The translations under genes were made by a program, and so were the position numbers. DNA of 64,000 nucleotides from Novosphingobium sediminicola (lineage in GTDB: Bacteria; Pseudomonadota; Alphaproteobacteria; Sphingomonadales; Sphingomonadaceae). Position 1 is the first letter of the stretch, and each line of letters starts with the position of its first letter. Shown one piece after another: positions 1 through 64,000 of this stretch. The notes beneath the pieces are model-generated. The model saw nothing but the letters and a program-made list of their open reading frames with translations, was not told the DNA's origin and did not search any database. The stretch lies in the NCBI RefSeq assembly GCF_014196525.1, contig NZ_JACIDX010000003.1, forward strand, positions 310,001 through 374,000. The letters run 5' to 3'.

Positions 1-880
1 CGATCTTCTTGCCGCTCCACACCCAGAGCGGCATCGAGAGCGCGGTGACAATATTCTGCACCGAGGTCAGCAGGATCTGTCCGCCATAGCCCACGCCCAG
101 CACGTTGAGCAGGAAAAGCAGCCCGCAAGACCCGATGCTGGCAAAGGCGAGGAATTGAAACACCTTGGCGCCCAGCAAGAGCATATAGGGCCGGTTGCGC
201 CCCATCAGCGCGATCTGGCGGGGCAGGGAAAGGGGCGGCGGGGCGTCGGCATGGGCCTCCTCGGCATGGGTGGCGGGGACCGAGAGCACCGTGGCCGTCA
301 TCGCGCCAAAGATGACCAGCGCCATCACCAGCCCCATCGTGGCATAGGCCGGGCCGCCCGCGCCGCCCGCCTTGATGATCGCCGCCGTGCCCGCCGTGGC
401 CAGCATTTGCCCGATCGAGACAAACACCGTGCGGAAGGAGAGCAGGCGGGTTCTTTCGGCAAACCCTTCCGTCAATTCGGCGGGCAGCGCCATATAGGGC
501 ACGGCAAACAGCGAATAGGCGGTGGAATAGATCACCTGCGCCGCGATCATATAGGCGATCAGCGCGCCTTGCCCCAGCGCGGGCGGGGCAAACAGCATCA
601 GGAACGAGGCCGCCGACAGAAATGCCCCCGCCAGCATGAACGGGCGGCGGCGGCCCCATTTGCTGCGGCTTTTATCGCTCATCGAACCGATGATCATATC
701 GACCACCGCATCATAGAGCTTGGCCCCCATCATCAGATAGCCCGCGATTTCGGGCGATTGGCCCAGAACCGTGGTCATGAAGGCGGGGTAATAGGCGGTG
801 ACCGCATTGAGCATGATCGACACGCCCACCGTGCCGATGCCAAAGCCAAGGCAGGTTTTCATGGGAAGGCGCGCGCTCAT
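1..880 (-). CDS. GPH-type MFS permease, C-terminus cut by window edge
   Basis: This is the N-terminal 293 residues of a sodium/proton:solute symporter of the glycoside-pentoside-hexuronide (MelB-like) group, an inner-membrane permease. The translation from ATG 880 runs open to base 1. It shows repeated hydrophobic helices and the family signature near residue 60, AKLYDAVVDMIIGSMSDKS followed by RWGRRRPF. The start is set by a 4-base ATGA overlap with the stop of the hydrolase gene upstream of it, so the two are probably co-transcribed. It resembles the permease half of the fusion protein at 52228-54108. The transported compound is unknown. Confidence 0.85.
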   Translation of the reverse strand, partial: MSARLPMKTCLGFGIGTVGVSIMLNAVTAYYPAFMTTVLGQSPEIAGYLMMGAKLYDAVVDMIIGSMSDKSRSKWGRRRPFMLAGAFLSAASFLMLFAPPALGQGALIAYMIAAQVIYSTAYSLFAVPYMALPAELTEGFAERTRLLSFRTVFVSIGQMLATAGTAAIIKAGGAGGPAYATMGLVMALVIFGAMTATVLSVPATHAEEAHADAPPPLSLPRQIALMGRNRPYMLLLGAKVFQFLAFASIGSCGLLFLLNVLGVGYGGQILLTSVQNIVTALSMPLWVWSGKKI

Positions 881-1746
881 GCTTCTGCTCCCTTCAGAAA
901 GGCAAGGATTGCGGCGGCTTTGGCCGCGTCTCCGGGGGGCAGGGCGGCGGCGCGGCCATCGGGCAATATCTCCAGCGCGCGCGCCACCGAAGCGTTAAGC
1001 AGCGCCAGTTCGGTTTCCGGCTTGAGCAAGAGCGTGGGCGCGGCGACCGATGCCATCCGGTCAAAGGCGCGATATTGAAACGCCGCGATATAGGGCAGCG
1101 AATAGGTGTCCCATGATTTGAGCACGTCCAGCGTGATGCGGTGCAGGATGTCGGGCGGGGGCATGGGCACGGACAGGCGATGGCCTGCGTCCTGCATGAA
1201 ATGGGGAAAGAACAGCGCCTGATCGCGGCAGAAGTTGAAGGCCCAGATCAGATGGCGGCCATAGGCGTCGGGTTCAACGCGCGGCGCGTAATGTTCGATC
1301 ACCGCCTCGCGCAATTCGTCACCATATTCGGTGATGCCGTCCAGCACCACGCGGCGCACCCGTTCGGGATGGGCCGCCGCCATTTCGCAGGCGATGCGCG
1401 CGCCGGTATGGGTGCCGTAGACATCGACTTTGTCGATGCCCAGCGCATCCATCATCCGCACCATCGACCCGGCGAAATAGGCGATATCGGGATGGTCGGA
1501 CGCGGGGGCGGCGCTGTCGCCGTTGCCCAGCGTGTCGGGGGCCAGGATCGGCCCCTCATGCCCCGCCGCGCGCAGCGCCCGCATCAAAGGCTGGCTGAAC
1601 CACCCCGAGGCGGGCGAGGCATGGAGCAGCAGCAGCGGCGTGCCGCTCCCCTCCATCCGGCGCAGGTGGATCTGTCCTTCATCGATGGTGACGAAGGCTC
1701 TGGTGATAATGGGGGGGGTGATGACGGGGGGATCGATCAGGCTCAT
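877..1746 (-). CDS. alpha/beta hydrolase with His at the nucleophile position
   Basis: A 289-residue alpha/beta-hydrolase-fold protein, probably cytoplasmic. The oxyanion-side motif LLLHASPASGW and the strand-turn APDTLGNGD are clear. The nucleophile elbow reads YGTHTGA, so the usual Ser/Cys/Asp of G-x-Nu-x-G is His. The C-terminal part also lacks an obvious catalytic His. It shares FCRDQ-x-LFFP (near residue 180) with the protein at 24780-25631, so the two are paralogs. An in-frame start 90 bases upstream exists, but ATG 1746 gives a normal hydrolase N-terminus. It overlaps the permease gene by four bases. Substrate unknown; a lyase or non-hydrolytic role is possible. Confidence 0.85.
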   Translation of the reverse strand: MSLIDPPVITPPIITRAFVTIDEGQIHLRRMEGSGTPLLLLHASPASGWFSQPLMRALRAAGHEGPILAPDTLGNGDSAAPASDHPDIAYFAGSMVRMMDALGIDKVDVYGTHTGARIACEMAAAHPERVRRVVLDGITEYGDELREAVIEHYAPRVEPDAYGRHLIWAFNFCRDQALFFPHFMQDAGHRLSVPMPPPDILHRITLDVLKSWDTYSLPYIAAFQYRAFDRMASVAAPTLLLKPETELALLNASVARALEILPDGRAAALPPGDAAKAAAILAFLKGAEA

Positions 1747-1797
1747 GGACAGCGAAGCTAACCCGGCATGGCCTGCGCACTTGTCGCATCCTGACCT

Positions 1798-1814
1798 TAT
1801 CCAGCAGGCGGATA
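1798..1814. promoter_or_regulatory. candidate operator, TATCC-N7-GGATA
   Basis: The 17-mer TATCCAGCAGGCGGATA is a perfect 5+5 inverted repeat with a 7-base spacer. It lies midway in the divergent gap between the hydrolase (start 1746) and the M24 gene (start 1866), about 60 bp from each. It is one of 13 similar sites in this window, so it probably binds a shared regulator. Confidence 0.6.
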
Positions 1815-1865
1815 GAAGCCTTTTGTCTGAGGGCATAGCCGCTTTGGCATGGTCAATTTACGGGC

Positions 1866-3152
1866 ATGTTACAAAGCGACGCCTCCGATAATGTCCTGCT
1901 GGACGGGTTGAACGCCGCCGGGCCGATCAATCTGGCCGAGGCCTTTGCCGTGATGGAGCGCTGGGGGCTGGACGCGCTGGTCTGCGCCCAGCCGGTCAAT
2001 GTGTTTCACGCGCTGGGCCATTGGCCCCAGATCGGGCGGACGCGCATCGGCCAACCCGCCGGGACCTTCGCCATCCTCTCGCGCAGGCAGATCGATAGGC
2101 CGGTGTTGGTCACCAGCCGGTTTCTGCATTTCTATACCTATGCCGATGGGCGCGGGCCGGTCGATGCCTTCCTCTATGACGATCTGAGCGATGGCGAGAA
2201 TCTGGGACAGAATGGGGATTTTCCGCTTTGCCCGGATCGGGGACTCGCGCCTTTGTCGGCCATGGAGCAGCACCGCTTTGCCATCAGCGCGGCGGCTTTG
2301 AAGCACCGCGCTGCCTATCGTCATGCGGGCGGGGCGCTGGTGGCGGCGCTGCGCGAGATGGGCGCGTGGGGTGGGCGGATCGGCTGGGACGATGCGCTGG
2401 TGGCGGGTGTCCTGGCGCGCCATGGGCATGAAGGCGACAGCATCGCGGCGGACAATGCCATGCGCGAGATCCGCCTGATCAAATCGCCGCTGGAAATCGC
2501 GCTGATGCAGCGCGCCGCCCGCGCCAATGTCGAGGCGTTACAGGCAGTGGCGCGGGGCGCGCGGGCAGGGGCCTCCTACCGCGATCTCCACGCCCTGTTC
2601 CGCGCGGAAACGGCGGCGCGGGGCAATACGGCGGTGTTCCTCAACGTCGACCGTTCATCCTCCGAGGCCAGCCCGCATCGCATTGCCGATGGACAGGCGC
2701 TGTTCCTCGATGCGGTCAGCCATTTTCAGAACTATCACGGCGATTTCGCGCGTACGGTCTTTGTGGGCGAACCCACACGCGCCGCCGCTCGCGCAGCGGA
2801 CGCCGCCGCCTTTGCCTGGCAGGCCGTGCGTGAAGAGATCAGGCCGGGCCTGCGCTTTTCCGACATCGTGCGGATCGGACAGGATGCGCTCAAACGCGGC
2901 GGCTTTGATGTTCAGGTCGGCTTTGGCCCGCATTCCTGCGGCCTCGCGCATACGGACGAGCCGGGCGAGGATGCGGGCGGCTTTTGGCGCAAGCCCGATC
3001 TGATGCTGCGCCCCGGCATGGTGATTTCGGTCGATTGCCCGGTGCTCGATTCGGGCCTTGGCGGCTCGGCCCATTGCGAAGACCTCGTCCTCATCACGCC
3101 AGACGGCTGTGAAACCATCCATTCCTCTCCTCCAGCGGTGATTGTCGTATGA
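1866..3152 (+). CDS. M24 family peptidase-like (creatinase/Xaa-Pro dipeptidase fold)
   Basis: A 428-residue protein with the creatinase N-terminal domain (about residues 25-180) and the pita-bread M24 catalytic domain (about 200-420). Visible metal-site residues are Asp in LFLDAVSHF, Asp in YHGDFARTVF, His in GPHSCGLAHTDEP and the final Glu in HCEDLVL. The Glu normally found before Pro in GMVxxxEP is Asp here (SVDCPV). Family members cleave X-Pro dipeptides or, like creatinase, act metal-free on C-N bonds. It is first in a plus-strand operon and overlaps the next LLM gene by ATGA. It is paralogous to 36420-37601, which also sits beside LLM and permease genes. No good ribosome site precedes ATG 1866. 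Confidence 0.85.
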   Translation: MLQSDASDNVLLDGLNAAGPINLAEAFAVMERWGLDALVCAQPVNVFHALGHWPQIGRTRIGQPAGTFAILSRRQIDRPVLVTSRFLHFYTYADGRGPVDAFLYDDLSDGENLGQNGDFPLCPDRGLAPLSAMEQHRFAISAAALKHRAAYRHAGGALVAALREMGAWGGRIGWDDALVAGVLARHGHEGDSIAADNAMREIRLIKSPLEIALMQRAARANVEALQAVARGARAGASYRDLHALFRAETAARGNTAVFLNVDRSSSEASPHRIADGQALFLDAVSHFQNYHGDFARTVFVGEPTRAAARAADAAAFAWQAVREEIRPGLRFSDIVRIGQDALKRGGFDVQVGFGPHSCGLAHTDEPGEDAGGFWRKPDLMLRPGMVISVDCPVLDSGLGGSAHCEDLVLITPDGCETIHSSPPAVIVV

Positions 3153-3985
3153 CCAGAAGCTTTATCCTTTCCGCCGGCATTGGCGATCCGGCGCTGGCCG
3201 ATCCGGCCATGGCCGCGCAATTCGTGATCGCGGCTGAGGCGGCGGGCGTCGATCTGCTGTTGCTGGGCCGCCATGACAGTCTGCTTTTTGATCCGCAGGT
3301 GATTGCCGCATGGGCCGCGCCGCGCGTGTCGCGGCTGGGGCTGGTGCCGCTGGTGTCCAGTCGGATCGCGCATCCCTTTCATGTGGCGCGCTCGCTTTCG
3401 GCGGTCGATTATCTTTCGGGCGGGCTGCTCGGCTGGTGCCCGGTGGCGCAGGGGGGCAGCGCGGCGCAACTGGCCGATCTGGTGCGGGCAACGCGCGCGC
3501 TCTGGGATGGCTGGGATGATGATTGCCTGATCATCGACAAGGAGAGCGGGCGCTATCTGGATACGACAAAGGTGCGTCCCAGCAACTATGTCGGCACCCA
3601 TTATGCGGTGCGCGGCCCGGTCAACGCCATGCGTCCGAAACAGGGGCATCCGCTGCTGGTCTGCGATGCCGCCTCGCCCTTTGCAGCACCCGGCATTGAT
3701 GTGGTGATCGCCGCCGAGGGGCAGGCTTTCCCCGCCGCCGCGCGCCGTCTGCTGCGGGTCGATCCGGACGTGGATATTGCCGCCATGGCCGTGCGGTTTG
3801 CGGCGGGTGAGATCGACGGGCTGCATGTCGATCTGACCAATCCCGTTGTCGAACTGGCCCGCATCGGCAAGGCCCTTGCCCCGATTACGCAGGGTCGCCC
3901 TTCGTCGGGCACTTTGCGCGAGAGGCTGGGCCTGCCGCTGGCATCGCCGCCCACCGCGCGCAACATTCATGAGGAGATTGCCTGA
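3149..3985 (+). CDS. short LLM-class flavin-dependent oxidoreductase
   Basis: A 278-residue bacterial-luciferase-like (TIM barrel) flavoprotein, far shorter than the roughly 400-450 residues of the NtaA/DszA group. The core signature is present as SSRIAHPFHVARSLSAVDYL then SGGLLGW (about residues 70-95), and an NTA-type stretch reading KQGHPLLV near 168. The later barrel strands and C-terminal helices look compacted. It overlaps the upstream M24 gene (ATGA) and the downstream LLM gene (TGATG), so it may form a heteromer with that full-length protein. The reading frame is intact and ends normally, so I do not call it a pseudogene. Confidence 0.75.
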   Translation: MTRSFILSAGIGDPALADPAMAAQFVIAAEAAGVDLLLLGRHDSLLFDPQVIAAWAAPRVSRLGLVPLVSSRIAHPFHVARSLSAVDYLSGGLLGWCPVAQGGSAAQLADLVRATRALWDGWDDDCLIIDKESGRYLDTTKVRPSNYVGTHYAVRGPVNAMRPKQGHPLLVCDAASPFAAPGIDVVIAAEGQAFPAAARRLLRVDPDVDIAAMAVRFAAGEIDGLHVDLTNPVVELARIGKALAPITQGRPSSGTLRERLGLPLASPPTARNIHEEIA

Positions 3986-5214
3986 TGCCCCGTCCGATCC
4001 ATCTCTGGGCCTTTCTTCAGGGCATCGGCCATTATCCCAGCGGATGGCGCCATCCCGGCGCCGAGCCGGAGGGCGTGTTCACCATGGATTATTACGCTCG
4101 CGTCGGGCGTCTGGTGGAAAAGGGCCGGTTTGACGCCATCGTCTTTGGCGATCAGTTGCAATCGCGCGGGGTGCGCGGGCGCACGCCCGAACATCTGGCC
4201 ATGCCCACGCTTGATCCCATGGCGCTGCTTTCTGCCATCGCCTCGGTCACGCAGCATGTCGGGCTGGTGAACACGCTGTCCACCACCTATTGGTCGCCCG
4301 AAGGCTTGGCCGAGCGTTTCGCCACGATGGACCGGATGAGCGGCGGGCGCGCCGGGTGGAACATTGTCACCACCGCGCATCCCGACACCGCCCCCAATTT
4401 CGGCGATGAGGAACTGCCCGAAAAGTCGCAGCGCTATAAGATGGCCGCCCAGACCGTGGCGCAGGCGCAGGACATCTGGCGCGAGCGCAATGCCGCGCTG
4501 GGGCCTTCGCCTCAGGCGCGTCCCGTCTTCGTTCAGGCCGGGCAATCGGGCGACGGGCGCGATTTTGCCGCCAGCATTGCCGAGGCGATCTTCTGTTCGG
4601 CCCCGACCATCGAGGAAGGCATCGCGTTCCGCAATGACATGCGCGCCCGCGTGGCGGCGGCGGGGCGCGATCCCGATGCGGTGCGGATCATGCCGGGCCT
4701 GTCCTTCATCCTGGCCGAAACCGAGGCCGCCGCGATTGCCAAGGATCAGGCGATCCTCGATCTGGCCGACGAGGCGCTGTGCATCGAATATCTCTCCGAA
4801 TCGCTCAATTGCGATCTGACCGGATTTGATCCGGCCGGGCCGATCCCGGTCGATCACATTCTGAGCCAGACCTGTTTCCCCAAGGCCGACATCGGCCGCG
4901 CGCTGGAAAAGCCTGCTGCGATTGGCCTGCCTTTGGGCAAATTCGCTTCGGGCTATGTGCGCACGCCACGCGGGCATAATGTGTTTCGCGGCACGGCATC
5001 GCAACTGGCCAATATGATGATCCAGTGGGTCGATGCCGGGGCCTGCGACGGCTTTACCCTGCAACCGGCCTATATGCCGGGCGAACTGGAAATCTTTGTC
5101 GAGGAAGTGGTGCCGATCCTGCAGGCGGCGGGGGCGCTGCGGATGGATTATCCGGGCAGCACGCTGCGCGAAACGATGGGCCTGCCGCGCTGGCCTGCGG
5201 ATATGGCGGCGTGA
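3985..5214 (+). CDS. LLM-class flavin-dependent monooxygenase, NtaA/SnaA/DszA type
   Basis: A 409-residue FMN-dependent monooxygenase of the nitrilotriacetate/dibenzothiophene-sulfone monooxygenase family. These two-component enzymes use FMNH2 from a separate reductase to oxidise C-N or C-S compounds. The hallmark reads STTYWSPEGLAERFATMDRM then SGGRAGWNIVTT (about residues 95-130), and the C-terminal GFTLQPAYMPGELEIFVEEV is typical. The start is the ATG in TGATG shared with the preceding gene's stop. No flavin reductase gene lies in this window. Substrate unknown. Confidence 0.88.
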   Translation: MPRPIHLWAFLQGIGHYPSGWRHPGAEPEGVFTMDYYARVGRLVEKGRFDAIVFGDQLQSRGVRGRTPEHLAMPTLDPMALLSAIASVTQHVGLVNTLSTTYWSPEGLAERFATMDRMSGGRAGWNIVTTAHPDTAPNFGDEELPEKSQRYKMAAQTVAQAQDIWRERNAALGPSPQARPVFVQAGQSGDGRDFAASIAEAIFCSAPTIEEGIAFRNDMRARVAAAGRDPDAVRIMPGLSFILAETEAAAIAKDQAILDLADEALCIEYLSESLNCDLTGFDPAGPIPVDHILSQTCFPKADIGRALEKPAAIGLPLGKFASGYVRTPRGHNVFRGTASQLANMMIQWVDAGACDGFTLQPAYMPGELEIFVEEVVPILQAAGALRMDYPGSTLRETMGLPRWPADMAA

Positions 5215-6161
5215 TCGGGGGGCTGGCGGCGCTGATGCTGATGGCGGGCGCCGCGCCCGCCGTCGAAACGCCCAATGTGCATACCGACCGCGCCGCCGTT
5301 GTCGCGCGCTGGGCCAAGGCGCCCTCGCGTTTCGTGATGGTCGATGGCGTGCCCATCCATGTGCGCGAGGAAGGGCGCAAGGGCGCGCCTGTCGTGGTCC
5401 TGCTGCATGGCTCGATTGTGAACCTGCATGAATGGGATCTGGTCGTGCCCTTGCTGGCGCGCGACTATCGCGTCGTTCGCTTTGACTGGCCGCCCTATGG
5501 CCTGTCGGGGCCGGACCCCAAGGGCGTTTACACCACGCCGCGCGCTGCCGAACTGATGGATGGGCTGATGCGGCAATTGGGGCACGACCGCTTTGCGCTG
5601 GTGTCCACCAGCAACGGGGCCAATGTCGCGTTGGAATATAATCGGGCCTATCCGGGGCACGCTACGGCGATGGCCTTTTCCATCCTGCCGCTCGAACGCC
5701 CCAGCCAGACGCGCAAGATCGGCGCGCGGATGATGGAGCTGATCGCCGAACAGAAGGCCAGGACGCCGCAATGGCGCAGCCATGCCTTTTTCCGCGAGGT
5801 GTTGAAGGATACCACGCCGCCCACCTTCGAGCCGAAGGACTGGATGGTGGACAGTATTTTCGACGCCGACAATTTGCCGGGTGCTTACGCCAATCAGGCC
5901 GCGCTGCTGGCCGCCAATGTCGAATTGTTCAAGACCGATATTGTGAAGCGCGAGACCGAGGCCGTCACCGTGCCGGTGCTGCTGCAATGGTGCACCTATG
6001 ACACGGTGATCAGCCAGAGCGCGGCGCAATCCAAGGGGCGTTTCCCCAATACGCGGGTGGAATATATTGAATATCCCACGCTTGGGCATTTCCCCATGTG
6101 GGAAAATCCCAAGCTGTTCACCCGCGATCTGAAGGCCTTTCTCGACCGGGTCAGGGCCTGA
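5211..6161 (+). CDS. exported alpha/beta hydrolase
   Basis: A 316-residue alpha/beta hydrolase beginning at GTG 5211, which makes a GTGA overlap with the LLM stop. That start gives a leader of hydrophobic residues (IGGLAALMLMAGAAPAVE), so the enzyme is probably periplasmic. Motifs: oxyanion LLHGSIVNLHEW, nucleophile Ser in LVSTSNGA (the first Gly of the elbow is Ser), Asp in CTYDTVIS and catalytic His in TLGHFPMW. The triad looks complete, in contrast to the other hydrolases nearby. It is last in the operon and converges on the serine hydrolase gene with an 11-base tail overlap. Confidence 0.85.
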   Translation: MIGGLAALMLMAGAAPAVETPNVHTDRAAVVARWAKAPSRFVMVDGVPIHVREEGRKGAPVVVLLHGSIVNLHEWDLVVPLLARDYRVVRFDWPPYGLSGPDPKGVYTTPRAAELMDGLMRQLGHDRFALVSTSNGANVALEYNRAYPGHATAMAFSILPLERPSQTRKIGARMMELIAEQKARTPQWRSHAFFREVLKDTTPPTFEPKDWMVDSIFDADNLPGAYANQAALLAANVELFKTDIVKRETEAVTVPVLLQWCTYDTVISQSAAQSKGRFPNTRVEYIEYPTLGHFPMWENPKLFTRDLKAFLDRVRA

Positions 6162-7356
6162 TCGCCCGGATCAGCAGGTTGGGCAGATAGGCATTGTCCC
6201 ATTCCGCCTGTGTCGATGACGGCGCGGGCGGGGTGGCGCCGATGCGCAGCACGATCAGGTCATGCTTGGGCGAGACATAGACCACCTGATTGGAATTGCC
6301 GTCGAACAGGTAAAGATCGGGGTCGAGGTAGGGCTCGCTGTGCAGCACCTGCGGGCCCAATGTACCGGGAGCGCCAAACCCGCGCCGCTGATGATAGGGC
6401 CGGCCGATCCAGATACCCAGACCGAAATTGGGGTTCTGCGGCGTGCCTTTGCGCATTTGCGCCGTATAGCCTTTGGGCAACAACCGCTTGCCGCCCCACA
6501 CGCCATCGGCATGGATCAGCATTGCCATGCGCAGATATGCCTCGGCGGGCAGATAGGTGCAGCAGCCCGAATGGGCGAGGCCCCCTTCGCGGTCGACCCA
6601 GATGGTGCCCCCCGGCGCGCCGATTTTCGCCAGCACCTCGGCCCCGACAAATTCGCCATAGCGCCGCCCGGTGGCCCGCTCGATCACCAGCGCCACCAAG
6701 TCGGACGGGGCATTGGCATAGGCATAGCGCGTGCCCGGCTCTGCGATCATCGGATAGGTGTCGATAATCTCGCGCCCATGGTCAGTGGAGAGATAGGCGG
6801 TGTTGAGCGGATGGGCCGGATCAGGGCTGAACCCCTGATCGAGCATCCCCGAACGCATGTCGAGCAGATGGCGCACCAGAATGCGGCCCTTTTGCGTGCC
6901 CCGCAATTCGGGGATGATTTCGGACAGCGGCTGGTCCAGCCCCTTGATCCGCCCCAGCGCGATGGCGCGCCCCACGGCCAGCGCGGTGATCGGCTTGGAC
7001 AGCGATTTGGACAGCATCGGCGCCTGCGCATCCATGCCCGGCCCATACCAACTGTGGATCAGCGCGCCTTTGTGCCAGACCAGAAAGGCGCTGGACCGCA
7101 TCGCCGCGGCATAGGCATCGCCCTTGGCCAGAGCGGCGGGATCGATGGCGGCATCGGTGTGCGCCGTCATCACTCGCCATGCCTTGGCTCCGGACAGTTT
7201 TTCCAGCGGCGCATAAGGGAAATTGCCGGGATCTTTCAGGAATTGCGCGAATCGCTGCTGATAGACTGTCTCGTCCCCGGCAACGCCTCCGGCCATCGCA
7301 CTCGTGGCCAGAAATGCGCTCAGCGCCGCCATCGTGATCCTCTTTGCCCTTTGCAT
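6151..7356 (-). CDS. beta-lactamase-fold serine hydrolase, exported
   Basis: A 401-residue class C beta-lactamase/esterase-fold protein. ATG 7356 gives a signal peptide (RITMAALSAFLATSAMAG) and follows a GGGGAA ribosome site; an ATG six codons upstream is possible. The SxxK motif is SLSK in MLSKSLSKPITAL (near residue 125), and the Tyr motif is YAN in RYAYANAPSD. The family covers D,D-peptidases, esterases and 6-aminohexanoate-dimer hydrolases, so the bond cut is uncertain. It is transcribed alone and divergently from the FAD monooxygenase gene, with a weak operator-like site between them. Confidence 0.82.
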   Translation of the reverse strand: MQRAKRITMAALSAFLATSAMAGGVAGDETVYQQRFAQFLKDPGNFPYAPLEKLSGAKAWRVMTAHTDAAIDPAALAKGDAYAAAMRSSAFLVWHKGALIHSWYGPGMDAQAPMLSKSLSKPITALAVGRAIALGRIKGLDQPLSEIIPELRGTQKGRILVRHLLDMRSGMLDQGFSPDPAHPLNTAYLSTDHGREIIDTYPMIAEPGTRYAYANAPSDLVALVIERATGRRYGEFVGAEVLAKIGAPGGTIWVDREGGLAHSGCCTYLPAEAYLRMAMLIHADGVWGGKRLLPKGYTAQMRKGTPQNPNFGLGIWIGRPYHQRRGFGAPGTLGPQVLHSEPYLDPDLYLFDGNSNQVVYVSPKHDLIVLRIGATPPAPSSTQAEWDNAYLPNLLIRAIRP

Positions 7357-7417
7357 GTCAACAATTCCCCGCATTCATGATGGTCCCGAAGTTTTTGCAA
7401 TCTGCCCATTGGTGCCG

Positions 7418-7431
7418 TGCATGCCTGTGCA
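7418..7431. repeat. TGCA boxes phased at 10 bp
   Basis: Two TGCA boxes occur exactly 10 bp apart (7418 and 7428) in the divergent promoter between 7356 and 7537. The same spacing recurs at 40713, 44654 and 55039, in other promoter regions of this window, usually gene-proximal to the 17-bp palindrome. It may be a second protein-binding site; the evidence is recurrence only. Confidence 0.35.
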
Positions 7432-7442
7432 GAGTGCGCCAA

Positions 7443-7459
7443 TCCCCACTGTGCGGATA
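7443..7459. promoter_or_regulatory. weak candidate operator
   Basis: TCCCC-ACTGTGC-GGATA matches the shared palindrome in all five right-arm bases and three of five left-arm bases. It lies 86-95 bp from both divergent starts (7356 minus, 7537 plus), the usual distance for this motif. Counted as a weak member. Confidence 0.35.
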
Positions 7460-7536
7460 ATTCCACCACATGCCGCATCACCGTGGGGCCAAGCGTCCAT
7501 ATCCCGTGCAAGTCCGAGGTTTGGAGTGCATGAGCT

Positions 7537-8742
7537 ATGACAGGGGTAGAACGGTGCCAGGTGGGGATTGTGGGTGCAGGCCCCGTTGGCACAGTAATGG
7601 CCACCCTGCTGGCCAAGGCCGGCTATGACGTGGTGGTGTTCGAGGCGGGGCTCGATTGCGCGCAGGATCTGCGCGCGTCCACGTTCCACCCTTCGACGCT
7701 GGAAATGCTGGATGATATCGGCATCACGCAATTGCTGCTCGATCGGGGGCTGAAGGCGCCGGTCTATCATTGGCGCGACCGCGCATCGGGCGAGGTGGTC
7801 GATTTCGACCTGTCGGAAATTTCCGATGTCACGCGCTATCCCTATCGCATCCAATGCGAACAATATCACCTCTCGCGCGGGCTGGCCGAAGGGCTGGAGC
7901 AATATCCCAATGCCAAGGTGCTGTTCGGCCATCGCCTGCTGACGCTGGAGCAGGACGATACGGGTGTGAACCTGTGCGTCGAAACGATGACCGATATCGT
8001 GCGCTATCGCTGCGATTATCTGATCGGGGCCGACGGTGCCAATTCGGTGGTGCGCAAATGGCTTGGCATCGAATTCGACGGCTTCACCTATCCCGAACGT
8101 TTCCTCACCCTGTCCACCAAGCTGGAGCTGGCCGATTATCTGCCCAATCTGGCCTATGTGAACTATGTGTCGGACCCGTCCGAATGGCTGGTGCTGCTGC
8201 GCGTGCCTTCGGTGTGGCGCGTGCTGGTGCCGACCGATGCTTCGCTGGGCGATGATTATCTGAAATCCGACGAGATCAAGGACGGCATTTTCCAGCGCCT
8301 TCTGGGCACGGACATGCATGTCGAAACCGGCCACCGCACACTCTATCGCGTGCACCAGCGCGTGGCCAAGAGCTTTGGCAACGGGCGCGTCTATCTGGCC
8401 GGGGATGCGGCGCATCTCAATAACCCGCTGGGCGGGTTCGGGATGAATTCGGGCGTGCATGACGCTTTCAACCTGTTTGAAAAGCTGGACCCGGTGCTCA
8501 AGGGCTCCAAGACTAACCAGAGCCTTGCGCTCTATGATCGCCAGCGCCGCACGGTAACGCACAGCTTTACCCAGCAGCAGACGATCGAGAACATGGCCTT
8601 TATCAAGGGCGGCGCTGACGAAGCGCACAAGCGCCGCCGTCAGGCGATGCTCGACCTGAAGGCCGATGACGACAAGCGCCGCGCCTATCTGATGCGACAG
8701 GCGATGTATGAAAGCCTCTCGCAGGCCGCAGCGGTCGAGTGA
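7537..8742 (+). CDS. FAD-dependent aromatic hydroxylase-like monooxygenase
   Basis: A 401-residue class A flavoprotein monooxygenase. The FAD-binding GxGxxG is VGIVGAGPVG at the N-terminus, the DG motif is LIGADGANSVVRK (about residue 165), and the GD motif is YLAGDAAHLNNPLGGFGMN (about 288). The family hydroxylates aromatic or heteroaromatic rings with NAD(P)H and O2. It lacks the C-terminal thioredoxin-like domain of the larger phenol-hydroxylase types. The isomerase-like gene follows 91 bp downstream, with a hairpin between. The arrangement recalls ring hydroxylation followed by later steps of a cleavage pathway, but no ring-cleavage enzyme is nearby. Confidence 0.85.
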   Translation: MTGVERCQVGIVGAGPVGTVMATLLAKAGYDVVVFEAGLDCAQDLRASTFHPSTLEMLDDIGITQLLLDRGLKAPVYHWRDRASGEVVDFDLSEISDVTRYPYRIQCEQYHLSRGLAEGLEQYPNAKVLFGHRLLTLEQDDTGVNLCVETMTDIVRYRCDYLIGADGANSVVRKWLGIEFDGFTYPERFLTLSTKLELADYLPNLAYVNYVSDPSEWLVLLRVPSVWRVLVPTDASLGDDYLKSDEIKDGIFQRLLGTDMHVETGHRTLYRVHQRVAKSFGNGRVYLAGDAAHLNNPLGGFGMNSGVHDAFNLFEKLDPVLKGSKTNQSLALYDRQRRTVTHSFTQQQTIENMAFIKGGADEAHKRRRQAMLDLKADDDKRRAYLMRQAMYESLSQAAAVE

Positions 8743-8748
8743 ATTTTC

Positions 8749-8779
8749 GGGCGGGGCGGTCAAACGCTCCGCCCTTCTT
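8749..8779 (+). terminator. hairpin after FAD monooxygenase gene
   Basis: A 10-bp stem (8749-8758 with 8765-8774, one G-U pair) and a 6-base loop are followed by a short T/C-rich tail, TTCTT. It may attenuate or terminate transcription before the isomerase-like gene. Confidence 0.5.
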
Positions 8780-8833
8780 CCATCCAAACTAGGCACGGTC
8801 CCCCGTCCTGCCTGTAACAAGGAGTATATTCGC

Positions 8834-9580
8834 ATGGGTGACGTTCTGGGCTGGCGCAAGCTGATGGGGGTGATTGCGCCTTCGACCAACACCACGGTGC
8901 AGCCCGACATGGAGCGCATGCGCCCGGTGGGCGTGACCAACCATTTCAGCCGCATCTACGTCGAGGACCCGCTGGCGCTTTCCAACGAGGATTTTCTGGT
9001 CGGCACACAGGCGATTTCGGACGCCACCCATGATGCGGTGCGCTCGGTCATGACGGCCAAGGTCGATTATCTCGTGCTGGGCATGTCGGCGGTGACGTTT
9101 TACGGCGGGGTCGAAGGCAGCCGCAAATGGAAGGCCGATGTCGAGGCGGTGGCCGGCGTCGGCGCCAGCACGGGGGCCGAATCGGTGGCCGCCGCGCTCA
9201 AAGCCTATGGTGGGGTCAAAACCGTCAGCTTCGTCTCGCCCTATTACCCTGTGGCCAACACCGAAGTACGCCGTTTCCTTGAGGAATCGGGCTTTGAGGT
9301 GAAGCGCGACAAGCCGCTGGAATGCAAGCGCTGGACCGACATCGCCAAGGTGACGCCGGAGGACTTGCGCCCGGTTCTGGATTATCTGGACGGCGATGAT
9401 GTGGATGCCATCGTACAGGTGGGCACCAATCTTTCGATGGTCGATCTGGCCGTGGAATATGAGCAGAAATTGTCCAAGCCGGTGATTGCGATCAATACCG
9501 CGACCTACTGGCATGGCCTGCGCGCCTGCGGGATTGAGGACAAGATCGAGGGCGTGGGCCGGTTGCTGGCCGAATTCTGA
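8834..9580 (+). CDS. maleate cis-trans isomerase / Asp-Glu racemase family, cysteine-less
   Basis: A 248-residue protein of the Asp/Glu racemase superfamily, closest in pattern to maleate isomerase and arylmalonate decarboxylase. The N-terminal IAPSTNTTVQPDMERM and C-terminal NTATYWHGLRACGI are typical. The two catalytic Cys regions of maleate isomerase appear as LGMSAVTFYGG and VQVGTNLS, with no Cys in either. The chemistry must therefore differ, or the protein may be inactive. ATG 8834 is chosen over an upstream in-frame start because AAGGAG precedes it by nine bases. It may act on the product of the upstream monooxygenase. Confidence 0.78.
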   Translation: MGDVLGWRKLMGVIAPSTNTTVQPDMERMRPVGVTNHFSRIYVEDPLALSNEDFLVGTQAISDATHDAVRSVMTAKVDYLVLGMSAVTFYGGVEGSRKWKADVEAVAGVGASTGAESVAAALKAYGGVKTVSFVSPYYPVANTEVRRFLEESGFEVKRDKPLECKRWTDIAKVTPEDLRPVLDYLDGDDVDAIVQVGTNLSMVDLAVEYEQKLSKPVIAINTATYWHGLRACGIEDKIEGVGRLLAEF

Positions 9581-9590
9581 CCGAAATGCG

Positions 9591-9615
9591 CGCCCGCCTG
9601 ACCGACAGGCGGGCG
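9591..9615. promoter_or_regulatory. operator-like site inside a perfect hairpin
   Basis: Bases 9591-9600 and 9606-9615 form a perfect 10-bp inverted repeat around ACCGA. Embedded in it, 9599-9615 reads TGACC-GACAGGC-GGGCG, with the same core spacer as the shared operator and about 140 bp before the membrane-protein start. There is no T-run, so a regulatory site is likelier than a terminator, though read-through control is possible. Confidence 0.5.
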
Positions 9616-9749
9616 TATCGCGGGGATGCCTACCCGCAGGCGCGCCGCCCATGCGATGGATCCGTCACAGCAGGACGTCGGCGCCATCAACCGCCCGACG
9701 ACAGGGCCGCGCATGATCGCAGCGCCGGTCCCAACTCAGGGAGAAAACC

Positions 9750-10427
9750 GTGATTCAGGAAGTTCTCGTACTGCGCTGGGTACACATCATCTGCATGGTC
9801 TATTGGCTGGGCGGCGAATGGGGTGTGTTTCAGACCAGCTATAATATCCTCAACCGCAAACTCTCGATGGAAGAGCGCAAGCGGCATATGGAAACCGCCT
9901 ATCGCATCGACATTCTGGCGCGCACCGGCATTATCACGCTGCTGCCGCTGGGTCTGCATATGGGCAATATCTATGGGCTTCAGCCCTATGGCGGCAATTT
10001 CCTGACCTTCATGTGGATCTTTGTCGCAGGCTGGCTGGCGCTGTGCTGGGGCGCGTTCATCAAGCGCGAGACCGATATCGGCATCAAGCTGACCAAGATC
10101 GACGAATCTGTGCGCTATATCCTCATCCCCACGATCTTCTTCGTCGGCATTTCCTCGCTGCTGGGCCATGGTCCGTTCGAGGCGGGCGAGGGCCAGCGCT
10201 GGTATGCCACCAAGTTCACGCTTTATGGCTTTACGCTGTGCATCGGTCTTGGTCTGCGCTGGATTATGCGCCGCTGGACCACCGCGTTCCGCATTCTGGC
10301 CCAGGGGCCCAATCCCAAGATCGAGGCCGTGCTGGAGCGCGACTTCTTCCTCGGGCGCTGCATGGCCTATGTCTATTGGATCACGATTTCGGGCATCTGC
10401 TTCCTCGGCACGGTCAAGCCGATCTGA
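9750..10427 (+). CDS. multi-pass membrane protein with YWLGGE motif
   Basis: A 225-residue integral membrane protein with about five or six hydrophobic helices. The start is GTG 9750 behind AGGGAG. The first helix has RWVHIICMVYWLGGEWGVF, and a basic turn before helix 2 reads RTGIITLLPLGLHMG. The pattern hH-x(6)-YWLGG-D/E-x-G-x-F and the following R-x(5)-LPxGL recur in the protein at 54218-54880, so the two are paralogs. The conserved His in the helices recalls haem- or copper-related membrane families (CopD/DUF2269-like), but I cannot assign a function. A clear terminator follows it. Confidence 0.7.
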   Translation: MIQEVLVLRWVHIICMVYWLGGEWGVFQTSYNILNRKLSMEERKRHMETAYRIDILARTGIITLLPLGLHMGNIYGLQPYGGNFLTFMWIFVAGWLALCWGAFIKRETDIGIKLTKIDESVRYILIPTIFFVGISSLLGHGPFEAGEGQRWYATKFTLYGFTLCIGLGLRWIMRRWTTAFRILAQGPNPKIEAVLERDFFLGRCMAYVYWITISGICFLGTVKPI

Positions 10428-10454
10428 AGACGCCTTCTCAAAGGGGCAAAGAAG

Positions 10455-10483
10455 CGCGGCGGGCCAAACCCGCCGCGTTTTTT
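10455..10483 (+). terminator. intrinsic terminator
   Basis: A perfect 9-bp GC stem (10455-10463 with 10469-10477), loop CCAAA, then six T. It ends the 7537-10427 operon. Confidence 0.9.
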
Positions 10484-10503
10484 GTGTCTATGTGATATGG
10501 CAT

Positions 10504-10540
10504 AAAAAGACCCCGGCGCCTTCTGTTGAAAGCGCCGGGG
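10504..10540 (-). terminator. intrinsic terminator of the minus operon
   Basis: Read on the minus strand, a 9-bp GC stem (10532-10540 with 10511-10519) is followed by a TCTTTTT tail. It lies just beyond the DUF1838 gene and ends the long operon coming from 21219. It faces the plus-strand terminator across about 20 bp. Confidence 0.88.
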
Positions 10541-10565
10541 CCAAGTGCGGGTTCGTATTAACGGA

Positions 10566-11456
10566 TCAGTTGCGATAGGTGGTCGCCGCGCGGGTCAGCA
10601 CGCCCATCGGATCGGCCGCCATCGCCGGATCGGCCTTGGCCACCATCGCGCGCCAGTCTTCGGGCATATCGGCATAGCGGGCCACTTTCATCCCCGCGCT
10701 GCGCAGCGTCTGGGTGCCTAAGCCTGCTGGCATTTTCCACCAGCGTGCATAATCGGTGACATCCGTGCCATAGGCGGTCGCGCTGACAAATGCGCGTTTG
10801 GGATCAAGGGCCTCAGCAGCAGGGCTGCAGATCATGCTCATATCATTGAGCACGCGATCATTCTGCCCGGCCGTTTCCGCGCGGGCGCGGCTGTGGGTCT
10901 GGAAACAGACGGTGTCACCAATACGGAAGAAAAGCTCGGGCACGTGTTCGACCGAGAACTTCGACCCACCAATGGTCGGGGGCAATTGCAGGACGTTATC
11001 CGCGTTATAGACCACCTTGGTCGGGCCGACGGGGGCGAAAGGCACATCGACCATCGTACCGGTGATCGGATTGAGCAGCTTTTCCGCGCGCACGCCGGAA
11101 TCCAGCGCGGTGCGAAAGGCCAGCTCATACTGGCTGATCACCAGTCCGCCATCGGCGGTAGGCCGCACATCCATCAGCGCGCCAAAGATCATGTCGCACA
11201 TCGGGATCAGATTGGCGCCCTGCTGGGCATAATTGCGCCCGCGAAACCACCAGAACACCGGCCCCGCATCGGCGCGCATCCGCATCCGGCGCGTGATGGC
11301 GATACGGGCGGCGGCATCGGTGGGGATGCCCTCTTCGCGGGCGATCGGCGCGGCGGCCGCCATTCCGGGCATGGCCATGGCCGCGCCCAACATCGCCCCG
11401 CCCGCCATCAGCATCCGGCGGCTGATCAAATGGCTTTCATCGCAAATGTCATTCAT
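10566..11456 (-). CDS. DUF1838 family protein with Tat-like leader
   Basis: A 296-residue protein matching the DUF1838 family, whose function is unknown to me. ATG 11456 follows a GGGGG-rich ribosome site; upstream in-frame codons are within the gap. The leader has SRRMLMAGGAMLGAAMAMPGM, a twin-arginine-type signal, so export folded to the periplasm is likely. The mature part has conserved-looking FWWFRGRNYAQQ, TVCFQTHSRAR and YARWWKMPAGL stretches. It is the last gene of the minus operon, 22 bases after the CoA-transferase gene. Members are often found with catabolic genes in sphingomonads, which fits here. Confidence 0.72.
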   Translation of the reverse strand: MNDICDESHLISRRMLMAGGAMLGAAMAMPGMAAAAPIAREEGIPTDAAARIAITRRMRMRADAGPVFWWFRGRNYAQQGANLIPMCDMIFGALMDVRPTADGGLVISQYELAFRTALDSGVRAEKLLNPITGTMVDVPFAPVGPTKVVYNADNVLQLPPTIGGSKFSVEHVPELFFRIGDTVCFQTHSRARAETAGQNDRVLNDMSMICSPAAEALDPKRAFVSATAYGTDVTDYARWWKMPAGLGTQTLRSAGMKVARYADMPEDWRAMVAKADPAMAADPMGVLTRAATTYRN

Positions 11457-11478
11457 CGTTTTTCCCCCACTGTCGGGT

Positions 11479-12660
11479 TTACAGGGCGCCAACCGCCCCG
11501 GACCCGATCAATTGTTCAATTTTTCCGTCATCATAGCCCAACGCACCCAACACCTCGCGCGCATCGCGCCCCGGCTGGGGCAGATGGTTTTCGGCCCCCG
11601 TCCGCAGCCCCGCCATTTCCAGCGGCACGGTCGGCAACCTGGTCTCGCGCCCGTCGTCAAGGAATACCGTCTCCAGCCCGCCTGCGGCCAACTGGGGGTC
11701 GTCGAACAATTCCTCAGGCTTGCTGACCGGGGCGAAGGGGATGCCGGTGCCTTCGAGCCGCGCGATGATTTCGGCGCGGGTGAACCCGGCCACTTTTTCG
11801 CGCACGATGGGCAGGATGCGGTCGCGGGCCAGCACGCGCTGGTTGTTGGCACGGATGCTTTCATCGGCCCACAATTGATCAAAGCCGAGCAGCGCGCAGA
11901 ATTTTTCCCACAGGCTGTCCGACACCACGCCGATGAAGACCGGAAGGTCCTGCGTTTCAAACACATCATAGATCGCCCAGGCCGAAATGCGCGCAGGCAT
12001 CGGCGCGGCGGGTTTTTCGGTCACGGCGAATTGCGCCATATGCTGGCCCACCAGATAGGCGGTGGTTTCAAACAGGCTGGCCACGACCTTTTGTCCGCGC
12101 CCGCTGCGGTGGCGTTCCTCCAGCGCGGCCAGAATGCCGATCACGCCGAACATCGCGCCCGTCACGTCGATCACGCTGGACCCGGCGCGCAAAGGCCGCC
12201 CCGGAGGACCGGTCATATAGGCAAGGCCCCCCATCATCTGCGCAACTTCGTCCAACGCGGTGCGGTTTTCATAAGGGCCGGGCAGGAAGCCCTTTTCGCT
12301 GCAATAAATCAGGCGCGGATTGGCATCGGCCATCGCCTCATAGGACAGGCCCATGCGATCGAGCGCGCCGGGGCGGAAATTCTCGACCAGAATATCGGCG
12401 CCGAGCACCAGATCGCGCGCCACCGCCACGCCATCGGCGCTTTTCAGATCAAGGCAGATCGATTGCTTGCCTCGGTTATACATCGGGAAATAGCCCGAGC
12501 CGGAACCGAGCAGCCGCCGTGTGGTATCGCCGCCGATGGGTTCGATGCGGATGACATCGGCGCCAAGGCTGGCGAGGATATGGCCCACCGCCGGACCCAT
12601 CACCATATGGGTGAACTCGATCACGCGGATGCCCGCCAGAGGGGTGGGGTTCTGGCTCAT
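11479..12660 (-). CDS. family III (CaiB/BaiF) CoA-transferase
   Basis: A 393-residue class III CoA-transferase. These enzymes move CoA between carboxylic acids through an aspartyl-CoA thioester. The N-terminal GIRVIEFTHMVMGP and GADVIRIEP, the NRGKQSICLDLK and ADILVENFRPGALDRMGL motifs, and the candidate catalytic Asp in TALDEVAQMMGG (near 165) are all present. Start ATG 12660 overlaps the lyase stop by ATGA. Beside the LeuCD-like hydratase and the HMG-CoA-lyase-like enzyme it could activate a malate-type acid as its CoA ester, comparable to citramalate CoA-transferase; that role is inferred from context. Confidence 0.9.
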   Translation of the reverse strand: MSQNPTPLAGIRVIEFTHMVMGPAVGHILASLGADVIRIEPIGGDTTRRLLGSGSGYFPMYNRGKQSICLDLKSADGVAVARDLVLGADILVENFRPGALDRMGLSYEAMADANPRLIYCSEKGFLPGPYENRTALDEVAQMMGGLAYMTGPPGRPLRAGSSVIDVTGAMFGVIGILAALEERHRSGRGQKVVASLFETTAYLVGQHMAQFAVTEKPAAPMPARISAWAIYDVFETQDLPVFIGVVSDSLWEKFCALLGFDQLWADESIRANNQRVLARDRILPIVREKVAGFTRAEIIARLEGTGIPFAPVSKPEELFDDPQLAAGGLETVFLDDGRETRLPTVPLEMAGLRTGAENHLPQPGRDAREVLGALGYDDGKIEQLIGSGAVGAL

Positions 12661-13574
12661 TGGGCGATCCTTTCCTGATAATCCATCATCACGCCCGCAT
12701 CGGGGGTGAAACCATAAAGCGGCTCATCCGGCAGGGCTTCGGCCAGAATGGCGCGCACTTTCAGCAGCTTTTCCAGATCGATGCCGGTTTTGTAGCCCAT
12801 CGCGTTAAGCATCAGCACCAGATCCTCGGTGACCAGATTGCCCGAGGCCCCCGGCGCATAGGGACAGCCGCCAAGGCCGCCCAGCGAGGCATCCAATGTG
12901 GTGATCCCTTCATCCAGCCCCGCCAGCGCATTGGCCAGACCCAGCCCGCGCGTATTATGCAGGTGGAGTGTGGTCAGCGCATCGCCCACCTGCGCGCGCA
13001 CGGCGCGCACCAATCGGCGAACTTGTGCCGGATCGGCATAGCCGGTGGTGTCGGACAGGCTCAGTTCCTTGGCCCCGGCCTCGATGCTGGCCGCTGCCAT
13101 GCGCACCACGGTGGCCTGCGGCACGGCGCCCTCGATGGTGCAGCCAAAGGCGGTGGAGAGGCCGACCGCGAAATGGGCGCCCGCTTCGGCCGCGATCCGG
13201 CCCATGGCGCGGATTTCCTCGATCATCTGCGTGTGGTCCTTGCGGACATTGCGGATCGAATGGGTCTCGCTCATCGAGAAAGGCGCGGAAAAGCCATGCA
13301 CACCCGCCTCGACCGCGCGCGCCGCGCCCTTGGCATTGGGCACCAGCGCGACCACGTTCAAGCCCTCGATCCCGCGCGCGAAACGCACCAGTTCGGCGGT
13401 ATCGGCCATTTGCGGCAAGAGGCTGGGGGGCACGAAACTGCCCACCTCGATTTCAGGCACGCCGCAGGCGGCCTCGGCCGCGATCCACGCCTTTTTGGCC
13501 TCCAGCGGCATGACGGGCTTGATCGATTGCAGCCCGTCGCGCGGGCCGACTTCGGAGATGGTGATGAAAGTCAT
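12657..13574 (-). CDS. hydroxymethylglutaryl-CoA lyase family aldolase
   Basis: A 305-residue HMGL-type TIM-barrel lyase, which splits 3-hydroxy-3-methylglutaryl-CoA or similar acyl-CoA esters into acetyl-CoA and a keto acid. Signatures: EVGPRDGLQ at the N-terminus, SDTTGYADP, the metal-binding HLHNTRG, and the Cys loop GGLGGCPYAPGASGN. All catalytic residues I can place are present. ATG 13574 gives an ATGA overlap with the LeuD-like gene. The setting suggests a lyase for the CoA ester formed by the next gene, rather than leucine degradation, since no other leucine-degradation gene is present. Confidence 0.9.
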   Translation of the reverse strand: MTFITISEVGPRDGLQSIKPVMPLEAKKAWIAAEAACGVPEIEVGSFVPPSLLPQMADTAELVRFARGIEGLNVVALVPNAKGAARAVEAGVHGFSAPFSMSETHSIRNVRKDHTQMIEEIRAMGRIAAEAGAHFAVGLSTAFGCTIEGAVPQATVVRMAAASIEAGAKELSLSDTTGYADPAQVRRLVRAVRAQVGDALTTLHLHNTRGLGLANALAGLDEGITTLDASLGGLGGCPYAPGASGNLVTEDLVLMLNAMGYKTGIDLEKLLKVRAILAEALPDEPLYGFTPDAGVMMDYQERIAQ

Positions 13575-14158
13575 AGATAGATCCACGGGCGCGCCGTGCG
13601 GTCGGCATGGGTCCATGCGGCGATGGCGGTGCGCGATTTCAGGGTAAGGTCGATGGCGTCCAGCCCTTCAAGGAGCATGTCCTTGGCCTCGGCCTCGATG
13701 GGGAAAGAATAGGTTTCATCGCCGCAGGTCAGCGTCTGGGCGGCAAGGTTGATATAGACCTCACGCCCCGCGATGCTTTCCACCGCCTCACGCGGCAGGA
13801 CCAGCGGGAGCAAGCCGTTGCGGATGCAATTGGCGGCAAAGATCGGCGCAAAACCGGGGGCAATGATGCAGCGCACGCCATATTCGGCCAGCGCCCAGAC
13901 GGCATGTTCGCGGCTGGAGCCGCAGCCGAAATTGGCGCCGCCCGCGATGATCCGCGCGCCCGCATATTCAGGCCGGTTCAGCACGAAATCGGGATTGGGC
14001 ACGCGCCCCTCGACATAGCGCCATCCGGCAAACAGGCCCTCGGCCAATCCGGTACGCCCGGTCGATTTCATCTCGCGGCTGGGGATGATGGCGTCGGTGT
14101 CGATATTGTCGAACATCATCGGCGCGGCGATGGCGGACAGGGTGGTAAAGGGGGTCAT
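13571..14158 (-). CDS. leuD: LeuD-like isopropylmalate dehydratase small subunit
   Basis: A 195-residue swivel-domain subunit of the aconitase superfamily (isopropylmalate isomerase type). DNIDTDAIIPSREMK, the loop GANFGCGSSREHAVWAL and GFAPIFAANCIRNGLLP are diagnostic. It pairs with the large subunit encoded by the overlapping gene before it (ATGA). No leuA or leuB is near, and the next genes are an HMGL-type lyase and a CoA-transferase. A catabolic hydratase for an unsaturated dicarboxylate (citraconate or dimethylmaleate type) is likelier than leucine synthesis. The symbol marks family membership only. Confidence 0.88.
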   Translation of the reverse strand: MTPFTTLSAIAAPMMFDNIDTDAIIPSREMKSTGRTGLAEGLFAGWRYVEGRVPNPDFVLNRPEYAGARIIAGGANFGCGSSREHAVWALAEYGVRCIIAPGFAPIFAANCIRNGLLPLVLPREAVESIAGREVYINLAAQTLTCGDETYSFPIEAEAKDMLLEGLDAIDLTLKSRTAIAAWTHADRTARPWIYL

Positions 14159-15537
14159 GCCTGCGGCTCCAGATCACGCGGATCGGCAATTGCGCCTGCA
14201 ATCGCGCTGGCCACGACGACTTCGGGGCTGGCGATATGGGTGCGGATGCCGGGGCCTTGGCGGCCTTCGAAATTGCGGTTGGTGCTGCTGATGCTGCGGC
14301 TGCCCGCCGGGAAACTCTCGCCGCCGGCAAAGAAGCAGAGCGAGCAGCCGCTTTCCCGCCATTCAAAGCCCGCTTCGGCAAAGATCTTGTCCAGCCCTTC
14401 GGCCTCTGCGGCGCGTTTGACCGCCCCGCTGCCCGGCACGACCAGAGCCTTCTGGATCGAGGGAGCGATATGGCGCCCTTTGACCAGCGCGGCGGCGCGG
14501 CGCAGATCGGACAGACGCGCATTGGTGCAGGAGCCGATGAAGGCAACGTCAATGGGCGTGCCGATGATCGCCGCACCGGGGGCAAGGCCGATATAGTCAT
14601 GCGCACGGGTTGGCCCGCTGGGCACCACACCGTCGATAGGGATCGCATGTTCGGGGCTGGTGCCCCATGTGATCATCGGGGCAATCGCGGCGGCATCGAT
14701 CACGATGGTGCGGTCGAAACGCGCGCCTTCGTCGGAATGCAGGCTCGTCCAATAGGGGGCATCGAAAGCCGTCGGCGCATAGCGGCGGCCCGCCAGATAG
14801 GCATAGGTTTTCTCATCGGGCGCGATGATCGCGGCCATGGCGGCAAATTCGGTGGCCATGTTGCACAGGGTCATGCGCGCCTCAATGTCGAGCGCCCGCA
14901 CCGCAGGCCCGGCAAATTCGACCACATGGCCCGCGCCGCCGCCCGCGCCATGTGCCGCGATCAGCGCCAGCGCCATATCCTTGGCCGTCACGCCGGGGCG
15001 CAGCGCGCCGTCAAAGCGCACCAGCATCGTCTTTGGCCGGGGCAGGCGCAGCACGCCGGTCGCCATCGCATGTTCGGCCTCGGACGATCCTATGCCCCAT
15101 GCCAGCGCGCCCAGCGCCCCTTGCGTACAGGTGTGGCTGTCGGGCGCGACCAGTGTGCAGCCGGGCAGCACGATGCCCAGTTCGGGCGAGATGACATGGG
15201 TGATGCCCTGATCCGGGTCGGTCACATCGAACAGGGTGATGCCCGCCGCGATGGCCGCGGCGCGGGTCTCGGTGATGAAAGCCTGTCCGCCCAGCATCAA
15301 AGTCTTGTCGCCACGGCCGGGGCGGGTATCGACGATATGGTCCATCACCGCAAAGACGCGGCGCGGATCAACCACCGGCCGCCCCGCCGATGCCATGCTT
15401 TTAAGCGCCGATGCCCCGGTGCGTTCATGCAAAAACACCCGGTCAATCGCCACCAGATCCGATCCTGCGGGTGTGGTGGCGGTGACATGCGCGTCCCAGA
15501 TCTTGTCGGCCAAGGTGAGCGGCAGCGTGAGGGCCAT
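14155..15537 (-). CDS. leuC: LeuC-like isopropylmalate dehydratase large subunit
   Basis: A 460-residue 4Fe-4S hydratase subunit of the aconitase superfamily. It has VAPDSHTCTQGALGALAWGIG, the first cluster Cys in FIGSCTNARLSDLR and the other two in SGCSLCFFAG, so the cluster ligands are complete. ATG 15537 gives a normal LeuC N-terminus (MALTLPLTLADKIWDAH) and overlaps the dehydrogenase stop as TAATG; longer in-frame starts run into that gene. It works with LeuD. The substrate is unknown; context argues for an alkyl-malate/alkyl-maleate pair. Confidence 0.9.
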   Translation of the reverse strand: MALTLPLTLADKIWDAHVTATTPAGSDLVAIDRVFLHERTGASALKSMASAGRPVVDPRRVFAVMDHIVDTRPGRGDKTLMLGGQAFITETRAAAIAAGITLFDVTDPDQGITHVISPELGIVLPGCTLVAPDSHTCTQGALGALAWGIGSSEAEHAMATGVLRLPRPKTMLVRFDGALRPGVTAKDMALALIAAHGAGGGAGHVVEFAGPAVRALDIEARMTLCNMATEFAAMAAIIAPDEKTYAYLAGRRYAPTAFDAPYWTSLHSDEGARFDRTIVIDAAAIAPMITWGTSPEHAIPIDGVVPSGPTRAHDYIGLAPGAAIIGTPIDVAFIGSCTNARLSDLRRAAALVKGRHIAPSIQKALVVPGSGAVKRAAEAEGLDKIFAEAGFEWRESGCSLCFFAGGESFPAGSRSISSTNRNFEGRQGPGIRTHIASPEVVVASAIAGAIADPRDLEPQA

Positions 15538-16565
15538 TACGCCGCACCCCCCAGATCGACGATGACCTTGCCGCTGGACGCGCCCGAAAGCAGGCGTTCG
15601 ACCGCATCGTAAATGCCTTCGAGGCCGGAAAAGCGCGGCGTGTCGAAATGCACCTTCACCTTGCCCTCGGCATAGAGCGCGAAGAGTTTTTCGCGGGCTT
15701 CGGGCCAATGCGGGGTCAGCAGGCCGTTCATGAAGCCGCGCACAGAAGCGCCCTTGTAATAGATCGCGTTGGCGATGCGCGGGCCGCTGATGATTTCGGG
15801 CACGCCGTTGAGATCGGCCGCCGCGCCGCCCACCACCAGCCGCCCATGGTTGGCCAGATTGGCAAGGAAGGCGTCGAAGATCGCGCCTGAAACGGTATCG
15901 ACCGCCACATCAATGGCATTGGGATATTCGCTGCCCAGCACCATGGCGACATCCTCGGCGCGATAGTCGATCACCCGCGTGGCGCCCAGCGAGCGCACGA
16001 AAGCGGCCTTTTGTGCGCCCCCGCAGACCGCCACGACATGGCATCCGCGCGCCGCCGCGATCTGGACGAGGAAATGGCCGAGGCCCCCCGCCGCCGCCGA
16101 AATCGCCACTGTCTCGCCCGGCTGCAATTGCCCGATGACGTCGAGCGCGACCATCGCCGAAACCCCGGTGCTGCACAGCGCCAGCCAGTCGGGATCGGCC
16201 GAGGGAACCTTCAGGAAATTGGCGGCGGGCGCGATATTGGCCTCGCGGTATCCGCCGGTAAAGCGCGTGGTGACCACCGCATCGCCCGGTGCGAAATCGG
16301 CAACGCCTTCGCCCACGGCCTCCACCACGCCCAGCGCCTCGACCCCGGTGTAGGTGGGCAGGGCGATCTTCACGTAATCGACGGCGTCGCGCGCGATCTG
16401 CGTGTCGAAAATGCCGTTGATCCCGCAATAGAGGTTGCGCACGCGCAATTCCCCCGGCGCCGGATCGCTCAAGGGCAATTCCCGGATCACGCAACCTTCG
16501 CGGAACGAGGGGGCGATGGTTTCAAGCCGGATCGCGCAGTAGGTGTTCAAGCCGGAAGTGCTCAC
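15537..16565 (-). CDS. zinc-free MDR-family oxidoreductase (quinone/enoyl reductase-like)
   Basis: A 342-residue medium-chain dehydrogenase/reductase. GroES-like N-terminal domain, then a Rossmann domain with ISAAAGGLGHFLVQIA (about 155-170) for NAD(P)H. No structural or catalytic zinc Cys cluster is visible, so it is likely a quinone- or enone-reductase type similar to prostaglandin-reductase-3-like enzymes. The start is GTG 16565, making a GTGA overlap with the FAD oxidase gene. In this operon it could reduce an activated double bond before the hydratase step. Confidence 0.82.
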   Translation of the reverse strand: MSTSGLNTYCAIRLETIAPSFREGCVIRELPLSDPAPGELRVRNLYCGINGIFDTQIARDAVDYVKIALPTYTGVEALGVVEAVGEGVADFAPGDAVVTTRFTGGYREANIAPAANFLKVPSADPDWLALCSTGVSAMVALDVIGQLQPGETVAISAAAGGLGHFLVQIAAARGCHVVAVCGGAQKAAFVRSLGATRVIDYRAEDVAMVLGSEYPNAIDVAVDTVSGAIFDAFLANLANHGRLVVGGAAADLNGVPEIISGPRIANAIYYKGASVRGFMNGLLTPHWPEAREKLFALYAEGKVKVHFDTPRFSGLEGIYDAVERLLSGASSGKVIVDLGGAA

Positions 16566-18169
16566 GCGGGAAAGCCCAGACAGCCGGGGTTCAACTGCCC
16601 CTTGGGATCGACCACCGATTTGACCGCGTCCAGCACGCGTAGGAAGGCCTCATCGCGGCTCTCGCGGTATTTGTACGAACGCCCGATCTGGAAATGGGCG
16701 CAGCCATAGCTCTCGGCAATCCGCTTCACCTTCTCGCGCGCGGCGGCGACCATGGCGCTCGCCTCGGGCGCATCGCCCAACTGCTTCAGGCGGGCCAGAT
16801 GCGCGGGTTCGACCATGCTTTCATGCACCGGGCGATAGCCCTGCGGCCAGAAGAACACCGGTTCCATGCACACGGCATTGTTGTGCAGCGTGGAGAAGAG
16901 GAAGCCGGTGTGGATGCCAAGACGGTCGAATTCGCTCGCCATCTCGTCGAAATAGGCCTTGATGTCGGCAAACATCTTGGGCGCGTTCGACAGTGAGACC
17001 TGACCATGCACCGGAATCCAGCTTTCGCCCTCGGGCCCAAGGATCGAGTTGGGCGGGGGGAAAGGCATCGCGCGGATCACCTTGGCGATGGTGTTGGCGA
17101 TTTCGACGCCGTCATATTGCGCGGCAATCTCGCGCGCCTTGGCGATGTCGGCGGCCACCGCTTCCTTGCAGCGACCCTCGGCGGTGATGTGGAGGGGATA
17201 TTCCTCCTCCTCGATAAAGCTGCGCCCGGCGGTGGCGATCTTGAGGCCGGCCTTGAGCGCGCCGAATACCGACTTTTCCTTGGCCATCACCGCGCCCAGC
17301 GCTTTGACGTCGTTGGTCATGCCCATGCGGCGCATCCGCACCTTGGTCAGGCCCGGATCAAAGCCGCAGGTTTCCGAGGCGATCCCGGCGCGCGCCATTT
17401 CCGCCAGCGCCTCCAGCATGATCGGCCCGGTCTTGAAGCTGAAGCTGACCGAATCCTCGAACTGCGGGCGGCGCATCAGGCGGAAAGTGACCTCGGCCTT
17501 GAGGCCCAGCGTGCCCGCATCGCCCATGAACAGGCCCGCCAGATCAGGGCCGTAATGACGATAGAAGGGCGTTTCCCCATCCGGTCCGCGCGCTCCGGTT
17601 TTCAGCACGCTGCCATCGGCCAGCACCATCGTGATCGCAATCACGCTTTCGGTCGAGGTGCCGTACTGTGCGCAACCGAACATGGCATTATGGTTCGACA
17701 GACCGCCGCCGATGGTCGAATATATCCCGCTCATCGGCCCCCAGAACGGCAGGCGCAGGCCCAGCGGCTGCAACGCATCGTCGATGGCCTTCCACGAGAT
17801 GCCCGCCTCGACGGTGATCGTCATATCCTCTTCGCGGATCGAAAGGATGCGGTTCATCCGCAAGGTGTCGATCGAAATGGTGGTATCGGTGGTCGGGATA
17901 TAGCCGCTGGTATAGGTCATGCCCGCGCCGCGCGGGGCAAGGTCCACGCCCGCCTCGACCGCGACCTTGACCACGGCGGCCAGTTCGGCGGTATTGCCCG
18001 GCGAAACGATCAGCATCACCGTATGGTCCGATGCGCTCCAGATGTCTTCGCTGAACAGACGGCGGCTCGCCTCATCCTCGCGCAGATTGGCCTCGCCCAC
18101 GATTGAGGCAAGGCGCGAACGCAGGTCGGCGGGGCAAGGGGCGGAAATTGTTGCGGTTTCCTGAGACAT
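16562..18169 (-). CDS. FAD-linked oxidase, VAO/GlcD type
   Basis: A 535-residue flavoprotein with an FAD_binding_4 (PCMH) domain, about residues 40-220, and a cap domain. The stretch APRGAGMTYTSGYIPTTDTT is the pyrophosphate loop, and GIYSTIGGGLSNHNAMFG follows. The C-terminal SVVDPKGQLNPGCLGF is typical of GlcD/4-cresol-dehydrogenase relatives, which oxidise alpha-hydroxy acids or p-hydroxybenzyl carbons. ATG 18169 is chosen because the in-frame extension to 18526 covers the promoter gap and operator. It is the first gene after a 94-bp gap and begins the operon that contains LeuCD. Confidence 0.87.
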   Translation of the reverse strand: MSQETATISAPCPADLRSRLASIVGEANLREDEASRRLFSEDIWSASDHTVMLIVSPGNTAELAAVVKVAVEAGVDLAPRGAGMTYTSGYIPTTDTTISIDTLRMNRILSIREEDMTITVEAGISWKAIDDALQPLGLRLPFWGPMSGIYSTIGGGLSNHNAMFGCAQYGTSTESVIAITMVLADGSVLKTGARGPDGETPFYRHYGPDLAGLFMGDAGTLGLKAEVTFRLMRRPQFEDSVSFSFKTGPIMLEALAEMARAGIASETCGFDPGLTKVRMRRMGMTNDVKALGAVMAKEKSVFGALKAGLKIATAGRSFIEEEEYPLHITAEGRCKEAVAADIAKAREIAAQYDGVEIANTIAKVIRAMPFPPPNSILGPEGESWIPVHGQVSLSNAPKMFADIKAYFDEMASEFDRLGIHTGFLFSTLHNNAVCMEPVFFWPQGYRPVHESMVEPAHLARLKQLGDAPEASAMVAAAREKVKRIAESYGCAHFQIGRSYKYRESRDEAFLRVLDAVKSVVDPKGQLNPGCLGFPA

Positions 18170-18240
18170 GACGGCCTTTCGGATCGAATGGGGTTTAAAA
18201 TAGGCAAGTGGACCGGGCGGCGGGGGGCAGGCGGAAGATC

Positions 18241-18257
18241 TATCCTCCTGTCGGATG
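18241..18257. promoter_or_regulatory. candidate operator, TATCC-N7-GGATG
   Basis: TATCCTCCTGTCGGATG lies 80 bp before the FAD oxidase start (18169), in the only sizeable gap of this minus-strand block. The spacer is near the reverse complement of the common GACAGGC. It implies an internal promoter for the oxidase-to-DUF1838 operon. Confidence 0.6.
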
Positions 18258-18263
18258 AAGCGA

Positions 18264-19634
18264 TCAGGCCACGAGGGCCGCCGCCGACAGACCCGCGAGC
18301 CGCCCCAGCGTGACCGCCGTGCACAGCCCCATCGCGGGCAGATAGCCCCAATGAGCAGGCCCCGAGACGCTGCGCGCCGCGCCGCCTCCGGCAAACAGAT
18401 TGGGCAATGGCGTGCCATCCTCGCGCAGCACGCGGGCCGCGCCGTCGATTTGCAGCCCGCCCTGCGTGTGATAGATCGCGCCCACCACCTTGAAGGCGGC
18501 CAAGGCGCCCTGCGGCGGGGCGGCATCGTCCCAGCATCGGCCCATGGTGTCGGGGCGGCCCTGCGCCTTGGCCTGCGCGGCTTCGGCCAGAGCGGCGGTC
18601 AGGGCCTCGGCAGGCACGCCGATGGACTGCGCCAGACAGGCCGCATCCGCGCCGCGTCGGGCCGCGTTCAGGCTGGCCAGCGTCTTCATTTCGGGCGTAT
18701 AGGCCTGCGCCGCATCGATGCGTTCATCAAGGATGACCCAGCACGGCCCCCCTTGCGCCATCACCGGGTGGACCATCCCGGCAATGTCCTCGCTCTCGTC
18801 GCAGAACCGTTCGCCCGCCGCATTGACGATGATCCCGCCATCGACAATCACGCCCGGCACCACCGAAATCCCCTGCTGATCGGTCAGCATGGCATAGCCC
18901 TGATAGGCCCCCATATCGCCCAACGCGGCCCCCAGTTTCCGCCCCAGCAGGACGGCGGTGCCATCGCTGCCCTCATGCCCATTGTTGCGGGCCTCGGCCA
19001 TCGAGGGGATATATTGCGCCAGCAGATCGTGGTTCGCCGCATAGCCCCCGCTGGCCAGGATCAGGCTCTCGCAGCCCACCTGCTCCACCGATCCATCGGG
19101 GCGGCGCAGGCTGACGCCCAACACGCGGCCCGCATCATCGGCATGGATTTCCACCAGCCGCGCGCCCAGCATCACCATCACGCCCTCATCCTCAAGGCGT
19201 TGGTGCAGCAGATCGACCATGTCCTGTCCGTCATGGCCGTGCCAGCCATGCATGCGATAGGTGGACAGGCCATAGGAGGGGCGGAAACCCATATCGAGTT
19301 CCCACGGCATCGACAGCCGCCCGGCCATCCAGTCCAGCGTCGGCCCGGAATGGTCGGCAATCGCGCGGGCGATGACCGGATCGGTGGCTCCGCGCGTCTT
19401 GGCGATGATGTCGTCGTAATAGGCATCGGCGCTGTCGCTGATGCCCTTGGCCGCCTGTGCGCGGGTGCCCGCCGCGCAGATCAGGCCCATCGACATGCCG
19501 GTCGTGCCCATGGGCCGCTCATCGGCCTCGACCAGCAGCACTTCGGCCCCGGCATCGCGGGCGGAAAGCGCCGCGATGCAACCGCAGGCGCCCCCTCCAA
19601 CCACCAGTACGGGAATGGAAAATTCAAATTCCAT
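18264..19634 (-). CDS. FAD-dependent oxidoreductase, fumarate reductase/ketosteroid dehydrogenase type
   Basis: A 456-residue flavoprotein of the succinate dehydrogenase/fumarate reductase flavoprotein superfamily. The dinucleotide fold is VLVVGGGACGCIAALSARDAG then VLLVEADE, with a Gly/Met-rich loop GTTGMSMGL. The C-terminal FAGGGAARSVSGPAHWGYLPAMGLCTAVTLG closes the FAD site. The family includes 3-ketosteroid dehydrogenases and soluble fumarate or urocanate reductases, all of which form or saturate a C=C bond next to a carbonyl. It overlaps the small unknown gene as TAATG, so they are coupled. Confidence 0.85.
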   Translation of the reverse strand: MEFEFSIPVLVVGGGACGCIAALSARDAGAEVLLVEADERPMGTTGMSMGLICAAGTRAQAAKGISDSADAYYDDIIAKTRGATDPVIARAIADHSGPTLDWMAGRLSMPWELDMGFRPSYGLSTYRMHGWHGHDGQDMVDLLHQRLEDEGVMVMLGARLVEIHADDAGRVLGVSLRRPDGSVEQVGCESLILASGGYAANHDLLAQYIPSMAEARNNGHEGSDGTAVLLGRKLGAALGDMGAYQGYAMLTDQQGISVVPGVIVDGGIIVNAAGERFCDESEDIAGMVHPVMAQGGPCWVILDERIDAAQAYTPEMKTLASLNAARRGADAACLAQSIGVPAEALTAALAEAAQAKAQGRPDTMGRCWDDAAPPQGALAAFKVVGAIYHTQGGLQIDGAARVLREDGTPLPNLFAGGGAARSVSGPAHWGYLPAMGLCTAVTLGRLAGLSAAALVA

Positions 19635-19996
19635 TAGCCTGCGTCCCGCACCATATCGTCGGCCATCTCACCGCTGGCCACATCATCGGACAGGGTGGCG
19701 GCCTCGTTCTCCTGCTGGACGATGCGCAGGATGCGGGCGATATATTCCTGGTTCCACATCTGCCGCTCGGCGCTGGCCGAGGCGTCGGGGGCAAAGGTGT
19801 CGATCTCGCCTTCCACCAGAACGCCCTTGGCCTTGAGCAGGCGTTCCAGCGTATCGGCGCGCTGATGCGCCACGGCCAGCTCCTGCATCAGGCTCATGGT
19901 GATGGCCAGCACGCGCTCGACCTGCGGATCAAGGAAATAGGGGCGCTTGCCGGCGGGCTTGGCTCCGGCTTCGTTCAGGGCGTCGTTAAAGCTCAT
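19634..19996 (-). CDS. small conserved-looking protein, function unknown
   Basis: A 120-residue, mostly helical acidic protein that I do not recognise. ATG 19996 is set by an ATGA overlap with the methyltransferase stop; its own stop overlaps the FAD enzyme start as TAATG. The middle part (FLDPQVERVLAITMSLMQEL, then VAHQRADTLERLLKAKG) suggests a helical hairpin or coiled coil, and the C-terminal third is rich in Glu/Asp/Ala. No signal peptide, membrane helix or Cys/His metal cluster is seen. Tight coupling on both sides suggests a partner subunit for the methyltransferase or the FAD enzyme. Confidence 0.65.
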   Translation of the reverse strand: MSFNDALNEAGAKPAGKRPYFLDPQVERVLAITMSLMQELAVAHQRADTLERLLKAKGVLVEGEIDTFAPDASASAERQMWNQEYIARILRIVQQENEAATLSDDVASGEMADDMVRDAG

Positions 19997-21219
19997 GCCA
20001 CAGCTCCGATCACATGCCATGCAGCCTTGCGGCCATAATCCTCGGTGTTGTCCTCGGCGGCGTCGGGAAAGATCTCGCGGTCCACCACGCCATAGACGCC
20101 GCCATGGATGATCTTGGCCCGATCGAACCCGGCGCGTTCCATTTCCGCGTCCAGATCCATCTCGTGCATCCGGCTCCAGAAGGGCTCGTTGTTATAAAAG
20201 GCATCCCAGTCGCGCATGGCCTGCTCGAACAGGGGCATGTCGGGGGCATATTGCGGTTGTTCGACATGCAGCACGATGCCGCCGGGCCGCAGCAGGCGGT
20301 GGCTTTCGGCAAAGATGTTGCGCAGCGCGCGGGTCGACAGTTCGTGCAGGAACATGGTCGTCTGCACCCAGTCGAAGCTGCCATCCTCGAAAATGCCGGT
20401 CAGATCCTCGGCGCTGGCCTGAACAAAGCGGACATTGTTGATCCCCAGCGATTTCGCCCGCGCCAGACCATAGCGCAGCACCGGCGCGCCCAGATCGACA
20501 ATCGTCAGTTCCGCATCGGGAAAGGCCGCCGCCAGCGGCAGGCTGGAATGGCCCACCGTGCCGCCGAATTCGAGGATCTTTTTGGGCGCGAAATCGGGCA
20601 GGTTTTTCTTCACCCACTGCACCACGGCATGCCCGCCGCCATCGGAATATTTGCCCAGCAAGCCGCCGGTGGTGACGAAACCGGCATGGTCGTAATTGGC
20701 GCCATTGGTGAAATCATCGGGTGCATATTCGCGGTGATAGCTGCCCGGCATGCAATGGTGATCGACCGCGGAAACATAGCGCGGGATCGCCAGCGCAGGG
20801 TTGAGCACCAGCCGGTCATCGCCTTCGATCAGCGCCTTGCCGCGTTCGTTCAGTTCTTCGCGCTGGCGGATCACGGTCCATCGGCCTGCCTGCTGGCGCT
20901 GCTCCATCGTCATGCGGCGCAGGGCCGACCATGTGCAGAACGCAGGGTCTTCCAGCATCGCCTTGCGCGCCTCGTGGCGGGTGGCGATGGGGCGGCCATG
21001 GGCGGCGGCAAAGCCGGGGGCGACCCGCGCGTCATAGGCGGCCTTGACGCCGGGCACGACGCGCGCGGCCAGATGGCGGTTCATCTGCGCCAGAAAATTG
21101 ATCCGTTCGATCTCATCATGGCTGGTTTGCGGAAAGACGCCATGGCGGCCGATCACCCGATAATCGGGCGGGCCATCATAGGATGCGGCGGGGCTGTTCG
21201 GGCGCTTGGTTTCGGCCAC
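19993..21219 (-). CDS. SAM-dependent methyltransferase with large N-terminal domain
   Basis: A 408-residue protein with a class I methyltransferase domain at about residues 200-330. Motif I is ILEFGGTVGHSSLPLA, the acidic residue lies in LTIVDLGAP, and LLRPGGIVLHVEQ is the post-core motif. The first 190 residues are not recognised. GTG 21219 is chosen because AAGGA lies eight bases upstream; an in-frame extension to 21300 has no ribosome site. It is the first gene of the minus block, divergent from the HapK-like gene, with an operator between. The methyl acceptor is unknown. Confidence 0.82.
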   Translation of the reverse strand: MAETKRPNSPAASYDGPPDYRVIGRHGVFPQTSHDEIERINFLAQMNRHLAARVVPGVKAAYDARVAPGFAAAHGRPIATRHEARKAMLEDPAFCTWSALRRMTMEQRQQAGRWTVIRQREELNERGKALIEGDDRLVLNPALAIPRYVSAVDHHCMPGSYHREYAPDDFTNGANYDHAGFVTTGGLLGKYSDGGGHAVVQWVKKNLPDFAPKKILEFGGTVGHSSLPLAAAFPDAELTIVDLGAPVLRYGLARAKSLGINNVRFVQASAEDLTGIFEDGSFDWVQTTMFLHELSTRALRNIFAESHRLLRPGGIVLHVEQPQYAPDMPLFEQAMRDWDAFYNNEPFWSRMHEMDLDAEMERAGFDRAKIIHGGVYGVVDREIFPDAAEDNTEDYGRKAAWHVIGAVA

Positions 21220-21319
21220 GGGGCTTGTCCTTGATTGTGTTTGCCGGGATGGGGGATTGCCTGTCGCGTGGGGCAAACCTAGCCCGACGGGCCGCTTCAT
21301 CCGAAAACCACCCCGGACC

Positions 21320-21336
21320 TGACCGACAGGCGGTCA
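21320..21336. promoter_or_regulatory. candidate operator, perfect palindrome TGACC-N7-GGTCA
   Basis: TGACCGACAGGCGGTCA is a perfect 5+5 inverted repeat (6+6 if the flanking spacer G and C are counted). It lies between the divergent methyltransferase (21219) and HapK-like (21412) genes, 84-109 bp from each. It shares the exact GACAGGC spacer with the sites at 9599, 44701 and 44822. Confidence 0.65.
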
Positions 21337-21411
21337 CACCGCCCCGCGCCCCTGCATCGCGCGGCCATTCCGGCCCAATTTCTCCGCCACACCCAGATGC
21401 GGAGAAGTGAG

Positions 21412-21720
21412 ATGCGGATTTTCGCCCTGTTCAACCTGAAGCCCGGCGTGGACGAGGCCGCCTACACCGAATGGGCCAAGACGGTGGACCTGCCCACGGC
21501 CAACGGGCTGCCCTCGATTGACTCGTTTCGCCTGTTCAAGACCACCGGCCTGCTGGGCAGCGACGCTAAGCCTCCCTACAGCCATATTGAAGTGCTCGAC
21601 ATTGCAGACATGGACCAGTTCGGCCGCGATGTGGCCACCGAGGCGATGCAGGCCGTGGCCGCCGCGTTTCAGGGCATGGTGGACGTGACCTTCATCACCA
21701 CGGATGAGATCGTCGCATGA
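21412..21720 (+). CDS. REDY/HapK-like small protein
   Basis: A 102-residue alpha+beta (dimeric ferredoxin-like barrel) protein. The pattern FALFNLKPGVDEAAYTEWAK, DLPTANGLPSIDSFRLFKTT and DIADMDQFGRDVATEAMQAV matches what I recall of RedY-like proteins (HapK), a group with uncertain catalytic role named from prodigiosin/tambjamine biosynthesis. ATG 21412 follows GGAG by several bases; a longer start at 21397 is less likely. It heads the plus operon and overlaps the SDR gene by ATGA. Confidence 0.72.
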   Translation: MRIFALFNLKPGVDEAAYTEWAKTVDLPTANGLPSIDSFRLFKTTGLLGSDAKPPYSHIEVLDIADMDQFGRDVATEAMQAVAAAFQGMVDVTFITTDEIVA

Positions 21721-22544
21721 GCGGTCGTTTCGCGGGCAAGGTGGCGGTGGTCACCGGCTCGGGCCGCCGGGGCGGTCTGGGCGAGGCGATCGCGCGACGG
21801 CTGAGCGAGGAGGGCGCAACCCTCGTCATCTCCGACATTGGCACCAGCCGCGATGCCGCCACACCCGACAGCATGATCGGCGGCACGGATGAGATGAAGG
21901 CCATCGCCGCGGACCTGCCTTCGCCTGCCAGCACCTGCGTCTGCGATGTGCGCGATCCCGACAGCGTTCGGGCGCTGGCCGAACATGCCGTGGCCGCGCA
22001 TGGCGGGCTGGACATCTGGGTCAACAATGCGGGCATCGGTTATATCATGAAGCCGCTGGCCGAAGTTTCGCCCGATGACTGGCGCGCGGTGATCGACGTC
22101 AATCTGACCGGCGCGTGGTTTGGCCTGCAGGCCGCCGCAGAGGTCATGGTGCGCCAAGGGCGCGGCGGGCGCATCATCAATATCGCCAGCCAGGCCGCCA
22201 AATCGGGCTTTCCCCATGCGCAGGCCTATACCGCCTCGAAACACGGGCTGGTGGGCCTGACCCGCTCGGCCGCCATCGAATTGGGCGAGCATGGGATTAC
22301 CGTCAACAACGTCTGCCCCAACCATGTGACGACCGGGCTCGGCGCATGGCAGAACGAGCATTTTGCGCAGCTTCAGGGCATCAGCGTCGAGGAATATCTC
22401 AAGCGCATGGCCGCGCGCATTCCGCTGGGCCGCCCCGGTCTGCCGGGCGATACGGCGGGCGCGGTGGCTTTCCTGTGCAGCGATGACGGAGCCTATATCA
22501 CCGGCGAAAGCATGAACGTGTCGGGCGGCGAGGAGCCGCATTGA
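21717..22544 (+). CDS. SDR family oxidoreductase
   Basis: A 275-residue classical short-chain dehydrogenase. The cofactor motif is TGSGRRGGLGEAIA, the NNAG motif is VNNAGIGYIMKPL, and the catalytic Ser and YxxxK lie in IINIASQA and YTASKHGLVGL. It oxidises or reduces an alcohol/carbonyl with NAD(P). It is coupled to the HapK-like gene (ATGA) and to the MmgE/PrpD gene (TGATG). Confidence 0.92.
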   Translation: MSGRFAGKVAVVTGSGRRGGLGEAIARRLSEEGATLVISDIGTSRDAATPDSMIGGTDEMKAIAADLPSPASTCVCDVRDPDSVRALAEHAVAAHGGLDIWVNNAGIGYIMKPLAEVSPDDWRAVIDVNLTGAWFGLQAAAEVMVRQGRGGRIINIASQAAKSGFPHAQAYTASKHGLVGLTRSAAIELGEHGITVNNVCPNHVTTGLGAWQNEHFAQLQGISVEEYLKRMAARIPLGRPGLPGDTAGAVAFLCSDDGAYITGESMNVSGGEEPH

Positions 22545-23905
22545 TGGCCCAAAATCCCGCTGAAATCCTTGTCGATCATGCGCTGGGCCTGCGCTGGGCC
22601 GATGTGCCGGGCGCGGCGCGCGAAAGGGCACTGGCTTTCCTGCATGACACGTTGGCGGTGGGCGTGGCAGGGGTGGGCGCGGCCCACGCCGATGCGGTGC
22701 TGACCATGGCGAAGGGCTGGGGCGCGGGGCGTGTGGCGGGCGTGCTGGGGCGGCCCGGCCTGCGCCTGCCGGTGGGTTCGGCGGCCTTTGTGAATGCCTA
22801 TCAGATCCATGGGCAGGAATTTGACTGCGTCCATGAACCTGCCGTGCTGCACCCGATGGCCACTTTGCTGGCGGCGCTGCTGGCCGAGGCGGCGCGGGGC
22901 GTGCCGGTCAGCGGCGAACAATTCCTGACCGCGATTGTGGCGGGGGTCGATGTTTCGGTCACGCTGGGTCTGGCGGCCCCCGGGCCGCTTAAATTCTTTC
23001 GTCCCGCAACGGCGGGGATCTTTGGCTGTGTGGCCGGGATCGCAGCGATGCTTGGGTTGGGGCGCGAGATGGCGCTCGATGCCTTTGGCCATGCCCTCGC
23101 GCTGGTTTCGGGCACGATGCAGGCCCATCTGGAGGGCAAGCCCGCGCTGCCGGTACAGGTGGCGGCGGCCGCGCGCAATGCGCTGGTGGCGGTCGATCTG
23201 GCGCGGGGCGGGATGCCGGGGGTGCGCGATCCGCTCACCGGGCCTTTCGGCTATTTCCCGCTGATGGAAGTGCGCGAGGAACTGGACGCGGCCATCGCCC
23301 TGCTGGCGCAGGGCCACCGGATTGCCGAGGTAAGCTGGAAGCCTTTCCCCACCGGCCGCGCGGGCCATGGCGGGATCGTGGCGGTGCAGCGACTGATGGC
23401 GCGCGGGCTGCTCGCGGAAAATGTGACGGCGCTGGAATATCACGCTCCGTCGCTGATCCATCGCCTTGTGGGCCGCCCGGCCAAGCCGGGGATGGAGGTG
23501 GCCTATGCGCGACTGTGCCTGCCCTATCTGGCGGCCAGCGTGCTGGTGCGCGGAGGCATCGGGCTGGGCGATTTCACGCGTGCGGCGCTGGACGATCCGG
23601 CGGTGCTGGCCATGGCGCGGCGGATTGCCGTGGTGGCCGATGACAATCCCGATGCGGCGGCCTTTGTGCCCGCCCGCGCCATGGCGATCCTGAGCAATGG
23701 CACGCAGATGATCGAGGATGTTTCGGCCCAGCTCGGCTCGCCCGCATGGCCTTTGTCGGCCCTTGAACAAGAGGCCAAGGCGCAGGCCTGCCTCGATTTT
23801 GCCGGTCTTGGCGCGCAGGCTGCGCCTCTGGCCGATGCCATTGTCGGGTTGGAGGCCGCGCCCGACGCGCTGGCCGCGATCTGCGCTGCGGGAGTGATGG
23901 GATGA
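22544..23905 (+). CDS. MmgE/PrpD family protein
   Basis: A 453-residue protein of the MmgE/PrpD family, which includes 2-methylcitrate dehydratase, cis-aconitate decarboxylase and iminodisuccinate epimerase. The pattern RERALAFLHDTLAVGVAGVG, then QIHGQEFDCVHEPAVLHPMATLLAAL (with the conserved His-containing segment) and the later WKPFPTGRAGHGGIVAVQ are typical. The true start is ATG 22544 (in TGATG); the TTG one codon earlier is ignored. It probably dehydrates or isomerises a polycarboxylic or amino-dicarboxylic acid in this pathway. Confidence 0.88.
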   Translation: MAQNPAEILVDHALGLRWADVPGAARERALAFLHDTLAVGVAGVGAAHADAVLTMAKGWGAGRVAGVLGRPGLRLPVGSAAFVNAYQIHGQEFDCVHEPAVLHPMATLLAALLAEAARGVPVSGEQFLTAIVAGVDVSVTLGLAAPGPLKFFRPATAGIFGCVAGIAAMLGLGREMALDAFGHALALVSGTMQAHLEGKPALPVQVAAAARNALVAVDLARGGMPGVRDPLTGPFGYFPLMEVREELDAAIALLAQGHRIAEVSWKPFPTGRAGHGGIVAVQRLMARGLLAENVTALEYHAPSLIHRLVGRPAKPGMEVAYARLCLPYLAASVLVRGGIGLGDFTRAALDDPAVLAMARRIAVVADDNPDAAAFVPARAMAILSNGTQMIEDVSAQLGSPAWPLSALEQEAKAQACLDFAGLGAQAAPLADAIVGLEAAPDALAAICAAGVMG

Positions 23906-24783
23906 CCTTGCTGAAATGCGCCACGCATGTTGTGGCCGATCTGGATGACGCGGTGGCGCGCTATGCCGCATGGATGGATTATGCCGTGGTGGAGCGCGGA
24001 CTGGTCGATGACGGGCTGGCCGCGCTGTGGATGGCGCCTGCCGGTGCGGGGCGGCGCTATGCGCTGATGCAGCCCGCTTCGGGCGCGCAGACTTTCCTGC
24101 GCTTTGTCGAGGGCGATGTGGTGGAGGATTACGCCCCCATCCGCTCCTATGGCTGGGCGGCGATTGAGCTTTGCGTTACCGATGTCGAAGCGGTGAATGC
24201 GCGGATGATGGCCTCTCCTTTCGAGATCATCGGCCCGCCCAAGCCTTTGGACGGTTTCGCCATCGTCAAACCGATGCAGGTGAAGGGCGCGGACAAGGAA
24301 GTGGTCTATCTGACCCAGATCCTTGCGCCCGGCGCCGAACATGGCCTGCCCGCGCCGCAATCGCTGGTGGACCGGCCCTTCATCATGGTGCTGGCCTGCC
24401 CCGATCTGCGCGCGGCGATGGATTGGGCGCGCGATGTACTGGGGCTGGAGGTGATCGATCCGGTGGCGATCCGCTATTCGATGATCGCCAAGAGTTTCGA
24501 CCTGCCCGAGGGTCAGAAGACCGAGATTTCGACCGGGCGCTGGGGCGATCACGTCTTTCTGGAATTTGACCAATATCCGCAAGGCGCATGCCCGCGTCCG
24601 CGCATCGAGGGCCAATTGCCGCCCGGCGTTGCCATCACCACGATGGAGCATCCCGATTTCGCGCGTCTTTCGCCCCATTGGGCTGTGCCGCCCGCCCCGC
24701 GTCAGGGCCTGCTGTATCAGGGCCGCCGCACCGGCATGTTGCTGACGCCTGAAGGCGCGCTGCTGGAGGTGATCGAAGCGTGA
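23902..24783 (+). CDS. VOC-superfamily protein with two glyoxalase-like domains
   Basis: A 293-residue protein made of two vicinal-oxygen-chelate modules. The first covers about residues 1-140 (starts CATHVVADLDDAVARYAAWM, ends before GADKEVVYLTQI), the second about 150-290 (RPFIMVLACPDLRAAMDWAR). The family includes extradiol dioxygenases, glyoxalases and epimerases. I cannot place a full set of metal ligands. Its stop overlaps the next hydrolase start as GTGA, and its own start overlaps the MmgE/PrpD stop as ATGA. Confidence 0.8.
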   Translation: MTLLKCATHVVADLDDAVARYAAWMDYAVVERGLVDDGLAALWMAPAGAGRRYALMQPASGAQTFLRFVEGDVVEDYAPIRSYGWAAIELCVTDVEAVNARMMASPFEIIGPPKPLDGFAIVKPMQVKGADKEVVYLTQILAPGAEHGLPAPQSLVDRPFIMVLACPDLRAAMDWARDVLGLEVIDPVAIRYSMIAKSFDLPEGQKTEISTGRWGDHVFLEFDQYPQGACPRPRIEGQLPPGVAITTMEHPDFARLSPHWAVPPAPRQGLLYQGRRTGMLLTPEGALLEVIEA

Positions 24784-25631
24784 TCATCCGCCGCGCCTTT
24801 GCCGATCTGCCCCATGGCCAGATGCATTATCGCCATGCGGGCGAGGGGTGTTTCGCGGGCGTGGCGGATGCCTTGCTGGTGCTGCATCCCTCGCCTGTGT
24901 CCTCGTGGCAAATGGTGCGGATGGTCGAAGGGCTTGCCCCGCTGGGCCGGGTGATCGCGCCCGATACGGCGGGTTGCGGCGACAGCGACCCTCTGCCGCA
25001 GGAGGCGCCCGCCATCACCGATTATGCCGCCGCCCTGCGCGATCTGATGGATGCGTTGGGGCTGGGGCGGGTGCTGGTTTACGGGATGCATACCGGGGCG
25101 GCGATTGCGGCGGAATTGGCCATTCTGGCCCCGGATCGCGTGGCAGGCGTGGTGGCCGACGGCCTGTCCGATTTCCATGGCGATGGGCTGGAGGAAGTCC
25201 TCACGCATTACGCCCCGCCTTTCCCGGCTGATCTGGATGGAGCCGGTCTTGCCCGCCTGTTTCAATTCTGTCGCGACCAGTTTCTGTTCTTCCCATGGTA
25301 TGCGCGCAGCGGGGCCGCCCGCCGCGACACCGGCCTGCCGCCGCCCGATGATCTCTATGGCTGGGTTGGCGAGGTGTTGAAGGCGCGCGGTTCCTATGCC
25401 CGCGCCTATCACGCCGCCTTTCGCTGGCGAGGGCGCGAGAGGCTGCCGCTGGTGGCCTGTCCGATGGTGATCACCTGCGGGGCCAATGACCCGCTCTATG
25501 CTGCAACCGAAAATGTGGCGCGCGATACGGGGGTGGGCTTGCGCCCGCTGCCCCGGTTTGATGCGCCTGATTATGCCGTCGCGCGCCGCGATCTGATCCT
25601 TGCGCTGGTCCCGCCTGATTCCGGTGCCTGA
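24780..25631 (+). CDS. alpha/beta hydrolase with His at the nucleophile position
   Basis: A 283-residue alpha/beta-hydrolase-fold protein, start GTG 24780 in GTGA. The oxyanion segment LLVLHPSPVSSW and the turn IAPDTAGCGDSD are normal, but the nucleophile elbow is VYGMHTGAA: His replaces Ser. An Asp is present in CGANDPLYA, but no C-terminal catalytic His is obvious (LPRFDAPDYAVARR). FCRDQFLFFP and the preceding HYAPPFP match the protein at 877-1746. Context is a coupled catabolic operon. A hydrolase, lyase or C-C cleavage role without a serine nucleophile is possible. Confidence 0.85.
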   Translation: MIIRRAFADLPHGQMHYRHAGEGCFAGVADALLVLHPSPVSSWQMVRMVEGLAPLGRVIAPDTAGCGDSDPLPQEAPAITDYAAALRDLMDALGLGRVLVYGMHTGAAIAAELAILAPDRVAGVVADGLSDFHGDGLEEVLTHYAPPFPADLDGAGLARLFQFCRDQFLFFPWYARSGAARRDTGLPPPDDLYGWVGEVLKARGSYARAYHAAFRWRGRERLPLVACPMVITCGANDPLYAATENVARDTGVGLRPLPRFDAPDYAVARRDLILALVPPDSGA

Positions 25632-25667
25632 TTCCGGGCCAGCCTGACATTCACGGAGAATTTCCCA

Positions 25668-26390
25668 ATGCAACAGCATCGCACCATCACCGGCAAGATC
25701 CTCTACACCTCGCGCAAGCCGGGGCGTGAGGGCGAGGAGCGCGGGCGCGAATATTTCACCTGGACCCATCACGCAGACGGCAAGAAGACCTTGCGCGCGC
25801 GCTGCGAGATCGACGAACCGGCCCCCACTGTCCACCGCGACATCACCTACAGCATGGACGAAAATGACATGCCGATGGACTGCTTCGTCCGTCTGGTGAT
25901 TGGCGACAAGTTCATGGGCTCGGGCTGGTTCCGTTTCACCCCCGATATGGTCGAATGCGAAAGCTATGGCCCCAGCATCGGCCGCCTGTCGCAGCGTATG
26001 CCGATCGAGGGAGAATTCGACGGCTTCGGCACTCACCCCATCGTGGCCGACGCCTATATCACTCGCAAGATCGACCGCGCCACCACCGAGCCGCGCAATT
26101 TCCGCTGCTTCCTGCCCTCGCCCGACCATCGCGGGGCCACGCCCCCGGTGATCGCCGAAAGCGTGATGCGGCTGGGCTATCTGGGGCAGGAAACGATCAC
26201 CGTTCCGGCCGGAACCTTTGATTGCCACAAGTTTGAATTCACCGATCCGCATGGCGCGATGGTCTCTGGCGGCCAGCCCCATCCGCCCTATGAACTCTGG
26301 GTCACGGCCGATGAGGATGGGATCTTCGTTCAGGGCGGCGTGGGCGGCTATATGCAGACCTGGTACGAACTGGTCGAGCTGTCACGCTGA
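25668..26390 (+). CDS. conserved-looking protein of unknown function
   Basis: A 240-residue protein that I do not recognise. It has no signal peptide or membrane helix. The sequence is rich in beta-strand-like stretches (KILYTSRKPGREGEERGREYF, CFVRLVIGDKFMGSGWFRF, ESYGPSIGRLSQR) and ends VGGYMQTWYELVELSR. The overall look is a beta-barrel lipocalin- or DUF3108-like fold (FDCHKFEFTDP resembles the DUF3108 ending), but this is a guess. ATG 25668 follows ACGGAGA. It lies between the hydrolase and the MFS permease gene, sharing TGATG with the latter, so it belongs to the same operon. Confidence 0.68.
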   Translation: MQQHRTITGKILYTSRKPGREGEERGREYFTWTHHADGKKTLRARCEIDEPAPTVHRDITYSMDENDMPMDCFVRLVIGDKFMGSGWFRFTPDMVECESYGPSIGRLSQRMPIEGEFDGFGTHPIVADAYITRKIDRATTEPRNFRCFLPSPDHRGATPPVIAESVMRLGYLGQETITVPAGTFDCHKFEFTDPHGAMVSGGQPHPPYELWVTADEDGIFVQGGVGGYMQTWYELVELSR

Positions 26391-27619
26391 TGGGCGCGCC
26401 GTTGGACAGCAGCCCGGTCGACAGCGCCAAGGGCTGGAGCGTCGTTCTGGCCGGGATGGTGGGCATCGCGCTGGGGCTCAGCCCGGTGCCTTTCTACACC
26501 ATCGGGATGTTCGCGCCCGAACTGGCGCGGGCCTATGGCTGGACCTTTACCCAGCTCATGACCTGCCTGACGGTGCAGACGACGGTGGTGGTGCTGTCGG
26601 GGCCGTTGTCGGGCTTTGCGCTGGACCGGTTCGGCGCGCGGGCGGTGGCGCTGTGGTCGGTGCCTTTGTTTGCGCTCTCCTTCATGAGCCTGGCGCTGAC
26701 CAATGGTTCCTTGCCGCTGTTTTATGCGCAATGGGCGGTCATGGGGTTGGTTGGTGCGGGCACGCTCAACGCCACATGGACACGGTTGGCCAATGCGTGG
26801 TTTTTCCGCCATCGCGGCCTTGCCATCGGGCTGGTCAGCGCGGGGACGGGGATCACCGGATTTGCGATCAAGCCCTTTGCGGCATGGCTGATCGGCCATT
26901 ATGGCTGGCGGATGGGCTTTGCGGTGATCGGGGCACTGCCGCTGGTGGTGGCATGGCCTCTGGTCTTTGCGCTGTTTCGCGCGCCGCCGGGCGAGGAAAT
27001 GCGCAGGGCGGACAGGGTGGGATTCGAACCCACGGTATGGGCGGTGATGGGCACGCGGCCCTTCTGGCTGATGGCGACGGCGTTTCTGTTGCTGCCCTTT
27101 GCCTTGACCGCGCCGATCCCCAATCTGGAAAATATCCTCAAAACGCAGGGCTTTTCCCTGCCGCAGATCGGCGCGGTGGCCTCGGCCTTCGGGCTGGCGG
27201 TGGTGGCCGGGCGCGTGGGCGGAGGCTGGGTGCTCGACCGGGTCTGGGCGCCGGGGGCGGCGTTTGGGGTGCTGCTGCTGCCGATGGCGGGCAATTGGCT
27301 GTTGGCCGGGCATGGGCTTTCGCCGGGCATGGCCACGCTGGCGATCATCGGCATGGGGCTGGGTTCAGGGTTTGAATTCGACCTGCTGGCCTATCTGGTC
27401 GCGCGCTATTTCGGGGCGCGGCATTATGGCGCGATCTATGGCTTTTTCTATGTGATGATCGCGATTGGCGCCGGGATTGGCCCGGTGGCGTATGGCAAGG
27501 TGTTCGATATGACCGGCGCTTATAGCGCCGCGCTGATGGGCGGAATCGGCTGCCTTGTGCTGGCGGCGCTGTTGCTTTTGGCGCTTGGCCCCTATCCGCA
27601 GGAGAAGGCGGGCGACTAG
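26390..27619 (+). CDS. MFS permease
   Basis: A 409-residue major facilitator with about 12 helices, of the monocarboxylate/oxalate-formate antiporter-like type. The loop 2-3 motif is GFALDRFGARAVAL. TM4-5 contains GLVSAGTGITGFAIKP. The central loop between the two six-helix halves (about residues 200-217) contains RADRVGFEPTVWAV, which is encoded by bases matching the 3' end of a tRNA-Ser on the other strand. The frame is intact across that segment. It is last in the plus operon from 21412 and converges on the dehydrogenase gene with an 17-bp gap. Confidence 0.87.
   Translation: MGAPLDSSPVDSAKGWSVVLAGMVGIALGLSPVPFYTIGMFAPELARAYGWTFTQLMTCLTVQTTVVVLSGPLSGFALDRFGARAVALWSVPLFALSFMSLALTNGSLPLFYAQWAVMGLVGAGTLNATWTRLANAWFFRHRGLAIGLVSAGTGITGFAIKPFAAWLIGHYGWRMGFAVIGALPLVVAWPLVFALFRAPPGEEMRRADRVGFEPTVWAVMGTRPFWLMATAFLLLPFALTAPIPNLENILKTQGFSLPQIGAVASAFGLAVVAGRVGGGWVLDRVWAPGAAFGVLLLPMAGNWLLAGHGLSPGMATLAIIGMGLGSGFEFDLLAYLVARYFGARHYGAIYGFFYVMIAIGAGIGPVAYGKVFDMTGAYSAALMGGIGCLVLAALLLLALGPYPQEKAGD
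27008..27037 (-). other. tRNA-Ser 3'-end-like fragment inside the MFS gene
   Basis: Read on the minus strand, these about 30 bases give a T-arm stem-loop GTGGGTTCGAATCCCAC followed by CCTGTCCGCC, as in the T-arm and 3' acceptor strand of a bacterial tRNA-Ser. The expected 5' half, anticodon arm and long variable arm are absent. It is in frame with the MFS gene, encoding ADRVGFEPTV in the central loop. Such 3' tRNA fragments are typical of integration (att) cores, so it may mark an old integration or recombination event. No integrase is present. Confidence 0.6.
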
Positions 27620-27636
27620 GCCCGCCTGCGCGCTGT

Positions 27637-28656
27637 TTATTCCGAAACGCGGATCAGGATCTTGCCGACATGGCTGCCTGATTTCAGATGAGCATAAGCC
27701 GCCGGGGCCTCGTCAAAGGCAAAGGTGCTGTCGATCACCGGCTGGATATTCTGCTGCTCGATGGTGCGCACTAGGCGGGCCAGCATCGCGCGGCTGCCCT
27801 CGGCAATGCCTTTGAGGACAAGGTTCTTGTAGATCACCAGGCCGACATTGATCGCCGGGGCACCCTCGCGCGGGGCCACGCTGATAAAGCTGATGCGCGC
27901 ATTGGCGGCGGCGGCGAGGATCGATTTGGCATGGGTGTCATAGCCGCCGGTCTCGACGATAATGTCCGCGCCCGCGCCGCCGGTGGCCTTCATCACCTCG
28001 GCCTCCCAATCGGGATTTGTGCGATAGTTGATGGTGATATCCGCGCCCAGCTTGCGCGCCAGTTCGAGCTTTTCATCGCTGGACGATGTGATGATAACCC
28101 GCGCCCCATGCGCCTTGGCGATTTGCAGCGCCCAGATCGCCACGCCCCCCGTGCCCAGCGCCAGAACGGTGTCGCTGGCCTTGATCTGGCCGACCTCGAC
28201 CACCGCGTGCCATGCCGTCAGCGCCGATGAGGCGAGCGGGGCGACCTGTTCATCGGACAGGCTTTCGGGCACCTTGACCAGCGCGGCGGCGGGAACGCGA
28301 ATATATTCGGCCAGCCAGCCATCATGGGTGATGCCGTAATCCACGCCGAAATGGCCGAGCGAGAAAGCCCCGTCGATCCAGTTGACGAAATGAGCAAAGA
28401 CCGCCCGGTCGCCCAAGGCCAGACCGGAGACGCCTTCACCCAGTTCTACCACCTCGCCCACGCCTTCGGAGACGGGGATGCGGTTTTCCGCCTTTTTCGC
28501 GCCATAGCGGCCTTCAAGCACCTGAATGTCGCGGTTGTTGAGCGCGACGAGGCGGGTTTTGAGCAGCACCTCGCCAAAGCCGGGTTTGGGCGTTTCGCGC
28601 GTGACGGCGTGCAGGCTGTCCAGCCCGGTTTGCGGGCCGATTTCATAGGCTTTCAT
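27637..28656 (-). CDS. MDR-family alcohol dehydrogenase/quinone oxidoreductase-like
   Basis: A 339-residue medium-chain dehydrogenase/reductase. The N-terminal GroES-like part has LNNRDIQVLEGRYG and IPVSEGVGEVVELGEGV; the Rossmann part has VLALGTGGVAIWALQIAKAHGA. The Cys-rich structural zinc loop is missing, so it resembles zinc-independent members. It follows the deacetylase gene by six bases and has its own AAGGAT ribosome site. It is last in the operon that begins with the amidase gene. Confidence 0.85.
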   Translation of the reverse strand: MKAYEIGPQTGLDSLHAVTRETPKPGFGEVLLKTRLVALNNRDIQVLEGRYGAKKAENRIPVSEGVGEVVELGEGVSGLALGDRAVFAHFVNWIDGAFSLGHFGVDYGITHDGWLAEYIRVPAAALVKVPESLSDEQVAPLASSALTAWHAVVEVGQIKASDTVLALGTGGVAIWALQIAKAHGARVIITSSSDEKLELARKLGADITINYRTNPDWEAEVMKATGGAGADIIVETGGYDTHAKSILAAAANARISFISVAPREGAPAINVGLVIYKNLVLKGIAEGSRAMLARLVRTIEQQNIQPVIDSTFAFDEAPAAYAHLKSGSHVGKILIRVSE

Positions 28657-28662
28657 GTCGGA

Positions 28663-29583
28663 TTATCCTTGGTTTGCCGTAAAGGCATCGAAAATGTCGC
28701 CGCCGCGCGCGAACCATGTGTCGGGGCGGGCGGCCAGATCGGCCAGCAGCCCTTCGAACGCATCCATCCGATAGGGCAGGCCGATGATATAGGGCGTGAG
28801 ATGGAGCGGCAGCATCCGCCCGCCGCCCTGCGCCTGTGCCTCGGCGCTCAGCCAATCATGGGCGTCGAGCACCTGCTGCGCATAGGAATCGACCGACTGC
28901 TGCTGAACATTGATGATCTGGCGGTCGGACAATTCGTGGTTGAGCGGGATGTTCACGAGCCCATTGCTGAAGGCAAAGGGCATTTCGTCATTCGCCCAAT
29001 CGACGCAGTAATCGACGCCCGCCTCCTTCAGCAGATCGAGCGTGGCAAAACTTTGCGAGCGGGCGATGGAATGCCACCCGCGCGGACGCCGGCCTGTGGC
29101 CTGCTCCAGCGTGGCAAGGCTCTCGGCTATCAGCGCGCGTTCCTGCTCCACCGGCAGGGTTGAGGCGATGGTGCCGTTCATGTCGGTGCTGTGGGCGATG
29201 ATCTCGTGGCCCGCGCTCAGAATATCCGCGATGATCTGGGGATAGCGCTGGGCAATCGCGGCATTGACCGCAACGCTGACCTTGGCCCCCACCTTATCAA
29301 AGGCATCGAGCAGCCGGTAAAAGCCCACCCGCGTGCCATATTCGCGCGAGGTGTAATGGCGATAGTCGGGATAGGCGGTCTGCATATGGCCCGGCGCGCG
29401 GAAGGGCGTGTCGGAGGGGGTAATCGGAAACCATTCGAGGCTGACCGTGAACCACACCGCCACCCGCCGCCCGCACGGCCATGCCAGAGGCGCGCGCTTG
29501 GGCAGGGGCGCGTAAGGGTAAAGCGCGTGGTCATAGCCCAGTCCGCGCTTGGCATATTCCAGATAGGTTGGGTCGAGGCTCAT
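28663..29583 (-). CDS. polysaccharide-deacetylase-fold hydrolase (PuuE-like)
   Basis: A 306-residue member of the carbohydrate esterase 4 fold, closer in layout to PuuE allantoinase and cyclic-imide hydrolases than to true deacetylases. The first motif Asp pair is replaced by VSLEWF, and the metal motif is EIIAHSTDMNG. The C-terminal PLHLTPYIIGLPYRMDAFE holds a conserved His. Imidase/allantoinase members open cyclic amides. It overlaps the neighbouring paralog by ATGA, so the two probably form a heteromer or act on successive imides. Confidence 0.8.
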   Translation of the reverse strand: MSLDPTYLEYAKRGLGYDHALYPYAPLPKRAPLAWPCGRRVAVWFTVSLEWFPITPSDTPFRAPGHMQTAYPDYRHYTSREYGTRVGFYRLLDAFDKVGAKVSVAVNAAIAQRYPQIIADILSAGHEIIAHSTDMNGTIASTLPVEQERALIAESLATLEQATGRRPRGWHSIARSQSFATLDLLKEAGVDYCVDWANDEMPFAFSNGLVNIPLNHELSDRQIINVQQQSVDSYAQQVLDAHDWLSAEAQAQGGGRMLPLHLTPYIIGLPYRMDAFEGLLADLAARPDTWFARGGDIFDAFTANQG

Positions 29584-30476
29584 TGTCCGCCCTCCTGCGC
29601 GTCATACCATGCATCGGCGATATCGCCCGCTCGCGTGATCCACGCGCGTCCGCCTTCTCCGGCATCCGCCGCGATATGGCGCAACACTTCCTCAAACGGC
29701 CCAATGCGATGGGGCTGGCCGATCAGATAGGAATGGAGCGGGATGCACATCACCGTGCCGCTTTCCTCCGCCGCCAGGCGCTCATATTGCCGGATCAGGG
29801 TCTGGGCATATTCGCGCGGGCTCATATTATAGATGAAGAAGCCGTAGTGGTCGTTGACCTCTAGGCTGTAGGGCATGGAAATCAGGCGGCCTTTTGCGAC
29901 CTTCACGGCAAAGGGCTGATCGTCGTGATAGAGGTCGCAGGTGTAATCCATGCCATATTCGGCAATCAGATCCAGCGTGCGCGGAGTATGCGTCAGCGCA
30001 GGGGCCAGCCAGCCCCGGATCGTTTGCCCCGTGGCCTCGCGCACGGTGCGGATCGAATCCTCGATGATCGCGCGCTCTTGGGTCTCGTCCATGCCATAGG
30101 AGTAGCGGGTGTTGTAAATGCCATGGCTGAAGAACTCCCAGCCGCGCGCATTGGCGTCGGCCACCACATCGGGGTGGTGCTGACACAGCGCCACCGACAG
30201 GCTGACCGAGCCGGGAAAGCCATGTTTGCTCATCACATCGGCCATGCGCCAGTGGCCCACGCGATTGGCATGGTCGCGGTGAGCATAGCCGACCACATCG
30301 GGGTGGGGCTTGGCCCATGATTTGCGATGCGGATTGGCGGGCGGGTCGATCTCGTAATATTCCAGATTGGGCGAGATCCACACCGCCACCTTCTTGCCGC
30401 CCGGCCAAGCGAAAGGCTTGCGCGCGCGATAGCGCTGGAATTCATAGAGTTCCGGGTCTGGGGCGCCTTCACGCAT
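29580..30476 (-). CDS. polysaccharide-deacetylase-fold hydrolase (PuuE-like), paralog
   Basis: A 298-residue paralog of the next gene. Visible landmarks are VAVWISPNLEYYE at the first motif, EFFSHGIYNTRYSYGMDE for the His motif, ATGQTIRGWLAPALTHTPRTLD, and IPLHSYLIGQPHRIGPFEE at the C-terminus. It overlaps the amidase gene by eight bases at its start and the second deacetylase gene by ATGA at its end. With the N-carbamoylsarcosine-amidase-like enzyme, this suggests opening of a cyclic imide or ureide and removal of ammonia. The substrate is inferred, not known. Confidence 0.8.
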   Translation of the reverse strand: MREGAPDPELYEFQRYRARKPFAWPGGKKVAVWISPNLEYYEIDPPANPHRKSWAKPHPDVVGYAHRDHANRVGHWRMADVMSKHGFPGSVSLSVALCQHHPDVVADANARGWEFFSHGIYNTRYSYGMDETQERAIIEDSIRTVREATGQTIRGWLAPALTHTPRTLDLIAEYGMDYTCDLYHDDQPFAVKVAKGRLISMPYSLEVNDHYGFFIYNMSPREYAQTLIRQYERLAAEESGTVMCIPLHSYLIGQPHRIGPFEEVLRHIAADAGEGGRAWITRAGDIADAWYDAQEGGQ

Positions 30477-31158
30477 CGGGGCGGCCCTCCAGCCAGTCGA
30501 TCACGCTCTGCACCGGCTCAACATCGGCATATTTCAATTGCAGGTCGGTCAGATTGGCGAAGTGATAGGACTCATGCTTGTCCGCGCAGGTCTCGATGGG
30601 AACGATGGTGCGATAGCCGCGCGAGAGCGAATCCACCGCGCCCGCGCGCACGCAGCCCGATGTGCTGCCACCGGTCATCACCACCGTATCGACCTTGTGC
30701 CACACCAGCAGGCTTTGCAGCGGCGTTTCGAAAAAGGGCGAGGGCATACGCTTGGTATAGACCGCATCGCCTGGCGCAATGTCGCAGCGGCTGTCGAAGG
30801 CGTGGCGGTCGCTGTCATATTTGATGTTTTGCAGGGAATCGGGCGTGTTGGTCCGCGTGCCCCACACGCCCGCGTCGCTGGCATCCTCGGCATAGGCCAC
30901 ATGGGTCCAGATCACCGGCATACCCTTTTGCCGGGCCAGCGCGGAGATTGTGTTCACATACTCGATCTGGCGCGGATCGGTTTCATAGGCGGTCTTATAC
31001 CGGTCGATCCGGGTATAGGCGTTTTGGAAATCGATGTTCACAATCGCCAGCTTTTCCCCAAAGCCGAATTTGGCGCGGGCGGGATTGGCCATCACCTCCT
31101 CGAAGATCTGGCGCGCGGTCTTGCCGTCGCTCACCATTTTCGTGCCGATTATGTCCAT
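30469..31158 (-). CDS. isochorismatase-family amidase, N-carbamoylsarcosine amidase-like
   Basis: A 229-residue cysteine hydrolase. The catalytic Asp is in AIVNIDFQNAYT, the Lys in VYTKRMPSPFFET and the nucleophile Cys in TGGSTSGCVRAGAVDS, so the triad is complete. The C-terminal ETCADKHESYHFANLTDL matches N-carbamoylsarcosine amidohydrolase relatives, which release ammonia and CO2 from ureido acids; maleamate amidases are related. ATG 31158 follows AAGAGG; a much longer in-frame extension is spurious. It is the first gene of the minus operon. Confidence 0.87.
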   Translation of the reverse strand: MDIIGTKMVSDGKTARQIFEEVMANPARAKFGFGEKLAIVNIDFQNAYTRIDRYKTAYETDPRQIEYVNTISALARQKGMPVIWTHVAYAEDASDAGVWGTRTNTPDSLQNIKYDSDRHAFDSRCDIAPGDAVYTKRMPSPFFETPLQSLLVWHKVDTVVMTGGSTSGCVRAGAVDSLSRGYRTIVPIETCADKHESYHFANLTDLQLKYADVEPVQSVIDWLEGRPDA

Positions 31159-31237
31159 GGGGGGCCTCTTGCTGGAATGGGGTTCGCGCCGCAGGCTGGC
31201 CTTTTGCGCGCCGCTTTGGCCACTGCGGCCCCGATTT

Positions 31238-31254
31238 TGTCCGCCCACCGGAAA
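31238..31254. promoter_or_regulatory. candidate operator, TGTCC-N7-GGAAA
   Basis: TGTCCGCCCACCGGAAA lies in the centre of the divergent gap between the amidase (31158) and the esterase (31333), 87-88 bp from each start. It keeps the core TCCG-N5-CGGA arms of the shared motif. Confidence 0.5.
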
Positions 31255-31332
31255 AAGCGGGCAAGCCGCCTTGCCGGTGCGCGAGGCTGCCGCGCACATC
31301 CGGGTGCGAAACCGGCCTAGGGGAAAACAGGC

Positions 31333-32301
31333 GTGACAAAGAAACGCAGGATTATGGGCGCTTTGCTGGCGCTGAGCCTGAGCAGGGGAATGGCGTATGC
31401 CGCCCCGGTCCGCGAACAGGCCCCCGTGGTGCTTTGGCCACAGGGCGCGCCCGCATGGGCCGGATCGCTGAAAATTCCGGTGCAGGAGGAGGCGCGCGAT
31501 GGCGGGCAGAGGCTGTGGAATGTAAGCCAGCCCACGCTTCAGGCTTTTCTGCCGGAAAAGGGCAATGGAGCGGCGGTGATCGTGGCGCCGGGCGGGGGCT
31601 TCCGCTTCCTCTCGGTCCAGAGTGAGGGCATTGCCGTGGCGCGCTGGCTGGCCGCGCATGGCACCGCTGCTTTTGTGCTGAAATATCGCGTGGTCCAGAT
31701 CGCGCCGGGCGAAACCGAGGCGGCGATGCACAAGCGGATGAACGCCGAAATCGGGATCGAACAGGCGGGCGAGGCGGCGCTGGCCGATGGGCGGCTGGCG
31801 CTGCGCTATCTGCGCGCCCATGGGGCCGATTACGGCATAGATCCGCACCGGATCGGCGTGGTGGGCTTTTCCGCCGGGGGCCATGTCGCGGGCATGTTGG
31901 CCCATGAGGCAAGGCCGGAGGATCGCGCCGATTTCGTCGGGCTGATCTATGGCCTGCCCTTTACCAAGGTGACGCCGCCCATCCCGGCGGCCAATTTGCC
32001 CTTTCCCCCCGGCACGCCCAAGGAGCCGTGGCTGCAACCCAAGCCGATCCCCGCGCCCGATGCGCTGCCGCCGATCTTCATCGCCATGGCGCAGGATGAT
32101 CTGGCCGTGGGACAGGGCGTCCCGGATTATTACGCCAAGCTGTTTGCCGCCGGCTATCGCCCCGAAACCCACCTTTATGCGCGCGGGGGCCATGGCTTTG
32201 GCATGAAGGGAACCGGCACCACGGTGGACCATTGGATCGAGGAATTCGATTGGTGGATGCAACAGGTGCTGGCCGACAAGAGCGAGAAGAGGACGAAATG
32301 A
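31333..32301 (+). CDS. exported esterase/dienelactone-hydrolase-like enzyme
   Basis: A 322-residue alpha/beta hydrolase with an N-terminal signal (KKRRIMGALLALSLSRGMAYA). The GTG at 31333 is used; ATG 31354 would shorten the basic n-region. The HGGG-like stretch is VIVAPGGGFRFLS, the nucleophile Ser is in VGFSAGGHVAGM, Asp in AMAQDDLAV and His in ARGGHGFGMKG, so the triad is intact. It fits BD-FAE/acetylxylan-esterase-like enzymes that work in the periplasm. It overlaps the aldehyde dehydrogenase gene. Confidence 0.85.
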   Translation: MTKKRRIMGALLALSLSRGMAYAAPVREQAPVVLWPQGAPAWAGSLKIPVQEEARDGGQRLWNVSQPTLQAFLPEKGNGAAVIVAPGGGFRFLSVQSEGIAVARWLAAHGTAAFVLKYRVVQIAPGETEAAMHKRMNAEIGIEQAGEAALADGRLALRYLRAHGADYGIDPHRIGVVGFSAGGHVAGMLAHEARPEDRADFVGLIYGLPFTKVTPPIPAANLPFPPGTPKEPWLQPKPIPAPDALPPIFIAMAQDDLAVGQGVPDYYAKLFAAGYRPETHLYARGGHGFGMKGTGTTVDHWIEEFDWWMQQVLADKSEKRTK

Positions 32302-33755
32302 TGGATCTGAAACTGGCCGAGCCTGCGCTGCTGCGCGATGCGGCATTTGTGGGCGGTGTATGGGTTGCGGGCGCGGCCAGTATCGCCGTTACCAACCCGG
32401 CCGATGGTGAGGTTGTCGGCCATGTGCCCGATCTGGGCGAGGCCGAGACGCTGTTGGCGCTTGATGCCGCCGTGCCTGCGCAGGCCGCATGGGCGCGCGT
32501 GACGGGCAAGGGGCGCGGGGCCGTGCTGCGCCGCTGGGGCGAATTGATGATGGACCATCAGGAGGACCTGGCCCGCATCATGACCGCCGAACAGGGCAAG
32601 CCTCTGGCCGAGGCGCGCGGCGAGGTGGCCTATGCGGCCAGCTTCCTCGAATGGTTTGCCGACGAGGCGCGGCGGATCACCGGCGACGTGCTGACCCCGC
32701 ATCAGACCGACCGCCGCATCCTTGTGCGCAAGGAGCCGGTGGGCATCGTGGCCGCCGTCACGCCGTGGAATTTCCCGCTGGCGATGATTACGCGCAAGGC
32801 CGGGCCTGCGCTGGCGGCGGGCTGCGCGATCATCATCAAGCCTTCGGAACTGACGCCTTTGTCGGCGCTGGCTCTGGCCTATCTGGGCGAGCAGGCGGGC
32901 GTTCCGGCGGGCGTGCTGTCGGTCATCACCGGGCAGGCCGCGCCCATCGGCAATGTGCTGACCGGCGACAAGCGCATCGCCAAATTCACTTTCACCGGAT
33001 CGACGGGCGTGGGCAAGAAGCTGGCCGCGCGCTGCATGGAGACCGTCAAGCGGGTCAGTCTGGAGCTGGGCGGCAATGCGCCCTTCATCGTGTTTGACGA
33101 CGCTGATCTCGACGCCGCGGTCGAAGGCGCGATTGCCAGCAAGTTTCGCAATGCAGGGCAGACCTGCGTCTGCGCCAACCGCCTGATCGTGCAATCGGGC
33201 ATTTACGATGCCTTTGCCGCTGCGCTGGCCGCGCGGGTGGCGGGACTGAAGGTTGGGCCGGGCCTTGCAGGGCCATCTGATCAGGGACCATTGATCGACG
33301 CGCGGGCTGTGGAAAAGGCCCGCGCTCATGTCGCCGATGCCGTGGCGCGCGGTGGGCGGGTGTTGACCGGCGGTGCGCCGGTGGCGGGGGGCGGCACGTT
33401 TTTTGCCCCTACCGTCATCACCGGGGTTCCGGCCGACGCCTTGCTGTGCCGCGAGGAGACGTTCGGCCCGGTGGCCGGTCTGGTGCGGTTTGAAACCGAG
33501 GAGGAGGCGATCGCCATCGCCAATGACACCGATGCGGGTCTGGCCTCCTATCTCTTCACCCGCGATTACGAGCGCGTGTGGCGCGTGCCCGAGGCGCTGC
33601 GCTATGGCATGGTGGGGGTCAATACGGGCCTGATTTCCACCGAGGTCGCGCCCTTCGGCGGGGTCAAGGAATCGGGCATGGGCCGCGAAGGGTCGCATTA
33701 CGGCATGGACGATTATCTCAATTTAAAGATGGTCTGTCTGGCCGTGGCGGGCTGA
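32298..33755 (+). CDS. gabD: aldehyde dehydrogenase, succinate-semialdehyde dehydrogenase (GabD) type
   Basis: A 485-residue NAD(P)-dependent aldehyde dehydrogenase. The nucleotide fold is FTGSTGVGKKLA, the catalytic Glu lies in SLELGGNAPFIVFDDADLD, and the Cys in FRNAGQTCVCANR. The two-Cys active site and overall pattern match GabD-type succinate-semialdehyde dehydrogenases; related semialdehydes are possible. Either ATG 32298 (ATGA overlap) or ATG 32301 could be used; an AGAGGA ribosome site serves both. It would feed a semialdehyde into central metabolism. Confidence 0.9.
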   Translation: MMDLKLAEPALLRDAAFVGGVWVAGAASIAVTNPADGEVVGHVPDLGEAETLLALDAAVPAQAAWARVTGKGRGAVLRRWGELMMDHQEDLARIMTAEQGKPLAEARGEVAYAASFLEWFADEARRITGDVLTPHQTDRRILVRKEPVGIVAAVTPWNFPLAMITRKAGPALAAGCAIIIKPSELTPLSALALAYLGEQAGVPAGVLSVITGQAAPIGNVLTGDKRIAKFTFTGSTGVGKKLAARCMETVKRVSLELGGNAPFIVFDDADLDAAVEGAIASKFRNAGQTCVCANRLIVQSGIYDAFAAALAARVAGLKVGPGLAGPSDQGPLIDARAVEKARAHVADAVARGGRVLTGGAPVAGGGTFFAPTVITGVPADALLCREETFGPVAGLVRFETEEEAIAIANDTDAGLASYLFTRDYERVWRVPEALRYGMVGVNTGLISTEVAPFGGVKESGMGREGSHYGMDDYLNLKMVCLAVAG

Positions 33756-33761
33756 CGGGTT

Positions 33762-33787
33762 GCCGCCCCGGCGCGCGCCGGGGCGGC
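33762..33787. terminator. 26-bp perfect palindrome between convergent genes
   Basis: A perfect 13+13 GC-only inverted repeat without loop sits in the 38-bp space between the converging aldehyde dehydrogenase and LLM genes. It lacks a T-run on either strand, so bidirectional termination is plausible but not certain. Confidence 0.5.
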
Positions 33788-33793
33788 CTCAAA

Positions 33794-35137
33794 TCAGGCC
33801 CAGAGGTCCGGCTCGTGCCCCATCTGGGCATGGGCGGGGCGGGGGATGCCAAGATTGTCGCGCAGCGTATCGCCTTGATATTCAGTGCGGAACAATCCGC
33901 GCTTTTGCAGGATCGGCACCACCTGATCCACAAAATCCTCAAGCCCCCCCGGCAGGTAATTGGGCGAAAGCGAGAAACCATCGGCAGCGCCCGCGCGGAA
34001 CCAGTCCTCCATCATGTCGGCCACCTGTTCCGGCGTGCCCGCCATCGAGAAACTGGCGCGGCTGACCGTCGCGCGCTTGGCCAATTGACCCAGCGTCAGA
34101 TCCTCGGCGCGCGCCATGCGGACGAGTTCCTGCTGCACCCATTGCCCGCCATTGGTCAGGGGAATGTCGGGCATTTTATCATCGGGACCATAATCGGACA
34201 GGTCGAACCCGATCTGCATCTGCAAGGTGGCCCATGCCAGCGCATCGGGGATCAGGTGGAGCAATTCCTCCTGCGCCGCGCGCGCCTCGGCCTCGGTCGA
34301 GCGGACCAGCAATTGCACCGAGGGCAGCACTGCCATATGCGCAGGATTGCGGCCAAACGCCGCCGCCCGCGCCTTCATATCGTCGTAAAAGGCGACGGCC
34401 TTGTCCTTGCTGCTCTGCGCAGTGAACACCAGATCGGCGGTGCGGGCCGAGAGCGCGCGCCCCGGCCCCGATCCGCCCGCTTGCACGATCACCGGATGCC
34501 CCTGCGGCGGGCGACCGACATTGAGCGGCCCGGCCACGTTGAAAAACCGCCCCTTGTGGTTCAATTGCCGCAGCCTGGCCGGGTCGAAATAGCGCGCGCT
34601 GGCCTTGTCGCGCAGGACGGCATCGTCCTCCCAACTGTCCCACAGGGCCTTGACCACATCGACGAATTCCTCCGCGCGTTCATAGCGCAGATCGTGGTCC
34701 ATCAGCCTGTCATGGCCGAAATTGCGCGCCTCGCTGTTGCCTGCGCTGGTCACCACATTCCATCCGGCACGGCCCTTGGTGATATGGTCGAGGCTGGCCA
34801 TGCGGCGCGCCACGGCATAGGGTTCGTTATAGGTGGTCGATACCGTGCCGATCAGGCCAATGTCGCTGGTGACCATGGCAAGCGCCGCCAGCAGGGTGGT
34901 CGGCTCCAGCTTGCCCGCGTAATCGGTGGCGGCATAGGCGTCGCGGCCCTTTATCATGGGCAGGCCTTGCTGATCGCCGGAGAAATAGCAATGCAACTTG
35001 CCCCGCTCGGCGGTTTTGGCAAGACGGACGTAATGGTCGACATCATGCTGGTCGGCATCGGCGCCATAGCGCCACCCGCCCGGATGCGCGCCGCTGTTAT
35101 GGATAAAGGTGGCCAGCACCATCTGGCGGCTGTTCAT
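33794..35137 (-). CDS. LLM-class flavin-dependent monooxygenase, NtaA/SnaA/DszA type
   Basis: A 447-residue, full-length member of the nitrilotriacetate monooxygenase family. N-terminal HPGGWRYGADAD, then FSGDQQGL, and the diagnostic TYNEPYAVARRMASLDHIT with KGRAGWNVVTSAGN (about 95-135). KGRFFNVAGPLNVGRPPQGHPV is the FMN/substrate loop. ATG 35137 overlaps the MFS stop by ATGA; the in-frame extension to 35746 is a shadow of the MFS gene. It is the last gene of the minus block from 40695, which also begins with an LLM gene. Confidence 0.9.
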   Translation of the reverse strand: MNSRQMVLATFIHNSGAHPGGWRYGADADQHDVDHYVRLAKTAERGKLHCYFSGDQQGLPMIKGRDAYAATDYAGKLEPTTLLAALAMVTSDIGLIGTVSTTYNEPYAVARRMASLDHITKGRAGWNVVTSAGNSEARNFGHDRLMDHDLRYERAEEFVDVVKALWDSWEDDAVLRDKASARYFDPARLRQLNHKGRFFNVAGPLNVGRPPQGHPVIVQAGGSGPGRALSARTADLVFTAQSSKDKAVAFYDDMKARAAAFGRNPAHMAVLPSVQLLVRSTEAEARAAQEELLHLIPDALAWATLQMQIGFDLSDYGPDDKMPDIPLTNGGQWVQQELVRMARAEDLTLGQLAKRATVSRASFSMAGTPEQVADMMEDWFRAGAADGFSLSPNYLPGGLEDFVDQVVPILQKRGLFRTEYQGDTLRDNLGIPRPAHAQMGHEPDLWA

Positions 35138-36423
35138 GGGTTTTCGTCCTTTTGAGAAGAAGCGGATGCCGCGCGCCATGCGGCGGCAAAGCAAAGCGAG
35201 GAAAGCAGCAGAAACGGCACGCCTACGCGCAGGAAGGCCAGGCCAAGATCGCCAGAGCCGCCACCGGCCAGCGCCATCACCCACGGCCCGCCCGCGCCCG
35301 CGATGATCGCGCTGCACAGGCCCAGCATGGCCATGCCAAAGCCGCGCATCGTGTTGGGCAGAATGTCCTGAAGCGTGGTGTTCATCGCGACATTGATCAT
35401 TGGCATGGCGATGCCGATCATCCCCAGCATGGCCAGCGAGAGACGATAATCGGGCGCGAAACTGGCGAAAGCGGCGGGCAGGCCCAGTAGGGGCAGCGCG
35501 CAGAGCAGGGGAATGCGCCCCGCCCGGCCACTCGACAGGCGCGAGTCTGCCAGCAACCCGCTGATCAGATAGCCCGACACCCCTGTCACCAGCAGCATCA
35601 GCCCCAGCGCCCCGCTGAAAGCCGCGATCGGCAGGCCATAGTGGCGGGTCAGGAAAGGCGCGGTCCACATGGTGATGCCCAGCAGTGCGACATAGAACAG
35701 GCAGAAGCCCAGATAGAGCGGCACGACCAAAGCCCGCCTTGTCCATAGCGCGCCCAGCTTGGCGGCCATATGGGCGCTATCCTCGCGCGCGGCGGCGTGG
35801 CGCGTGGGTTCCTGCGCGGTCAGCAGCAGCAGCGAGACGACAGGCCCGCCCAGACCGCACAGGACAAAACACGTCCGCCATGCCTCCAGCGCCCCGAAAT
35901 GGGGCAGAGTGATGGCAATGCCATGGCGCAGGATCATGCCCGGAATGACCGACGACAGGCCCGAACCGATGCTGGCCCCGATGAAATAGACCGCCATCGC
36001 CCGCCCGCGCCTTGCGGGCGCAAACAGATCCGCGATCAGTGACAGGGCGGCGGGCGCAATTGCCGCCTCTCCCAATCCCACCACCATGCGCGCGGCAAAG
36101 AAGCCGGCGAAACTGGGCGCAAGGCCGCAGGCGATGGTCGCCGCGCTCCACAGCGCGATGGCGCCCGCCACCAGCCGCCGCCGATCACGATGATCGACCA
36201 GCCAGCCCAGACCAAGCCCCAGCACCGCCGAAAGCAGGCTGTAGGCCATGCCCATCAGCAAGCCCATCTGCGCATCACCAATGGCGAAACTCTTGCGGAT
36301 CGGTTCGGCCAGCACGCCGACAATCGCGCGGTCGATGCTGTAGAGATTGGCGCCCAGAAACAGGAGCAGCATGGGCCAGATCACCTGTCGCGCCGGGGGA
36401 TATTCGCGCATGGGTCGGGTCAC
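35134..36423 (-). CDS. MFS permease
   Basis: A 429-residue major facilitator with about 12 helices. The loop 2-3 motif is LGWLVDHRDRRRLVAGAI, and TM4 has ARMVVGLGEAAIAPAALSLIADLFAP, a pattern common in the ACS/spinster-like group that carries organic anions or aromatics. GTG 36423 is taken as start because it makes a GTGA overlap with the M24 stop; ATG 36411 four codons later is the alternative. It overlaps the LLM gene by ATGA. It is similar in design to the permease at 41606-42871. Confidence 0.85.
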   Translation of the reverse strand: MTRPMREYPPARQVIWPMLLLFLGANLYSIDRAIVGVLAEPIRKSFAIGDAQMGLLMGMAYSLLSAVLGLGLGWLVDHRDRRRLVAGAIALWSAATIACGLAPSFAGFFAARMVVGLGEAAIAPAALSLIADLFAPARRGRAMAVYFIGASIGSGLSSVIPGMILRHGIAITLPHFGALEAWRTCFVLCGLGGPVVSLLLLTAQEPTRHAAAREDSAHMAAKLGALWTRRALVVPLYLGFCLFYVALLGITMWTAPFLTRHYGLPIAAFSGALGLMLLVTGVSGYLISGLLADSRLSSGRAGRIPLLCALPLLGLPAAFASFAPDYRLSLAMLGMIGIAMPMINVAMNTTLQDILPNTMRGFGMAMLGLCSAIIAGAGGPWVMALAGGGSGDLGLAFLRVGVPFLLLSSLCFAAAWRAASASSQKDENP

Positions 36424-37601
36424 TCCACCGGCACAGTGCGGCCGTCGATACAGGCCAGCAGGCGGCCATCGGGGTTGTTGAGGATTTCGACCTGCCCATC
36501 CTTGAGGTAGATGATATCCTCGAAATGGAATTTGCCGATATCCGGCCCGATCCATGGCAGATCGCAGGAAATCACCATGCCATCGACCAACTCGAACGTG
36601 TGCATCCCGCCATTGGGGTGCGGGTGGTCGGTGTGTTCCAGCCCCACTGAATGCAGGCCGCAGCCGCGAAATTCGGGGTTTCCCGCGGCCTGAATAGCGG
36701 CGGTCACGGCCTTTTCGACATCGGTGGAAAGCGCGCCCGCACGGAAATGGGGCAGGGCCGCCCGCCAGCCCAGACGGGTGGCGTTGAACACGCGCAATTG
36801 CTCTGCATTGGGCATGCCGATGACAGCGGTGCGGCCAATGTCGCTGGTATAATGGGCAAATTCGGTGGTGGCGTCGAAGGTGACGGTATCGCCGGGCAGG
36901 AGCGTGGCGGTTTTATCCAGACGCCCAAAGCCGGGGCGATAGGGGGTAATCAGTAGGAACACCGGCCGCGCCCCGCCCAAGGCGGCGGCGGACCAGAACA
37001 CGCGCTCGGCCTCGGCGCAGGTGGCGCCCGTCGCGATGGCTTCGGCGCTGATCTGCAGGGCCAGTTCGGTTTTGCGACTGGCGGCGCGCATATGGCCCAT
37101 TTCCTCGGGTGTCTTGACCATGCGAATGTCGCGCAGGAAATCGCGCGCGCCCACCGCCTCGATCGCCCCGCCCAGCATTTCGGCCACATCCAGCCCCAGC
37201 CCGCGATCCTCAAAGGCGATGCGTGCGCCGCCGGTCGCAAGGCCGATCTCGCGCAGGTAATCGGCCACCGCCTCCGGGTGGTTTTGCGGCAATCCCTCGC
37301 TGGTCAGCACGCCTTGGGTGCCGCCAACGCCAATGCCGGGTTTGCGGGCATAGCCGCGCACGATCCGCATCCATGTGCCGCCGCCCTGTTGAGGCTGGCC
37401 GGTATCGATTTCGACGGTCAGGACGGCGGCTTCCTTGGCGTGGTCGCGCGGCAGCAGGGCCAGCGCCAGATCGCCAAAGCCCCAACTGGCGTCTGTGGCC
37501 CAGCTTGACAGGTAATAGGTGTTGATCGGGGTGGAGGCGACGATGGCGTCAATGCCGTCACGGTCCATCAGTTCATCGGCGCGGGGGCGGTTGAGCAGCA
37601 T
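36420..37601 (-). CDS. M24 family peptidase-like (creatinase/Xaa-Pro dipeptidase fold)
   Basis: A 393-residue M24 protein. The N-terminal domain reads DGIDAIVASTPINTYYLS; the catalytic domain shows Asp in VTFDATTEFAHYTSDIGRT, His in GLHSVGLEHTDHPHP and Glu in KFHFEDIIYL. As in the paralog at 1866-3152, the GMVxxxEP Glu is Asp (SCDLPW). ATG 37601 follows AAAGG. The gene sits between an amidohydrolase and a permease gene, in a block flanked by LLM genes, repeating the M24-plus-LLM association at 1866-5214. It may cleave a C-N bond in a modified amino compound. Confidence 0.86.
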   Translation of the reverse strand: MLLNRPRADELMDRDGIDAIVASTPINTYYLSSWATDASWGFGDLALALLPRDHAKEAAVLTVEIDTGQPQQGGGTWMRIVRGYARKPGIGVGGTQGVLTSEGLPQNHPEAVADYLREIGLATGGARIAFEDRGLGLDVAEMLGGAIEAVGARDFLRDIRMVKTPEEMGHMRAASRKTELALQISAEAIATGATCAEAERVFWSAAALGGARPVFLLITPYRPGFGRLDKTATLLPGDTVTFDATTEFAHYTSDIGRTAVIGMPNAEQLRVFNATRLGWRAALPHFRAGALSTDVEKAVTAAIQAAGNPEFRGCGLHSVGLEHTDHPHPNGGMHTFELVDGMVISCDLPWIGPDIGKFHFEDIIYLKDGQVEILNNPDGRLLACIDGRTVPVE

Positions 37602-37610
37602 GGGAAACCT

Positions 37611-39329
37611 TTAATGAGCGCGGCGCAGCAGGCGGCCGGGCAGCTCGCCGGTGGGCCGGTCTTCGCGGTGGGTGATGATGCCGGACAGGATTGTGGCGGT
37701 ATAGCCCCGCGCCTCCTGCGTCAGGCGGCGGCCGCCGGCGGGCAGGTCGAAAGAGGCGCGCGGCGGGTAAAGATGCAGCCGGTCATGGTCGATGACATTG
37801 ATGTCGGCCTTCATGCCGGGCGCCAGAATGCCGCGATCAGCTAAGCCCATCACGCCCGCCGTATGGCCGGTCATGCGATGCACGACATGGGGGATCGAGA
37901 GCCTCTCGCCCACCCGGTCGCGCGCCCAATAGGTGAGCAGATAGGTCTGCATCGAGCCATCGCAGATCGCCCCGCAATGCGCGCCGCCATCGCCAAGGCC
38001 CAGCACGGTGTCATCCCGCGTCAGCATATCGCGCACGACATCCAGATTGAACCGCGTGAAATTGCGCGCCGGGAAATAGAGGATCGCCTGCCCCTCTTCC
38101 TCAAGCAGCAGGTCATAGGCAAGTTCCGGCAAGGACATCCCGCGCGCGGCGGCCAGATTGTCGAGGCGGCGGCTTTCGGGCGGGGAATAGTCCGGCTCTG
38201 CGCCCATCGGATAGCACAGATGGATATAGCGCATGAAGGCGGGATATTTCGCCGGGTCCAGCCGCCCGCCATATTCGGACAGGATTGCCGCGCGCGTTTC
38301 GGTGTTGCGCATCGCCGCCACCCGCTGCGCCAAGGGCAGCGCGTCAATCGCATCATAGCTGGGGCAACCGCGAAACGGATGAAGCGTCAATTGCAGCCCC
38401 ATCAGCACGCCCACCGGGCGGCCCACGACCTGGCCCAGCATATCCGCGCCTGCCGCGCGCGCGTTGGCGCAGGCTTCGGCGATCTCCAGCCAGCGGTCGG
38501 GCGCCTCGTCATATTGCAGCAGGGGGAAGGTGACGGTGTGGCCCGATTCCTGCGCGATGCGTTGCAACAGGCGGAATTCGCTGGAAAAGCCATTGGCCGT
38601 GTCAAATTCCGAGGCGGACATGAACAGCGCTTTGCCATGCGGGCGCATGGCCAACGCGATGGTCATCAATTCATCCTCGCTGGCGGTGGTGACGGGCAAT
38701 TGTTCGCCGCCCGCCGTGCGATGGCCGATGACGCGGGTGGTGGAAAAGCCAAAGGCGCCCGCCGCCATGCCCTCGGCTACAAGGGCGGCCATGCGCTGCA
38801 TATCGCGCGCGGTGGCCGGTTCGCGTTTAACGGCGCGTTGGCCCATGACCCAAACGCGGATCGGGATATGCGGCACGGCAACGCCGAAATCGGCGTCCAT
38901 CCGCCGCTGGTCCAGCGCATCGAGGAAATCGGGAAAACTGGTCCAGTTCCACGGCAGACCCTCGGCCATGACGATGCCGGGAATGTCCTCGACACCCTCC
39001 ATCACGTCGATCATCTGTTCGCGCATCTCGGGCTTGCAGGGGGCAAAGCCCACCCCGCAATTGCCCATCAACAGGCTGGTCACGCCATGGTTGGTGGAGG
39101 GCGAGAAATGGCTGTCCCATGTGACCTGTGCGTCATAATGGGTGTGGATGTCGACAAAGCCGGGGGTGACAAGCTGTCCGCGCGCGTCGATTTCTTCCGC
39201 GCCTGACCCTGCGATTTGCCCGATGGCGGCGATGCGGCCATCGGCAATGGCAATGTCGCCCTCGAACAGATCCGCCCCTGTGCCATCGGCCAGCGTACCG
39301 CCCCGGATCACCAGATCATAATCGGCCAT
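37611..39329 (-). CDS. amidohydrolase, N-acyl-D-amino-acid deacylase family
   Basis: A 572-residue amidohydrolase of the D-aminoacylase group. The metal-binding HxH is in GFVDIHTHYDAQVTWD, the Cys ligand in LMGNCGVGFAP and the Asp in GLGDGGAHCGAICDGS. The N-terminal YDLVIRGGTLADGTG and C-terminal PGMKADINVIDHD belong to the urease-like beta-sandwich. The family hydrolyses N-acyl amino acids or related amides. ATG 39329 directly follows the LLM stop; the longer in-frame extension overlaps that gene and is rejected. Its position with M24 and LLM genes suggests amide-bond processing. Confidence 0.88.
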   Translation of the reverse strand: MADYDLVIRGGTLADGTGADLFEGDIAIADGRIAAIGQIAGSGAEEIDARGQLVTPGFVDIHTHYDAQVTWDSHFSPSTNHGVTSLLMGNCGVGFAPCKPEMREQMIDVMEGVEDIPGIVMAEGLPWNWTSFPDFLDALDQRRMDADFGVAVPHIPIRVWVMGQRAVKREPATARDMQRMAALVAEGMAAGAFGFSTTRVIGHRTAGGEQLPVTTASEDELMTIALAMRPHGKALFMSASEFDTANGFSSEFRLLQRIAQESGHTVTFPLLQYDEAPDRWLEIAEACANARAAGADMLGQVVGRPVGVLMGLQLTLHPFRGCPSYDAIDALPLAQRVAAMRNTETRAAILSEYGGRLDPAKYPAFMRYIHLCYPMGAEPDYSPPESRRLDNLAAARGMSLPELAYDLLLEEEGQAILYFPARNFTRFNLDVVRDMLTRDDTVLGLGDGGAHCGAICDGSMQTYLLTYWARDRVGERLSIPHVVHRMTGHTAGVMGLADRGILAPGMKADINVIDHDRLHLYPPRASFDLPAGGRRLTQEARGYTATILSGIITHREDRPTGELPGRLLRRAH

Positions 39330-39330
39330 C

Positions 39331-40695
39331 TTATGCGTCTCCCTTGAGGGGCCAGATTTCGGGCTGAACATGGGCATATTCGCCCGTTTCGTAGCCATTG
39401 GCGGGCCGCGCCAGCCCCAATCGGTCGCGCAGGGTTTCCCCCTCATACTCCTTGCGGAACAGGCCGCGCCGCTGCAATTCGGGCACCACGCCCTCGACGA
39501 AAGCCTCCAGCCCCGCGGGCAGATAGGCGGGCGTGATGACAAAGCCATCGGCGGCTCCGCTCTCATACCAATGCTGCAATTCATCCGCGATGTCGGCGGC
39601 GCTGCCAGCGATTGAGCGGCTGGTGCGCCCCGCCGCGACGCGCCTCGCCAATTCGGCAATCGAGAGGTTCTCGCGCCGGGCCAGGCCGACAACCTGCTCC
39701 CATGTCGATTGCGACAGATGGCTTTGCGGCACATCGGGCAGCGGGCCGTCGGGATCATGGCCCGACAGGTCAAAATTGCCCAGCAAGCCCTCCAGCTTGC
39801 CGATGGCGACGGGCGTAGGGATCAGCGCGTCCAGCTCGCGCTGGATGGCCTGCGCCTCTTCGCGCGTGGGGGCAACAATGGGCGTGATCGCGGCCATGAT
39901 CTTCAGGCTTTCCGGCGCGCGGCCGATTTCGGCCAGAAGGTCATGCATTTCCGCCCGAAAGGCGCGGGCCGTGTCAGGGCTGGGGTGCGATGTGAAGATC
40001 ACCTCGGCATGGCGCGCGGCAAAGCGCTTGCCGGTCTCCGAGGCCCCGGCCTGCACCAGAACGGGGTGCCCCTGCGGCCCGCGCGGCACGTTGAGCGGCC
40101 CGGCCACGGCGAAATGATCGCCGCGAAAATCGACACCATGCAGGCGCGCGGGATCGACATAGCGCCCGCTGGCCTTGTCGGCCACCATCGCGGCATCTTC
40201 CCAACTGTCCCACAGGCGCTTGGCGACAGCCACAAATTCCTCGGCGCGTTCATAGCGCTCGGTGTGGCCGTAATGGGCGGCGCGGCCGAAATTATGCGCC
40301 TCGTTCTCCATGGTCGAGGCCACCATGTTCCAGCCGATGCGCCCGCCCGAAATATGGTCGATGCTGGCCAGACGGCGGGCCAGTTCATAGGGCTGGGAAT
40401 AGCTGGTCGAGGCGGTGCAGATGAAGCCGAGTTGGCTGGTGGTGGCGCAAAGGTGGGCGACGATGCTGGCGGGGTCCAGCTTGGGCGTTTCCAGACAGGC
40501 GAAGGTCTCGGCGCTCTTAGCGGGCGGGTATCCCACCGAATCGGCGATGAACACCGCATCGAACAGGCCCCTTTCCGCCGCCGCCGCGCATTGCCGGAAA
40601 TAGGCGATATCGGTCAGCGCCTTGGCCTGCGCATCGGGGTGGCGCCACCCGGCGATATGGCCGCCGGTCTGCATCAGGAAAGCAAGAAGTTTCAT
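39331..40695 (-). CDS. LLM-class flavin-dependent monooxygenase, NtaA/SnaA/DszA type
   Basis: A 454-residue flavin-dependent monooxygenase. N-terminal TGGHIAGWRHPDA, FIADSVGYPP, then TSYSQPYELARRLASIDHIS and GGRIGWNMVAST (about 95-135), and RGDHFAVAGPLNVPRGPQGHP. It is the first gene of the minus block and the full-length counterpart of 33794-35137. The start ATG 40695 has no clear ribosome site but follows a short leader with TGCA repeats and an operator. It needs reduced flavin from elsewhere. Confidence 0.9.
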   Translation of the reverse strand: MKLLAFLMQTGGHIAGWRHPDAQAKALTDIAYFRQCAAAAERGLFDAVFIADSVGYPPAKSAETFACLETPKLDPASIVAHLCATTSQLGFICTASTSYSQPYELARRLASIDHISGGRIGWNMVASTMENEAHNFGRAAHYGHTERYERAEEFVAVAKRLWDSWEDAAMVADKASGRYVDPARLHGVDFRGDHFAVAGPLNVPRGPQGHPVLVQAGASETGKRFAARHAEVIFTSHPSPDTARAFRAEMHDLLAEIGRAPESLKIMAAITPIVAPTREEAQAIQRELDALIPTPVAIGKLEGLLGNFDLSGHDPDGPLPDVPQSHLSQSTWEQVVGLARRENLSIAELARRVAAGRTSRSIAGSAADIADELQHWYESGAADGFVITPAYLPAGLEAFVEGVVPELQRRGLFRKEYEGETLRDRLGLARPANGYETGEYAHVQPEIWPLKGDA

Positions 40696-40710
40696 AAGGA
40701 GAGATTATCT

Positions 40711-40730
40711 TGTGCATTTCTGTGCATGCG
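40711..40730. repeat. tandem TGTGCAT direct repeat, 10-bp period
   Basis: TGTGCAT occurs at 40711 and again at 40721, an exact 10-bp step (one helical turn), about 25 bp before the LLM start. Two further TGCA boxes lie at 40791 and 40803. The same spacing appears near other operators in the window, so a second DNA-binding protein or an extended operator is possible. Confidence 0.4.
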
Positions 40731-40746
40731 ATAAATCCCCATGGAA

Positions 40747-40763
40747 TGTCCGCCTATCGGAAT
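40747..40763. promoter_or_regulatory. candidate operator, TGTCC-N7-GGAAT
   Basis: TGTCCGCCTATCGGAAT lies 60 bp before the LLM start at 40695 in the divergent region. The spacer GCCTATC differs by one base from the GCCTGTC of the perfect site at 49141. Confidence 0.58.
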
Positions 40764-40828
40764 TTTCCGGCGCGATGCCTTGATAAAACGTGCAAGAAAT
40801 TGTGCAAGATCGTGAATGGCGTATGGCC

Positions 40829-40845
40829 TGATCTCCTGCCGGATA
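40829..40845. promoter_or_regulatory. candidate operator, degenerate left arm
   Basis: TGATC-TCCTGCC-GGATA has a full right arm and a spacer close to that at 18241, but a poor left arm. It lies 95 bp before the SDR start at 40932 and would be the plus-side partner of the site at 40747. Confidence 0.4.
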
Positions 40846-40931
40846 GAGTGCAGGGGGCAAGGTGATGCTGCGTGCGGGGCTTGCACATGGGTGCATCCAC
40901 CGTGCGCGGGCTCAGGGAAAGGGCGGATTCG

Positions 40932-41609
40932 ATGCCGGATAAAAGAGTGCTGATCACCGGGGCAGGCGGCGCGTTGGGCATGGCCGCGATGGCGCGCTTG
41001 ACCGCGCAGGGCTGGCATATCGCGCCGGTCGCCGGACGCCATGGTGCAGTCGCGCCCGGTTGGTTCGGTCCGGCTGATCTGGCCGATCACGATGCCGCCG
41101 CGCAGGTTGTGGCGCAGGCGGCACAGGCGCTGGGCGGGTTGGACGGGGTGGTGCATCTGGCCGGGGGGTTTGCCATGCAGCGCCTACTGGAATGCACACC
41201 GCAGGACTGGCGCGCGATGCACGCGAGTAACGTCGAAAGTCTGATAGCGGTGGTCCAGGCCGCCGTGCCGCACTTGGCCGATGGCGGGGCGATTGTTGCC
41301 GTGGGCGGCATGGCGGCGGCGCGCGCGGGGGTGGGGATGGCGGCCTATGCCTCGGCCAAATCCGCCGTTCTGCGCGTGGTCGAGGCGCTCAGCGTTGAAC
41401 TGGCCCCGCGCGGGATACGCGCGAATGCGGTCTTGCCCGGCGTGATCGACACGCCCGCCAACCGCCGCGACATGCCCCGCGCCGATCCGGCCAAATGGAC
41501 CCATCCCGATGCGATCGCCGATGTCATCGCTTTTCTGCTCAGCCCGGCGTCGCGCGCGATCAATGGCGTGGGGGTTCCGGTCAACAATCCCGCCGGGCCT
41601 GCGGCATGA
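40932..41609 (+). CDS. SDR family oxidoreductase
   Basis: A 225-residue short-chain dehydrogenase. Cofactor motif ITGAGGALGMAAMARL, then VVHLAGGFAMQ, and YxxxK in AAYASAKSAVLRVVEAL. The catalytic Ser is not obvious; the strand reads IVAVGGMAAARAG. ATG 40932 gives the normal SDR start; the in-frame extension to 40872 has no support. It begins the plus operon SDR-MFS-hydrolase and overlaps the permease gene by ATGA. Confidence 0.85.
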   Translation: MPDKRVLITGAGGALGMAAMARLTAQGWHIAPVAGRHGAVAPGWFGPADLADHDAAAQVVAQAAQALGGLDGVVHLAGGFAMQRLLECTPQDWRAMHASNVESLIAVVQAAVPHLADGGAIVAVGGMAAARAGVGMAAYASAKSAVLRVVEALSVELAPRGIRANAVLPGVIDTPANRRDMPRADPAKWTHPDAIADVIAFLLSPASRAINGVGVPVNNPAGPAA

Positions 41610-42871
41610 AGCCTTGGCGGGTATGGAGCGCGGTGCTGATCCTGTGCATTGCGCAGGTGGTTTCGACGGTGGATCGCGGGATGCTGGCGCTGATGGTCGA
41701 TCCGGTGCGGCGCGATCTGGCGATTGGCGAGGTGGATATTGCCCTGCTGCAAGGCTTTGCCTTTGCGGTCTTTTATGTCTCGGTGGGGCTGCCGCTCGGC
41801 TATGTCGCGGATCGGGTCAACCGGCGCCGCCTGCTGTTCGGCGGCATTCTGGTGTGGAGCGCGGGCACCATCGCCTGCGGTCTGGCGCAGGATTTCACCC
41901 AGATGTTCCTTGCCCGGCTGGTGATCGGCGTGGGCGAGGCGGTGCTTGGGCCTTGCGCTGTGGGCATGATCGGCGAGATGTTCGCGCCCGACCGGCGCGG
42001 GCGGCCGATGGCGCTTTATGTGCTGGGCAGCATGGTGGCCTATGGGCTTGGTTCGATGGCCACCGGGGCGGTGCTTCAGGCGGGCGCGGCGGGTGGTTTT
42101 GCCGGGTGGCCGGGGATTGCCGATCTGGCGCCGTGGCGGATTGCCTTTGTGCTGATGGGGCTGGCGGGATTGCCGGTGGCGCTGTTGCTGCTCTCGATTG
42201 CGCAGACCCGACGCGAGAAGGATGCTCAACCGCTCAACCTGCCCTTTGCGGCCATGGCGGCGCGGCGCGGGGTGCTGCTGCCGCTCTATGGCGCGGTGGC
42301 GCTGTTTGCGATGGGGGCGGCGGCGGCCTCGGGCTGGGGGGCGGCTTTGCTGGGGCGGGCCTATCATTACGCGCCCGCCGATGTGGGCAAGCAATTGGGC
42401 GCGGCGCAGATGGTCTGTTCGCTGATCGGGGCGGGGCTGGCGGCGATTGTCGTGGACCGTGTGACGCGGGCAGGCGGAACGGTGGCCAAATTGCGCATGA
42501 GCGCCTTGCTGGCGCTGCTGACCATCCCGGCCTGCATGGGCTTTGTCAGCCAGAGCGGCGCGGGCGCTTTGGCGATCACGGCCACGGTGATGGCGACGAG
42601 CGCGATCTATGGGACGACGATGCTGTCCATTCTGGCCGAGGCGGTGCCGGTCGAGGCGCGCGGGCTGGCGGTCGCACTTTATGCCTTTGTGATGACGATG
42701 ATCGGCGGCTCGCTGGGGCCGCTGGCGGTGGCGACGCTGACCGAGCGCGTCTTTGCCGATCCGGCCCGCGTGGGCTGGTCGATGGCTTTGGTGGGCGGGG
42801 TTGCCCTGTCCCTTTCGGCCTTGCTGGCGGTGATGACCGCGCGGGCGCAGGAGAAATTGGATGCTTGTTGA
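41606..42871 (+). CDS. MFS permease
   Basis: A 421-residue major facilitator with about 12 helices. N-terminal VSTVDRGMLALMVDPVRRDL, loop motif LGYVADRVNRRRLLFGG, and LVIGVGEAVLGPCAVGMIGEMF in TM4-5 place it with spinster-like/ACS permeases. ATG 41606 overlaps the SDR stop by ATGA. It resembles the permease at 35134-36423 on the other side of the divergent promoter, so the two blocks may serve related compounds. Confidence 0.87.
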   Translation: MKPWRVWSAVLILCIAQVVSTVDRGMLALMVDPVRRDLAIGEVDIALLQGFAFAVFYVSVGLPLGYVADRVNRRRLLFGGILVWSAGTIACGLAQDFTQMFLARLVIGVGEAVLGPCAVGMIGEMFAPDRRGRPMALYVLGSMVAYGLGSMATGAVLQAGAAGGFAGWPGIADLAPWRIAFVLMGLAGLPVALLLLSIAQTRREKDAQPLNLPFAAMAARRGVLLPLYGAVALFAMGAAAASGWGAALLGRAYHYAPADVGKQLGAAQMVCSLIGAGLAAIVVDRVTRAGGTVAKLRMSALLALLTIPACMGFVSQSGAGALAITATVMATSAIYGTTMLSILAEAVPVEARGLAVALYAFVMTMIGGSLGPLAVATLTERVFADPARVGWSMALVGGVALSLSALLAVMTARAQEKLDAC

Positions 42872-43676
42872 AAAAGCCTATGCGCCCAGCCGTTTCGGCC
42901 AGTTGCATTACCGCATTGTCCGCCCGGATGGACCGGTGACACAGCCGCCCCTGCTGGTGCTGCATCAGACGCCCAGCAATTCCTGTGAATGGATGCCGAT
43001 CCTGCCGCTGCTGGCGCGGGGGCGGGTGGTGATTGCGCCCGACACGCCCGGTTATGGCATGAGCGATGCTCCGCCCGAGCCCGCCTCGATCCCCGATTTT
43101 GCGGGGGTGATGGCGGGATTGATCGACCATCTGGCCGCGCGGGGCGAGATCGCGGGCGGGAATTTTGACGTGATGGGCGCGCATACCGGCTCGATCATCG
43201 CGACCGAACTGGCGGTCAGTTTGCCTGCGCGTGTGCGGCGGTTGGTGCTGTTCGGTCTGGCCGCCTATCCGGCGCATGAGCGCGAGCGGCGACTGGCGAT
43301 GCTTTTGGAGAAATTCCCCCGCCCCGGCGCCGATCTGACCCATGTCGAACAGCTCTGGGCAATCTTTGGTGAGCTGGGCGATGCGCGCATGACCAGCGAG
43401 CAGCGCCATGTGGCAATGGCGGAATGTCTGCGGCTGGGCGCGCGGATGCCGTGGGGCTATATGGGCGTCTATCGCTATGATTTCCTTGGCGCGATGGCGC
43501 GGGTGGAGCAGCAGGCGCTGGTGATCAATGCGCAGGATGACCTTTGGGAGGTGACGCAGCAGGTTGCACCGGTGCTGCGCCATGGGAGGCTGTGGCCCTT
43601 GCCGGGGCGGGCGCATGGGTTTCTGGCCTTTGACGCGGCCGAAATTGCGCCCGACATTCTGGCTTTTCTTAGCTGA
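42861..43676 (+). CDS. alpha/beta hydrolase with His at the nucleophile position
   Basis: A 271-residue alpha/beta-hydrolase-fold protein. Oxyanion segment LLVLHQTPSNSCEW, turn IAPDTPGYGMSD, and nucleophile elbow DVMGAHTGSIIATEL, again with His instead of Ser. Asp is present in NAQDDLWE and a C-terminal His in PGRAHGFLAF, so this copy keeps the other two triad positions. ATG 42861 follows GGAG and overlaps the MFS gene by 11 bases. It is the third G-x-H-T-G protein in the window and, like the others, sits in an operon with a permease gene. Confidence 0.86.
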   Translation: MLVEKAYAPSRFGQLHYRIVRPDGPVTQPPLLVLHQTPSNSCEWMPILPLLARGRVVIAPDTPGYGMSDAPPEPASIPDFAGVMAGLIDHLAARGEIAGGNFDVMGAHTGSIIATELAVSLPARVRRLVLFGLAAYPAHERERRLAMLLEKFPRPGADLTHVEQLWAIFGELGDARMTSEQRHVAMAECLRLGARMPWGYMGVYRYDFLGAMARVEQQALVINAQDDLWEVTQQVAPVLRHGRLWPLPGRAHGFLAFDAAEIAPDILAFLS

Positions 43677-44070
43677 TCGCGGCGGCCTCCTGCCTCAGCC
43701 TTGCCTCGGTTGGCGCGTCAAAGGCGATGCCGATCACCGTGCAGGGCTGTTCGAGCGTGTGCGAGCGATGGCCGCGCCCGACCGTGTCCAGCATCACCAG
43801 TATATCGCCGGGGCGCAGCACCCGCCGCGCCCCATCGCCCGCCTCGACCGCCCATGATCCGCGCAGCACGATCGACAGGCCCGCCATGGCCGAATTGTGC
43901 CACTCGCCATAGCCTTCGCCGGTTCCCTGCGTGATGCCCCATCCGGTGGCGCCCGCGATGCCTTGCCAAAGACCGGCGTCCGTTTTGCGACAGAGCGCCA
44001 GTGGCAGGTCGATCAGGCGCGACCCGCCATCGGCTGTGGGCATGATCGCCACGGCTTGATAGGCGCTCAT
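43669..44070 (-). CDS. cupin-domain protein
   Basis: A 133-residue single-cupin protein without a signal peptide. The barrel core reads EWHNSAMAGLSIVLRGSWAV and LRPGDILVMLDTVGRGHRSHTLE. The GDIxxxxDxxGRGHxS pattern is shared with the neighbouring gene and with the C-terminal domain of the permease fusion at 52228. ATG 44070 is set by an ATGA overlap with the upstream cupin gene; the long in-frame extension is a shadow. Metal-dependent lyase/isomerase or sensor roles are both possible. Confidence 0.78.
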   Translation of the reverse strand: MSAYQAVAIMPTADGGSRLIDLPLALCRKTDAGLWQGIAGATGWGITQGTGEGYGEWHNSAMAGLSIVLRGSWAVEAGDGARRVLRPGDILVMLDTVGRGHRSHTLEQPCTVIGIAFDAPTEARLRQEAAAIS

Positions 44071-44627
44071 CGAAACCACAGCTTGTCGCGCTCGCTGCTG
44101 CCGATCGCGGGGCATAGCGCTTTGGGCATTTGCACGGAGGCCATGAACGAGCCCTGCGGCCCGGCGCGTGAGATATGGCCCTTGCCGCTGCAATCCTCGG
44201 CGATGGCGATGTCGCCATGGCGCAATTCGTGGAACGATCCATCCTCCAGCCCGATCAGCATCGTGCCGAAAATCGGGATCAGCAGGGTCGGCTGATTGGC
44301 GACATGAAAGCTGAAACCGGCGTTGGGACCGGTGCCGCCGATGGAAACGCGCTCGGCCTCGCGGCGCAGGAACAGGGCAATTTCGCCCATGGCGGGGGCG
44401 TTTACGGGCAGGCTCTCGATCCGGCTCTTGCCGTCCTGTGCGGTGTAGAGATGGAAGGCGCGGGCAAACCACGGGATCGGCCCTGTCCCGTGAAAATCGA
44501 GCGGAAAGGGCGGCGGGCTTTGCGCCAGGGCCGGGGCCGGGGAGGCCAGCTGCGCGGCCATGCCCGCCAGAGCAAGGTTGCGTATCAGGGCGCGGCGCGG
44601 CGGGCTCATGGGTGCTTCGTCGGACAT
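44067..44627 (-). CDS. exported cupin-domain protein
   Basis: A 186-residue protein with a Tat-like leader (PPRRALIRNLALAGMAAQLA, ending ALAQ), so probably periplasmic. The cupin part has NQPTLLIPIFGTMLIGLEDG and LRHGDIAIAEDCSGKGHISRA. ATG 44627 follows AAAGGA; ATG 44609 is an alternative. It is coupled by ATGA to the cytoplasmic cupin gene. Divergent from the TonB-dependent receptor gene, with two operators between, it may bind or alter the imported ligand in the periplasm. Confidence 0.78.
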   Translation of the reverse strand: MSDEAPMSPPRRALIRNLALAGMAAQLASPAPALAQSPPPFPLDFHGTGPIPWFARAFHLYTAQDGKSRIESLPVNAPAMGEIALFLRREAERVSIGGTGPNAGFSFHVANQPTLLIPIFGTMLIGLEDGSFHELRHGDIAIAEDCSGKGHISRAGPQGSFMASVQMPKALCPAIGSSERDKLWFR

Positions 44628-44650
44628 GCGGACATCCTTTCTTGCAAGAT

Positions 44651-44670
44651 ATGTGCATTGATGTGCATTC
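44651..44670. repeat. tandem ATGTGCATT direct repeat, 10-bp period
   Basis: ATGTGCATT at 44651 is repeated at 44661, exactly 10 bp apart, about 33 bp before the exported cupin start. It matches the repeat at 40711 in sequence and position relative to the nearest operator. Confidence 0.42.
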
Positions 44671-44700
44671 GCTCTGTGGTTCCAAGATGCGGCGTAGTGT

Positions 44701-44717
44701 CATCCGACAGGCGGAGT
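44701..44717. promoter_or_regulatory. candidate operator, CATCC-GACAGGC-GGAGT
   Basis: The site lies 82 bp before the exported cupin start (44627) and carries the exact GACAGGC spacer. With the 44822 site it brackets the divergent promoters. Confidence 0.6.
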
Positions 44718-44821
44718 TATTACCAAGAATCGGCGGAAAAAAGGCGATGGTTGAGCCCTTTTATGGAAGGGAATGCATGCGCTTTCGAGCAATCTTGCAT
44801 CTATATGACGGCGCATATCAT

Positions 44822-44838
44822 CATCCGACAGGCGAATA
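44822..44838. promoter_or_regulatory. candidate operator, CATCC-GACAGGC-GAATA
   Basis: Second copy in the divergent gap, 121 bp (one site centre to the other) from 44701, with the same spacer. It is on the receptor side and would overlap or follow a possible promoter there. Confidence 0.58.
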
Positions 44839-45072
44839 GGCCCTATATCGTGCATCAGGAAAACGGATCGTGATGCAATTTTTGCTCGTCCGAGGCAGAA
44901 TCATGTGCACATTCGTTCATGATGCCCATCTTCGCCCGGATGCCAACGGGCGAGCATAACGCCCGGTCAAACAGCATGAGCACCGGGGCGAAACGCAGGA
45001 CCGCCCCAGACAATCTTACGGGATGAAAGTTGCCGCCCCGCGTGGGCCGGCTTGAAATGAGGGGTTATCACC

Positions 45073-47577
45073 ATGACGCGTTACCCACGACCGATCCGTT
45101 CTCTCTCCGTGTTCCACCTTGCCGCTTCGGCGCTGGCGATGGGCGCCACGCTGGCCGCCGCAGGCCCGGCTCAGGCGTCTGAACCGGCCGCCGCCGATGC
45201 CGCCAATGATCCGGGCGCCATCACCGTGACCGCGCGCAAGCGGTCCGAGGATATTCTCAAAGTTCCCGTCACCGTGACGGCCATGACCGCTGCTGCGCTG
45301 GAACAGCGAGGCATCGTTTCGATCACCGATCTGGCCGGATCGACGCCGGGGGTGAATGTCAACAACAGCTCATCCGGCCATGCTGACCGTTCTTTCCAGC
45401 AGGTGGTGCTGCGCGGCTTCACGCCCTCGACCACGCTGGCCACGACCACCTCGATGTTCATCGACGGCGTGCCGGTTTCCTCGCCTTCGCAGGTGACCTC
45501 GGTGTCCGATCCGGCGCAGGTCGATGTGGTGAAAGGCCCGCAAAGCGCCTATTACGGCCGCAACACCTTTGCCGGTGCGATCAATGTCACCACCAAGGAG
45601 CCCAAGGGCGAATGGGCTGGCACGATGACCGGCATGGTGGGAACGCGCGCCAATTACCGGCTGCAAGGCACGGTCGAAGGGCCGATCATCGGCGACATGC
45701 TGACCTTCCGCGTGACGGGCGAGCGGTTTTCCAAAAATGGTTCGTGGCGCAATGCCTATGACGGCAGCACGCTGGGCGATCAGAAGACCACCACCGGCAG
45801 CGCGCTGATCGTGTTCAAGCCCAGCCCGAAACTGACGATGAAGCTGTTCGGCATGATGAGCGAGGACCGCGATGGAGCGCCCGCCCAGACCCGTCTGTAT
45901 GGCTATGACATCACCACCGCTTCGGGCACAAAGGTGGCGGCCAACCAGTCCAATTGCACGCTCAATGGCAATTCGCGCGGGGTTCAGGGTTTCGGCAGCA
46001 CGGTGTCCAACGCCTATATCTGCGGGACGGTGCCGGGCCTGATCAATCCGATTTCGGCCAACACGGTCAATACCGACGCGATCAAGCAATTCCTCGCGCT
46101 GACCAGCAACCGGGTCATTCCGACTAGCGACAGCGTTGATGGCTATGGCCTGCTGCGCAAGAGCCAGCATGCGCATACGGCGGTCAATTACAAGATTTCC
46201 AGCGATCTGACCGCCGATTTCCTGGCCGGGTATAACCGCGAGGTCTGGTCGACGCTGATCGATCTGGACGGGTTCGATTCCTCCGGCTTCCCATCGACCA
46301 CCAATCCCAAGGGCTTTTACGATTTCCCCTATCTGGTCGAACGGCGCAATCTGGACTGGTCGATGGAAGGGCGTCTGGCCTATAATCACGGGCCTTTGCG
46401 CGCGGTGGCGGGGGTCAGCTATCTGAAAGCCGACACATGGTCGGGCGGCGGCGGCGGCACGGGCGCGCTGACAGCATCGCTGCTGGTGCCGGGCGGCAAG
46501 AGCGAAAACCGCACCACGGGCATGTTCTTCGGCCTTACCTATGATGTTCTGCCCAATCTTTCGGCCAGCATCGAGGGGCGCTATCAGATTGATACTTTGG
46601 GCGCCTATGCCCGTTCGGGCGGCCAGACCATCGCGTCCAGCGCCTTCATCCCGGCGGGCACCTATGCGGGCAATGCTCTGTTGGTGCAGCAGACCTATAA
46701 GAATTTCACCCCGCGCGCGATTATCAACTGGCAGATCAACCCGCGGACCATGGTCTATGCTTCATGGGCCAAGGGCGTGAACCCGGCGCAGTTCAACACC
46801 ACCATTCTGGCCCAGACCGCTTCGGTTCAGGCCGCCGCTCTGGCCGCAGGCGGGCAATTGACCATCGCGCCCGAAAAGATCACCAATTACGAAATCGGCA
46901 TGAAGGGCAAGGCGCTCGACGGCCGCCTGCGCTATACGGCTGCGGCCTATTATGCCCAGTGGCGCAACCAGATCAACGCGATCACCATCGTGGCCGCCGA
47001 TCCGACCACGTCCACCGGCTTCACCTTCATCAACACCTCGGCCAATTCCGGCTCGGTCGATCTTTACGGGGTGGAACTCGATACGAACTGGAAGGTCAGC
47101 GATCTTGTGAGCATCGAAGCCGGCGGCGCGATGAACGGCAGCGATATCAAATATTTCCGCAGCACGACCATCAGCCAGTTGACCGGCATCTATGACTTCT
47201 CCGGCAAGGAGATGAAATATACGTCGAAATATTCGGCCAATGTCGGCTTGGTGCTGGGCGGCGAATTGAAGAATGTGGCCGATGGCAAGTGGTTCACCCG
47301 CCTCGACTGGAATTTCAAGTCGGGCGTATGGTCGAACGAGGCGAATATCGCCAAGACGCCGGACGCGCATAAGTTCAACCTGCGTGCCGGTGTGTCGAAG
47401 GGGCGGTTTGCGGTCGATGTTTTCGTCAACAACCTGCTTAACGACAAGACCTATACTTCGCTGACCGACAATTACGTGTTGGACCCCAGCTTTGCCCATT
47501 CGGCCTATTTCTCGGCCCTTCTGGTGGGCCTGCCGGATCTGCGCACCTTTGGGCTTCAATTGAAGGTCAAGATGTAA
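45073..47577 (+). CDS. TonB-dependent outer-membrane receptor
   Basis: An 834-residue outer-membrane receptor. A signal peptide (about residues 1-36, ending AGPAQA) precedes a TonB-box-like ITVTARKR, the plug domain (LKVPVTVTAMTAAALEQRG to about 170) and a 22-strand-type barrel with the typical EKITNYEIGMKGKALDGRLRY segment. The C-terminus is LRTFGLQLKVKM, with Met rather than the usual Phe. It imports the substrate across the outer membrane with energy from TonB. ATG 45073 follows GAGGGG. It is the only receptor in the window and so the likely entry gate for this region's substrate. Confidence 0.93.
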   Translation: MTRYPRPIRSLSVFHLAASALAMGATLAAAGPAQASEPAAADAANDPGAITVTARKRSEDILKVPVTVTAMTAAALEQRGIVSITDLAGSTPGVNVNNSSSGHADRSFQQVVLRGFTPSTTLATTTSMFIDGVPVSSPSQVTSVSDPAQVDVVKGPQSAYYGRNTFAGAINVTTKEPKGEWAGTMTGMVGTRANYRLQGTVEGPIIGDMLTFRVTGERFSKNGSWRNAYDGSTLGDQKTTTGSALIVFKPSPKLTMKLFGMMSEDRDGAPAQTRLYGYDITTASGTKVAANQSNCTLNGNSRGVQGFGSTVSNAYICGTVPGLINPISANTVNTDAIKQFLALTSNRVIPTSDSVDGYGLLRKSQHAHTAVNYKISSDLTADFLAGYNREVWSTLIDLDGFDSSGFPSTTNPKGFYDFPYLVERRNLDWSMEGRLAYNHGPLRAVAGVSYLKADTWSGGGGGTGALTASLLVPGGKSENRTTGMFFGLTYDVLPNLSASIEGRYQIDTLGAYARSGGQTIASSAFIPAGTYAGNALLVQQTYKNFTPRAIINWQINPRTMVYASWAKGVNPAQFNTTILAQTASVQAAALAAGGQLTIAPEKITNYEIGMKGKALDGRLRYTAAAYYAQWRNQINAITIVAADPTTSTGFTFINTSANSGSVDLYGVELDTNWKVSDLVSIEAGGAMNGSDIKYFRSTTISQLTGIYDFSGKEMKYTSKYSANVGLVLGGELKNVADGKWFTRLDWNFKSGVWSNEANIAKTPDAHKFNLRAGVSKGRFAVDVFVNNLLNDKTYTSLTDNYVLDPSFAHSAYFSALLVGLPDLRTFGLQLKVKM

Positions 47578-47585
47578 ACCTGTTT

Positions 47586-47615
47586 GGGGCGGGCCTTCGG
47601 GTTCGCCCCGCTTTT
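47586..47615 (+). terminator. UUCG-tetraloop terminator/attenuator
   Basis: A 10-bp stem (47586-47595 with 47600-47609, two G-U pairs) capped by TTCG and followed by GCTTTT. It lies between the receptor gene and the DUF1330 gene and may reduce read-through. Confidence 0.65.
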
Positions 47616-47630
47616 GCAAAGGGAGGGCCT

Positions 47631-47918
47631 ATGGCCGCCTATATTGTCGCCACGGTCCGTGTTCATGATCGTGAGAAATTTGCCGAATATCTCAAAGCCG
47701 TGGCGGGCGTCGCCGAGGCATTCGGCGGAGAATATATGCTGCGCGGCAAGGTTGCCGAAGTGCTGGAAGGTGATGTCGATCCGTCCGAACTGGTGGTGGT
47801 CCTGCGCTTTGCCGATGCGGATGCGGCGCGCGCCTATGCCAACTCGCCGCAATATCTGGCGGGCAAGGCGCATCGCATCAACGGCGGCGGCGTGGTGGAA
47901 TCGCGCCTTATTCTTTAA
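47631..47918 (+). CDS. DUF1330 family protein
   Basis: A 95-residue dimeric alpha+beta barrel protein. The pattern AAYIVATVRVHDREKFAEYL, GGEYMLRGKVAEVLEGD and RAYANSPQYLAGKAHR matches DUF1330, whose biochemical function is unclear to me. ATG 47631 follows GGGAGGG. It lies 53 bp downstream of the TonB receptor, after a hairpin, and its stop overlaps the LacI-family stop on the other strand by three bases. It may be expressed by read-through from the receptor gene. Confidence 0.82.
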   Translation: MAAYIVATVRVHDREKFAEYLKAVAGVAEAFGGEYMLRGKVAEVLEGDVDPSELVVVLRFADADAARAYANSPQYLAGKAHRINGGGVVESRLIL

Positions 47919-48991
47919 TCGGCATATTGCGGGATGGCGGCGGGATTGTTGGCAAAACTCAGCCCCAGCGTCGTCTCGCGCTCGATCACATCGCAGGCCA
48001 GCCAGATGCGCGGCGGCGGCGCCACATTGGGCCCCAGTCGCCCCGCCATCGTCGACACCGCCGTCTGCACCAGCGAGAGCAGCGGCAGATGGATCGAGGA
48101 GGTTGCGTGCGATAGCCAGCGCGATTGCGAAGTGTCGCCAAAGCCGACCACCGAGACATCCTCGGGCACGCGCAGGCCGAATTCCTTGCGCGCCACATCG
48201 ACAATGCCCACGGCCAGATAGTCCGAAGCGGCAAAGATCGCGTCGGGCCGATCCTCGCCGGCAAACAGGACGCGCGCCGCGGTGATCCCGTTTTCATAGG
48301 TCCAGCCCGTATCGACCCAGCGACAGGGCGCGCTGCCCCCCATTTCCATGGCATGGGCAAAGGCCTGCAATTCGGTCAGACGGCGCGGATTGGCGGCAAT
48401 CGCGGCGGGGCGGCTGCGGCCTTCCTTTTGCATCAATTGTGCAATGCTGCGTCCGATTTCCGGCCCGTCGATCCACACCAGCGCGGCGCCTTCGACCACA
48501 TCCTGCCGATCCATCACCACCAGCGAGATACGGGCCGCAACGACCTTTTTGCGCACCGCCGCGCCTGGCACGGCGGAGAGCACGATGATGCCGTCAACCT
48601 GTTCATCGACCATGTCCCCAACGGTCACGTCCAGCAGCGCCAGATCGCTGACGACCCGCCAGACCACCTCGAAGCCGCGCTGGCGCAATTCGTCCTCGAA
48701 CATCGCGTAGAGGTGGCAGAAATAGGGCGAAAACAGGTTGGCCATCACCACGGCGGCGCGCTTGGGGCGGCCATGATTCTGCTGGCTGCTGGCTGATTGC
48801 AGGCGATAGCCCAACGCTTGGGCGGCGGCCAGCACCTTGGCGCGGGTTTGGGGCGCGACGCTGGCCCCCGGCGTAAAGGTTCGCGACACCGCCGAGCGCG
48901 AGACCTGCGCCATGCGCGCCACATCATCGGCGCTGACCTTGCGCCCAATGGATTTAGGGGCGGCGGGTTTGGAGGGGCCTTTGGGCTTCAT
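47915..48991 (-). CDS. LacI-family transcriptional regulator
   Basis: A 358-residue regulator. The helix-turn-helix is VSADDVARMAQVSRSAVSRTF (about residues 19-40), followed by the hinge RAKVLAAAQALGYRLQ, and then a periplasmic-binding-protein-like ligand domain (VVMANLFSPYFCHLYAMFEDEL, GIIVLSAVPG, PDAIFAASDYLAVGIVDVA, SVVGFGDTSQSRWLS). It is the only DNA-binding regulator in the window. A perfect copy of the shared palindrome lies 158 bp before its start, suggesting autoregulation and control of the other operons. The effector is probably a pathway compound. Confidence 0.92.
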   Translation of the reverse strand: MKPKGPSKPAAPKSIGRKVSADDVARMAQVSRSAVSRTFTPGASVAPQTRAKVLAAAQALGYRLQSASSQQNHGRPKRAAVVMANLFSPYFCHLYAMFEDELRQRGFEVVWRVVSDLALLDVTVGDMVDEQVDGIIVLSAVPGAAVRKKVVAARISLVVMDRQDVVEGAALVWIDGPEIGRSIAQLMQKEGRSRPAAIAANPRRLTELQAFAHAMEMGGSAPCRWVDTGWTYENGITAARVLFAGEDRPDAIFAASDYLAVGIVDVARKEFGLRVPEDVSVVGFGDTSQSRWLSHATSSIHLPLLSLVQTAVSTMAGRLGPNVAPPPRIWLACDVIERETTLGLSFANNPAAIPQYAD

Positions 48992-49140
48992 GCGATCGGC
49001 TGCTGGTCCGTAAACGGGGTGAAGGTCTGTGCATCAGGCTTACGAGTGTTGCACGAATTGTCAAACCCGGCGCTGCCGATGCCCTGCGGCCGATCAGCCT
49101 TGCGCAGATCCGGTGCGCAATTTGGCATGCGCGCGCGGAC

Positions 49141-49157
49141 TGTCCGCCTGTCGGACA
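49141..49157. promoter_or_regulatory. candidate operator, best palindrome TGTCCG-CCTGT-CGGACA
   Basis: TGTCCGCCTGTCGGACA is a perfect 6+6 inverted repeat and the cleanest copy of the shared motif. It precedes the LacI-family gene and also the possible small RNA on the plus strand. Confidence 0.65.
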
Positions 49158-49199
49158 GGGGTGATGGGGTGGCTGAATTGCACATAGTATCGCAATATT

Positions 49200-49355
49200 G
49201 TGCATCATGAATTGAACGGAATTGCGCAAAATTTACAATTCGCCCCCGGCCTTTGCGGCAAAGGGCGCCAAGGAACCGGGCGCAGACGGCAAAAAGGGCC
49301 GCCGTGCCTGCAACGACCCTCACTGGCCCGGGCCGCGTTGGCCCGGGTTCTTTTT
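49200..49355 (+). ncRNA. possible small RNA ending in an intrinsic terminator
   Basis: A strong plus-strand terminator (stem 49327-49334 with 49340-49347, then TTCTTTTT) has no plus-strand gene before it: the LacI gene runs away from it and the next hydrolase is on the minus strand. Upstream, two further hairpins can be drawn, around 49242-49270 (GGCCTTTGCGGCAAAGG) and 49285-49305 (ACGGCAAAAAGGGCCGCCGT). The 5' end is uncertain; 49200 is only a guess placed after the AT-rich stretch. I do not recognise an RNA family. A short overlapping reading frame here is not convincing. Confidence 0.4.
49327..49355 (+). terminator. intrinsic terminator, orphan orientation
   Basis: A perfect 8-bp GC stem, 5-base loop and T-rich tail (TTCTTTTT) on the plus strand, eight bases before the end of the minus-strand hydrolase gene. 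It ends some plus-strand transcript not explained by any protein gene. Confidence 0.8.
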
Positions 49356-49362
49356 GCTTGCA

Positions 49363-50292
49363 CTATCCTGCGTCGAGAAAGCGTGCCAGCAAGGGCGCCG
49401 TTGCCTGCGGATTGTCCTGAATCACCCATGCGCCGCTGTCGGGCACCACCACTGTCTCGCCCCGGCGCAGCACCGCCTCGGCAAAAGGGCGGAAACGCTG
49501 ATAGGCCTTGTCGAACTGGCCATAGACCAGCAGGGTCGGGCATTCGACCCGGCGCAGCGCCGCCCGCAGATCGGTCACGCCCACTCCCCGTTCGCTCGGT
49601 TGCAGCCAGAGATCGGCGGCCTGACGGCTCTGGATACCCTCGCCGTTGATCGCATCGGCATGGACCATGCCGAACGTGCCCACCAGTAATTCCGGCCCGG
49701 TCGGCATAGGGTGGCCGCCTGCGTCAAAGATCGGCTTCAATTTCACATCCACCGCCTGCCGCACTTCCTCCAGCGACTTGCGCCCGCCCAGCGCGCTGGA
49801 AATCACCCCCAGCCGTCGCACGCGATCGGGATTGGCCGCCGCCATCACCACGCCAATACAGCCCCCCAGCGACGTGCCCATCACATCGACCACCGGGATT
49901 TCCATCTCGTCCAGCGCGCCAAACAGCATGGCCGCCGTCTCGCCCAGCGTGTGAATATAGGGCGGCGGCCCCTCCATCCGCGATCCGCCATGGCCGGGCA
50001 GGTCAAAGGCGATCACCTGCCGCCCCTGCGCCAGAGCCGGAGCGACCTGTCGCCAGTCGGCCAGCCATCCGCCCAGCTTGTGGAGCAGGATGACGGGTGG
50101 AACCCCGGCGCGCGCCTCGCCCAGTGTGGCGTAATGCAGCACGCCCCCGCCGCGCCGGATCTGGCCAAAGCGCGTCCATGGTCCGGCGGGCGCAACAATC
50201 GGGGCGGGCGTTCTTGGCGCTGCGGCGGCCCCGCCTGCCATCATGGCGGCGCCCATTCCCATCATCTTGGCCATATCGCGGCGGTTCATCAT
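49363..50292 (-). CDS. exported alpha/beta hydrolase
   Basis: A 309-residue alpha/beta hydrolase with a twin-arginine-like leader (NRRDMAKMMGMGAAMMAGG). The oxyanion segment is ILLHKLGGWLADW, the nucleophile Ser sits in VMGTSLGGCIG, and Asp in VYGQFDKAY. Where the catalytic His normally lies, the sequence is PDSGAWVIQDNP, so His seems replaced. ATG 50292 follows AAGGAG. It is last in the operon fusion-LLM-PhyH-hydrolase. Enol-lactone or ester cleavage is the family default, but the missing His makes the activity uncertain. Confidence 0.83.
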   Translation of the reverse strand: MMNRRDMAKMMGMGAAMMAGGAAAAPRTPAPIVAPAGPWTRFGQIRRGGGVLHYATLGEARAGVPPVILLHKLGGWLADWRQVAPALAQGRQVIAFDLPGHGGSRMEGPPPYIHTLGETAAMLFGALDEMEIPVVDVMGTSLGGCIGVVMAAANPDRVRRLGVISSALGGRKSLEEVRQAVDVKLKPIFDAGGHPMPTGPELLVGTFGMVHADAINGEGIQSRQAADLWLQPSERGVGVTDLRAALRRVECPTLLVYGQFDKAYQRFRPFAEAVLRRGETVVVPDSGAWVIQDNPQATAPLLARFLDAG

Positions 50293-50303
50293 CGCATTGC
50301 TCC

Positions 50304-51131
50304 TTATGCGCCAACCATCAGATCATCACGGCGCCACAGGATCGGCAAGACATCCTGCGCCCCATCAACCAATTCGCCCTCGGGCATCGCCTCCACGCCG
50401 GGGATCGCCGCCTTGTAGGGCGCATTGCGCCAGCGCACGTCATGCCCGAACAGGCGCACCGCCAATCCGGTGCGGGCCAGAGCGGGACTGTCATTGCCTT
50501 TGGAAAAATGCGGCGTGTGAGGGTGAAAAATCACCGCGTCGCCCGGCTCCATATCAAAAGTGACGAAGCGGAAGGCGAAATCGGGATTGTCGCGCTCGGC
50601 TTCGAAATTGGGGCACAGACCATCGGCCTGATCGGGGCGAAAGCCAAAGGTCAAACCCTTCTCCACACAATGCCTATGCCATCCCGCCACATATTCGATT
50701 CGCCCGTTTTCTTCATTCACCGGGGTAAAGGCTGTCCAGATATTGGGCGCCATTTCTCCGCTGACCGGCCATGCCGTCTCGTCGCAATGCCATGGCATGA
50801 TCGATGGGCTGAGCGGGGGCTTGGAAAACAGATGATCGTGATACATGCGGATATGATCCGCGCCGATGACGCGGCCGGTGGCCTCGGCAATCGGGCTGTC
50901 CATCACAAAGGCGCGGAAATCGGGATCATTGCGCCACAGATAGCAGACCGAAAGCATCGCCCCATTGGACGGCCCCAGCGTGCCATAGCGCCCCGGATCG
51001 GCCGCAACGCGGGCAATCGCCGCCTGCATTCGCGCGATCCATTGCGCATCCAGCAATCCGCGCACCACCACCACGCCATCGCGCGCATAGGTGTCGATAT
51101 GGTCCTGGGTAATCGCATAGGGCATGGTCAT
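50304..51131 (-). CDS. phytanoyl-CoA dioxygenase (PhyH) family oxygenase
   Basis: A 275-residue Fe(II)/2-oxoglutarate-dependent dioxygenase-like protein. The HxD pair is in IMPWHCDETAW, the distal His in VIFHPHTPHFSKGN and the 2-oxoglutarate Arg probably in ARTGLAVRLFG, so the iron triad is complete. The family hydroxylates small molecules. ATG 51131 gives an ATGA overlap with the LLM stop; ATG 51125 is two codons later. It is the second oxygenase in this operon. Confidence 0.9.
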   Translation of the reverse strand: MTMPYAITQDHIDTYARDGVVVVRGLLDAQWIARMQAAIARVAADPGRYGTLGPSNGAMLSVCYLWRNDPDFRAFVMDSPIAEATGRVIGADHIRMYHDHLFSKPPLSPSIMPWHCDETAWPVSGEMAPNIWTAFTPVNEENGRIEYVAGWHRHCVEKGLTFGFRPDQADGLCPNFEAERDNPDFAFRFVTFDMEPGDAVIFHPHTPHFSKGNDSPALARTGLAVRLFGHDVRWRNAPYKAAIPGVEAMPEGELVDGAQDVLPILWRRDDLMVGA

Positions 51132-52216
51132 CGGATGGCTCCTTGATTGGCGGCATCATGGGCGCGCGCGGCGGCGCGCAGGCGGGGAAAGAGTTTTTCG
51201 CCATAGTCGGCCACGTCCTGATCGGGGCGGAAACCGCGGATCAGAAAGCGCGTGATGCCCATGGCGTAATAATCCATCAGCGCGGCGCAGACCTGATCGG
51301 GCGTGCCGACCAGCGCGGCCTGATTGCCAAAGCGCCCTTGCGACAGATGGGTCACGCCCAGCCAGAGACAGCGGTCATGGCGATGGGCGCTAGCGGCGCT
51401 GGAAAGGATGGCCTCGCCTGCATGACTGGACTGCGCGAAATTGCTGGGGCCTTGGGCGGCGGACAGGCGCGCCATCATTGCGCGGAAATCATGCAGGACG
51501 GCATCGGCCTTTTCCCATGCCTGCGCCTCGGTATCGCCAAGGATCACCAATACCGTCATCATGAAGCCCATCGGGCGGCCATGGGCGGCCGCCAGCACGC
51601 GATCGCGATGGCCGGCGATATGGGTCATCGTGTCGCCGCTCATGGCAAACACGTCGGCGTGACGGCCGCAGGCGGCGATGGACTCAGGCGATGTTCCGGC
51701 CCAACTGACGGGAATCGCGCCGGGTTTGACCGGGCTGAAGGCTTGATTGAAGCGATAGAAGCGCCCTTCGTGGTCGATGGGCGCGGGGCTTTCCCAGATC
51801 TGGCGCATAATGCCGACATATTCATCGGCGCGGGCATAGCGGTCGGTCTTGGCGGTGAAATCGCCGTCGGCCTCCAACTCCTTGTCGCTGGGCCCGGCGA
51901 TGATGTGGACGGCCATGCGACCGGGCGCCAGCCTGTCGATCGTGGTCAGCATCCGCGCCGCCATCGTGGGCGCGATAAAGCCGGGGCGGTGGGCCAGCAG
52001 GACTTTCAGCCGCTGAGTTCCCGCCAGAACATGGGTTGCGATGGCATGGCTGTCGGGCATCAGCGCATTGTTGGCGATCAGCACCCGGTCATAGCCCGCC
52101 GCTTCCTGCGCTTGGGCGCTTTCCAGCATGGCGGCGGGGTCGAACTGATCGGGCGGGGCGTGATCGAGCGGGGTGCCCCGGTTATGGGAAACAAGGCCGG
52201 TGATTTCGACAGGCAT
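51128..52216 (-). CDS. LLM-class flavin-dependent oxidoreductase, SsuD-like
   Basis: A 362-residue LLM protein of the alkanesulfonate-monooxygenase-like group, distinct from the NtaA-like copies. HRPGFIAPTMAARMLTTIDRL with APGRMAVHIIAGPSDKE (about 85-125) and GRFYRFNQAFSPVKPG, PVSWAGTSPES are characteristic. ATG 52216 follows AGAGGA by seven bases; the in-frame extension to 52285 overlaps the fusion gene's tail. It is coupled to the PhyH gene by ATGA. A C-S or C-N monooxygenation is likely; the flavin reductase is not encoded here. Confidence 0.88.
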   Translation of the reverse strand: MPVEITGLVSHNRGTPLDHAPPDQFDPAAMLESAQAQEAAGYDRVLIANNALMPDSHAIATHVLAGTQRLKVLLAHRPGFIAPTMAARMLTTIDRLAPGRMAVHIIAGPSDKELEADGDFTAKTDRYARADEYVGIMRQIWESPAPIDHEGRFYRFNQAFSPVKPGAIPVSWAGTSPESIAACGRHADVFAMSGDTMTHIAGHRDRVLAAAHGRPMGFMMTVLVILGDTEAQAWEKADAVLHDFRAMMARLSAAQGPSNFAQSSHAGEAILSSAASAHRHDRCLWLGVTHLSQGRFGNQAALVGTPDQVCAALMDYYAMGITRFLIRGFRPDQDVADYGEKLFPRLRAAARAHDAANQGAIR

Positions 52217-52227
52217 GGATTGTCCTC

Positions 52228-54108
52228 TCAGGGCTTGGGCACGGGTTGAGGGTTGTGCTGAATGTTCAGGTGATTGGCGACGCAATCGCCCGGCGCCACG
52301 CCATCGGGGCAGGAGGAGGCGCGCGGTTTGAGCGGCTCTTCGCGCGGCAGGCGGATGGTCATGGCCATCACCGGCGTGGTGCCGATGGCGCGGCTGGTAT
52401 GGCCGCGCCCCGTGGTGTCGGCGGCCAGAACGATGTCGCCCGCGTGCAATTGCCGGATCGCGCCATCGCCCAGCCCCACCTCCAGCGTGCCGCTCAGGAC
52501 CACCAGCAGGCGCGGGCTGGAAACCCGGTGCCAGTCGATGAAGGTGCCGGGCGGGCTGACCCCGATTTCCGTGTCGGTGGTGGTCAGCCGCGCGTTGACC
52601 AGCAGCGGATCGGCGCCGGGCGCACGGGGCAGGGTAATGGTGGAAAGATGCGAGACACCGCCCGCATCGGCTGTGATCTGGGGAATGGTGATGCCCGATC
52701 CCTGCGCGCGGGCAGGGGAGGGCGCGGTGCCGATCACCATCACCATGGCCAGCGCGCCGATCGCCATGGTTGCGGGCAGGCCATGAGGCGCCGCTCCGGC
52801 CATTTCGCCGTCTGATGGCCGTCGCAGGAACAGGCAGGCCAAAATCGCGGCCAGCGCGGGCAGGAGCGACATGGACAGGACGATGCCCAACACCACGCTT
52901 TCGCCTTGGGCGCTGCCCGCATCGCGGGCCGAGACGAAGCCCGCATGACTCATGATCGTGCTGAAAATGAACGTGCCAAAGGCGGCGGTGGCTTTTTCAA
53001 CCATCACGAACACCCCAGCCAGCGCGCCTTCGCTTTCGGCCATGGCGGGATGGGTGCGGGCGTGGTCCATCGTGTCGGTCAGCACGGTGTAAAGGCCGAA
53101 GAACAGGCCGCCGAAGCACAGGCCCTCGGCCCCGCCCAGCATCAGCACCCATGGCATGGGATGGCCTGCGGGCACCAGATACCACAGCAGCATCGCGCAG
53201 GTTTGCGCGCCCGCGGCCAGCATCAGCGCGCGGCGGCGGCCCAGACGGCCCGCGATGCGCACCCATCCGGGCTGGCTGACCATCATGCCCAGCGTCTGGA
53301 GCAGGAAGATTGAGGCGAGGCTCTTGTCCGAGGCGTGCAGGACATGGCGCGTGTAATAGGGCAGCGCCGCGCCATGCAGCGTCAGCCCGGCAAACATTGT
53401 CACCTTAAAGCCGATCAGGCGGCAGAAGGGCCGGTTGGCGCGGATCGCGGACAGGCCCTGCCGCCAGTTCAGGTGTTTTCTTTCAGGCGCGGCCTCCTCG
53501 TCCTCCAACCCGTCGATCAGCAGGAACGTGCTGATCCCGCCCGCCGCCACCAGCGCGGCCAGCACCAGCGCCAGCAACCCATGCGCCGCCCTGTCTCCCC
53601 CGAGCGCGGCCAGCATCCATGGCGCGGCCGATGTGGCCGCCAATCCGCCGAAGGAGGAGCCATAGACGCTGAAGGTCATCAGGCGCGAACGTTGATGGAA
53701 ATCCTGGGTGATCTGGCGCCCGATGGCCAGATAGGGGATGCGATAGAGCGTATAGGCGGTGGAAAAGACCAGCAGCGAGGCGCCCGACCAGAGCTGGAGC
53801 CCCGCGCTGCCCAACCCGCCCGGCACATTGAACAGCATCACCAGCGAAAGAGCCGCCAGCAGCGCGCCGCCCGCCAGATAGGGGCGATAGCGGCCCCAGC
53901 GTGTGCTGGTGGCGTCGCACAGCAGGCCGACCAGCGGGTCGATGGCGGCATCATAGATCTTGGAAAGGACCACCAGCAGCCCCGCCGCCCCCATCGCCAT
54001 GCCCAGCGAATCGGTCATGAAACGTAGGTGGAGCAGCCCGACCGCCCCCACCAGCGCCGCCGAGGTGAACGAGCCAAGGCCCCAGCCGATCAAGGCTTTG
54101 CGTTGCAT
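52228..54108 (-). CDS. GPH-type permease fused to a C-terminal cupin domain
   Basis: A 626-residue fusion. Residues 1 to about 445 form a 12-helix GPH (MelB-like) permease with SKIYDAAIDPLVGLLCDATS and RWGRYRPYL. After RRPSDGEMAGAAPHG comes a hydrophobic stretch (MAIGALAMVMVIGT) ending APSPARAQ, exactly like a signal peptide with its cleavage site. Then a cupin domain (about 495-600) with LLVVLSGTLEVGLGDG and LHAGDIVLAADTTGRGHTSRA. The frame is continuous with no stop. The 13th helix would put the cupin in the periplasm. ATG 54108 follows GGAGGA. An internal start at the MAG codon could also make a free, exported cupin. It heads the operon to 49363. Confidence 0.85.
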   Translation of the reverse strand: MQRKALIGWGLGSFTSAALVGAVGLLHLRFMTDSLGMAMGAAGLLVVLSKIYDAAIDPLVGLLCDATSTRWGRYRPYLAGGALLAALSLVMLFNVPGGLGSAGLQLWSGASLLVFSTAYTLYRIPYLAIGRQITQDFHQRSRLMTFSVYGSSFGGLAATSAAPWMLAALGGDRAAHGLLALVLAALVAAGGISTFLLIDGLEDEEAAPERKHLNWRQGLSAIRANRPFCRLIGFKVTMFAGLTLHGAALPYYTRHVLHASDKSLASIFLLQTLGMMVSQPGWVRIAGRLGRRRALMLAAGAQTCAMLLWYLVPAGHPMPWVLMLGGAEGLCFGGLFFGLYTVLTDTMDHARTHPAMAESEGALAGVFVMVEKATAAFGTFIFSTIMSHAGFVSARDAGSAQGESVVLGIVLSMSLLPALAAILACLFLRRPSDGEMAGAAPHGLPATMAIGALAMVMVIGTAPSPARAQGSGITIPQITADAGGVSHLSTITLPRAPGADPLLVNARLTTTDTEIGVSPPGTFIDWHRVSSPRLLVVLSGTLEVGLGDGAIRQLHAGDIVLAADTTGRGHTSRAIGTTPVMAMTIRLPREEPLKPRASSCPDGVAPGDCVANHLNIQHNPQPVPKP

Positions 54109-54154
54109 GATAATCCTCCGGCATGGTTCGGGAGCGCCGGTGCGCCGCCTTATG

Positions 54155-54190
54155 TGCAATATGAATGCAAATATCGGTGACTATTTTGCA
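54155..54190. repeat. phased TGCA boxes before the permease-cupin gene
   Basis: TGCA occurs at 54155, 54166 and 54187, spaced 11 and 21 bp (one and two helical turns), between the operator at 54203 and the start at 54108. The order operator, TGCA boxes, gene is the same as at 40695 and 44627. Confidence 0.35.
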
Positions 54191-54202
54191 CAAAGGACGG
54201 CC

Positions 54203-54219
54203 TATCCGCGTGGCGGATT
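54203..54219. promoter_or_regulatory. candidate operator, TATCC-N7-GGATT
   Basis: TATCCGCGTGGCGGATT lies 103 bp before the permease-cupin start and overlaps the last codon of the membrane-protein gene upstream. Arms are 4 of 5 palindromic. Confidence 0.55.
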
Positions 54220-54880
54220 AAACCGGTGTGCCCAGCCCCAGCACGCAGGCGATCAGCACCAGCACCCAGATGCATTGCACCGTGGGACGCGTCTGGCCCA
54301 GCACCTTGCGGATGGCGGCATCGCTTTGGGGCGTGGCCCCCTGCGCTTTCATGGCGGCGATGGCGGGAAACAGCGGCACCAGTTGAAAACGCACGATCAC
54401 CCCGGTGGTCACACAAGCGGCCAGCACCAGCAATTTGCAGGCGATGAAGAAGGGCATAGTCAGATGCCCGGTCAGCCCCGCCACCCCCGATCCGGCCAGC
54501 AGCGCGATCATCGCATAGCGGATCTTGAGGTCGATTCCGCGCGCCAAGGTCCCGCGCGGGCCATGGATCAGATGCACCGCCCAGGCCAGCGCCAGCCAGA
54601 TCAGGCTGAACATCCACAGGCCCGCCAGCGCCCATGGCGCGATGTTCAACCAGCCCTTGGCCGCCGCCAGCGACAGGCCCGTGGGCAGCGTCAGGATCAG
54701 CACGGTGCGCGGGGCCATGTCGATTCCGTTCATGATTTTGAGCGCCAGCAGGCGTTCGCCCGCCGGTCTCTTTTCGTCCATCATAAAGCCCGCGCTGTAA
54801 AATGTGCCCAGATCCCCGCCCAGCCAGTAGATCGGCACCAGCAGATGGAGCAGGGTGAGCAAGGCAAGCGACCAGTTCAT
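54218..54880 (-). CDS. multi-pass membrane protein with YWLGGD motif
   Basis: A 220-residue membrane protein with about six helices, paralogous to 9750-10427. The first helix has LTLLHLLVPIYWLGGDLGTFY, followed by MAPRTVLILTLPTGLSLA. Another His lies in LIHGPRGTLA and one in LTGHLTMPFF. ATG 54880 follows GGGGAGA; an in-frame extension to 54943 is less likely. It is separated from the permease-cupin gene by 109 bp with an operator, so it may be a separate unit. Function unknown. Confidence 0.7.
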   Translation of the reverse strand: MNWSLALLTLLHLLVPIYWLGGDLGTFYSAGFMMDEKRPAGERLLALKIMNGIDMAPRTVLILTLPTGLSLAAAKGWLNIAPWALAGLWMFSLIWLALAWAVHLIHGPRGTLARGIDLKIRYAMIALLAGSGVAGLTGHLTMPFFIACKLLVLAACVTTGVIVRFQLVPLFPAIAAMKAQGATPQSDAAIRKVLGQTRPTVQCIWVLVLIACVLGLGTPV

Positions 54881-55038
54881 GCAAATCTCCCCGAAACGGG
54901 CGGCGGATTCCGTGCAAAACCCCGCCGCAATGTGCATGGCCATTCAACGCCGCGCGCCCAAAGAGCAGCGCTTCAGACTGGTTTTGGCCGTGTGGCGGTT
55001 AAACCTGATGCGGATGGCCATGGAATTGCCGGTTGTGA

Positions 55039-55052
55039 TGCAATAATTTGCA
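55039..55052. repeat. TGCA boxes phased at 10 bp
   Basis: TGCA at 55039 and 55049, exactly 10 bp apart, in the 245-bp gap before the amine oxidase gene (start 55126). No strong copy of the 17-bp operator was found in this gap. Other TGCA boxes lie at 54913 and 54933. Confidence 0.35.
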
Positions 55053-55125
55053 AGCAACGCTGCCCAACGCGCGGAAAGGGCCTCCTGCCGCGACAGGCCA
55101 TATGGGAAGAATGGTGGAAAAGAGC

Positions 55126-56616
55126 ATGTTCGACAGACGCGACTTTCTGATGAATGCCGGGCTGATCGGCGCCGGGGCGATGCTGCCGGGTGCCGGGCTG
55201 GCCAAGGGCGTGCTGGCGGCGGAAAAGGCCGATGTGGTGATCATCGGCGGTGGGCTTTCGGGGCTCAATTCCGCGCTCATGCTTGGCGATCTGGGGTTCA
55301 AGGTAGTGGTGCTGGAGGCCGGCGCGATGGTCGGCGGGCGGGTCAAGACGCTCGACACCAGCGAGGGCAAGCTGGACGTCGGGGCCAGCCAGATCGGGCG
55401 CGGCTATGCGCGGATCATCGACGCCTGCATGAAATTCGGGCTGAAACTGACGCCGGAGGACCGCGACCTGCTGCCCTTTGGCTTCCGTTACAAGGACCAG
55501 TGGATCGACCTGAAAACCTGGGCCGACAATCCGCTCAACAAGACGGTGGGCGATGAGCGCAAGATTTCGCCGATGTTGATGGGTCAGGCGGTGACGAGCA
55601 AGTGGAACCCGTGCAAGGAATTGTCGGACTGGCTCGATCCGGCGCTGGCCTCGCAGGATATTTCGCTGCGGCAATTGATGGTGCAGAAGGGCTATTCGCC
55701 CGCCGCCATCGAATTGGCGGCCTATTCCGCGCCTGGGATCGGTATGGATGAAACCTCGATGCTGCGCATGTGGCAGGAGGAGACGCGCGGGGCGGCGGAC
55801 CGGCGCATCGGCGGGCGCGAACGCGAGCAGCGCGACCATCCCTTTGGCGAAACCAACGATCACAATGCCATCGACGGGCTTTCCTCGATCAACAATATTG
55901 TGGGCGGCACCCAGCAATTGCCCTTCGCCATGGCGGCGAAACTGGGCGATGTGGTGCGGTTGAACAAGCGCGTGGGCCGGATCGCGATGAGCGACAAGGG
56001 CGCGATCGTTACCTGTATCGACGGCAGCGCCTATCAGGCGCGCTTTGTCATCTCCAGCCTGCCGTTTTCGATGCTGCGCGAGGTGGAGATCACCGGCGCG
56101 CCCAATCCCCACGCCCGCGATGCCATCACGCATATGCCCTATGCCAATACCGCGCGGCTCTATCTCAGCGTCGAAAAGCCCTTCTGGAAGGCGGACGGCC
56201 TGCCCGCCAGCTTCTCGACCGACGGGCCGATCGGCATGTTCTGGGGCATCGACAATCACACCGGCGAGGGCAAGCACCGCGCGATGGTGGTGATGGTGGG
56301 CAAGGTGGCGCAGGCGATCTCGCAGCGCGCCGATGCGGTGCCTTTCGTCCTGTCCGAACTGGAGCGTCTGCGCCCTGCGTCCAAGGGCCTGCTCAAGGTG
56401 GTGGCCTATAAGGACTGGATGCGCGATCCGCTGCAAAAGGGCTGCGGCTTCAGCCTCGCGCCCGGTCAGGTCAACGCCTTTGGCCGCGACTTTATCAAGC
56501 CGTGGCAGGTGCTGCATTTCTGCGGCGAACATACGCGGCGCAGCGATTACGGCATGGAAAGTGCGATGGAAAGCTCGGAACGCGTGGTGCTGGAAGTGGC
56601 CGAAAGGGCGGGCTGA
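55126..56616 (+). CDS. flavin monoamine oxidase family protein, Tat-exported
   Basis: A 496-residue FAD amine-oxidase-fold protein with a Tat-type leader (DRRDFLMNAGLIGAGAMLPG). The dinucleotide motif is VVIIGGGLSGLNSALML, then VVVLEAGAMVGGRVKT, and the C-terminal FAD motif HFCGEHTRRSDYGMESAMESSERV. The family oxidises amines or unsaturated rings. ATG 55126 is preceded by GGAAAAGAG; ATG 55111 is an alternative. Transcription into the SUMF1 gene is possible, but an operator lies between. Confidence 0.88.
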   Translation: MFDRRDFLMNAGLIGAGAMLPGAGLAKGVLAAEKADVVIIGGGLSGLNSALMLGDLGFKVVVLEAGAMVGGRVKTLDTSEGKLDVGASQIGRGYARIIDACMKFGLKLTPEDRDLLPFGFRYKDQWIDLKTWADNPLNKTVGDERKISPMLMGQAVTSKWNPCKELSDWLDPALASQDISLRQLMVQKGYSPAAIELAAYSAPGIGMDETSMLRMWQEETRGAADRRIGGREREQRDHPFGETNDHNAIDGLSSINNIVGGTQQLPFAMAAKLGDVVRLNKRVGRIAMSDKGAIVTCIDGSAYQARFVISSLPFSMLREVEITGAPNPHARDAITHMPYANTARLYLSVEKPFWKADGLPASFSTDGPIGMFWGIDNHTGEGKHRAMVVMVGKVAQAISQRADAVPFVLSELERLRPASKGLLKVVAYKDWMRDPLQKGCGFSLAPGQVNAFGRDFIKPWQVLHFCGEHTRRSDYGMESAMESSERVVLEVAERAG

Positions 56617-56623
56617 TCGGCTC

Positions 56624-56640
56624 TATCCGCTCGCCGGACA
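56624..56640. promoter_or_regulatory. candidate operator, TATCC-N7-GGACA
   Basis: TATCCGCTCGCCGGACA starts seven bases after the amine oxidase stop and lies 100 bp before the SUMF1 gene. It suggests an internal promoter for the SUMF1-molybdenum hydroxylase operon. Confidence 0.5.
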
Positions 56641-56731
56641 TTGGCGACAACAGCGACTGCCCCGCGCCCCGCGCAGGGCAGTCTTTGCCCCAAGATCGCC
56701 GCGTAGGCGCTTAAGGATTGGGGAGACAATC

Positions 56732-57679
56732 ATGACATATCGCTGGTTTCTGGCCGGATTGGCGCTGGCCGTTTCCCCGCCCGCCATGGCCGCGCCGCAA
56801 TCGATCCGCGATTGCAAGGATGTATGTCCGGCGATGGTGGTGATCCCGGCGGGCCATTTCACCATGGGCGCCGATGCGGGCGAGGCCGACCGGCCCGAAG
56901 GCGCGCCTCATCCCGTCACCATCGCCCGCGCCTTTGCACTGGCCACGCGTGAGGTGACCAATGGCGATTATGGCGCCTTTGTCGCAGCCACCGGCTATGC
57001 TTCCTCGCGCGGGTGTCGCAGCCTGATCCGCGCCACGGGCAAGGTCGAAGCCATCCCCGATGCCGATTTCCGCCATCCGGGCGAGGGCGCGGGTGATGGT
57101 GCGCCGGACCGTCCGGTGGTCTGCGTGTCATGGCGCGATGCCAGGGCCTATACCTCATGGCTGAGCCAAAAGACCGGCAAGCCCTATCGCCTGCCCAGCG
57201 AGGCCGAATGGGAATATGCCGCCCGCGCGGGCACTTCGGAAGAATTTCCGTGGGCAGGCGGCGCGGCCAAGGCCTGTGTCCATGCCAATGTGCTGGATGG
57301 CGATGGGATGAAGGATGGCGCGCTGGCGGTGTTTGGCGGGGCGGGGGGCATGGCGGCGGCTGTGCCTTGCCGCGATGGCTTTGCCGGGGTGGCGCCGGTG
57401 GGGACCTATCGGCCCAATGCGTTTGGCCTGTATGATATGATCGGCAATGTCTGGGAATGGACGCAGGATTGCTATGTCGCGCCCTATCCGGCCGATGCCC
57501 CGCGCGATGGCCGCGCCTATGAGGTTTCGGGCGCATGTCCGCGCCGCGCGGTGCGTGGGGGAAGCTGGATTTCGGCCGCTTTCCGCAACCGGGTGACATG
57601 GCGCGGGCGCGATCCCGAGGATCAGGTGAGCTGGATCTTTGGGTTTAGGGTCGCGCGCGATCTGGTGGACGGCAAATGA
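56732..57679 (+). CDS. SUMF1/formylglycine-generating-enzyme-fold protein, active-site Cys absent
   Basis: A 315-residue exported protein (signal peptide to about residue 21, PPAMAA) with a SUMF1 domain. VVIPAGHFTMGADAGEADRP, RPVVCVSWRDARAYTSWLS, PYRLPSEAEWEYAARAG and FGLYDMIGNVWEWTQDC are diagnostic. The C-terminal segment AVRGGSWISAAFRNRVTWR lacks the Cys pair that formylglycine-generating enzymes use, so it is not a sulfatase activator in the usual sense. ATG 56732 follows GGGGAGA. It overlaps the molybdenum hydroxylase gene by ATGA and may help that enzyme or be a separate oxidase. Confidence 0.85.
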   Translation: MTYRWFLAGLALAVSPPAMAAPQSIRDCKDVCPAMVVIPAGHFTMGADAGEADRPEGAPHPVTIARAFALATREVTNGDYGAFVAATGYASSRGCRSLIRATGKVEAIPDADFRHPGEGAGDGAPDRPVVCVSWRDARAYTSWLSQKTGKPYRLPSEAEWEYAARAGTSEEFPWAGGAAKACVHANVLDGDGMKDGALAVFGGAGGMAAAVPCRDGFAGVAPVGTYRPNAFGLYDMIGNVWEWTQDCYVAPYPADAPRDGRAYEVSGACPRRAVRGGSWISAAFRNRVTWRGRDPEDQVSWIFGFRVARDLVDGK

Positions 57680-59847
57680 GCCGCGTGCTCAATCTCAGCC
57701 GCCGCGAAATGCTGCATGGGCTGGGCGCGGGAGTGCTGGCGCTGGGCTTTGGCTTTCCCGCGCGGGCGCAGGGCGGGGCGGGCTTTGGCGCGATGATCGC
57801 GATTGCGCCCGATGGCGCGGTGCATTTTACCTGCCCTTCCTCCGAAATGGGGCAGGGGACGCAAGAGGCCCTCGCCCGTCTGATTGCCGAGGAACTGGAT
57901 TGCGACTGGGCGCGGATGCAGGTGCTGCTGCCATGGGCGGACCGCGCCTTCATCAACCCCGGCATGGGCAAGCAGATGACCGCCAACAGCGCGACCACGG
58001 TGGGCTATTTCCTGCCCTTGCGCCGGGCAGGCGCGGCGGCGCGGGCGATGCTGATACAGGCGGGCGCGGCGCGCTGGGGCGTGGCGGCGGACCAGATTTC
58101 GACACAGGCGGGCGAGGTCATCCATGCGGCCAGCGGGCGGCGGCTGACCTATGGCGCGCTGGCGCAGGATGCGGCGCGTCTGCCGGTGCCGGGCGATGTG
58201 GCGCTGAAATCCCCGGCTGATTTCCGCCTGATCGGCGGCAAAAGCCCGCGCAAAGATTTGGCCGCCAAGGTCACGGGCCGGGCCGAGTTCGGCGTCGATG
58301 TGATGCGCCCCGATATGCTGGTGGGGGCGCTGGCTCTGGCCCCGCATCCGCGCGCTAAGGTTGAGGCCGCCAATCTGGCGCAGGTGAAAGCCATGTCGGG
58401 CGTTGTGGCGGTGGTGCCGGTCGATGGCGGCTATGCGGTGCTGGCCTCGCGTTTCTGGACCGCGAAAAAGGCGGCCGAGGCGTTGAAGCTCACCGTGCTG
58501 TCCTCGCCCACGGCGGGGGTGGATGACAAGGCGATTGATGCCGCGCTGATCCGCGCCTTTGCCGAGAAAACCCCGCTGCCCTTTCCCGATTTCGATTTTT
58601 CCACCATGCGCCCGCGTGCCGGAGGAGGCGATAAGCCCGCCGTTCTGGCCGCGCTTGCCGCCGCGCCGCGCCGGGTGGAGGCCGAATATGACGTGCCCTA
58701 TCTGGCCCATGCCGCGATGGAGCCGTTGAATTGCAGCGCGATTCTGGCCGATGGGCAATTGACCCTGCGTGGGCCGATGCAATCGCCTGAGGATGTGCGG
58801 GCGCTGGCCGCCAAAATGGCGGGTCTGCCGCTCGACAGGGTGCGGGTGGAGGTGACGTTCCTCGGCGGCGGGTTTGGCCGCAAATGGGCGACTGACTTTC
58901 CCATTCCGGCGATGCAGGCCGCGATGGCCGTGCCGGGGCGCTGGGTCAAACTGATCTGGACGCGGGAAAATGATCTGGCGATGGACCAGTTCCGCCCGGC
59001 CTATAGGGTGAAAAGCGTGGCCGGGATAGGTGCGGATGGGGCGCTTGTCGCGATCCACAGCCGGATCGCGGGGCAATCGATCAACACCTATCACGGGCGT
59101 CGCGGCTTTCCCGGCATGGCCGATCCCACGGCGGCGGGGCTGCTCATCTATGGCTGCTATGCCCCTGTGATGAAGCTGATGGAGTTTCACGAGGCCGATC
59201 TGGCGATCCCGGTCGGCTTCTGGCGATCCGTCACGATGAGCCAGAATGCCTTTTTTGCTGAAAGCTTCATTGACGAGGTGGCGCGGGCGGCGGGTCGCGA
59301 TCCCTATGCCTATCGCCGCGACCTGCTTGCCGGTGAACCGCGCATCGCGCGCGCGCTGGACAAGGCCGCTGCGATGATCGGATGGGACCGGCCCAAGGCG
59401 AAAGGCGTGGGGCGCGGCATCGCGCTGACCTATAACGAGGGCCATGTCTGCGCACAGGCGGTCGAGGTGCGGGTGAATAAGCGCAAGCTGGCGATCCGGC
59501 GGATCGTGGCGGCGTTTGACTGCGGCGTGATGGTCGATCCGGCGGGCGTGGAAAGCCAGATCAGCGGCGGCATCATCTTTGGCCTTCAGGCTGCACTGTG
59601 GGGCGGGGTCTCCTTTGCCGAGGGGCGGCCCGCCATCAGCAATTTCAACGATGTGCGCCTGCCGGGCCTTGCCGACGTGCCGCCTATCGAGGTCGCGCTG
59701 ATCCCCAGCGGTGCCAAACCGGGCAATGCGGGCGAGGCGGGCACGCCGCCGATTGCGCCCGCCCTTGCCAATGCCATAGCGGACGCGGGCGCGGGCCGGG
59801 TGCGCCGCCTGCCTCTGTCGCAACGTTTCGAATTGGAAAATGCATGA
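57676..59847 (+). CDS. xanthine dehydrogenase-family molybdopterin subunit (IorB-like), exported
   Basis: A 723-residue molybdenum hydroxylase large subunit of the isoquinoline 1-oxidoreductase beta/aldehyde oxidase type. A leader with NLSRREMLHGLGAGVLALGF is Tat-like. Molybdopterin-binding stretches include CPSSEMGQGTQEALARLIAEEL, FLGGGFGRKWATDF and the C-terminal GEAGTPPIAPALANAIADA with the expected Glu. The family hydroxylates N-heterocycles or aldehydes using water. It is coupled by ATGA to the 2Fe-2S subunit gene. No FAD subunit is present, as usual for this type, which passes electrons to a cytochrome. Confidence 0.9.
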   Translation: MSRVLNLSRREMLHGLGAGVLALGFGFPARAQGGAGFGAMIAIAPDGAVHFTCPSSEMGQGTQEALARLIAEELDCDWARMQVLLPWADRAFINPGMGKQMTANSATTVGYFLPLRRAGAAARAMLIQAGAARWGVAADQISTQAGEVIHAASGRRLTYGALAQDAARLPVPGDVALKSPADFRLIGGKSPRKDLAAKVTGRAEFGVDVMRPDMLVGALALAPHPRAKVEAANLAQVKAMSGVVAVVPVDGGYAVLASRFWTAKKAAEALKLTVLSSPTAGVDDKAIDAALIRAFAEKTPLPFPDFDFSTMRPRAGGGDKPAVLAALAAAPRRVEAEYDVPYLAHAAMEPLNCSAILADGQLTLRGPMQSPEDVRALAAKMAGLPLDRVRVEVTFLGGGFGRKWATDFPIPAMQAAMAVPGRWVKLIWTRENDLAMDQFRPAYRVKSVAGIGADGALVAIHSRIAGQSINTYHGRRGFPGMADPTAAGLLIYGCYAPVMKLMEFHEADLAIPVGFWRSVTMSQNAFFAESFIDEVARAAGRDPYAYRRDLLAGEPRIARALDKAAAMIGWDRPKAKGVGRGIALTYNEGHVCAQAVEVRVNKRKLAIRRIVAAFDCGVMVDPAGVESQISGGIIFGLQAALWGGVSFAEGRPAISNFNDVRLPGLADVPPIEVALIPSGAKPGNAGEAGTPPIAPALANAIADAGAGRVRRLPLSQRFELENA

Positions 59848-60293
59848 TCACGATCACGGTCAATGGACAGGAACGCCATGTCGAGGCCGAGGAGGACACG
59901 CCCCTGCTCTGGGCGCTGCGCGAGGATCTGGGACTGACGGGGACGAAATTCGGCTGCGGGGCGGGGCTGTGCGGGGCCTGCACCGTGCATGTCGAGGGCG
60001 AGGCGATGCGTTCGTGCCAGATCCCGGTCAACATGGCGCAGGGGCGCAGCATCACCACCATCGAGGGGCTGACCCCGGCGCAGGGCCTGCATGCGGTTCA
60101 GGCGGCATGGGTGGCGGCCCAAGTGCCGCAATGCGGTTATTGCCAGCCCGGCATGATTATGGCGGTGGCCGGATTGCTCAAGTCCAATCCGCGCCCCGAT
60201 GCCGCCGCGATCCGTGCGGGCGTGACCAATCTGTGCCGCTGCGGAACCTATCCCCGGATCGTGGCCGCCATTGCGCAGCTCAGCTTAGGCTGA
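59844..60293 (+). CDS. (2Fe-2S)-binding subunit of molybdenum hydroxylase (IorA-like)
   Basis: A 149-residue iron-sulfur subunit with both clusters. The plant-ferredoxin-type Cys set is in KFGCGAGLCGACTVHVEG and MRSCQ; the helical cluster in QCGYCQPGMIMAV and NLCRCGTYPRIV. ATG 59844 gives an ATGA overlap with the large subunit; the longer frame is a shadow. It passes electrons from the molybdenum centre. Its 3' end overlaps the Gfo/Idh/MocA gene tail by 14 bases. Confidence 0.93.
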   Translation: MITITVNGQERHVEAEEDTPLLWALREDLGLTGTKFGCGAGLCGACTVHVEGEAMRSCQIPVNMAQGRSITTIEGLTPAQGLHAVQAAWVAAQVPQCGYCQPGMIMAVAGLLKSNPRPDAAAIRAGVTNLCRCGTYPRIVAAIAQLSLG

Positions 60294-61311
60294 TCCGGCG
60301 TCCCTGCTCGGCGCTGGCCATGCCTGCTTCCAGCACTTCCATCACGGCGATCGCCTGTTCGGCGGGGACGGGATTGTCGCCCTTGCCGTTCAGCGCATCG
60401 GCCAAAGCCTGCCAGAACAGGCGATAGTCACCGCGTTCATTGGGCACGGGTGCGGATTGCGAAGGGTCGGCGCCATCGGTGAAATGGCCGATGACCGGGT
60501 CCAGCCCCCAATCCGGCCCGCCCGGCGCGCCGCCTGCCAGAATGGCCGGTTCCTGAGGATCGATGCCCGGCTTGATCCAGCTTCCCCCTGTGCCATGAAC
60601 GGCAAAGCGCAGGGAATGGTCGGCGGCCATTTTGCTGGAGCGCAGCACCGCGCGGCGGCCCGGATAATGCAGTACGACATGGAACCAGTCGGGCGCGGGC
60701 GCGCCGGGGCGCAGCGCGGCCAGATCGGCGGTGACGGCATCCGGGCGGCCAAACAGGCACAGCGCCTGATCGACCAGATGCGGCCCCAGATCGAGCCATG
60801 ATCCGCCCGCGCGCGCCTCTTTCCACACATCGGCGGGAACCGGGCGCCAGCGGTCGAAATGGCTTTCGAAATGGACGATCTCGCCCAGACGCCCTTCGCC
60901 GATCAATCGCCGCAGGGTGAGAAAATCGGCGTCCCAGCGGCGGTTCTGAAAGGCGGTCAGCATCTTGCCGCCGGCGTTTGCGGCTTCGGCCATGGCGCGG
61001 GCATCGGCGGCGCTGGTGGCAAAGGGCTTGTCCACCACCACATGCTTGCCCGCCTGCAGCGCGGCGATGGCGTGTTCGGCGTGAAATTCATCGGGGCTGG
61101 CCACGATGACCAGATCCACATCGGGCCGCGCCAGCAGGGTGGCGACATCGGGCACGACCGCCATCCCCGGCAAGCCCGCATGGACCTTGGCCACATCGCG
61201 CGAGACCACGGCGCGCAAGGCCAGCTCCGGCGTCAGCGCGACAAAGGGGGCATGAAACACGCGCCCGGCAAGGCCATATCCGATCAGGCCGACGCCAATC
61301 TCGCGCATCAT
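60280..61311 (-). CDS. Gfo/Idh/MocA family oxidoreductase
   Basis: A 343-residue NAD(P)-dependent dehydrogenase. The Rossmann motif is VGLIGYGLAGRVFHAPF, the catalytic Lys is in HVVVDKPFATS (DKP rather than EKP), and the substrate domain has LDLGPHLVDQALCLFG with the conserved Asp/His. Family members act on sugars, inositols and related polyols. ATG 61311 follows GGGAGC. It is downstream of the second molybdenum hydroxylase large-subunit gene with a 90-bp gap, in which I see no operator. Confidence 0.9.
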   Translation of the reverse strand: MMREIGVGLIGYGLAGRVFHAPFVALTPELALRAVVSRDVAKVHAGLPGMAVVPDVATLLARPDVDLVIVASPDEFHAEHAIAALQAGKHVVVDKPFATSAADARAMAEAANAGGKMLTAFQNRRWDADFLTLRRLIGEGRLGEIVHFESHFDRWRPVPADVWKEARAGGSWLDLGPHLVDQALCLFGRPDAVTADLAALRPGAPAPDWFHVVLHYPGRRAVLRSSKMAADHSLRFAVHGTGGSWIKPGIDPQEPAILAGGAPGGPDWGLDPVIGHFTDGADPSQSAPVPNERGDYRLFWQALADALNGKGDNPVPAEQAIAVMEVLEAGMASAEQGRRISLS

Positions 61312-61401
61312 TCATGCTCCCTTTGCTGGATCTGTCGCTGCGCCTCTAATTGCTTTGTCCGTCCATGCCCAGCCCCTTCAACGCCTTGCGGCTTTTCTGT
61401 T

Positions 61402-63594
61402 TCAGAGCGCAAAGGGCATCGAGCGCAGCCTCTTGCCCGTGGCGTCAAAGATCGCATTGGCCAGCGCGGGGATCACTGGGGGCAGGGCCGGTTCGCCCAA
61501 CCCTCCCGGCTGCGCATCGGAGGGGACAAAGGCCACCTCCACCGGGGGCAGGCGGTCTATCCGGGCAAAGGGGTGATCGTGGAAATTGCTTTGCTGAACG
61601 CGACCGTTTTCGATGGTGATCTTCTGGCCATTAAGGGCTTGCGACAATCCATCGAGGATCGAGCCGCGCACCTGCGCCTCGGCGCCCAAGGGGTTGACGA
61701 TCTGCCGCCCCACATCGCCCGCCGCCCAGACCTTGCGGACGGTGACGGCTTTGCCTTTTACCGCTACTTCGACCACTTCGGCAAAATAGCCGCGATGGCA
61801 GAAATAGAAGGCAAAGCCGCGCCCGATGCCCGGCTTGCGCGGGACATTGCCCCAATCCGACATGGCCATCGCCTTTTGCACCACGGCGCGGGCGCGGGCG
61901 GTGTTGAACGAGCGGGGCGTCTCACCCGCCTTGTCGGTCTCGCCAAATTGCTTGTCGGCGGTGAAGAGGTCGAGCATCAGCGCGGGCAGGCTGCGCCCTC
62001 CGGCGCGCGCCACCTCGTCCAGAAAGCCTTGGAACACAAAGGCATGGGCATTGGAGGTCGGCGCCCGCATCGCGCCCAAAGGCATGATGGTGGGAAACAC
62101 CGAATGGGTCATCTCAATGTCCGGGATCAAGCCTTCGGGCATATGGAAAGGCGCCATATTGGCGAAGAATTGCGGATCCTCGCCGGGGCCGAAGGAGACG
62201 AAATGGTTGGTAAAGGCGGTGAGCCTGCCGGACTGGTCGATCCCCGCCTTGAACTTATGCCAGCCTGCGGGGCGGTAGAAATCGTGGGTGATATCGTCGG
62301 TGCGATTATACAGGACATTGATCGGCACGCCGGGCATGGCCTTGGCAATCGCGCCCGCCTGCGCCATGAAATCGCTCATCAGCCGCCGCCCGAAGCCGCC
62401 GCCGATCCGCGTGACATGGACGGTGATGTCGCCCTCGGCCACGCCAACGCATTGCGCCACCAGCTTGCGCCCGTTTTCCGGCTGCTGCGCCGGCGCCCAG
62501 AAGGTCAGCTTGCCGTCCTTGAACAGCGCGGTGCAATTTTGCGGCTCCAGCGTGTTATGCGCCACGAAAGGATAGTCATAACGCGCCGAAATCACCTTGG
62601 CGGCCTTGCCCAGCGCGGCTTTCGCATCGCCCGCCTTGAACGCCACCTTGCCCCCGCCCGCATCCAGCAGCGCCTTGGCCCGCGCCGCATAGGCCGCATC
62701 GCCATGGCCTTGCGCGGCGCTCTCATCCCATTCCAGCACCAGCTTGTCGCGCGCCTGCTGGGCATACCACCAATTGGTCGCGACAATCGCCACGCCGTCG
62801 GTCAGGCTGTCGACGCTGCCCGCAAAGGTGCCTTTGGCCTTGACGCCCTGGATGGGGATCACCGCCTTGACGCCCGGCATGGCTCTGGCCGCCGCATCAT
62901 CCACCCGGCGCAGCACCGCGCCGGGCGAGGGCGGGCCGACAAACACCGCATGGAGCATGCCCGGCAGGCGCGTATCAATGCTGTAAAGCGGATCGCCCCG
63001 CACGATTTTGGGCGTATCCACCCCGCCGCGCCGCGATCCGATGATGGTGAATTGCTCTGGTGATTTAAGGCGCAGATCGCCCGGTTTCGCAGGCGCCAAA
63101 CCCGCCGCCTCCTGCGCCAGCGCGGCATAGGGCAGGGAGCGCCCGGATGCCTTGTGATGCGCCACACTGGCCGCCGTGGAAATTTCGGCCACCGCCACGC
63201 CCCAGCGCGCCGCCGCCACGCGAACCAGCATATCGCGCGCCGCCGCGCCGGCCTGACGCATCGGGAGATAGCCCATCATCGTCGACATCGACGCGCCCGA
63301 AAATTGCGGCCCATAGCGCGCCGGGTCCAGATCGGCCTGTTCCACGCGCACCTGCGCCCAATCGGCGTCCAGTTCCTCGGCCACGATCATCGGCAGGCTG
63401 GTTTTGATGCCTTGGCCCATTTCGGGGTTGCGCGCGGCGATGGTGATCGCGCCGGATGTGTCGATGGCGACAAAGGCGGTCAGCACCGCTGCGCCCTGCG
63501 CCGCGTGCACCGGAACGGAAAAATCCACCAGCAACCCGCCGCCCGCCAGCGCCGAGGCGCGCAGGAATGACCGCCGCGAAAGTTCAGCCTGCAT
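61402..63594 (-). CDS. xanthine dehydrogenase-family molybdopterin subunit (IorB-like), Tat-exported
   Basis: A 730-residue paralog of the 57676-59847 subunit. The twin-arginine leader is LSRRSFLRASALAGGGLLVD. Core motifs include NPEMGQGIKTSLPMIVAEEL, VTRIGGGFGRRLMSDF and GGLGEPALPPVIPALANAI with the catalytic Glu. It overlaps the 2Fe-2S subunit gene by 11 bases. Ligand specificity is unknown; N-heterocycle or aldehyde hydroxylation is the family activity. The two copies flank the Gfo/Idh/MocA gene in opposite orientation. Confidence 0.9.
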   Translation of the reverse strand: MQAELSRRSFLRASALAGGGLLVDFSVPVHAAQGAAVLTAFVAIDTSGAITIAARNPEMGQGIKTSLPMIVAEELDADWAQVRVEQADLDPARYGPQFSGASMSTMMGYLPMRQAGAAARDMLVRVAAARWGVAVAEISTAASVAHHKASGRSLPYAALAQEAAGLAPAKPGDLRLKSPEQFTIIGSRRGGVDTPKIVRGDPLYSIDTRLPGMLHAVFVGPPSPGAVLRRVDDAAARAMPGVKAVIPIQGVKAKGTFAGSVDSLTDGVAIVATNWWYAQQARDKLVLEWDESAAQGHGDAAYAARAKALLDAGGGKVAFKAGDAKAALGKAAKVISARYDYPFVAHNTLEPQNCTALFKDGKLTFWAPAQQPENGRKLVAQCVGVAEGDITVHVTRIGGGFGRRLMSDFMAQAGAIAKAMPGVPINVLYNRTDDITHDFYRPAGWHKFKAGIDQSGRLTAFTNHFVSFGPGEDPQFFANMAPFHMPEGLIPDIEMTHSVFPTIMPLGAMRAPTSNAHAFVFQGFLDEVARAGGRSLPALMLDLFTADKQFGETDKAGETPRSFNTARARAVVQKAMAMSDWGNVPRKPGIGRGFAFYFCHRGYFAEVVEVAVKGKAVTVRKVWAAGDVGRQIVNPLGAEAQVRGSILDGLSQALNGQKITIENGRVQQSNFHDHPFARIDRLPPVEVAFVPSDAQPGGLGEPALPPVIPALANAIFDATGKRLRSMPFAL

Positions 63595-64000
63595 GGGATG
63601 TTTCCTTCGCCGCCAGTTCGATGGCGTCCATGATCCGGTGATAAGAGGCGCAGCGGCACAAATTGCCGCTCATGCCCTGCGTGATCTGAGTGCGCGTGGG
63701 TTTGGGCGTTGCAGCCAGCAAGGCGCTGGCCGACATGATCTGGCCCGCCTGACAATAGCCGCATTGGGGGGCGTCCACCGCCACCCAAGCCTTTTGCACC
63801 GCCGCGCCGATGGGCGTTTCGCCCACGCCCTCGATGGTGGTGATTTTTGCCGCGCCCACCGCGCCCAGCGGCGTCTGGCACGAACGCACCGCCGCCCCGT
63901 CCATATGCACCGTGCAGGCCCCGCACAGCCCCGCGCCGCAGCCGAATTTTGTGCCCACCATATTCAGTTCGTCGCGCAAAACCCAGAGCAGGGGCATGTC
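63584..64000 (-). CDS. (2Fe-2S)-binding subunit of molybdenum hydroxylase, N-terminus cut by window edge
   Basis: The last 138 residues of an IorA-like subunit; the first few residues and the start lie outside the window. The cluster motifs are KFGCGAGLCGACTVHMDG with VRSCQ and QCGYCQAGQIMSA with NLCRCASYHRIMD, all eight Cys present. It lies before and overlaps its large-subunit gene, in the opposite order to the plus-strand pair. Confidence 0.9.
   Translation of the reverse strand, partial: DMPLLWVLRDELNMVGTKFGCGAGLCGACTVHMDGAAVRSCQTPLGAVGAAKITTIEGVGETPIGAAVQKAWVAVDAPQCGYCQAGQIMSASALLAATPKPTRTQITQGMSGNLCRCASYHRIMDAIELAAKETSHAG

Follow-up and report, generated by a model that had tools for sequence, protein, structure and literature searches.

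A 30-bp tract identical to the 3' end of tRNA-Ser(UGA) within a permease gene, possibly copied from the tRNA gene

A permease gene with a perfect tRNA-Ser match in its central loop

The DNA analysed here, referred to as the window, is a 64-kb part of contig C3 of the host genome (G000). This genome is a draft of 55 contigs, and the host and each species compared are represented by one genome. The window carries an intact gene for a permease of the major facilitator superfamily (MFS), whose residues 26-365 match Pfam MFS_1 (E 9.9e-38) and whose named closest relatives belong to Novosphingobium species (Table 1). Inside this gene lies a tract identical at 30/30 positions to G000 C29:1307-1336, the 3' end of a gene called by ARAGORN as tRNA-Ser(tga) at C29:1306-1395 on the minus strand. 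The match runs antisense to the tRNA and in frame with the permease. Shared with the tRNA gene are the CC of the encoded CCA, the discriminator base and the 3' acceptor strand, followed by the T-arm and another 3 nt; the last A of CCA differs at the permease site. An earlier sequence-only reading had described about 30 bp of a tRNA-Ser 3' end, T-arm plus acceptor, lying antisense and in frame within an MFS gene that stays open, and alignment with the host's own tRNA-Ser bears out each of these points, well beyond the 20 identical bases that it had named as a threshold.

Table 1 Features of the permease locus, in window coordinates
Feature	Position	Strand	Remarks
MFS permease ORF, 409 aa, intact	26390..27619	+	Open frame; Pfam MFS_1; two sister species have orthologues of 96% aa identity
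Neighbouring changes, GATGCCCTG in both relatives to GAGGAAATG here	26992..26999	+	Codons 202-204; origin unexplained
Equivalent of the host's own 14-bp att core	27006..27019	+	13/14 matched here
Equivalent of the G066 20-bp repeat	27006..27025	+	19/20 matched here
30-bp match, base for base, with the host's tRNA-Ser(UGA) 3' end	27007..27036	- (tRNA sense)	Lies over permease codons 206-216 (plus strand)
Three-way difference G/C/A; tRNA base in the window only	27008	+	Species comparison
Three-way difference G/T/A; tRNA base in the window only	27019	+	Species comparison
Two adjacent bases AT (tRNA bases); GG in both sister species	27022..27023	+	Gives F at residue 212; the relatives have A and V

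Codons 206-216 read R-A-D-R-V-G-F-E-P-T-V, and V-G-F-E-P-T is the kind of peptide that arises from antisense reading of such tRNA ends. The tract sits between predicted helices H173-195 and H223-239, and structure prediction assigns residues 203-212 a pLDDT below 50. Across the permease family the loop varies in both length and sequence (alignment of orthologous loops with row L080 left out), in keeping with the variable central loop containing RVGFEPTV that had been proposed. The variability of the loop and the preserved reading frame are, we infer, why the tract is tolerated. Nothing points to a function for it, and it presents as a harmless-looking curiosity.

Nothing suggests a tRNA gene at the site itself. 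ARAGORN found 0 tRNAs in the window and none around the site in L146 and L179; the tract lacks a complete cloverleaf and is thus not a functional tRNA gene. A 17-base stretch of the T-arm occurs at two places only in G000, the permease and the tRNA-Ser gene. Shorter similarities were also recorded. A 13-base copy of the tRNA-Ser 3' end lies outside any tRNA gene at window 14131-14143; it is also present in sister species G132 and looks like a chance match. We considered and rejected it as a paired att site: G132 has the same bases, G115 (the other sister species) has them with one difference, and the tRNA match stops a few bases further on. Just downstream of the tRNA match, permease positions 27042-27061 are identical over 20 bases (E 0.003) to C29:6497-6516 on the tRNA-bearing contig, which is probably a coincidence.

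We estimated how often such matches arise by chance by comparing all 30-mers of the window with 2280 tRNA 30-mers drawn from 24 distinct tRNA genes (31 loci, both strands; the genome lists 53 tRNA hits, duplicates included). Counts, which include the overlapping frames of the site itself, were 350 at 20/30, 52 at 21/30 and 12 at 22/30. A binomial tail fitted at 21/30 gives expectations per genome of 0.41 at 25/30, 0.025 at 26/30 and 8.6e-9 at 30/30, values that are model extrapolations for the 24 tRNA genes.

The tract also appears to be unusual among related genomes. We searched for the shared 27-mer with any base but G after it, G being the continuation in the host tRNA; this pattern detects only fragments reaching at least GGT. 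It occurs in 4 of 195 genus genomes, three times in true tRNA-Ser genes that continue with A and once in the window. Family-wide, 397 genomes, 10 of which are also in the genus set, yielded 34 matches, namely the window and 33 others, and all 20 examined from these 33 are tRNA-Ser. In another genus genome, a 22/25 match to the same tRNA-Ser end lies outside any tRNA gene (L151; G080 C1:1704170).

Orthologues and lineage-specific changes

Permease matches at E 1e-90 or better are present in 24 of 195 genus genomes, host included. The closest are those of the sister species G115 and G132; the next closest reaches 65% amino-acid identity. The sequence-only reading had proposed to check whether orthologous permeases lack the segment; both sister species carry it at the same length, each with 25/30 bases matching tRNA-Ser. 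They encode R-V-G-x-E-P-T-V with codons that are mostly those of the window, not the unrelated codons that the sequence-only reading had said would count against it, and residues 207 and 212 are different in each of the three species. The longest block identical to the tRNA is 12 bp in G115 and 10 bp in G132. It is 13 bp in inferred ancestors and by count at most 15 bp, if the tRNA base already stood at 27008 and 27019. Over the matched part, the tRNA-Ser gene is identical in G000, G115, G132 and G171, so the putative donor has not changed.

These comparisons leave little room for an inserted fragment. The window shows no length gap against G115 or G132 and no gain against the outgroup permeases L065-L067, whose loops are longer than the window's by 2 residues. 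Since the segment is equal in length in both sister species, the permease has not been split by insertion in this lineage. The surrounding DNA aligns in one piece with G115 over 9764-29697 and with G132 over 9631-29547, about 20 kb each, and no inserted element was found at the permease within these alignments. All three outgroup loops carry V-E-P at this place, which means that part of the look-alike is ordinary permease sequence. The longer G-V-E-P occurs in L065 and in G132 and is missing from the window. Codons 203-204 encode A-L in G115, G132 and L065 and E-M in the window, which argues that the window state is derived.

Four sites are at issue, 27008, 27019, 27022 and 27023, two of them third codon positions. 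If the window lineage is not the outgroup, the ancestor already matched the tRNA at 26 to 28 of the 30 bases, and templating may have to explain no more than two changes. Changes to the donor state in one lineage are clear at two sites and three-way at the other two, under weak rooting. The permease gene tree has a FastTree support of 0.251 at the relevant node, and outgroup parsimony singles out none of the three species. Only the tRNA locus, which is separate from the permease, gives a grouping: with G171 as outgroup, it places the window species with G132 by 28 sites versus 5 and 4.

The changes are clustered with others just upstream of the tRNA match. In the neighbouring segment, the window differs at 26995 and at 26997-26999 (three C-to-A changes in a row), and at 26992 all three species differ. 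With three-way sites counted, no other 33-bp stretch in 20 kb holds as many window-lineage changes as 26992-27024, which has 9 against 8 for the next elsewhere; when the count is confined to sites at which the relatives agree, it holds 6 against 7 at 14353. Because of this run of 7, and of 9 changes that the G115 lineage shows in one run at 28342, clustering alone is only mild evidence for an event. A copied tract reaching on into the tRNA 3' flank was considered as a source of this GGAAA cluster: 141 of 2000 shuffles of the flank aligned as well with the window's sequence as the flank itself, and 1714 of 2000 did so with the G115 sequence. A search of the genome for a template of the neighbouring cluster returned nothing convincing, the best partial match covering 29 bases at 86% (E 0.0099), with another at E 0.069.

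The tRNA-Ser(UGA) end as an integrase target

Integrases use tRNA 3' ends as att sites, as the sequence-only reading had noted, and this genus provides examples at the tRNA in question. We examined 30 genus loci called by ARAGORN, 26 of tRNA-Ser(UGA) and 4 of tRNA-Ser(CGA). Full tyrosine integrases, in which Pfam recognises the arm, central and catalytic domains, lie within 1.5 kb of the 3' end at 3/26 tRNA-Ser(UGA) loci (G066, G076 and G079), and a fourth of the 26 (G078) has partial integrase matches. Candidate distal att repeats accompany two of these: in G066 a 20-bp repeat 65 kb away, with a 14-bp match at 72 kb, and in G079 a 15-bp repeat 40 kb away.

The host itself carries such an element. 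At the tRNA-Ser site of G132 (C28), the host's element is absent, and the flank that adjoins the tRNA there is found in G000 at C17:116488, joined to a 14-bp core, TGGCGGACAGGGTG. A 402-aa tyrosine integrase ORF follows the core at this position, and an AlpA-type regulator lies on the tRNA side of the element, at C29:1306. An integrative element therefore sits at the tRNA-Ser(UGA) end in the host genome, and this 3' end is a genuine integrase target.

The permease fragment reaches the tRNA 3' end, up to the CC of CCA, as a fragment of a tRNA gene split off by an island would. The other end of the host's tRNA element is at C17:116488, not at the permease, and no integrase-bearing element between tRNA gene and fragment was found in the ~20 kb around the site aligned with G115 and G132. 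We also rejected an att scar of the host's own element as the sole source of the tract: its 14-bp core ends at the position equivalent to 27019, and since it stops before 27022-27023, the host element alone cannot have supplied those bases. The suggestion that the tract is a relic of element movement thus stands in part, in that the tRNA end is an integrase target, and falls in that no fragment was inserted in the permease.

Origin of the tract and comparison with known systems

Our preferred reading, which we hold tentatively and at somewhat less than even confidence, is that a short tract of tRNA-Ser(UGA) was copied over a look-alike in the permease loop in this lineage. A look-alike of the tRNA-Ser end, similar apparently by chance, would have pre-existed in the variable central loop, as the 25/30 match in both sister species suggests. 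With the tRNA-Ser gene as template, the tract may then have been rewritten, either when a polymerase switched templates while replicating DNA or repairing a break, or through ectopic gene conversion of a short tract, and the differences would have changed together in one event. We regard template switching as the most likely mechanism, because the prior identity blocks of 10-15 bp fall below the 23-90 bp given for E. coli homologous recombination in the available part of PMC3758752. Classical RecA conversion is disfavoured: none of the blocks inferred before the event, including the upper bound, attains the 23 bp at the lower end of that range. As a possible but less supported variant, the overwrite may have been set off at the look-alike by an integrase that targets the tRNA 3' end.

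An unlikely alternative places the copying earlier, with a tRNA-Ser 3' fragment overwriting or entering the loop in the ancestor of the three species, kept perfect here by luck and decaying to 25/30 in the two others. The weak rooting of the gene tree leaves space for this history, which accounts without coincidence for the 25/30 bases common to both relatives. It calls, however, for changes at the same four sites in both relatives, and for identical replacements there at 27022 and 27023, unless the stretch is common to them by descent. The loop has no extra length relative to the nearest outgroups, and V-E-P in L065-L067, together with G-V-E-P and A-L in L065, fits the relatives better than the window.

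A look-alike that already stood at 26 to 28 of 30 might instead have been completed by ordinary point mutation in a loop that changes fast, an origin that we consider improbable. The starting point is easily had, as a 25/30 look-alike is not rare at the expectation given above; the loop is variable, half of the sites at issue are third codon positions, the case was picked from a large scan and very many genomes raise the odds of one such find. The final step is where chance is disfavoured by the numbers, with the fitted expectation for 30/30 given above and a path from a 26/30 ancestor at 1e-9 to 4e-7 under three rate assumptions.

More doubtful still is a footprint left by an integrase. In this reading, an element with 19 bp or more of the tRNA end in its attP, a length suggested by the repeat in G066, would have entered the look-alike and excised imprecisely, leaving bases of attP in place. 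The use of this tRNA end by integrases of the genus speaks for it, as do the candidate distal att repeats in G066 (20 bp) and G079 (15 bp), and all four sites fall within the stretch equal to the 20-bp repeat. Mycobacteriophage precedents cut both ways in the available text of PMC1762012: Ms6 has a 26-base core and L5 vectors integrate at a one-mismatch site, but an Ms6 site with 1 mismatch in 26 went unused, and the ancestral look-alike had 2-4 in 30. The host element's core ends before 27022, and the permease region shows no element, running in one piece against each relative over ~20 kb. It is conceivable, in a draft of 55 contigs, that assembly or polishing put tRNA sequence into the permease gene by mistake, yet the open frame, the flanks continuous with two species over ~20 kb and the neighbouring lineage-specific changes outside the tRNA match make such an artefact very unlikely.

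Summed over the overwrite in this lineage, the older origin and the integrase footprint, tRNA templating of some kind, at some time, is probable. A far broader proposition, to which we give little credence, is that tRNA genes overwrite chance look-alikes in protein genes with tRNA-cutting integrases as the trigger, turning the site into a near-perfect second attachment site in a coding gene and its mRNA into one bearing a 30-nt perfect complement of tRNA-Ser. If templating is true, conserved RNA genes can imprint short perfect tracts on unrelated coding genes, leaving clustered mutations that would be counted as independent substitutions and that island finders filter out, and the case would illustrate the origin of a secondary integration site within a gene. 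If the match arose by chance, it is no more than a striking coincidence.

Among the matches listed in our literature searches, nothing specific described a tRNA fragment converted into a bacterial coding sequence. The nearest parallels, in the accessible portions of PMC3758752, PMC8604942 and PMC12619124, are ectopic gene conversion and template-switch multinucleotide mutation, in which a short tract is copied one way from similar sequence elsewhere, several adjacent differences take on the donor state and the donor stays unchanged. Here, unlike in those conversions, the donor is a tRNA gene, the recipient is an unrelated protein-coding gene and the identity blocks span 10-15 bp.

Fragments of tRNA genes catalogued by Islander, as the available part of PMC4383910 describes them, likewise comprise a 3' portion lying away from the tRNA gene in a genus that uses that tRNA for integration. 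The present fragment differs in lying inside a conserved coding sequence with no island found beside it. It falls within the MFS_1 match and so fails Islander's stated filter for coding sequences, which requires a position outside conserved domains and would discard such a fragment (PMC4383910).

The att core of mycobacteriophage Ms6 comprises T-arm and acceptor end (PMC1762012, in the part available), the same sub-location as here, and the permease offers the sequence equivalent of such a core except for the last base. Unlike the Ms6 core, the genus repeats here are 14-20 bp. Finally, AntiFam collects spurious ORFs over tRNA genes, in the portion of PMC9710616 at hand, and the V-G-F-E-P-T peptide is also found in the permease translation; unlike the AntiFam cases, the permease ORF is genuine, a conserved MFS gene.
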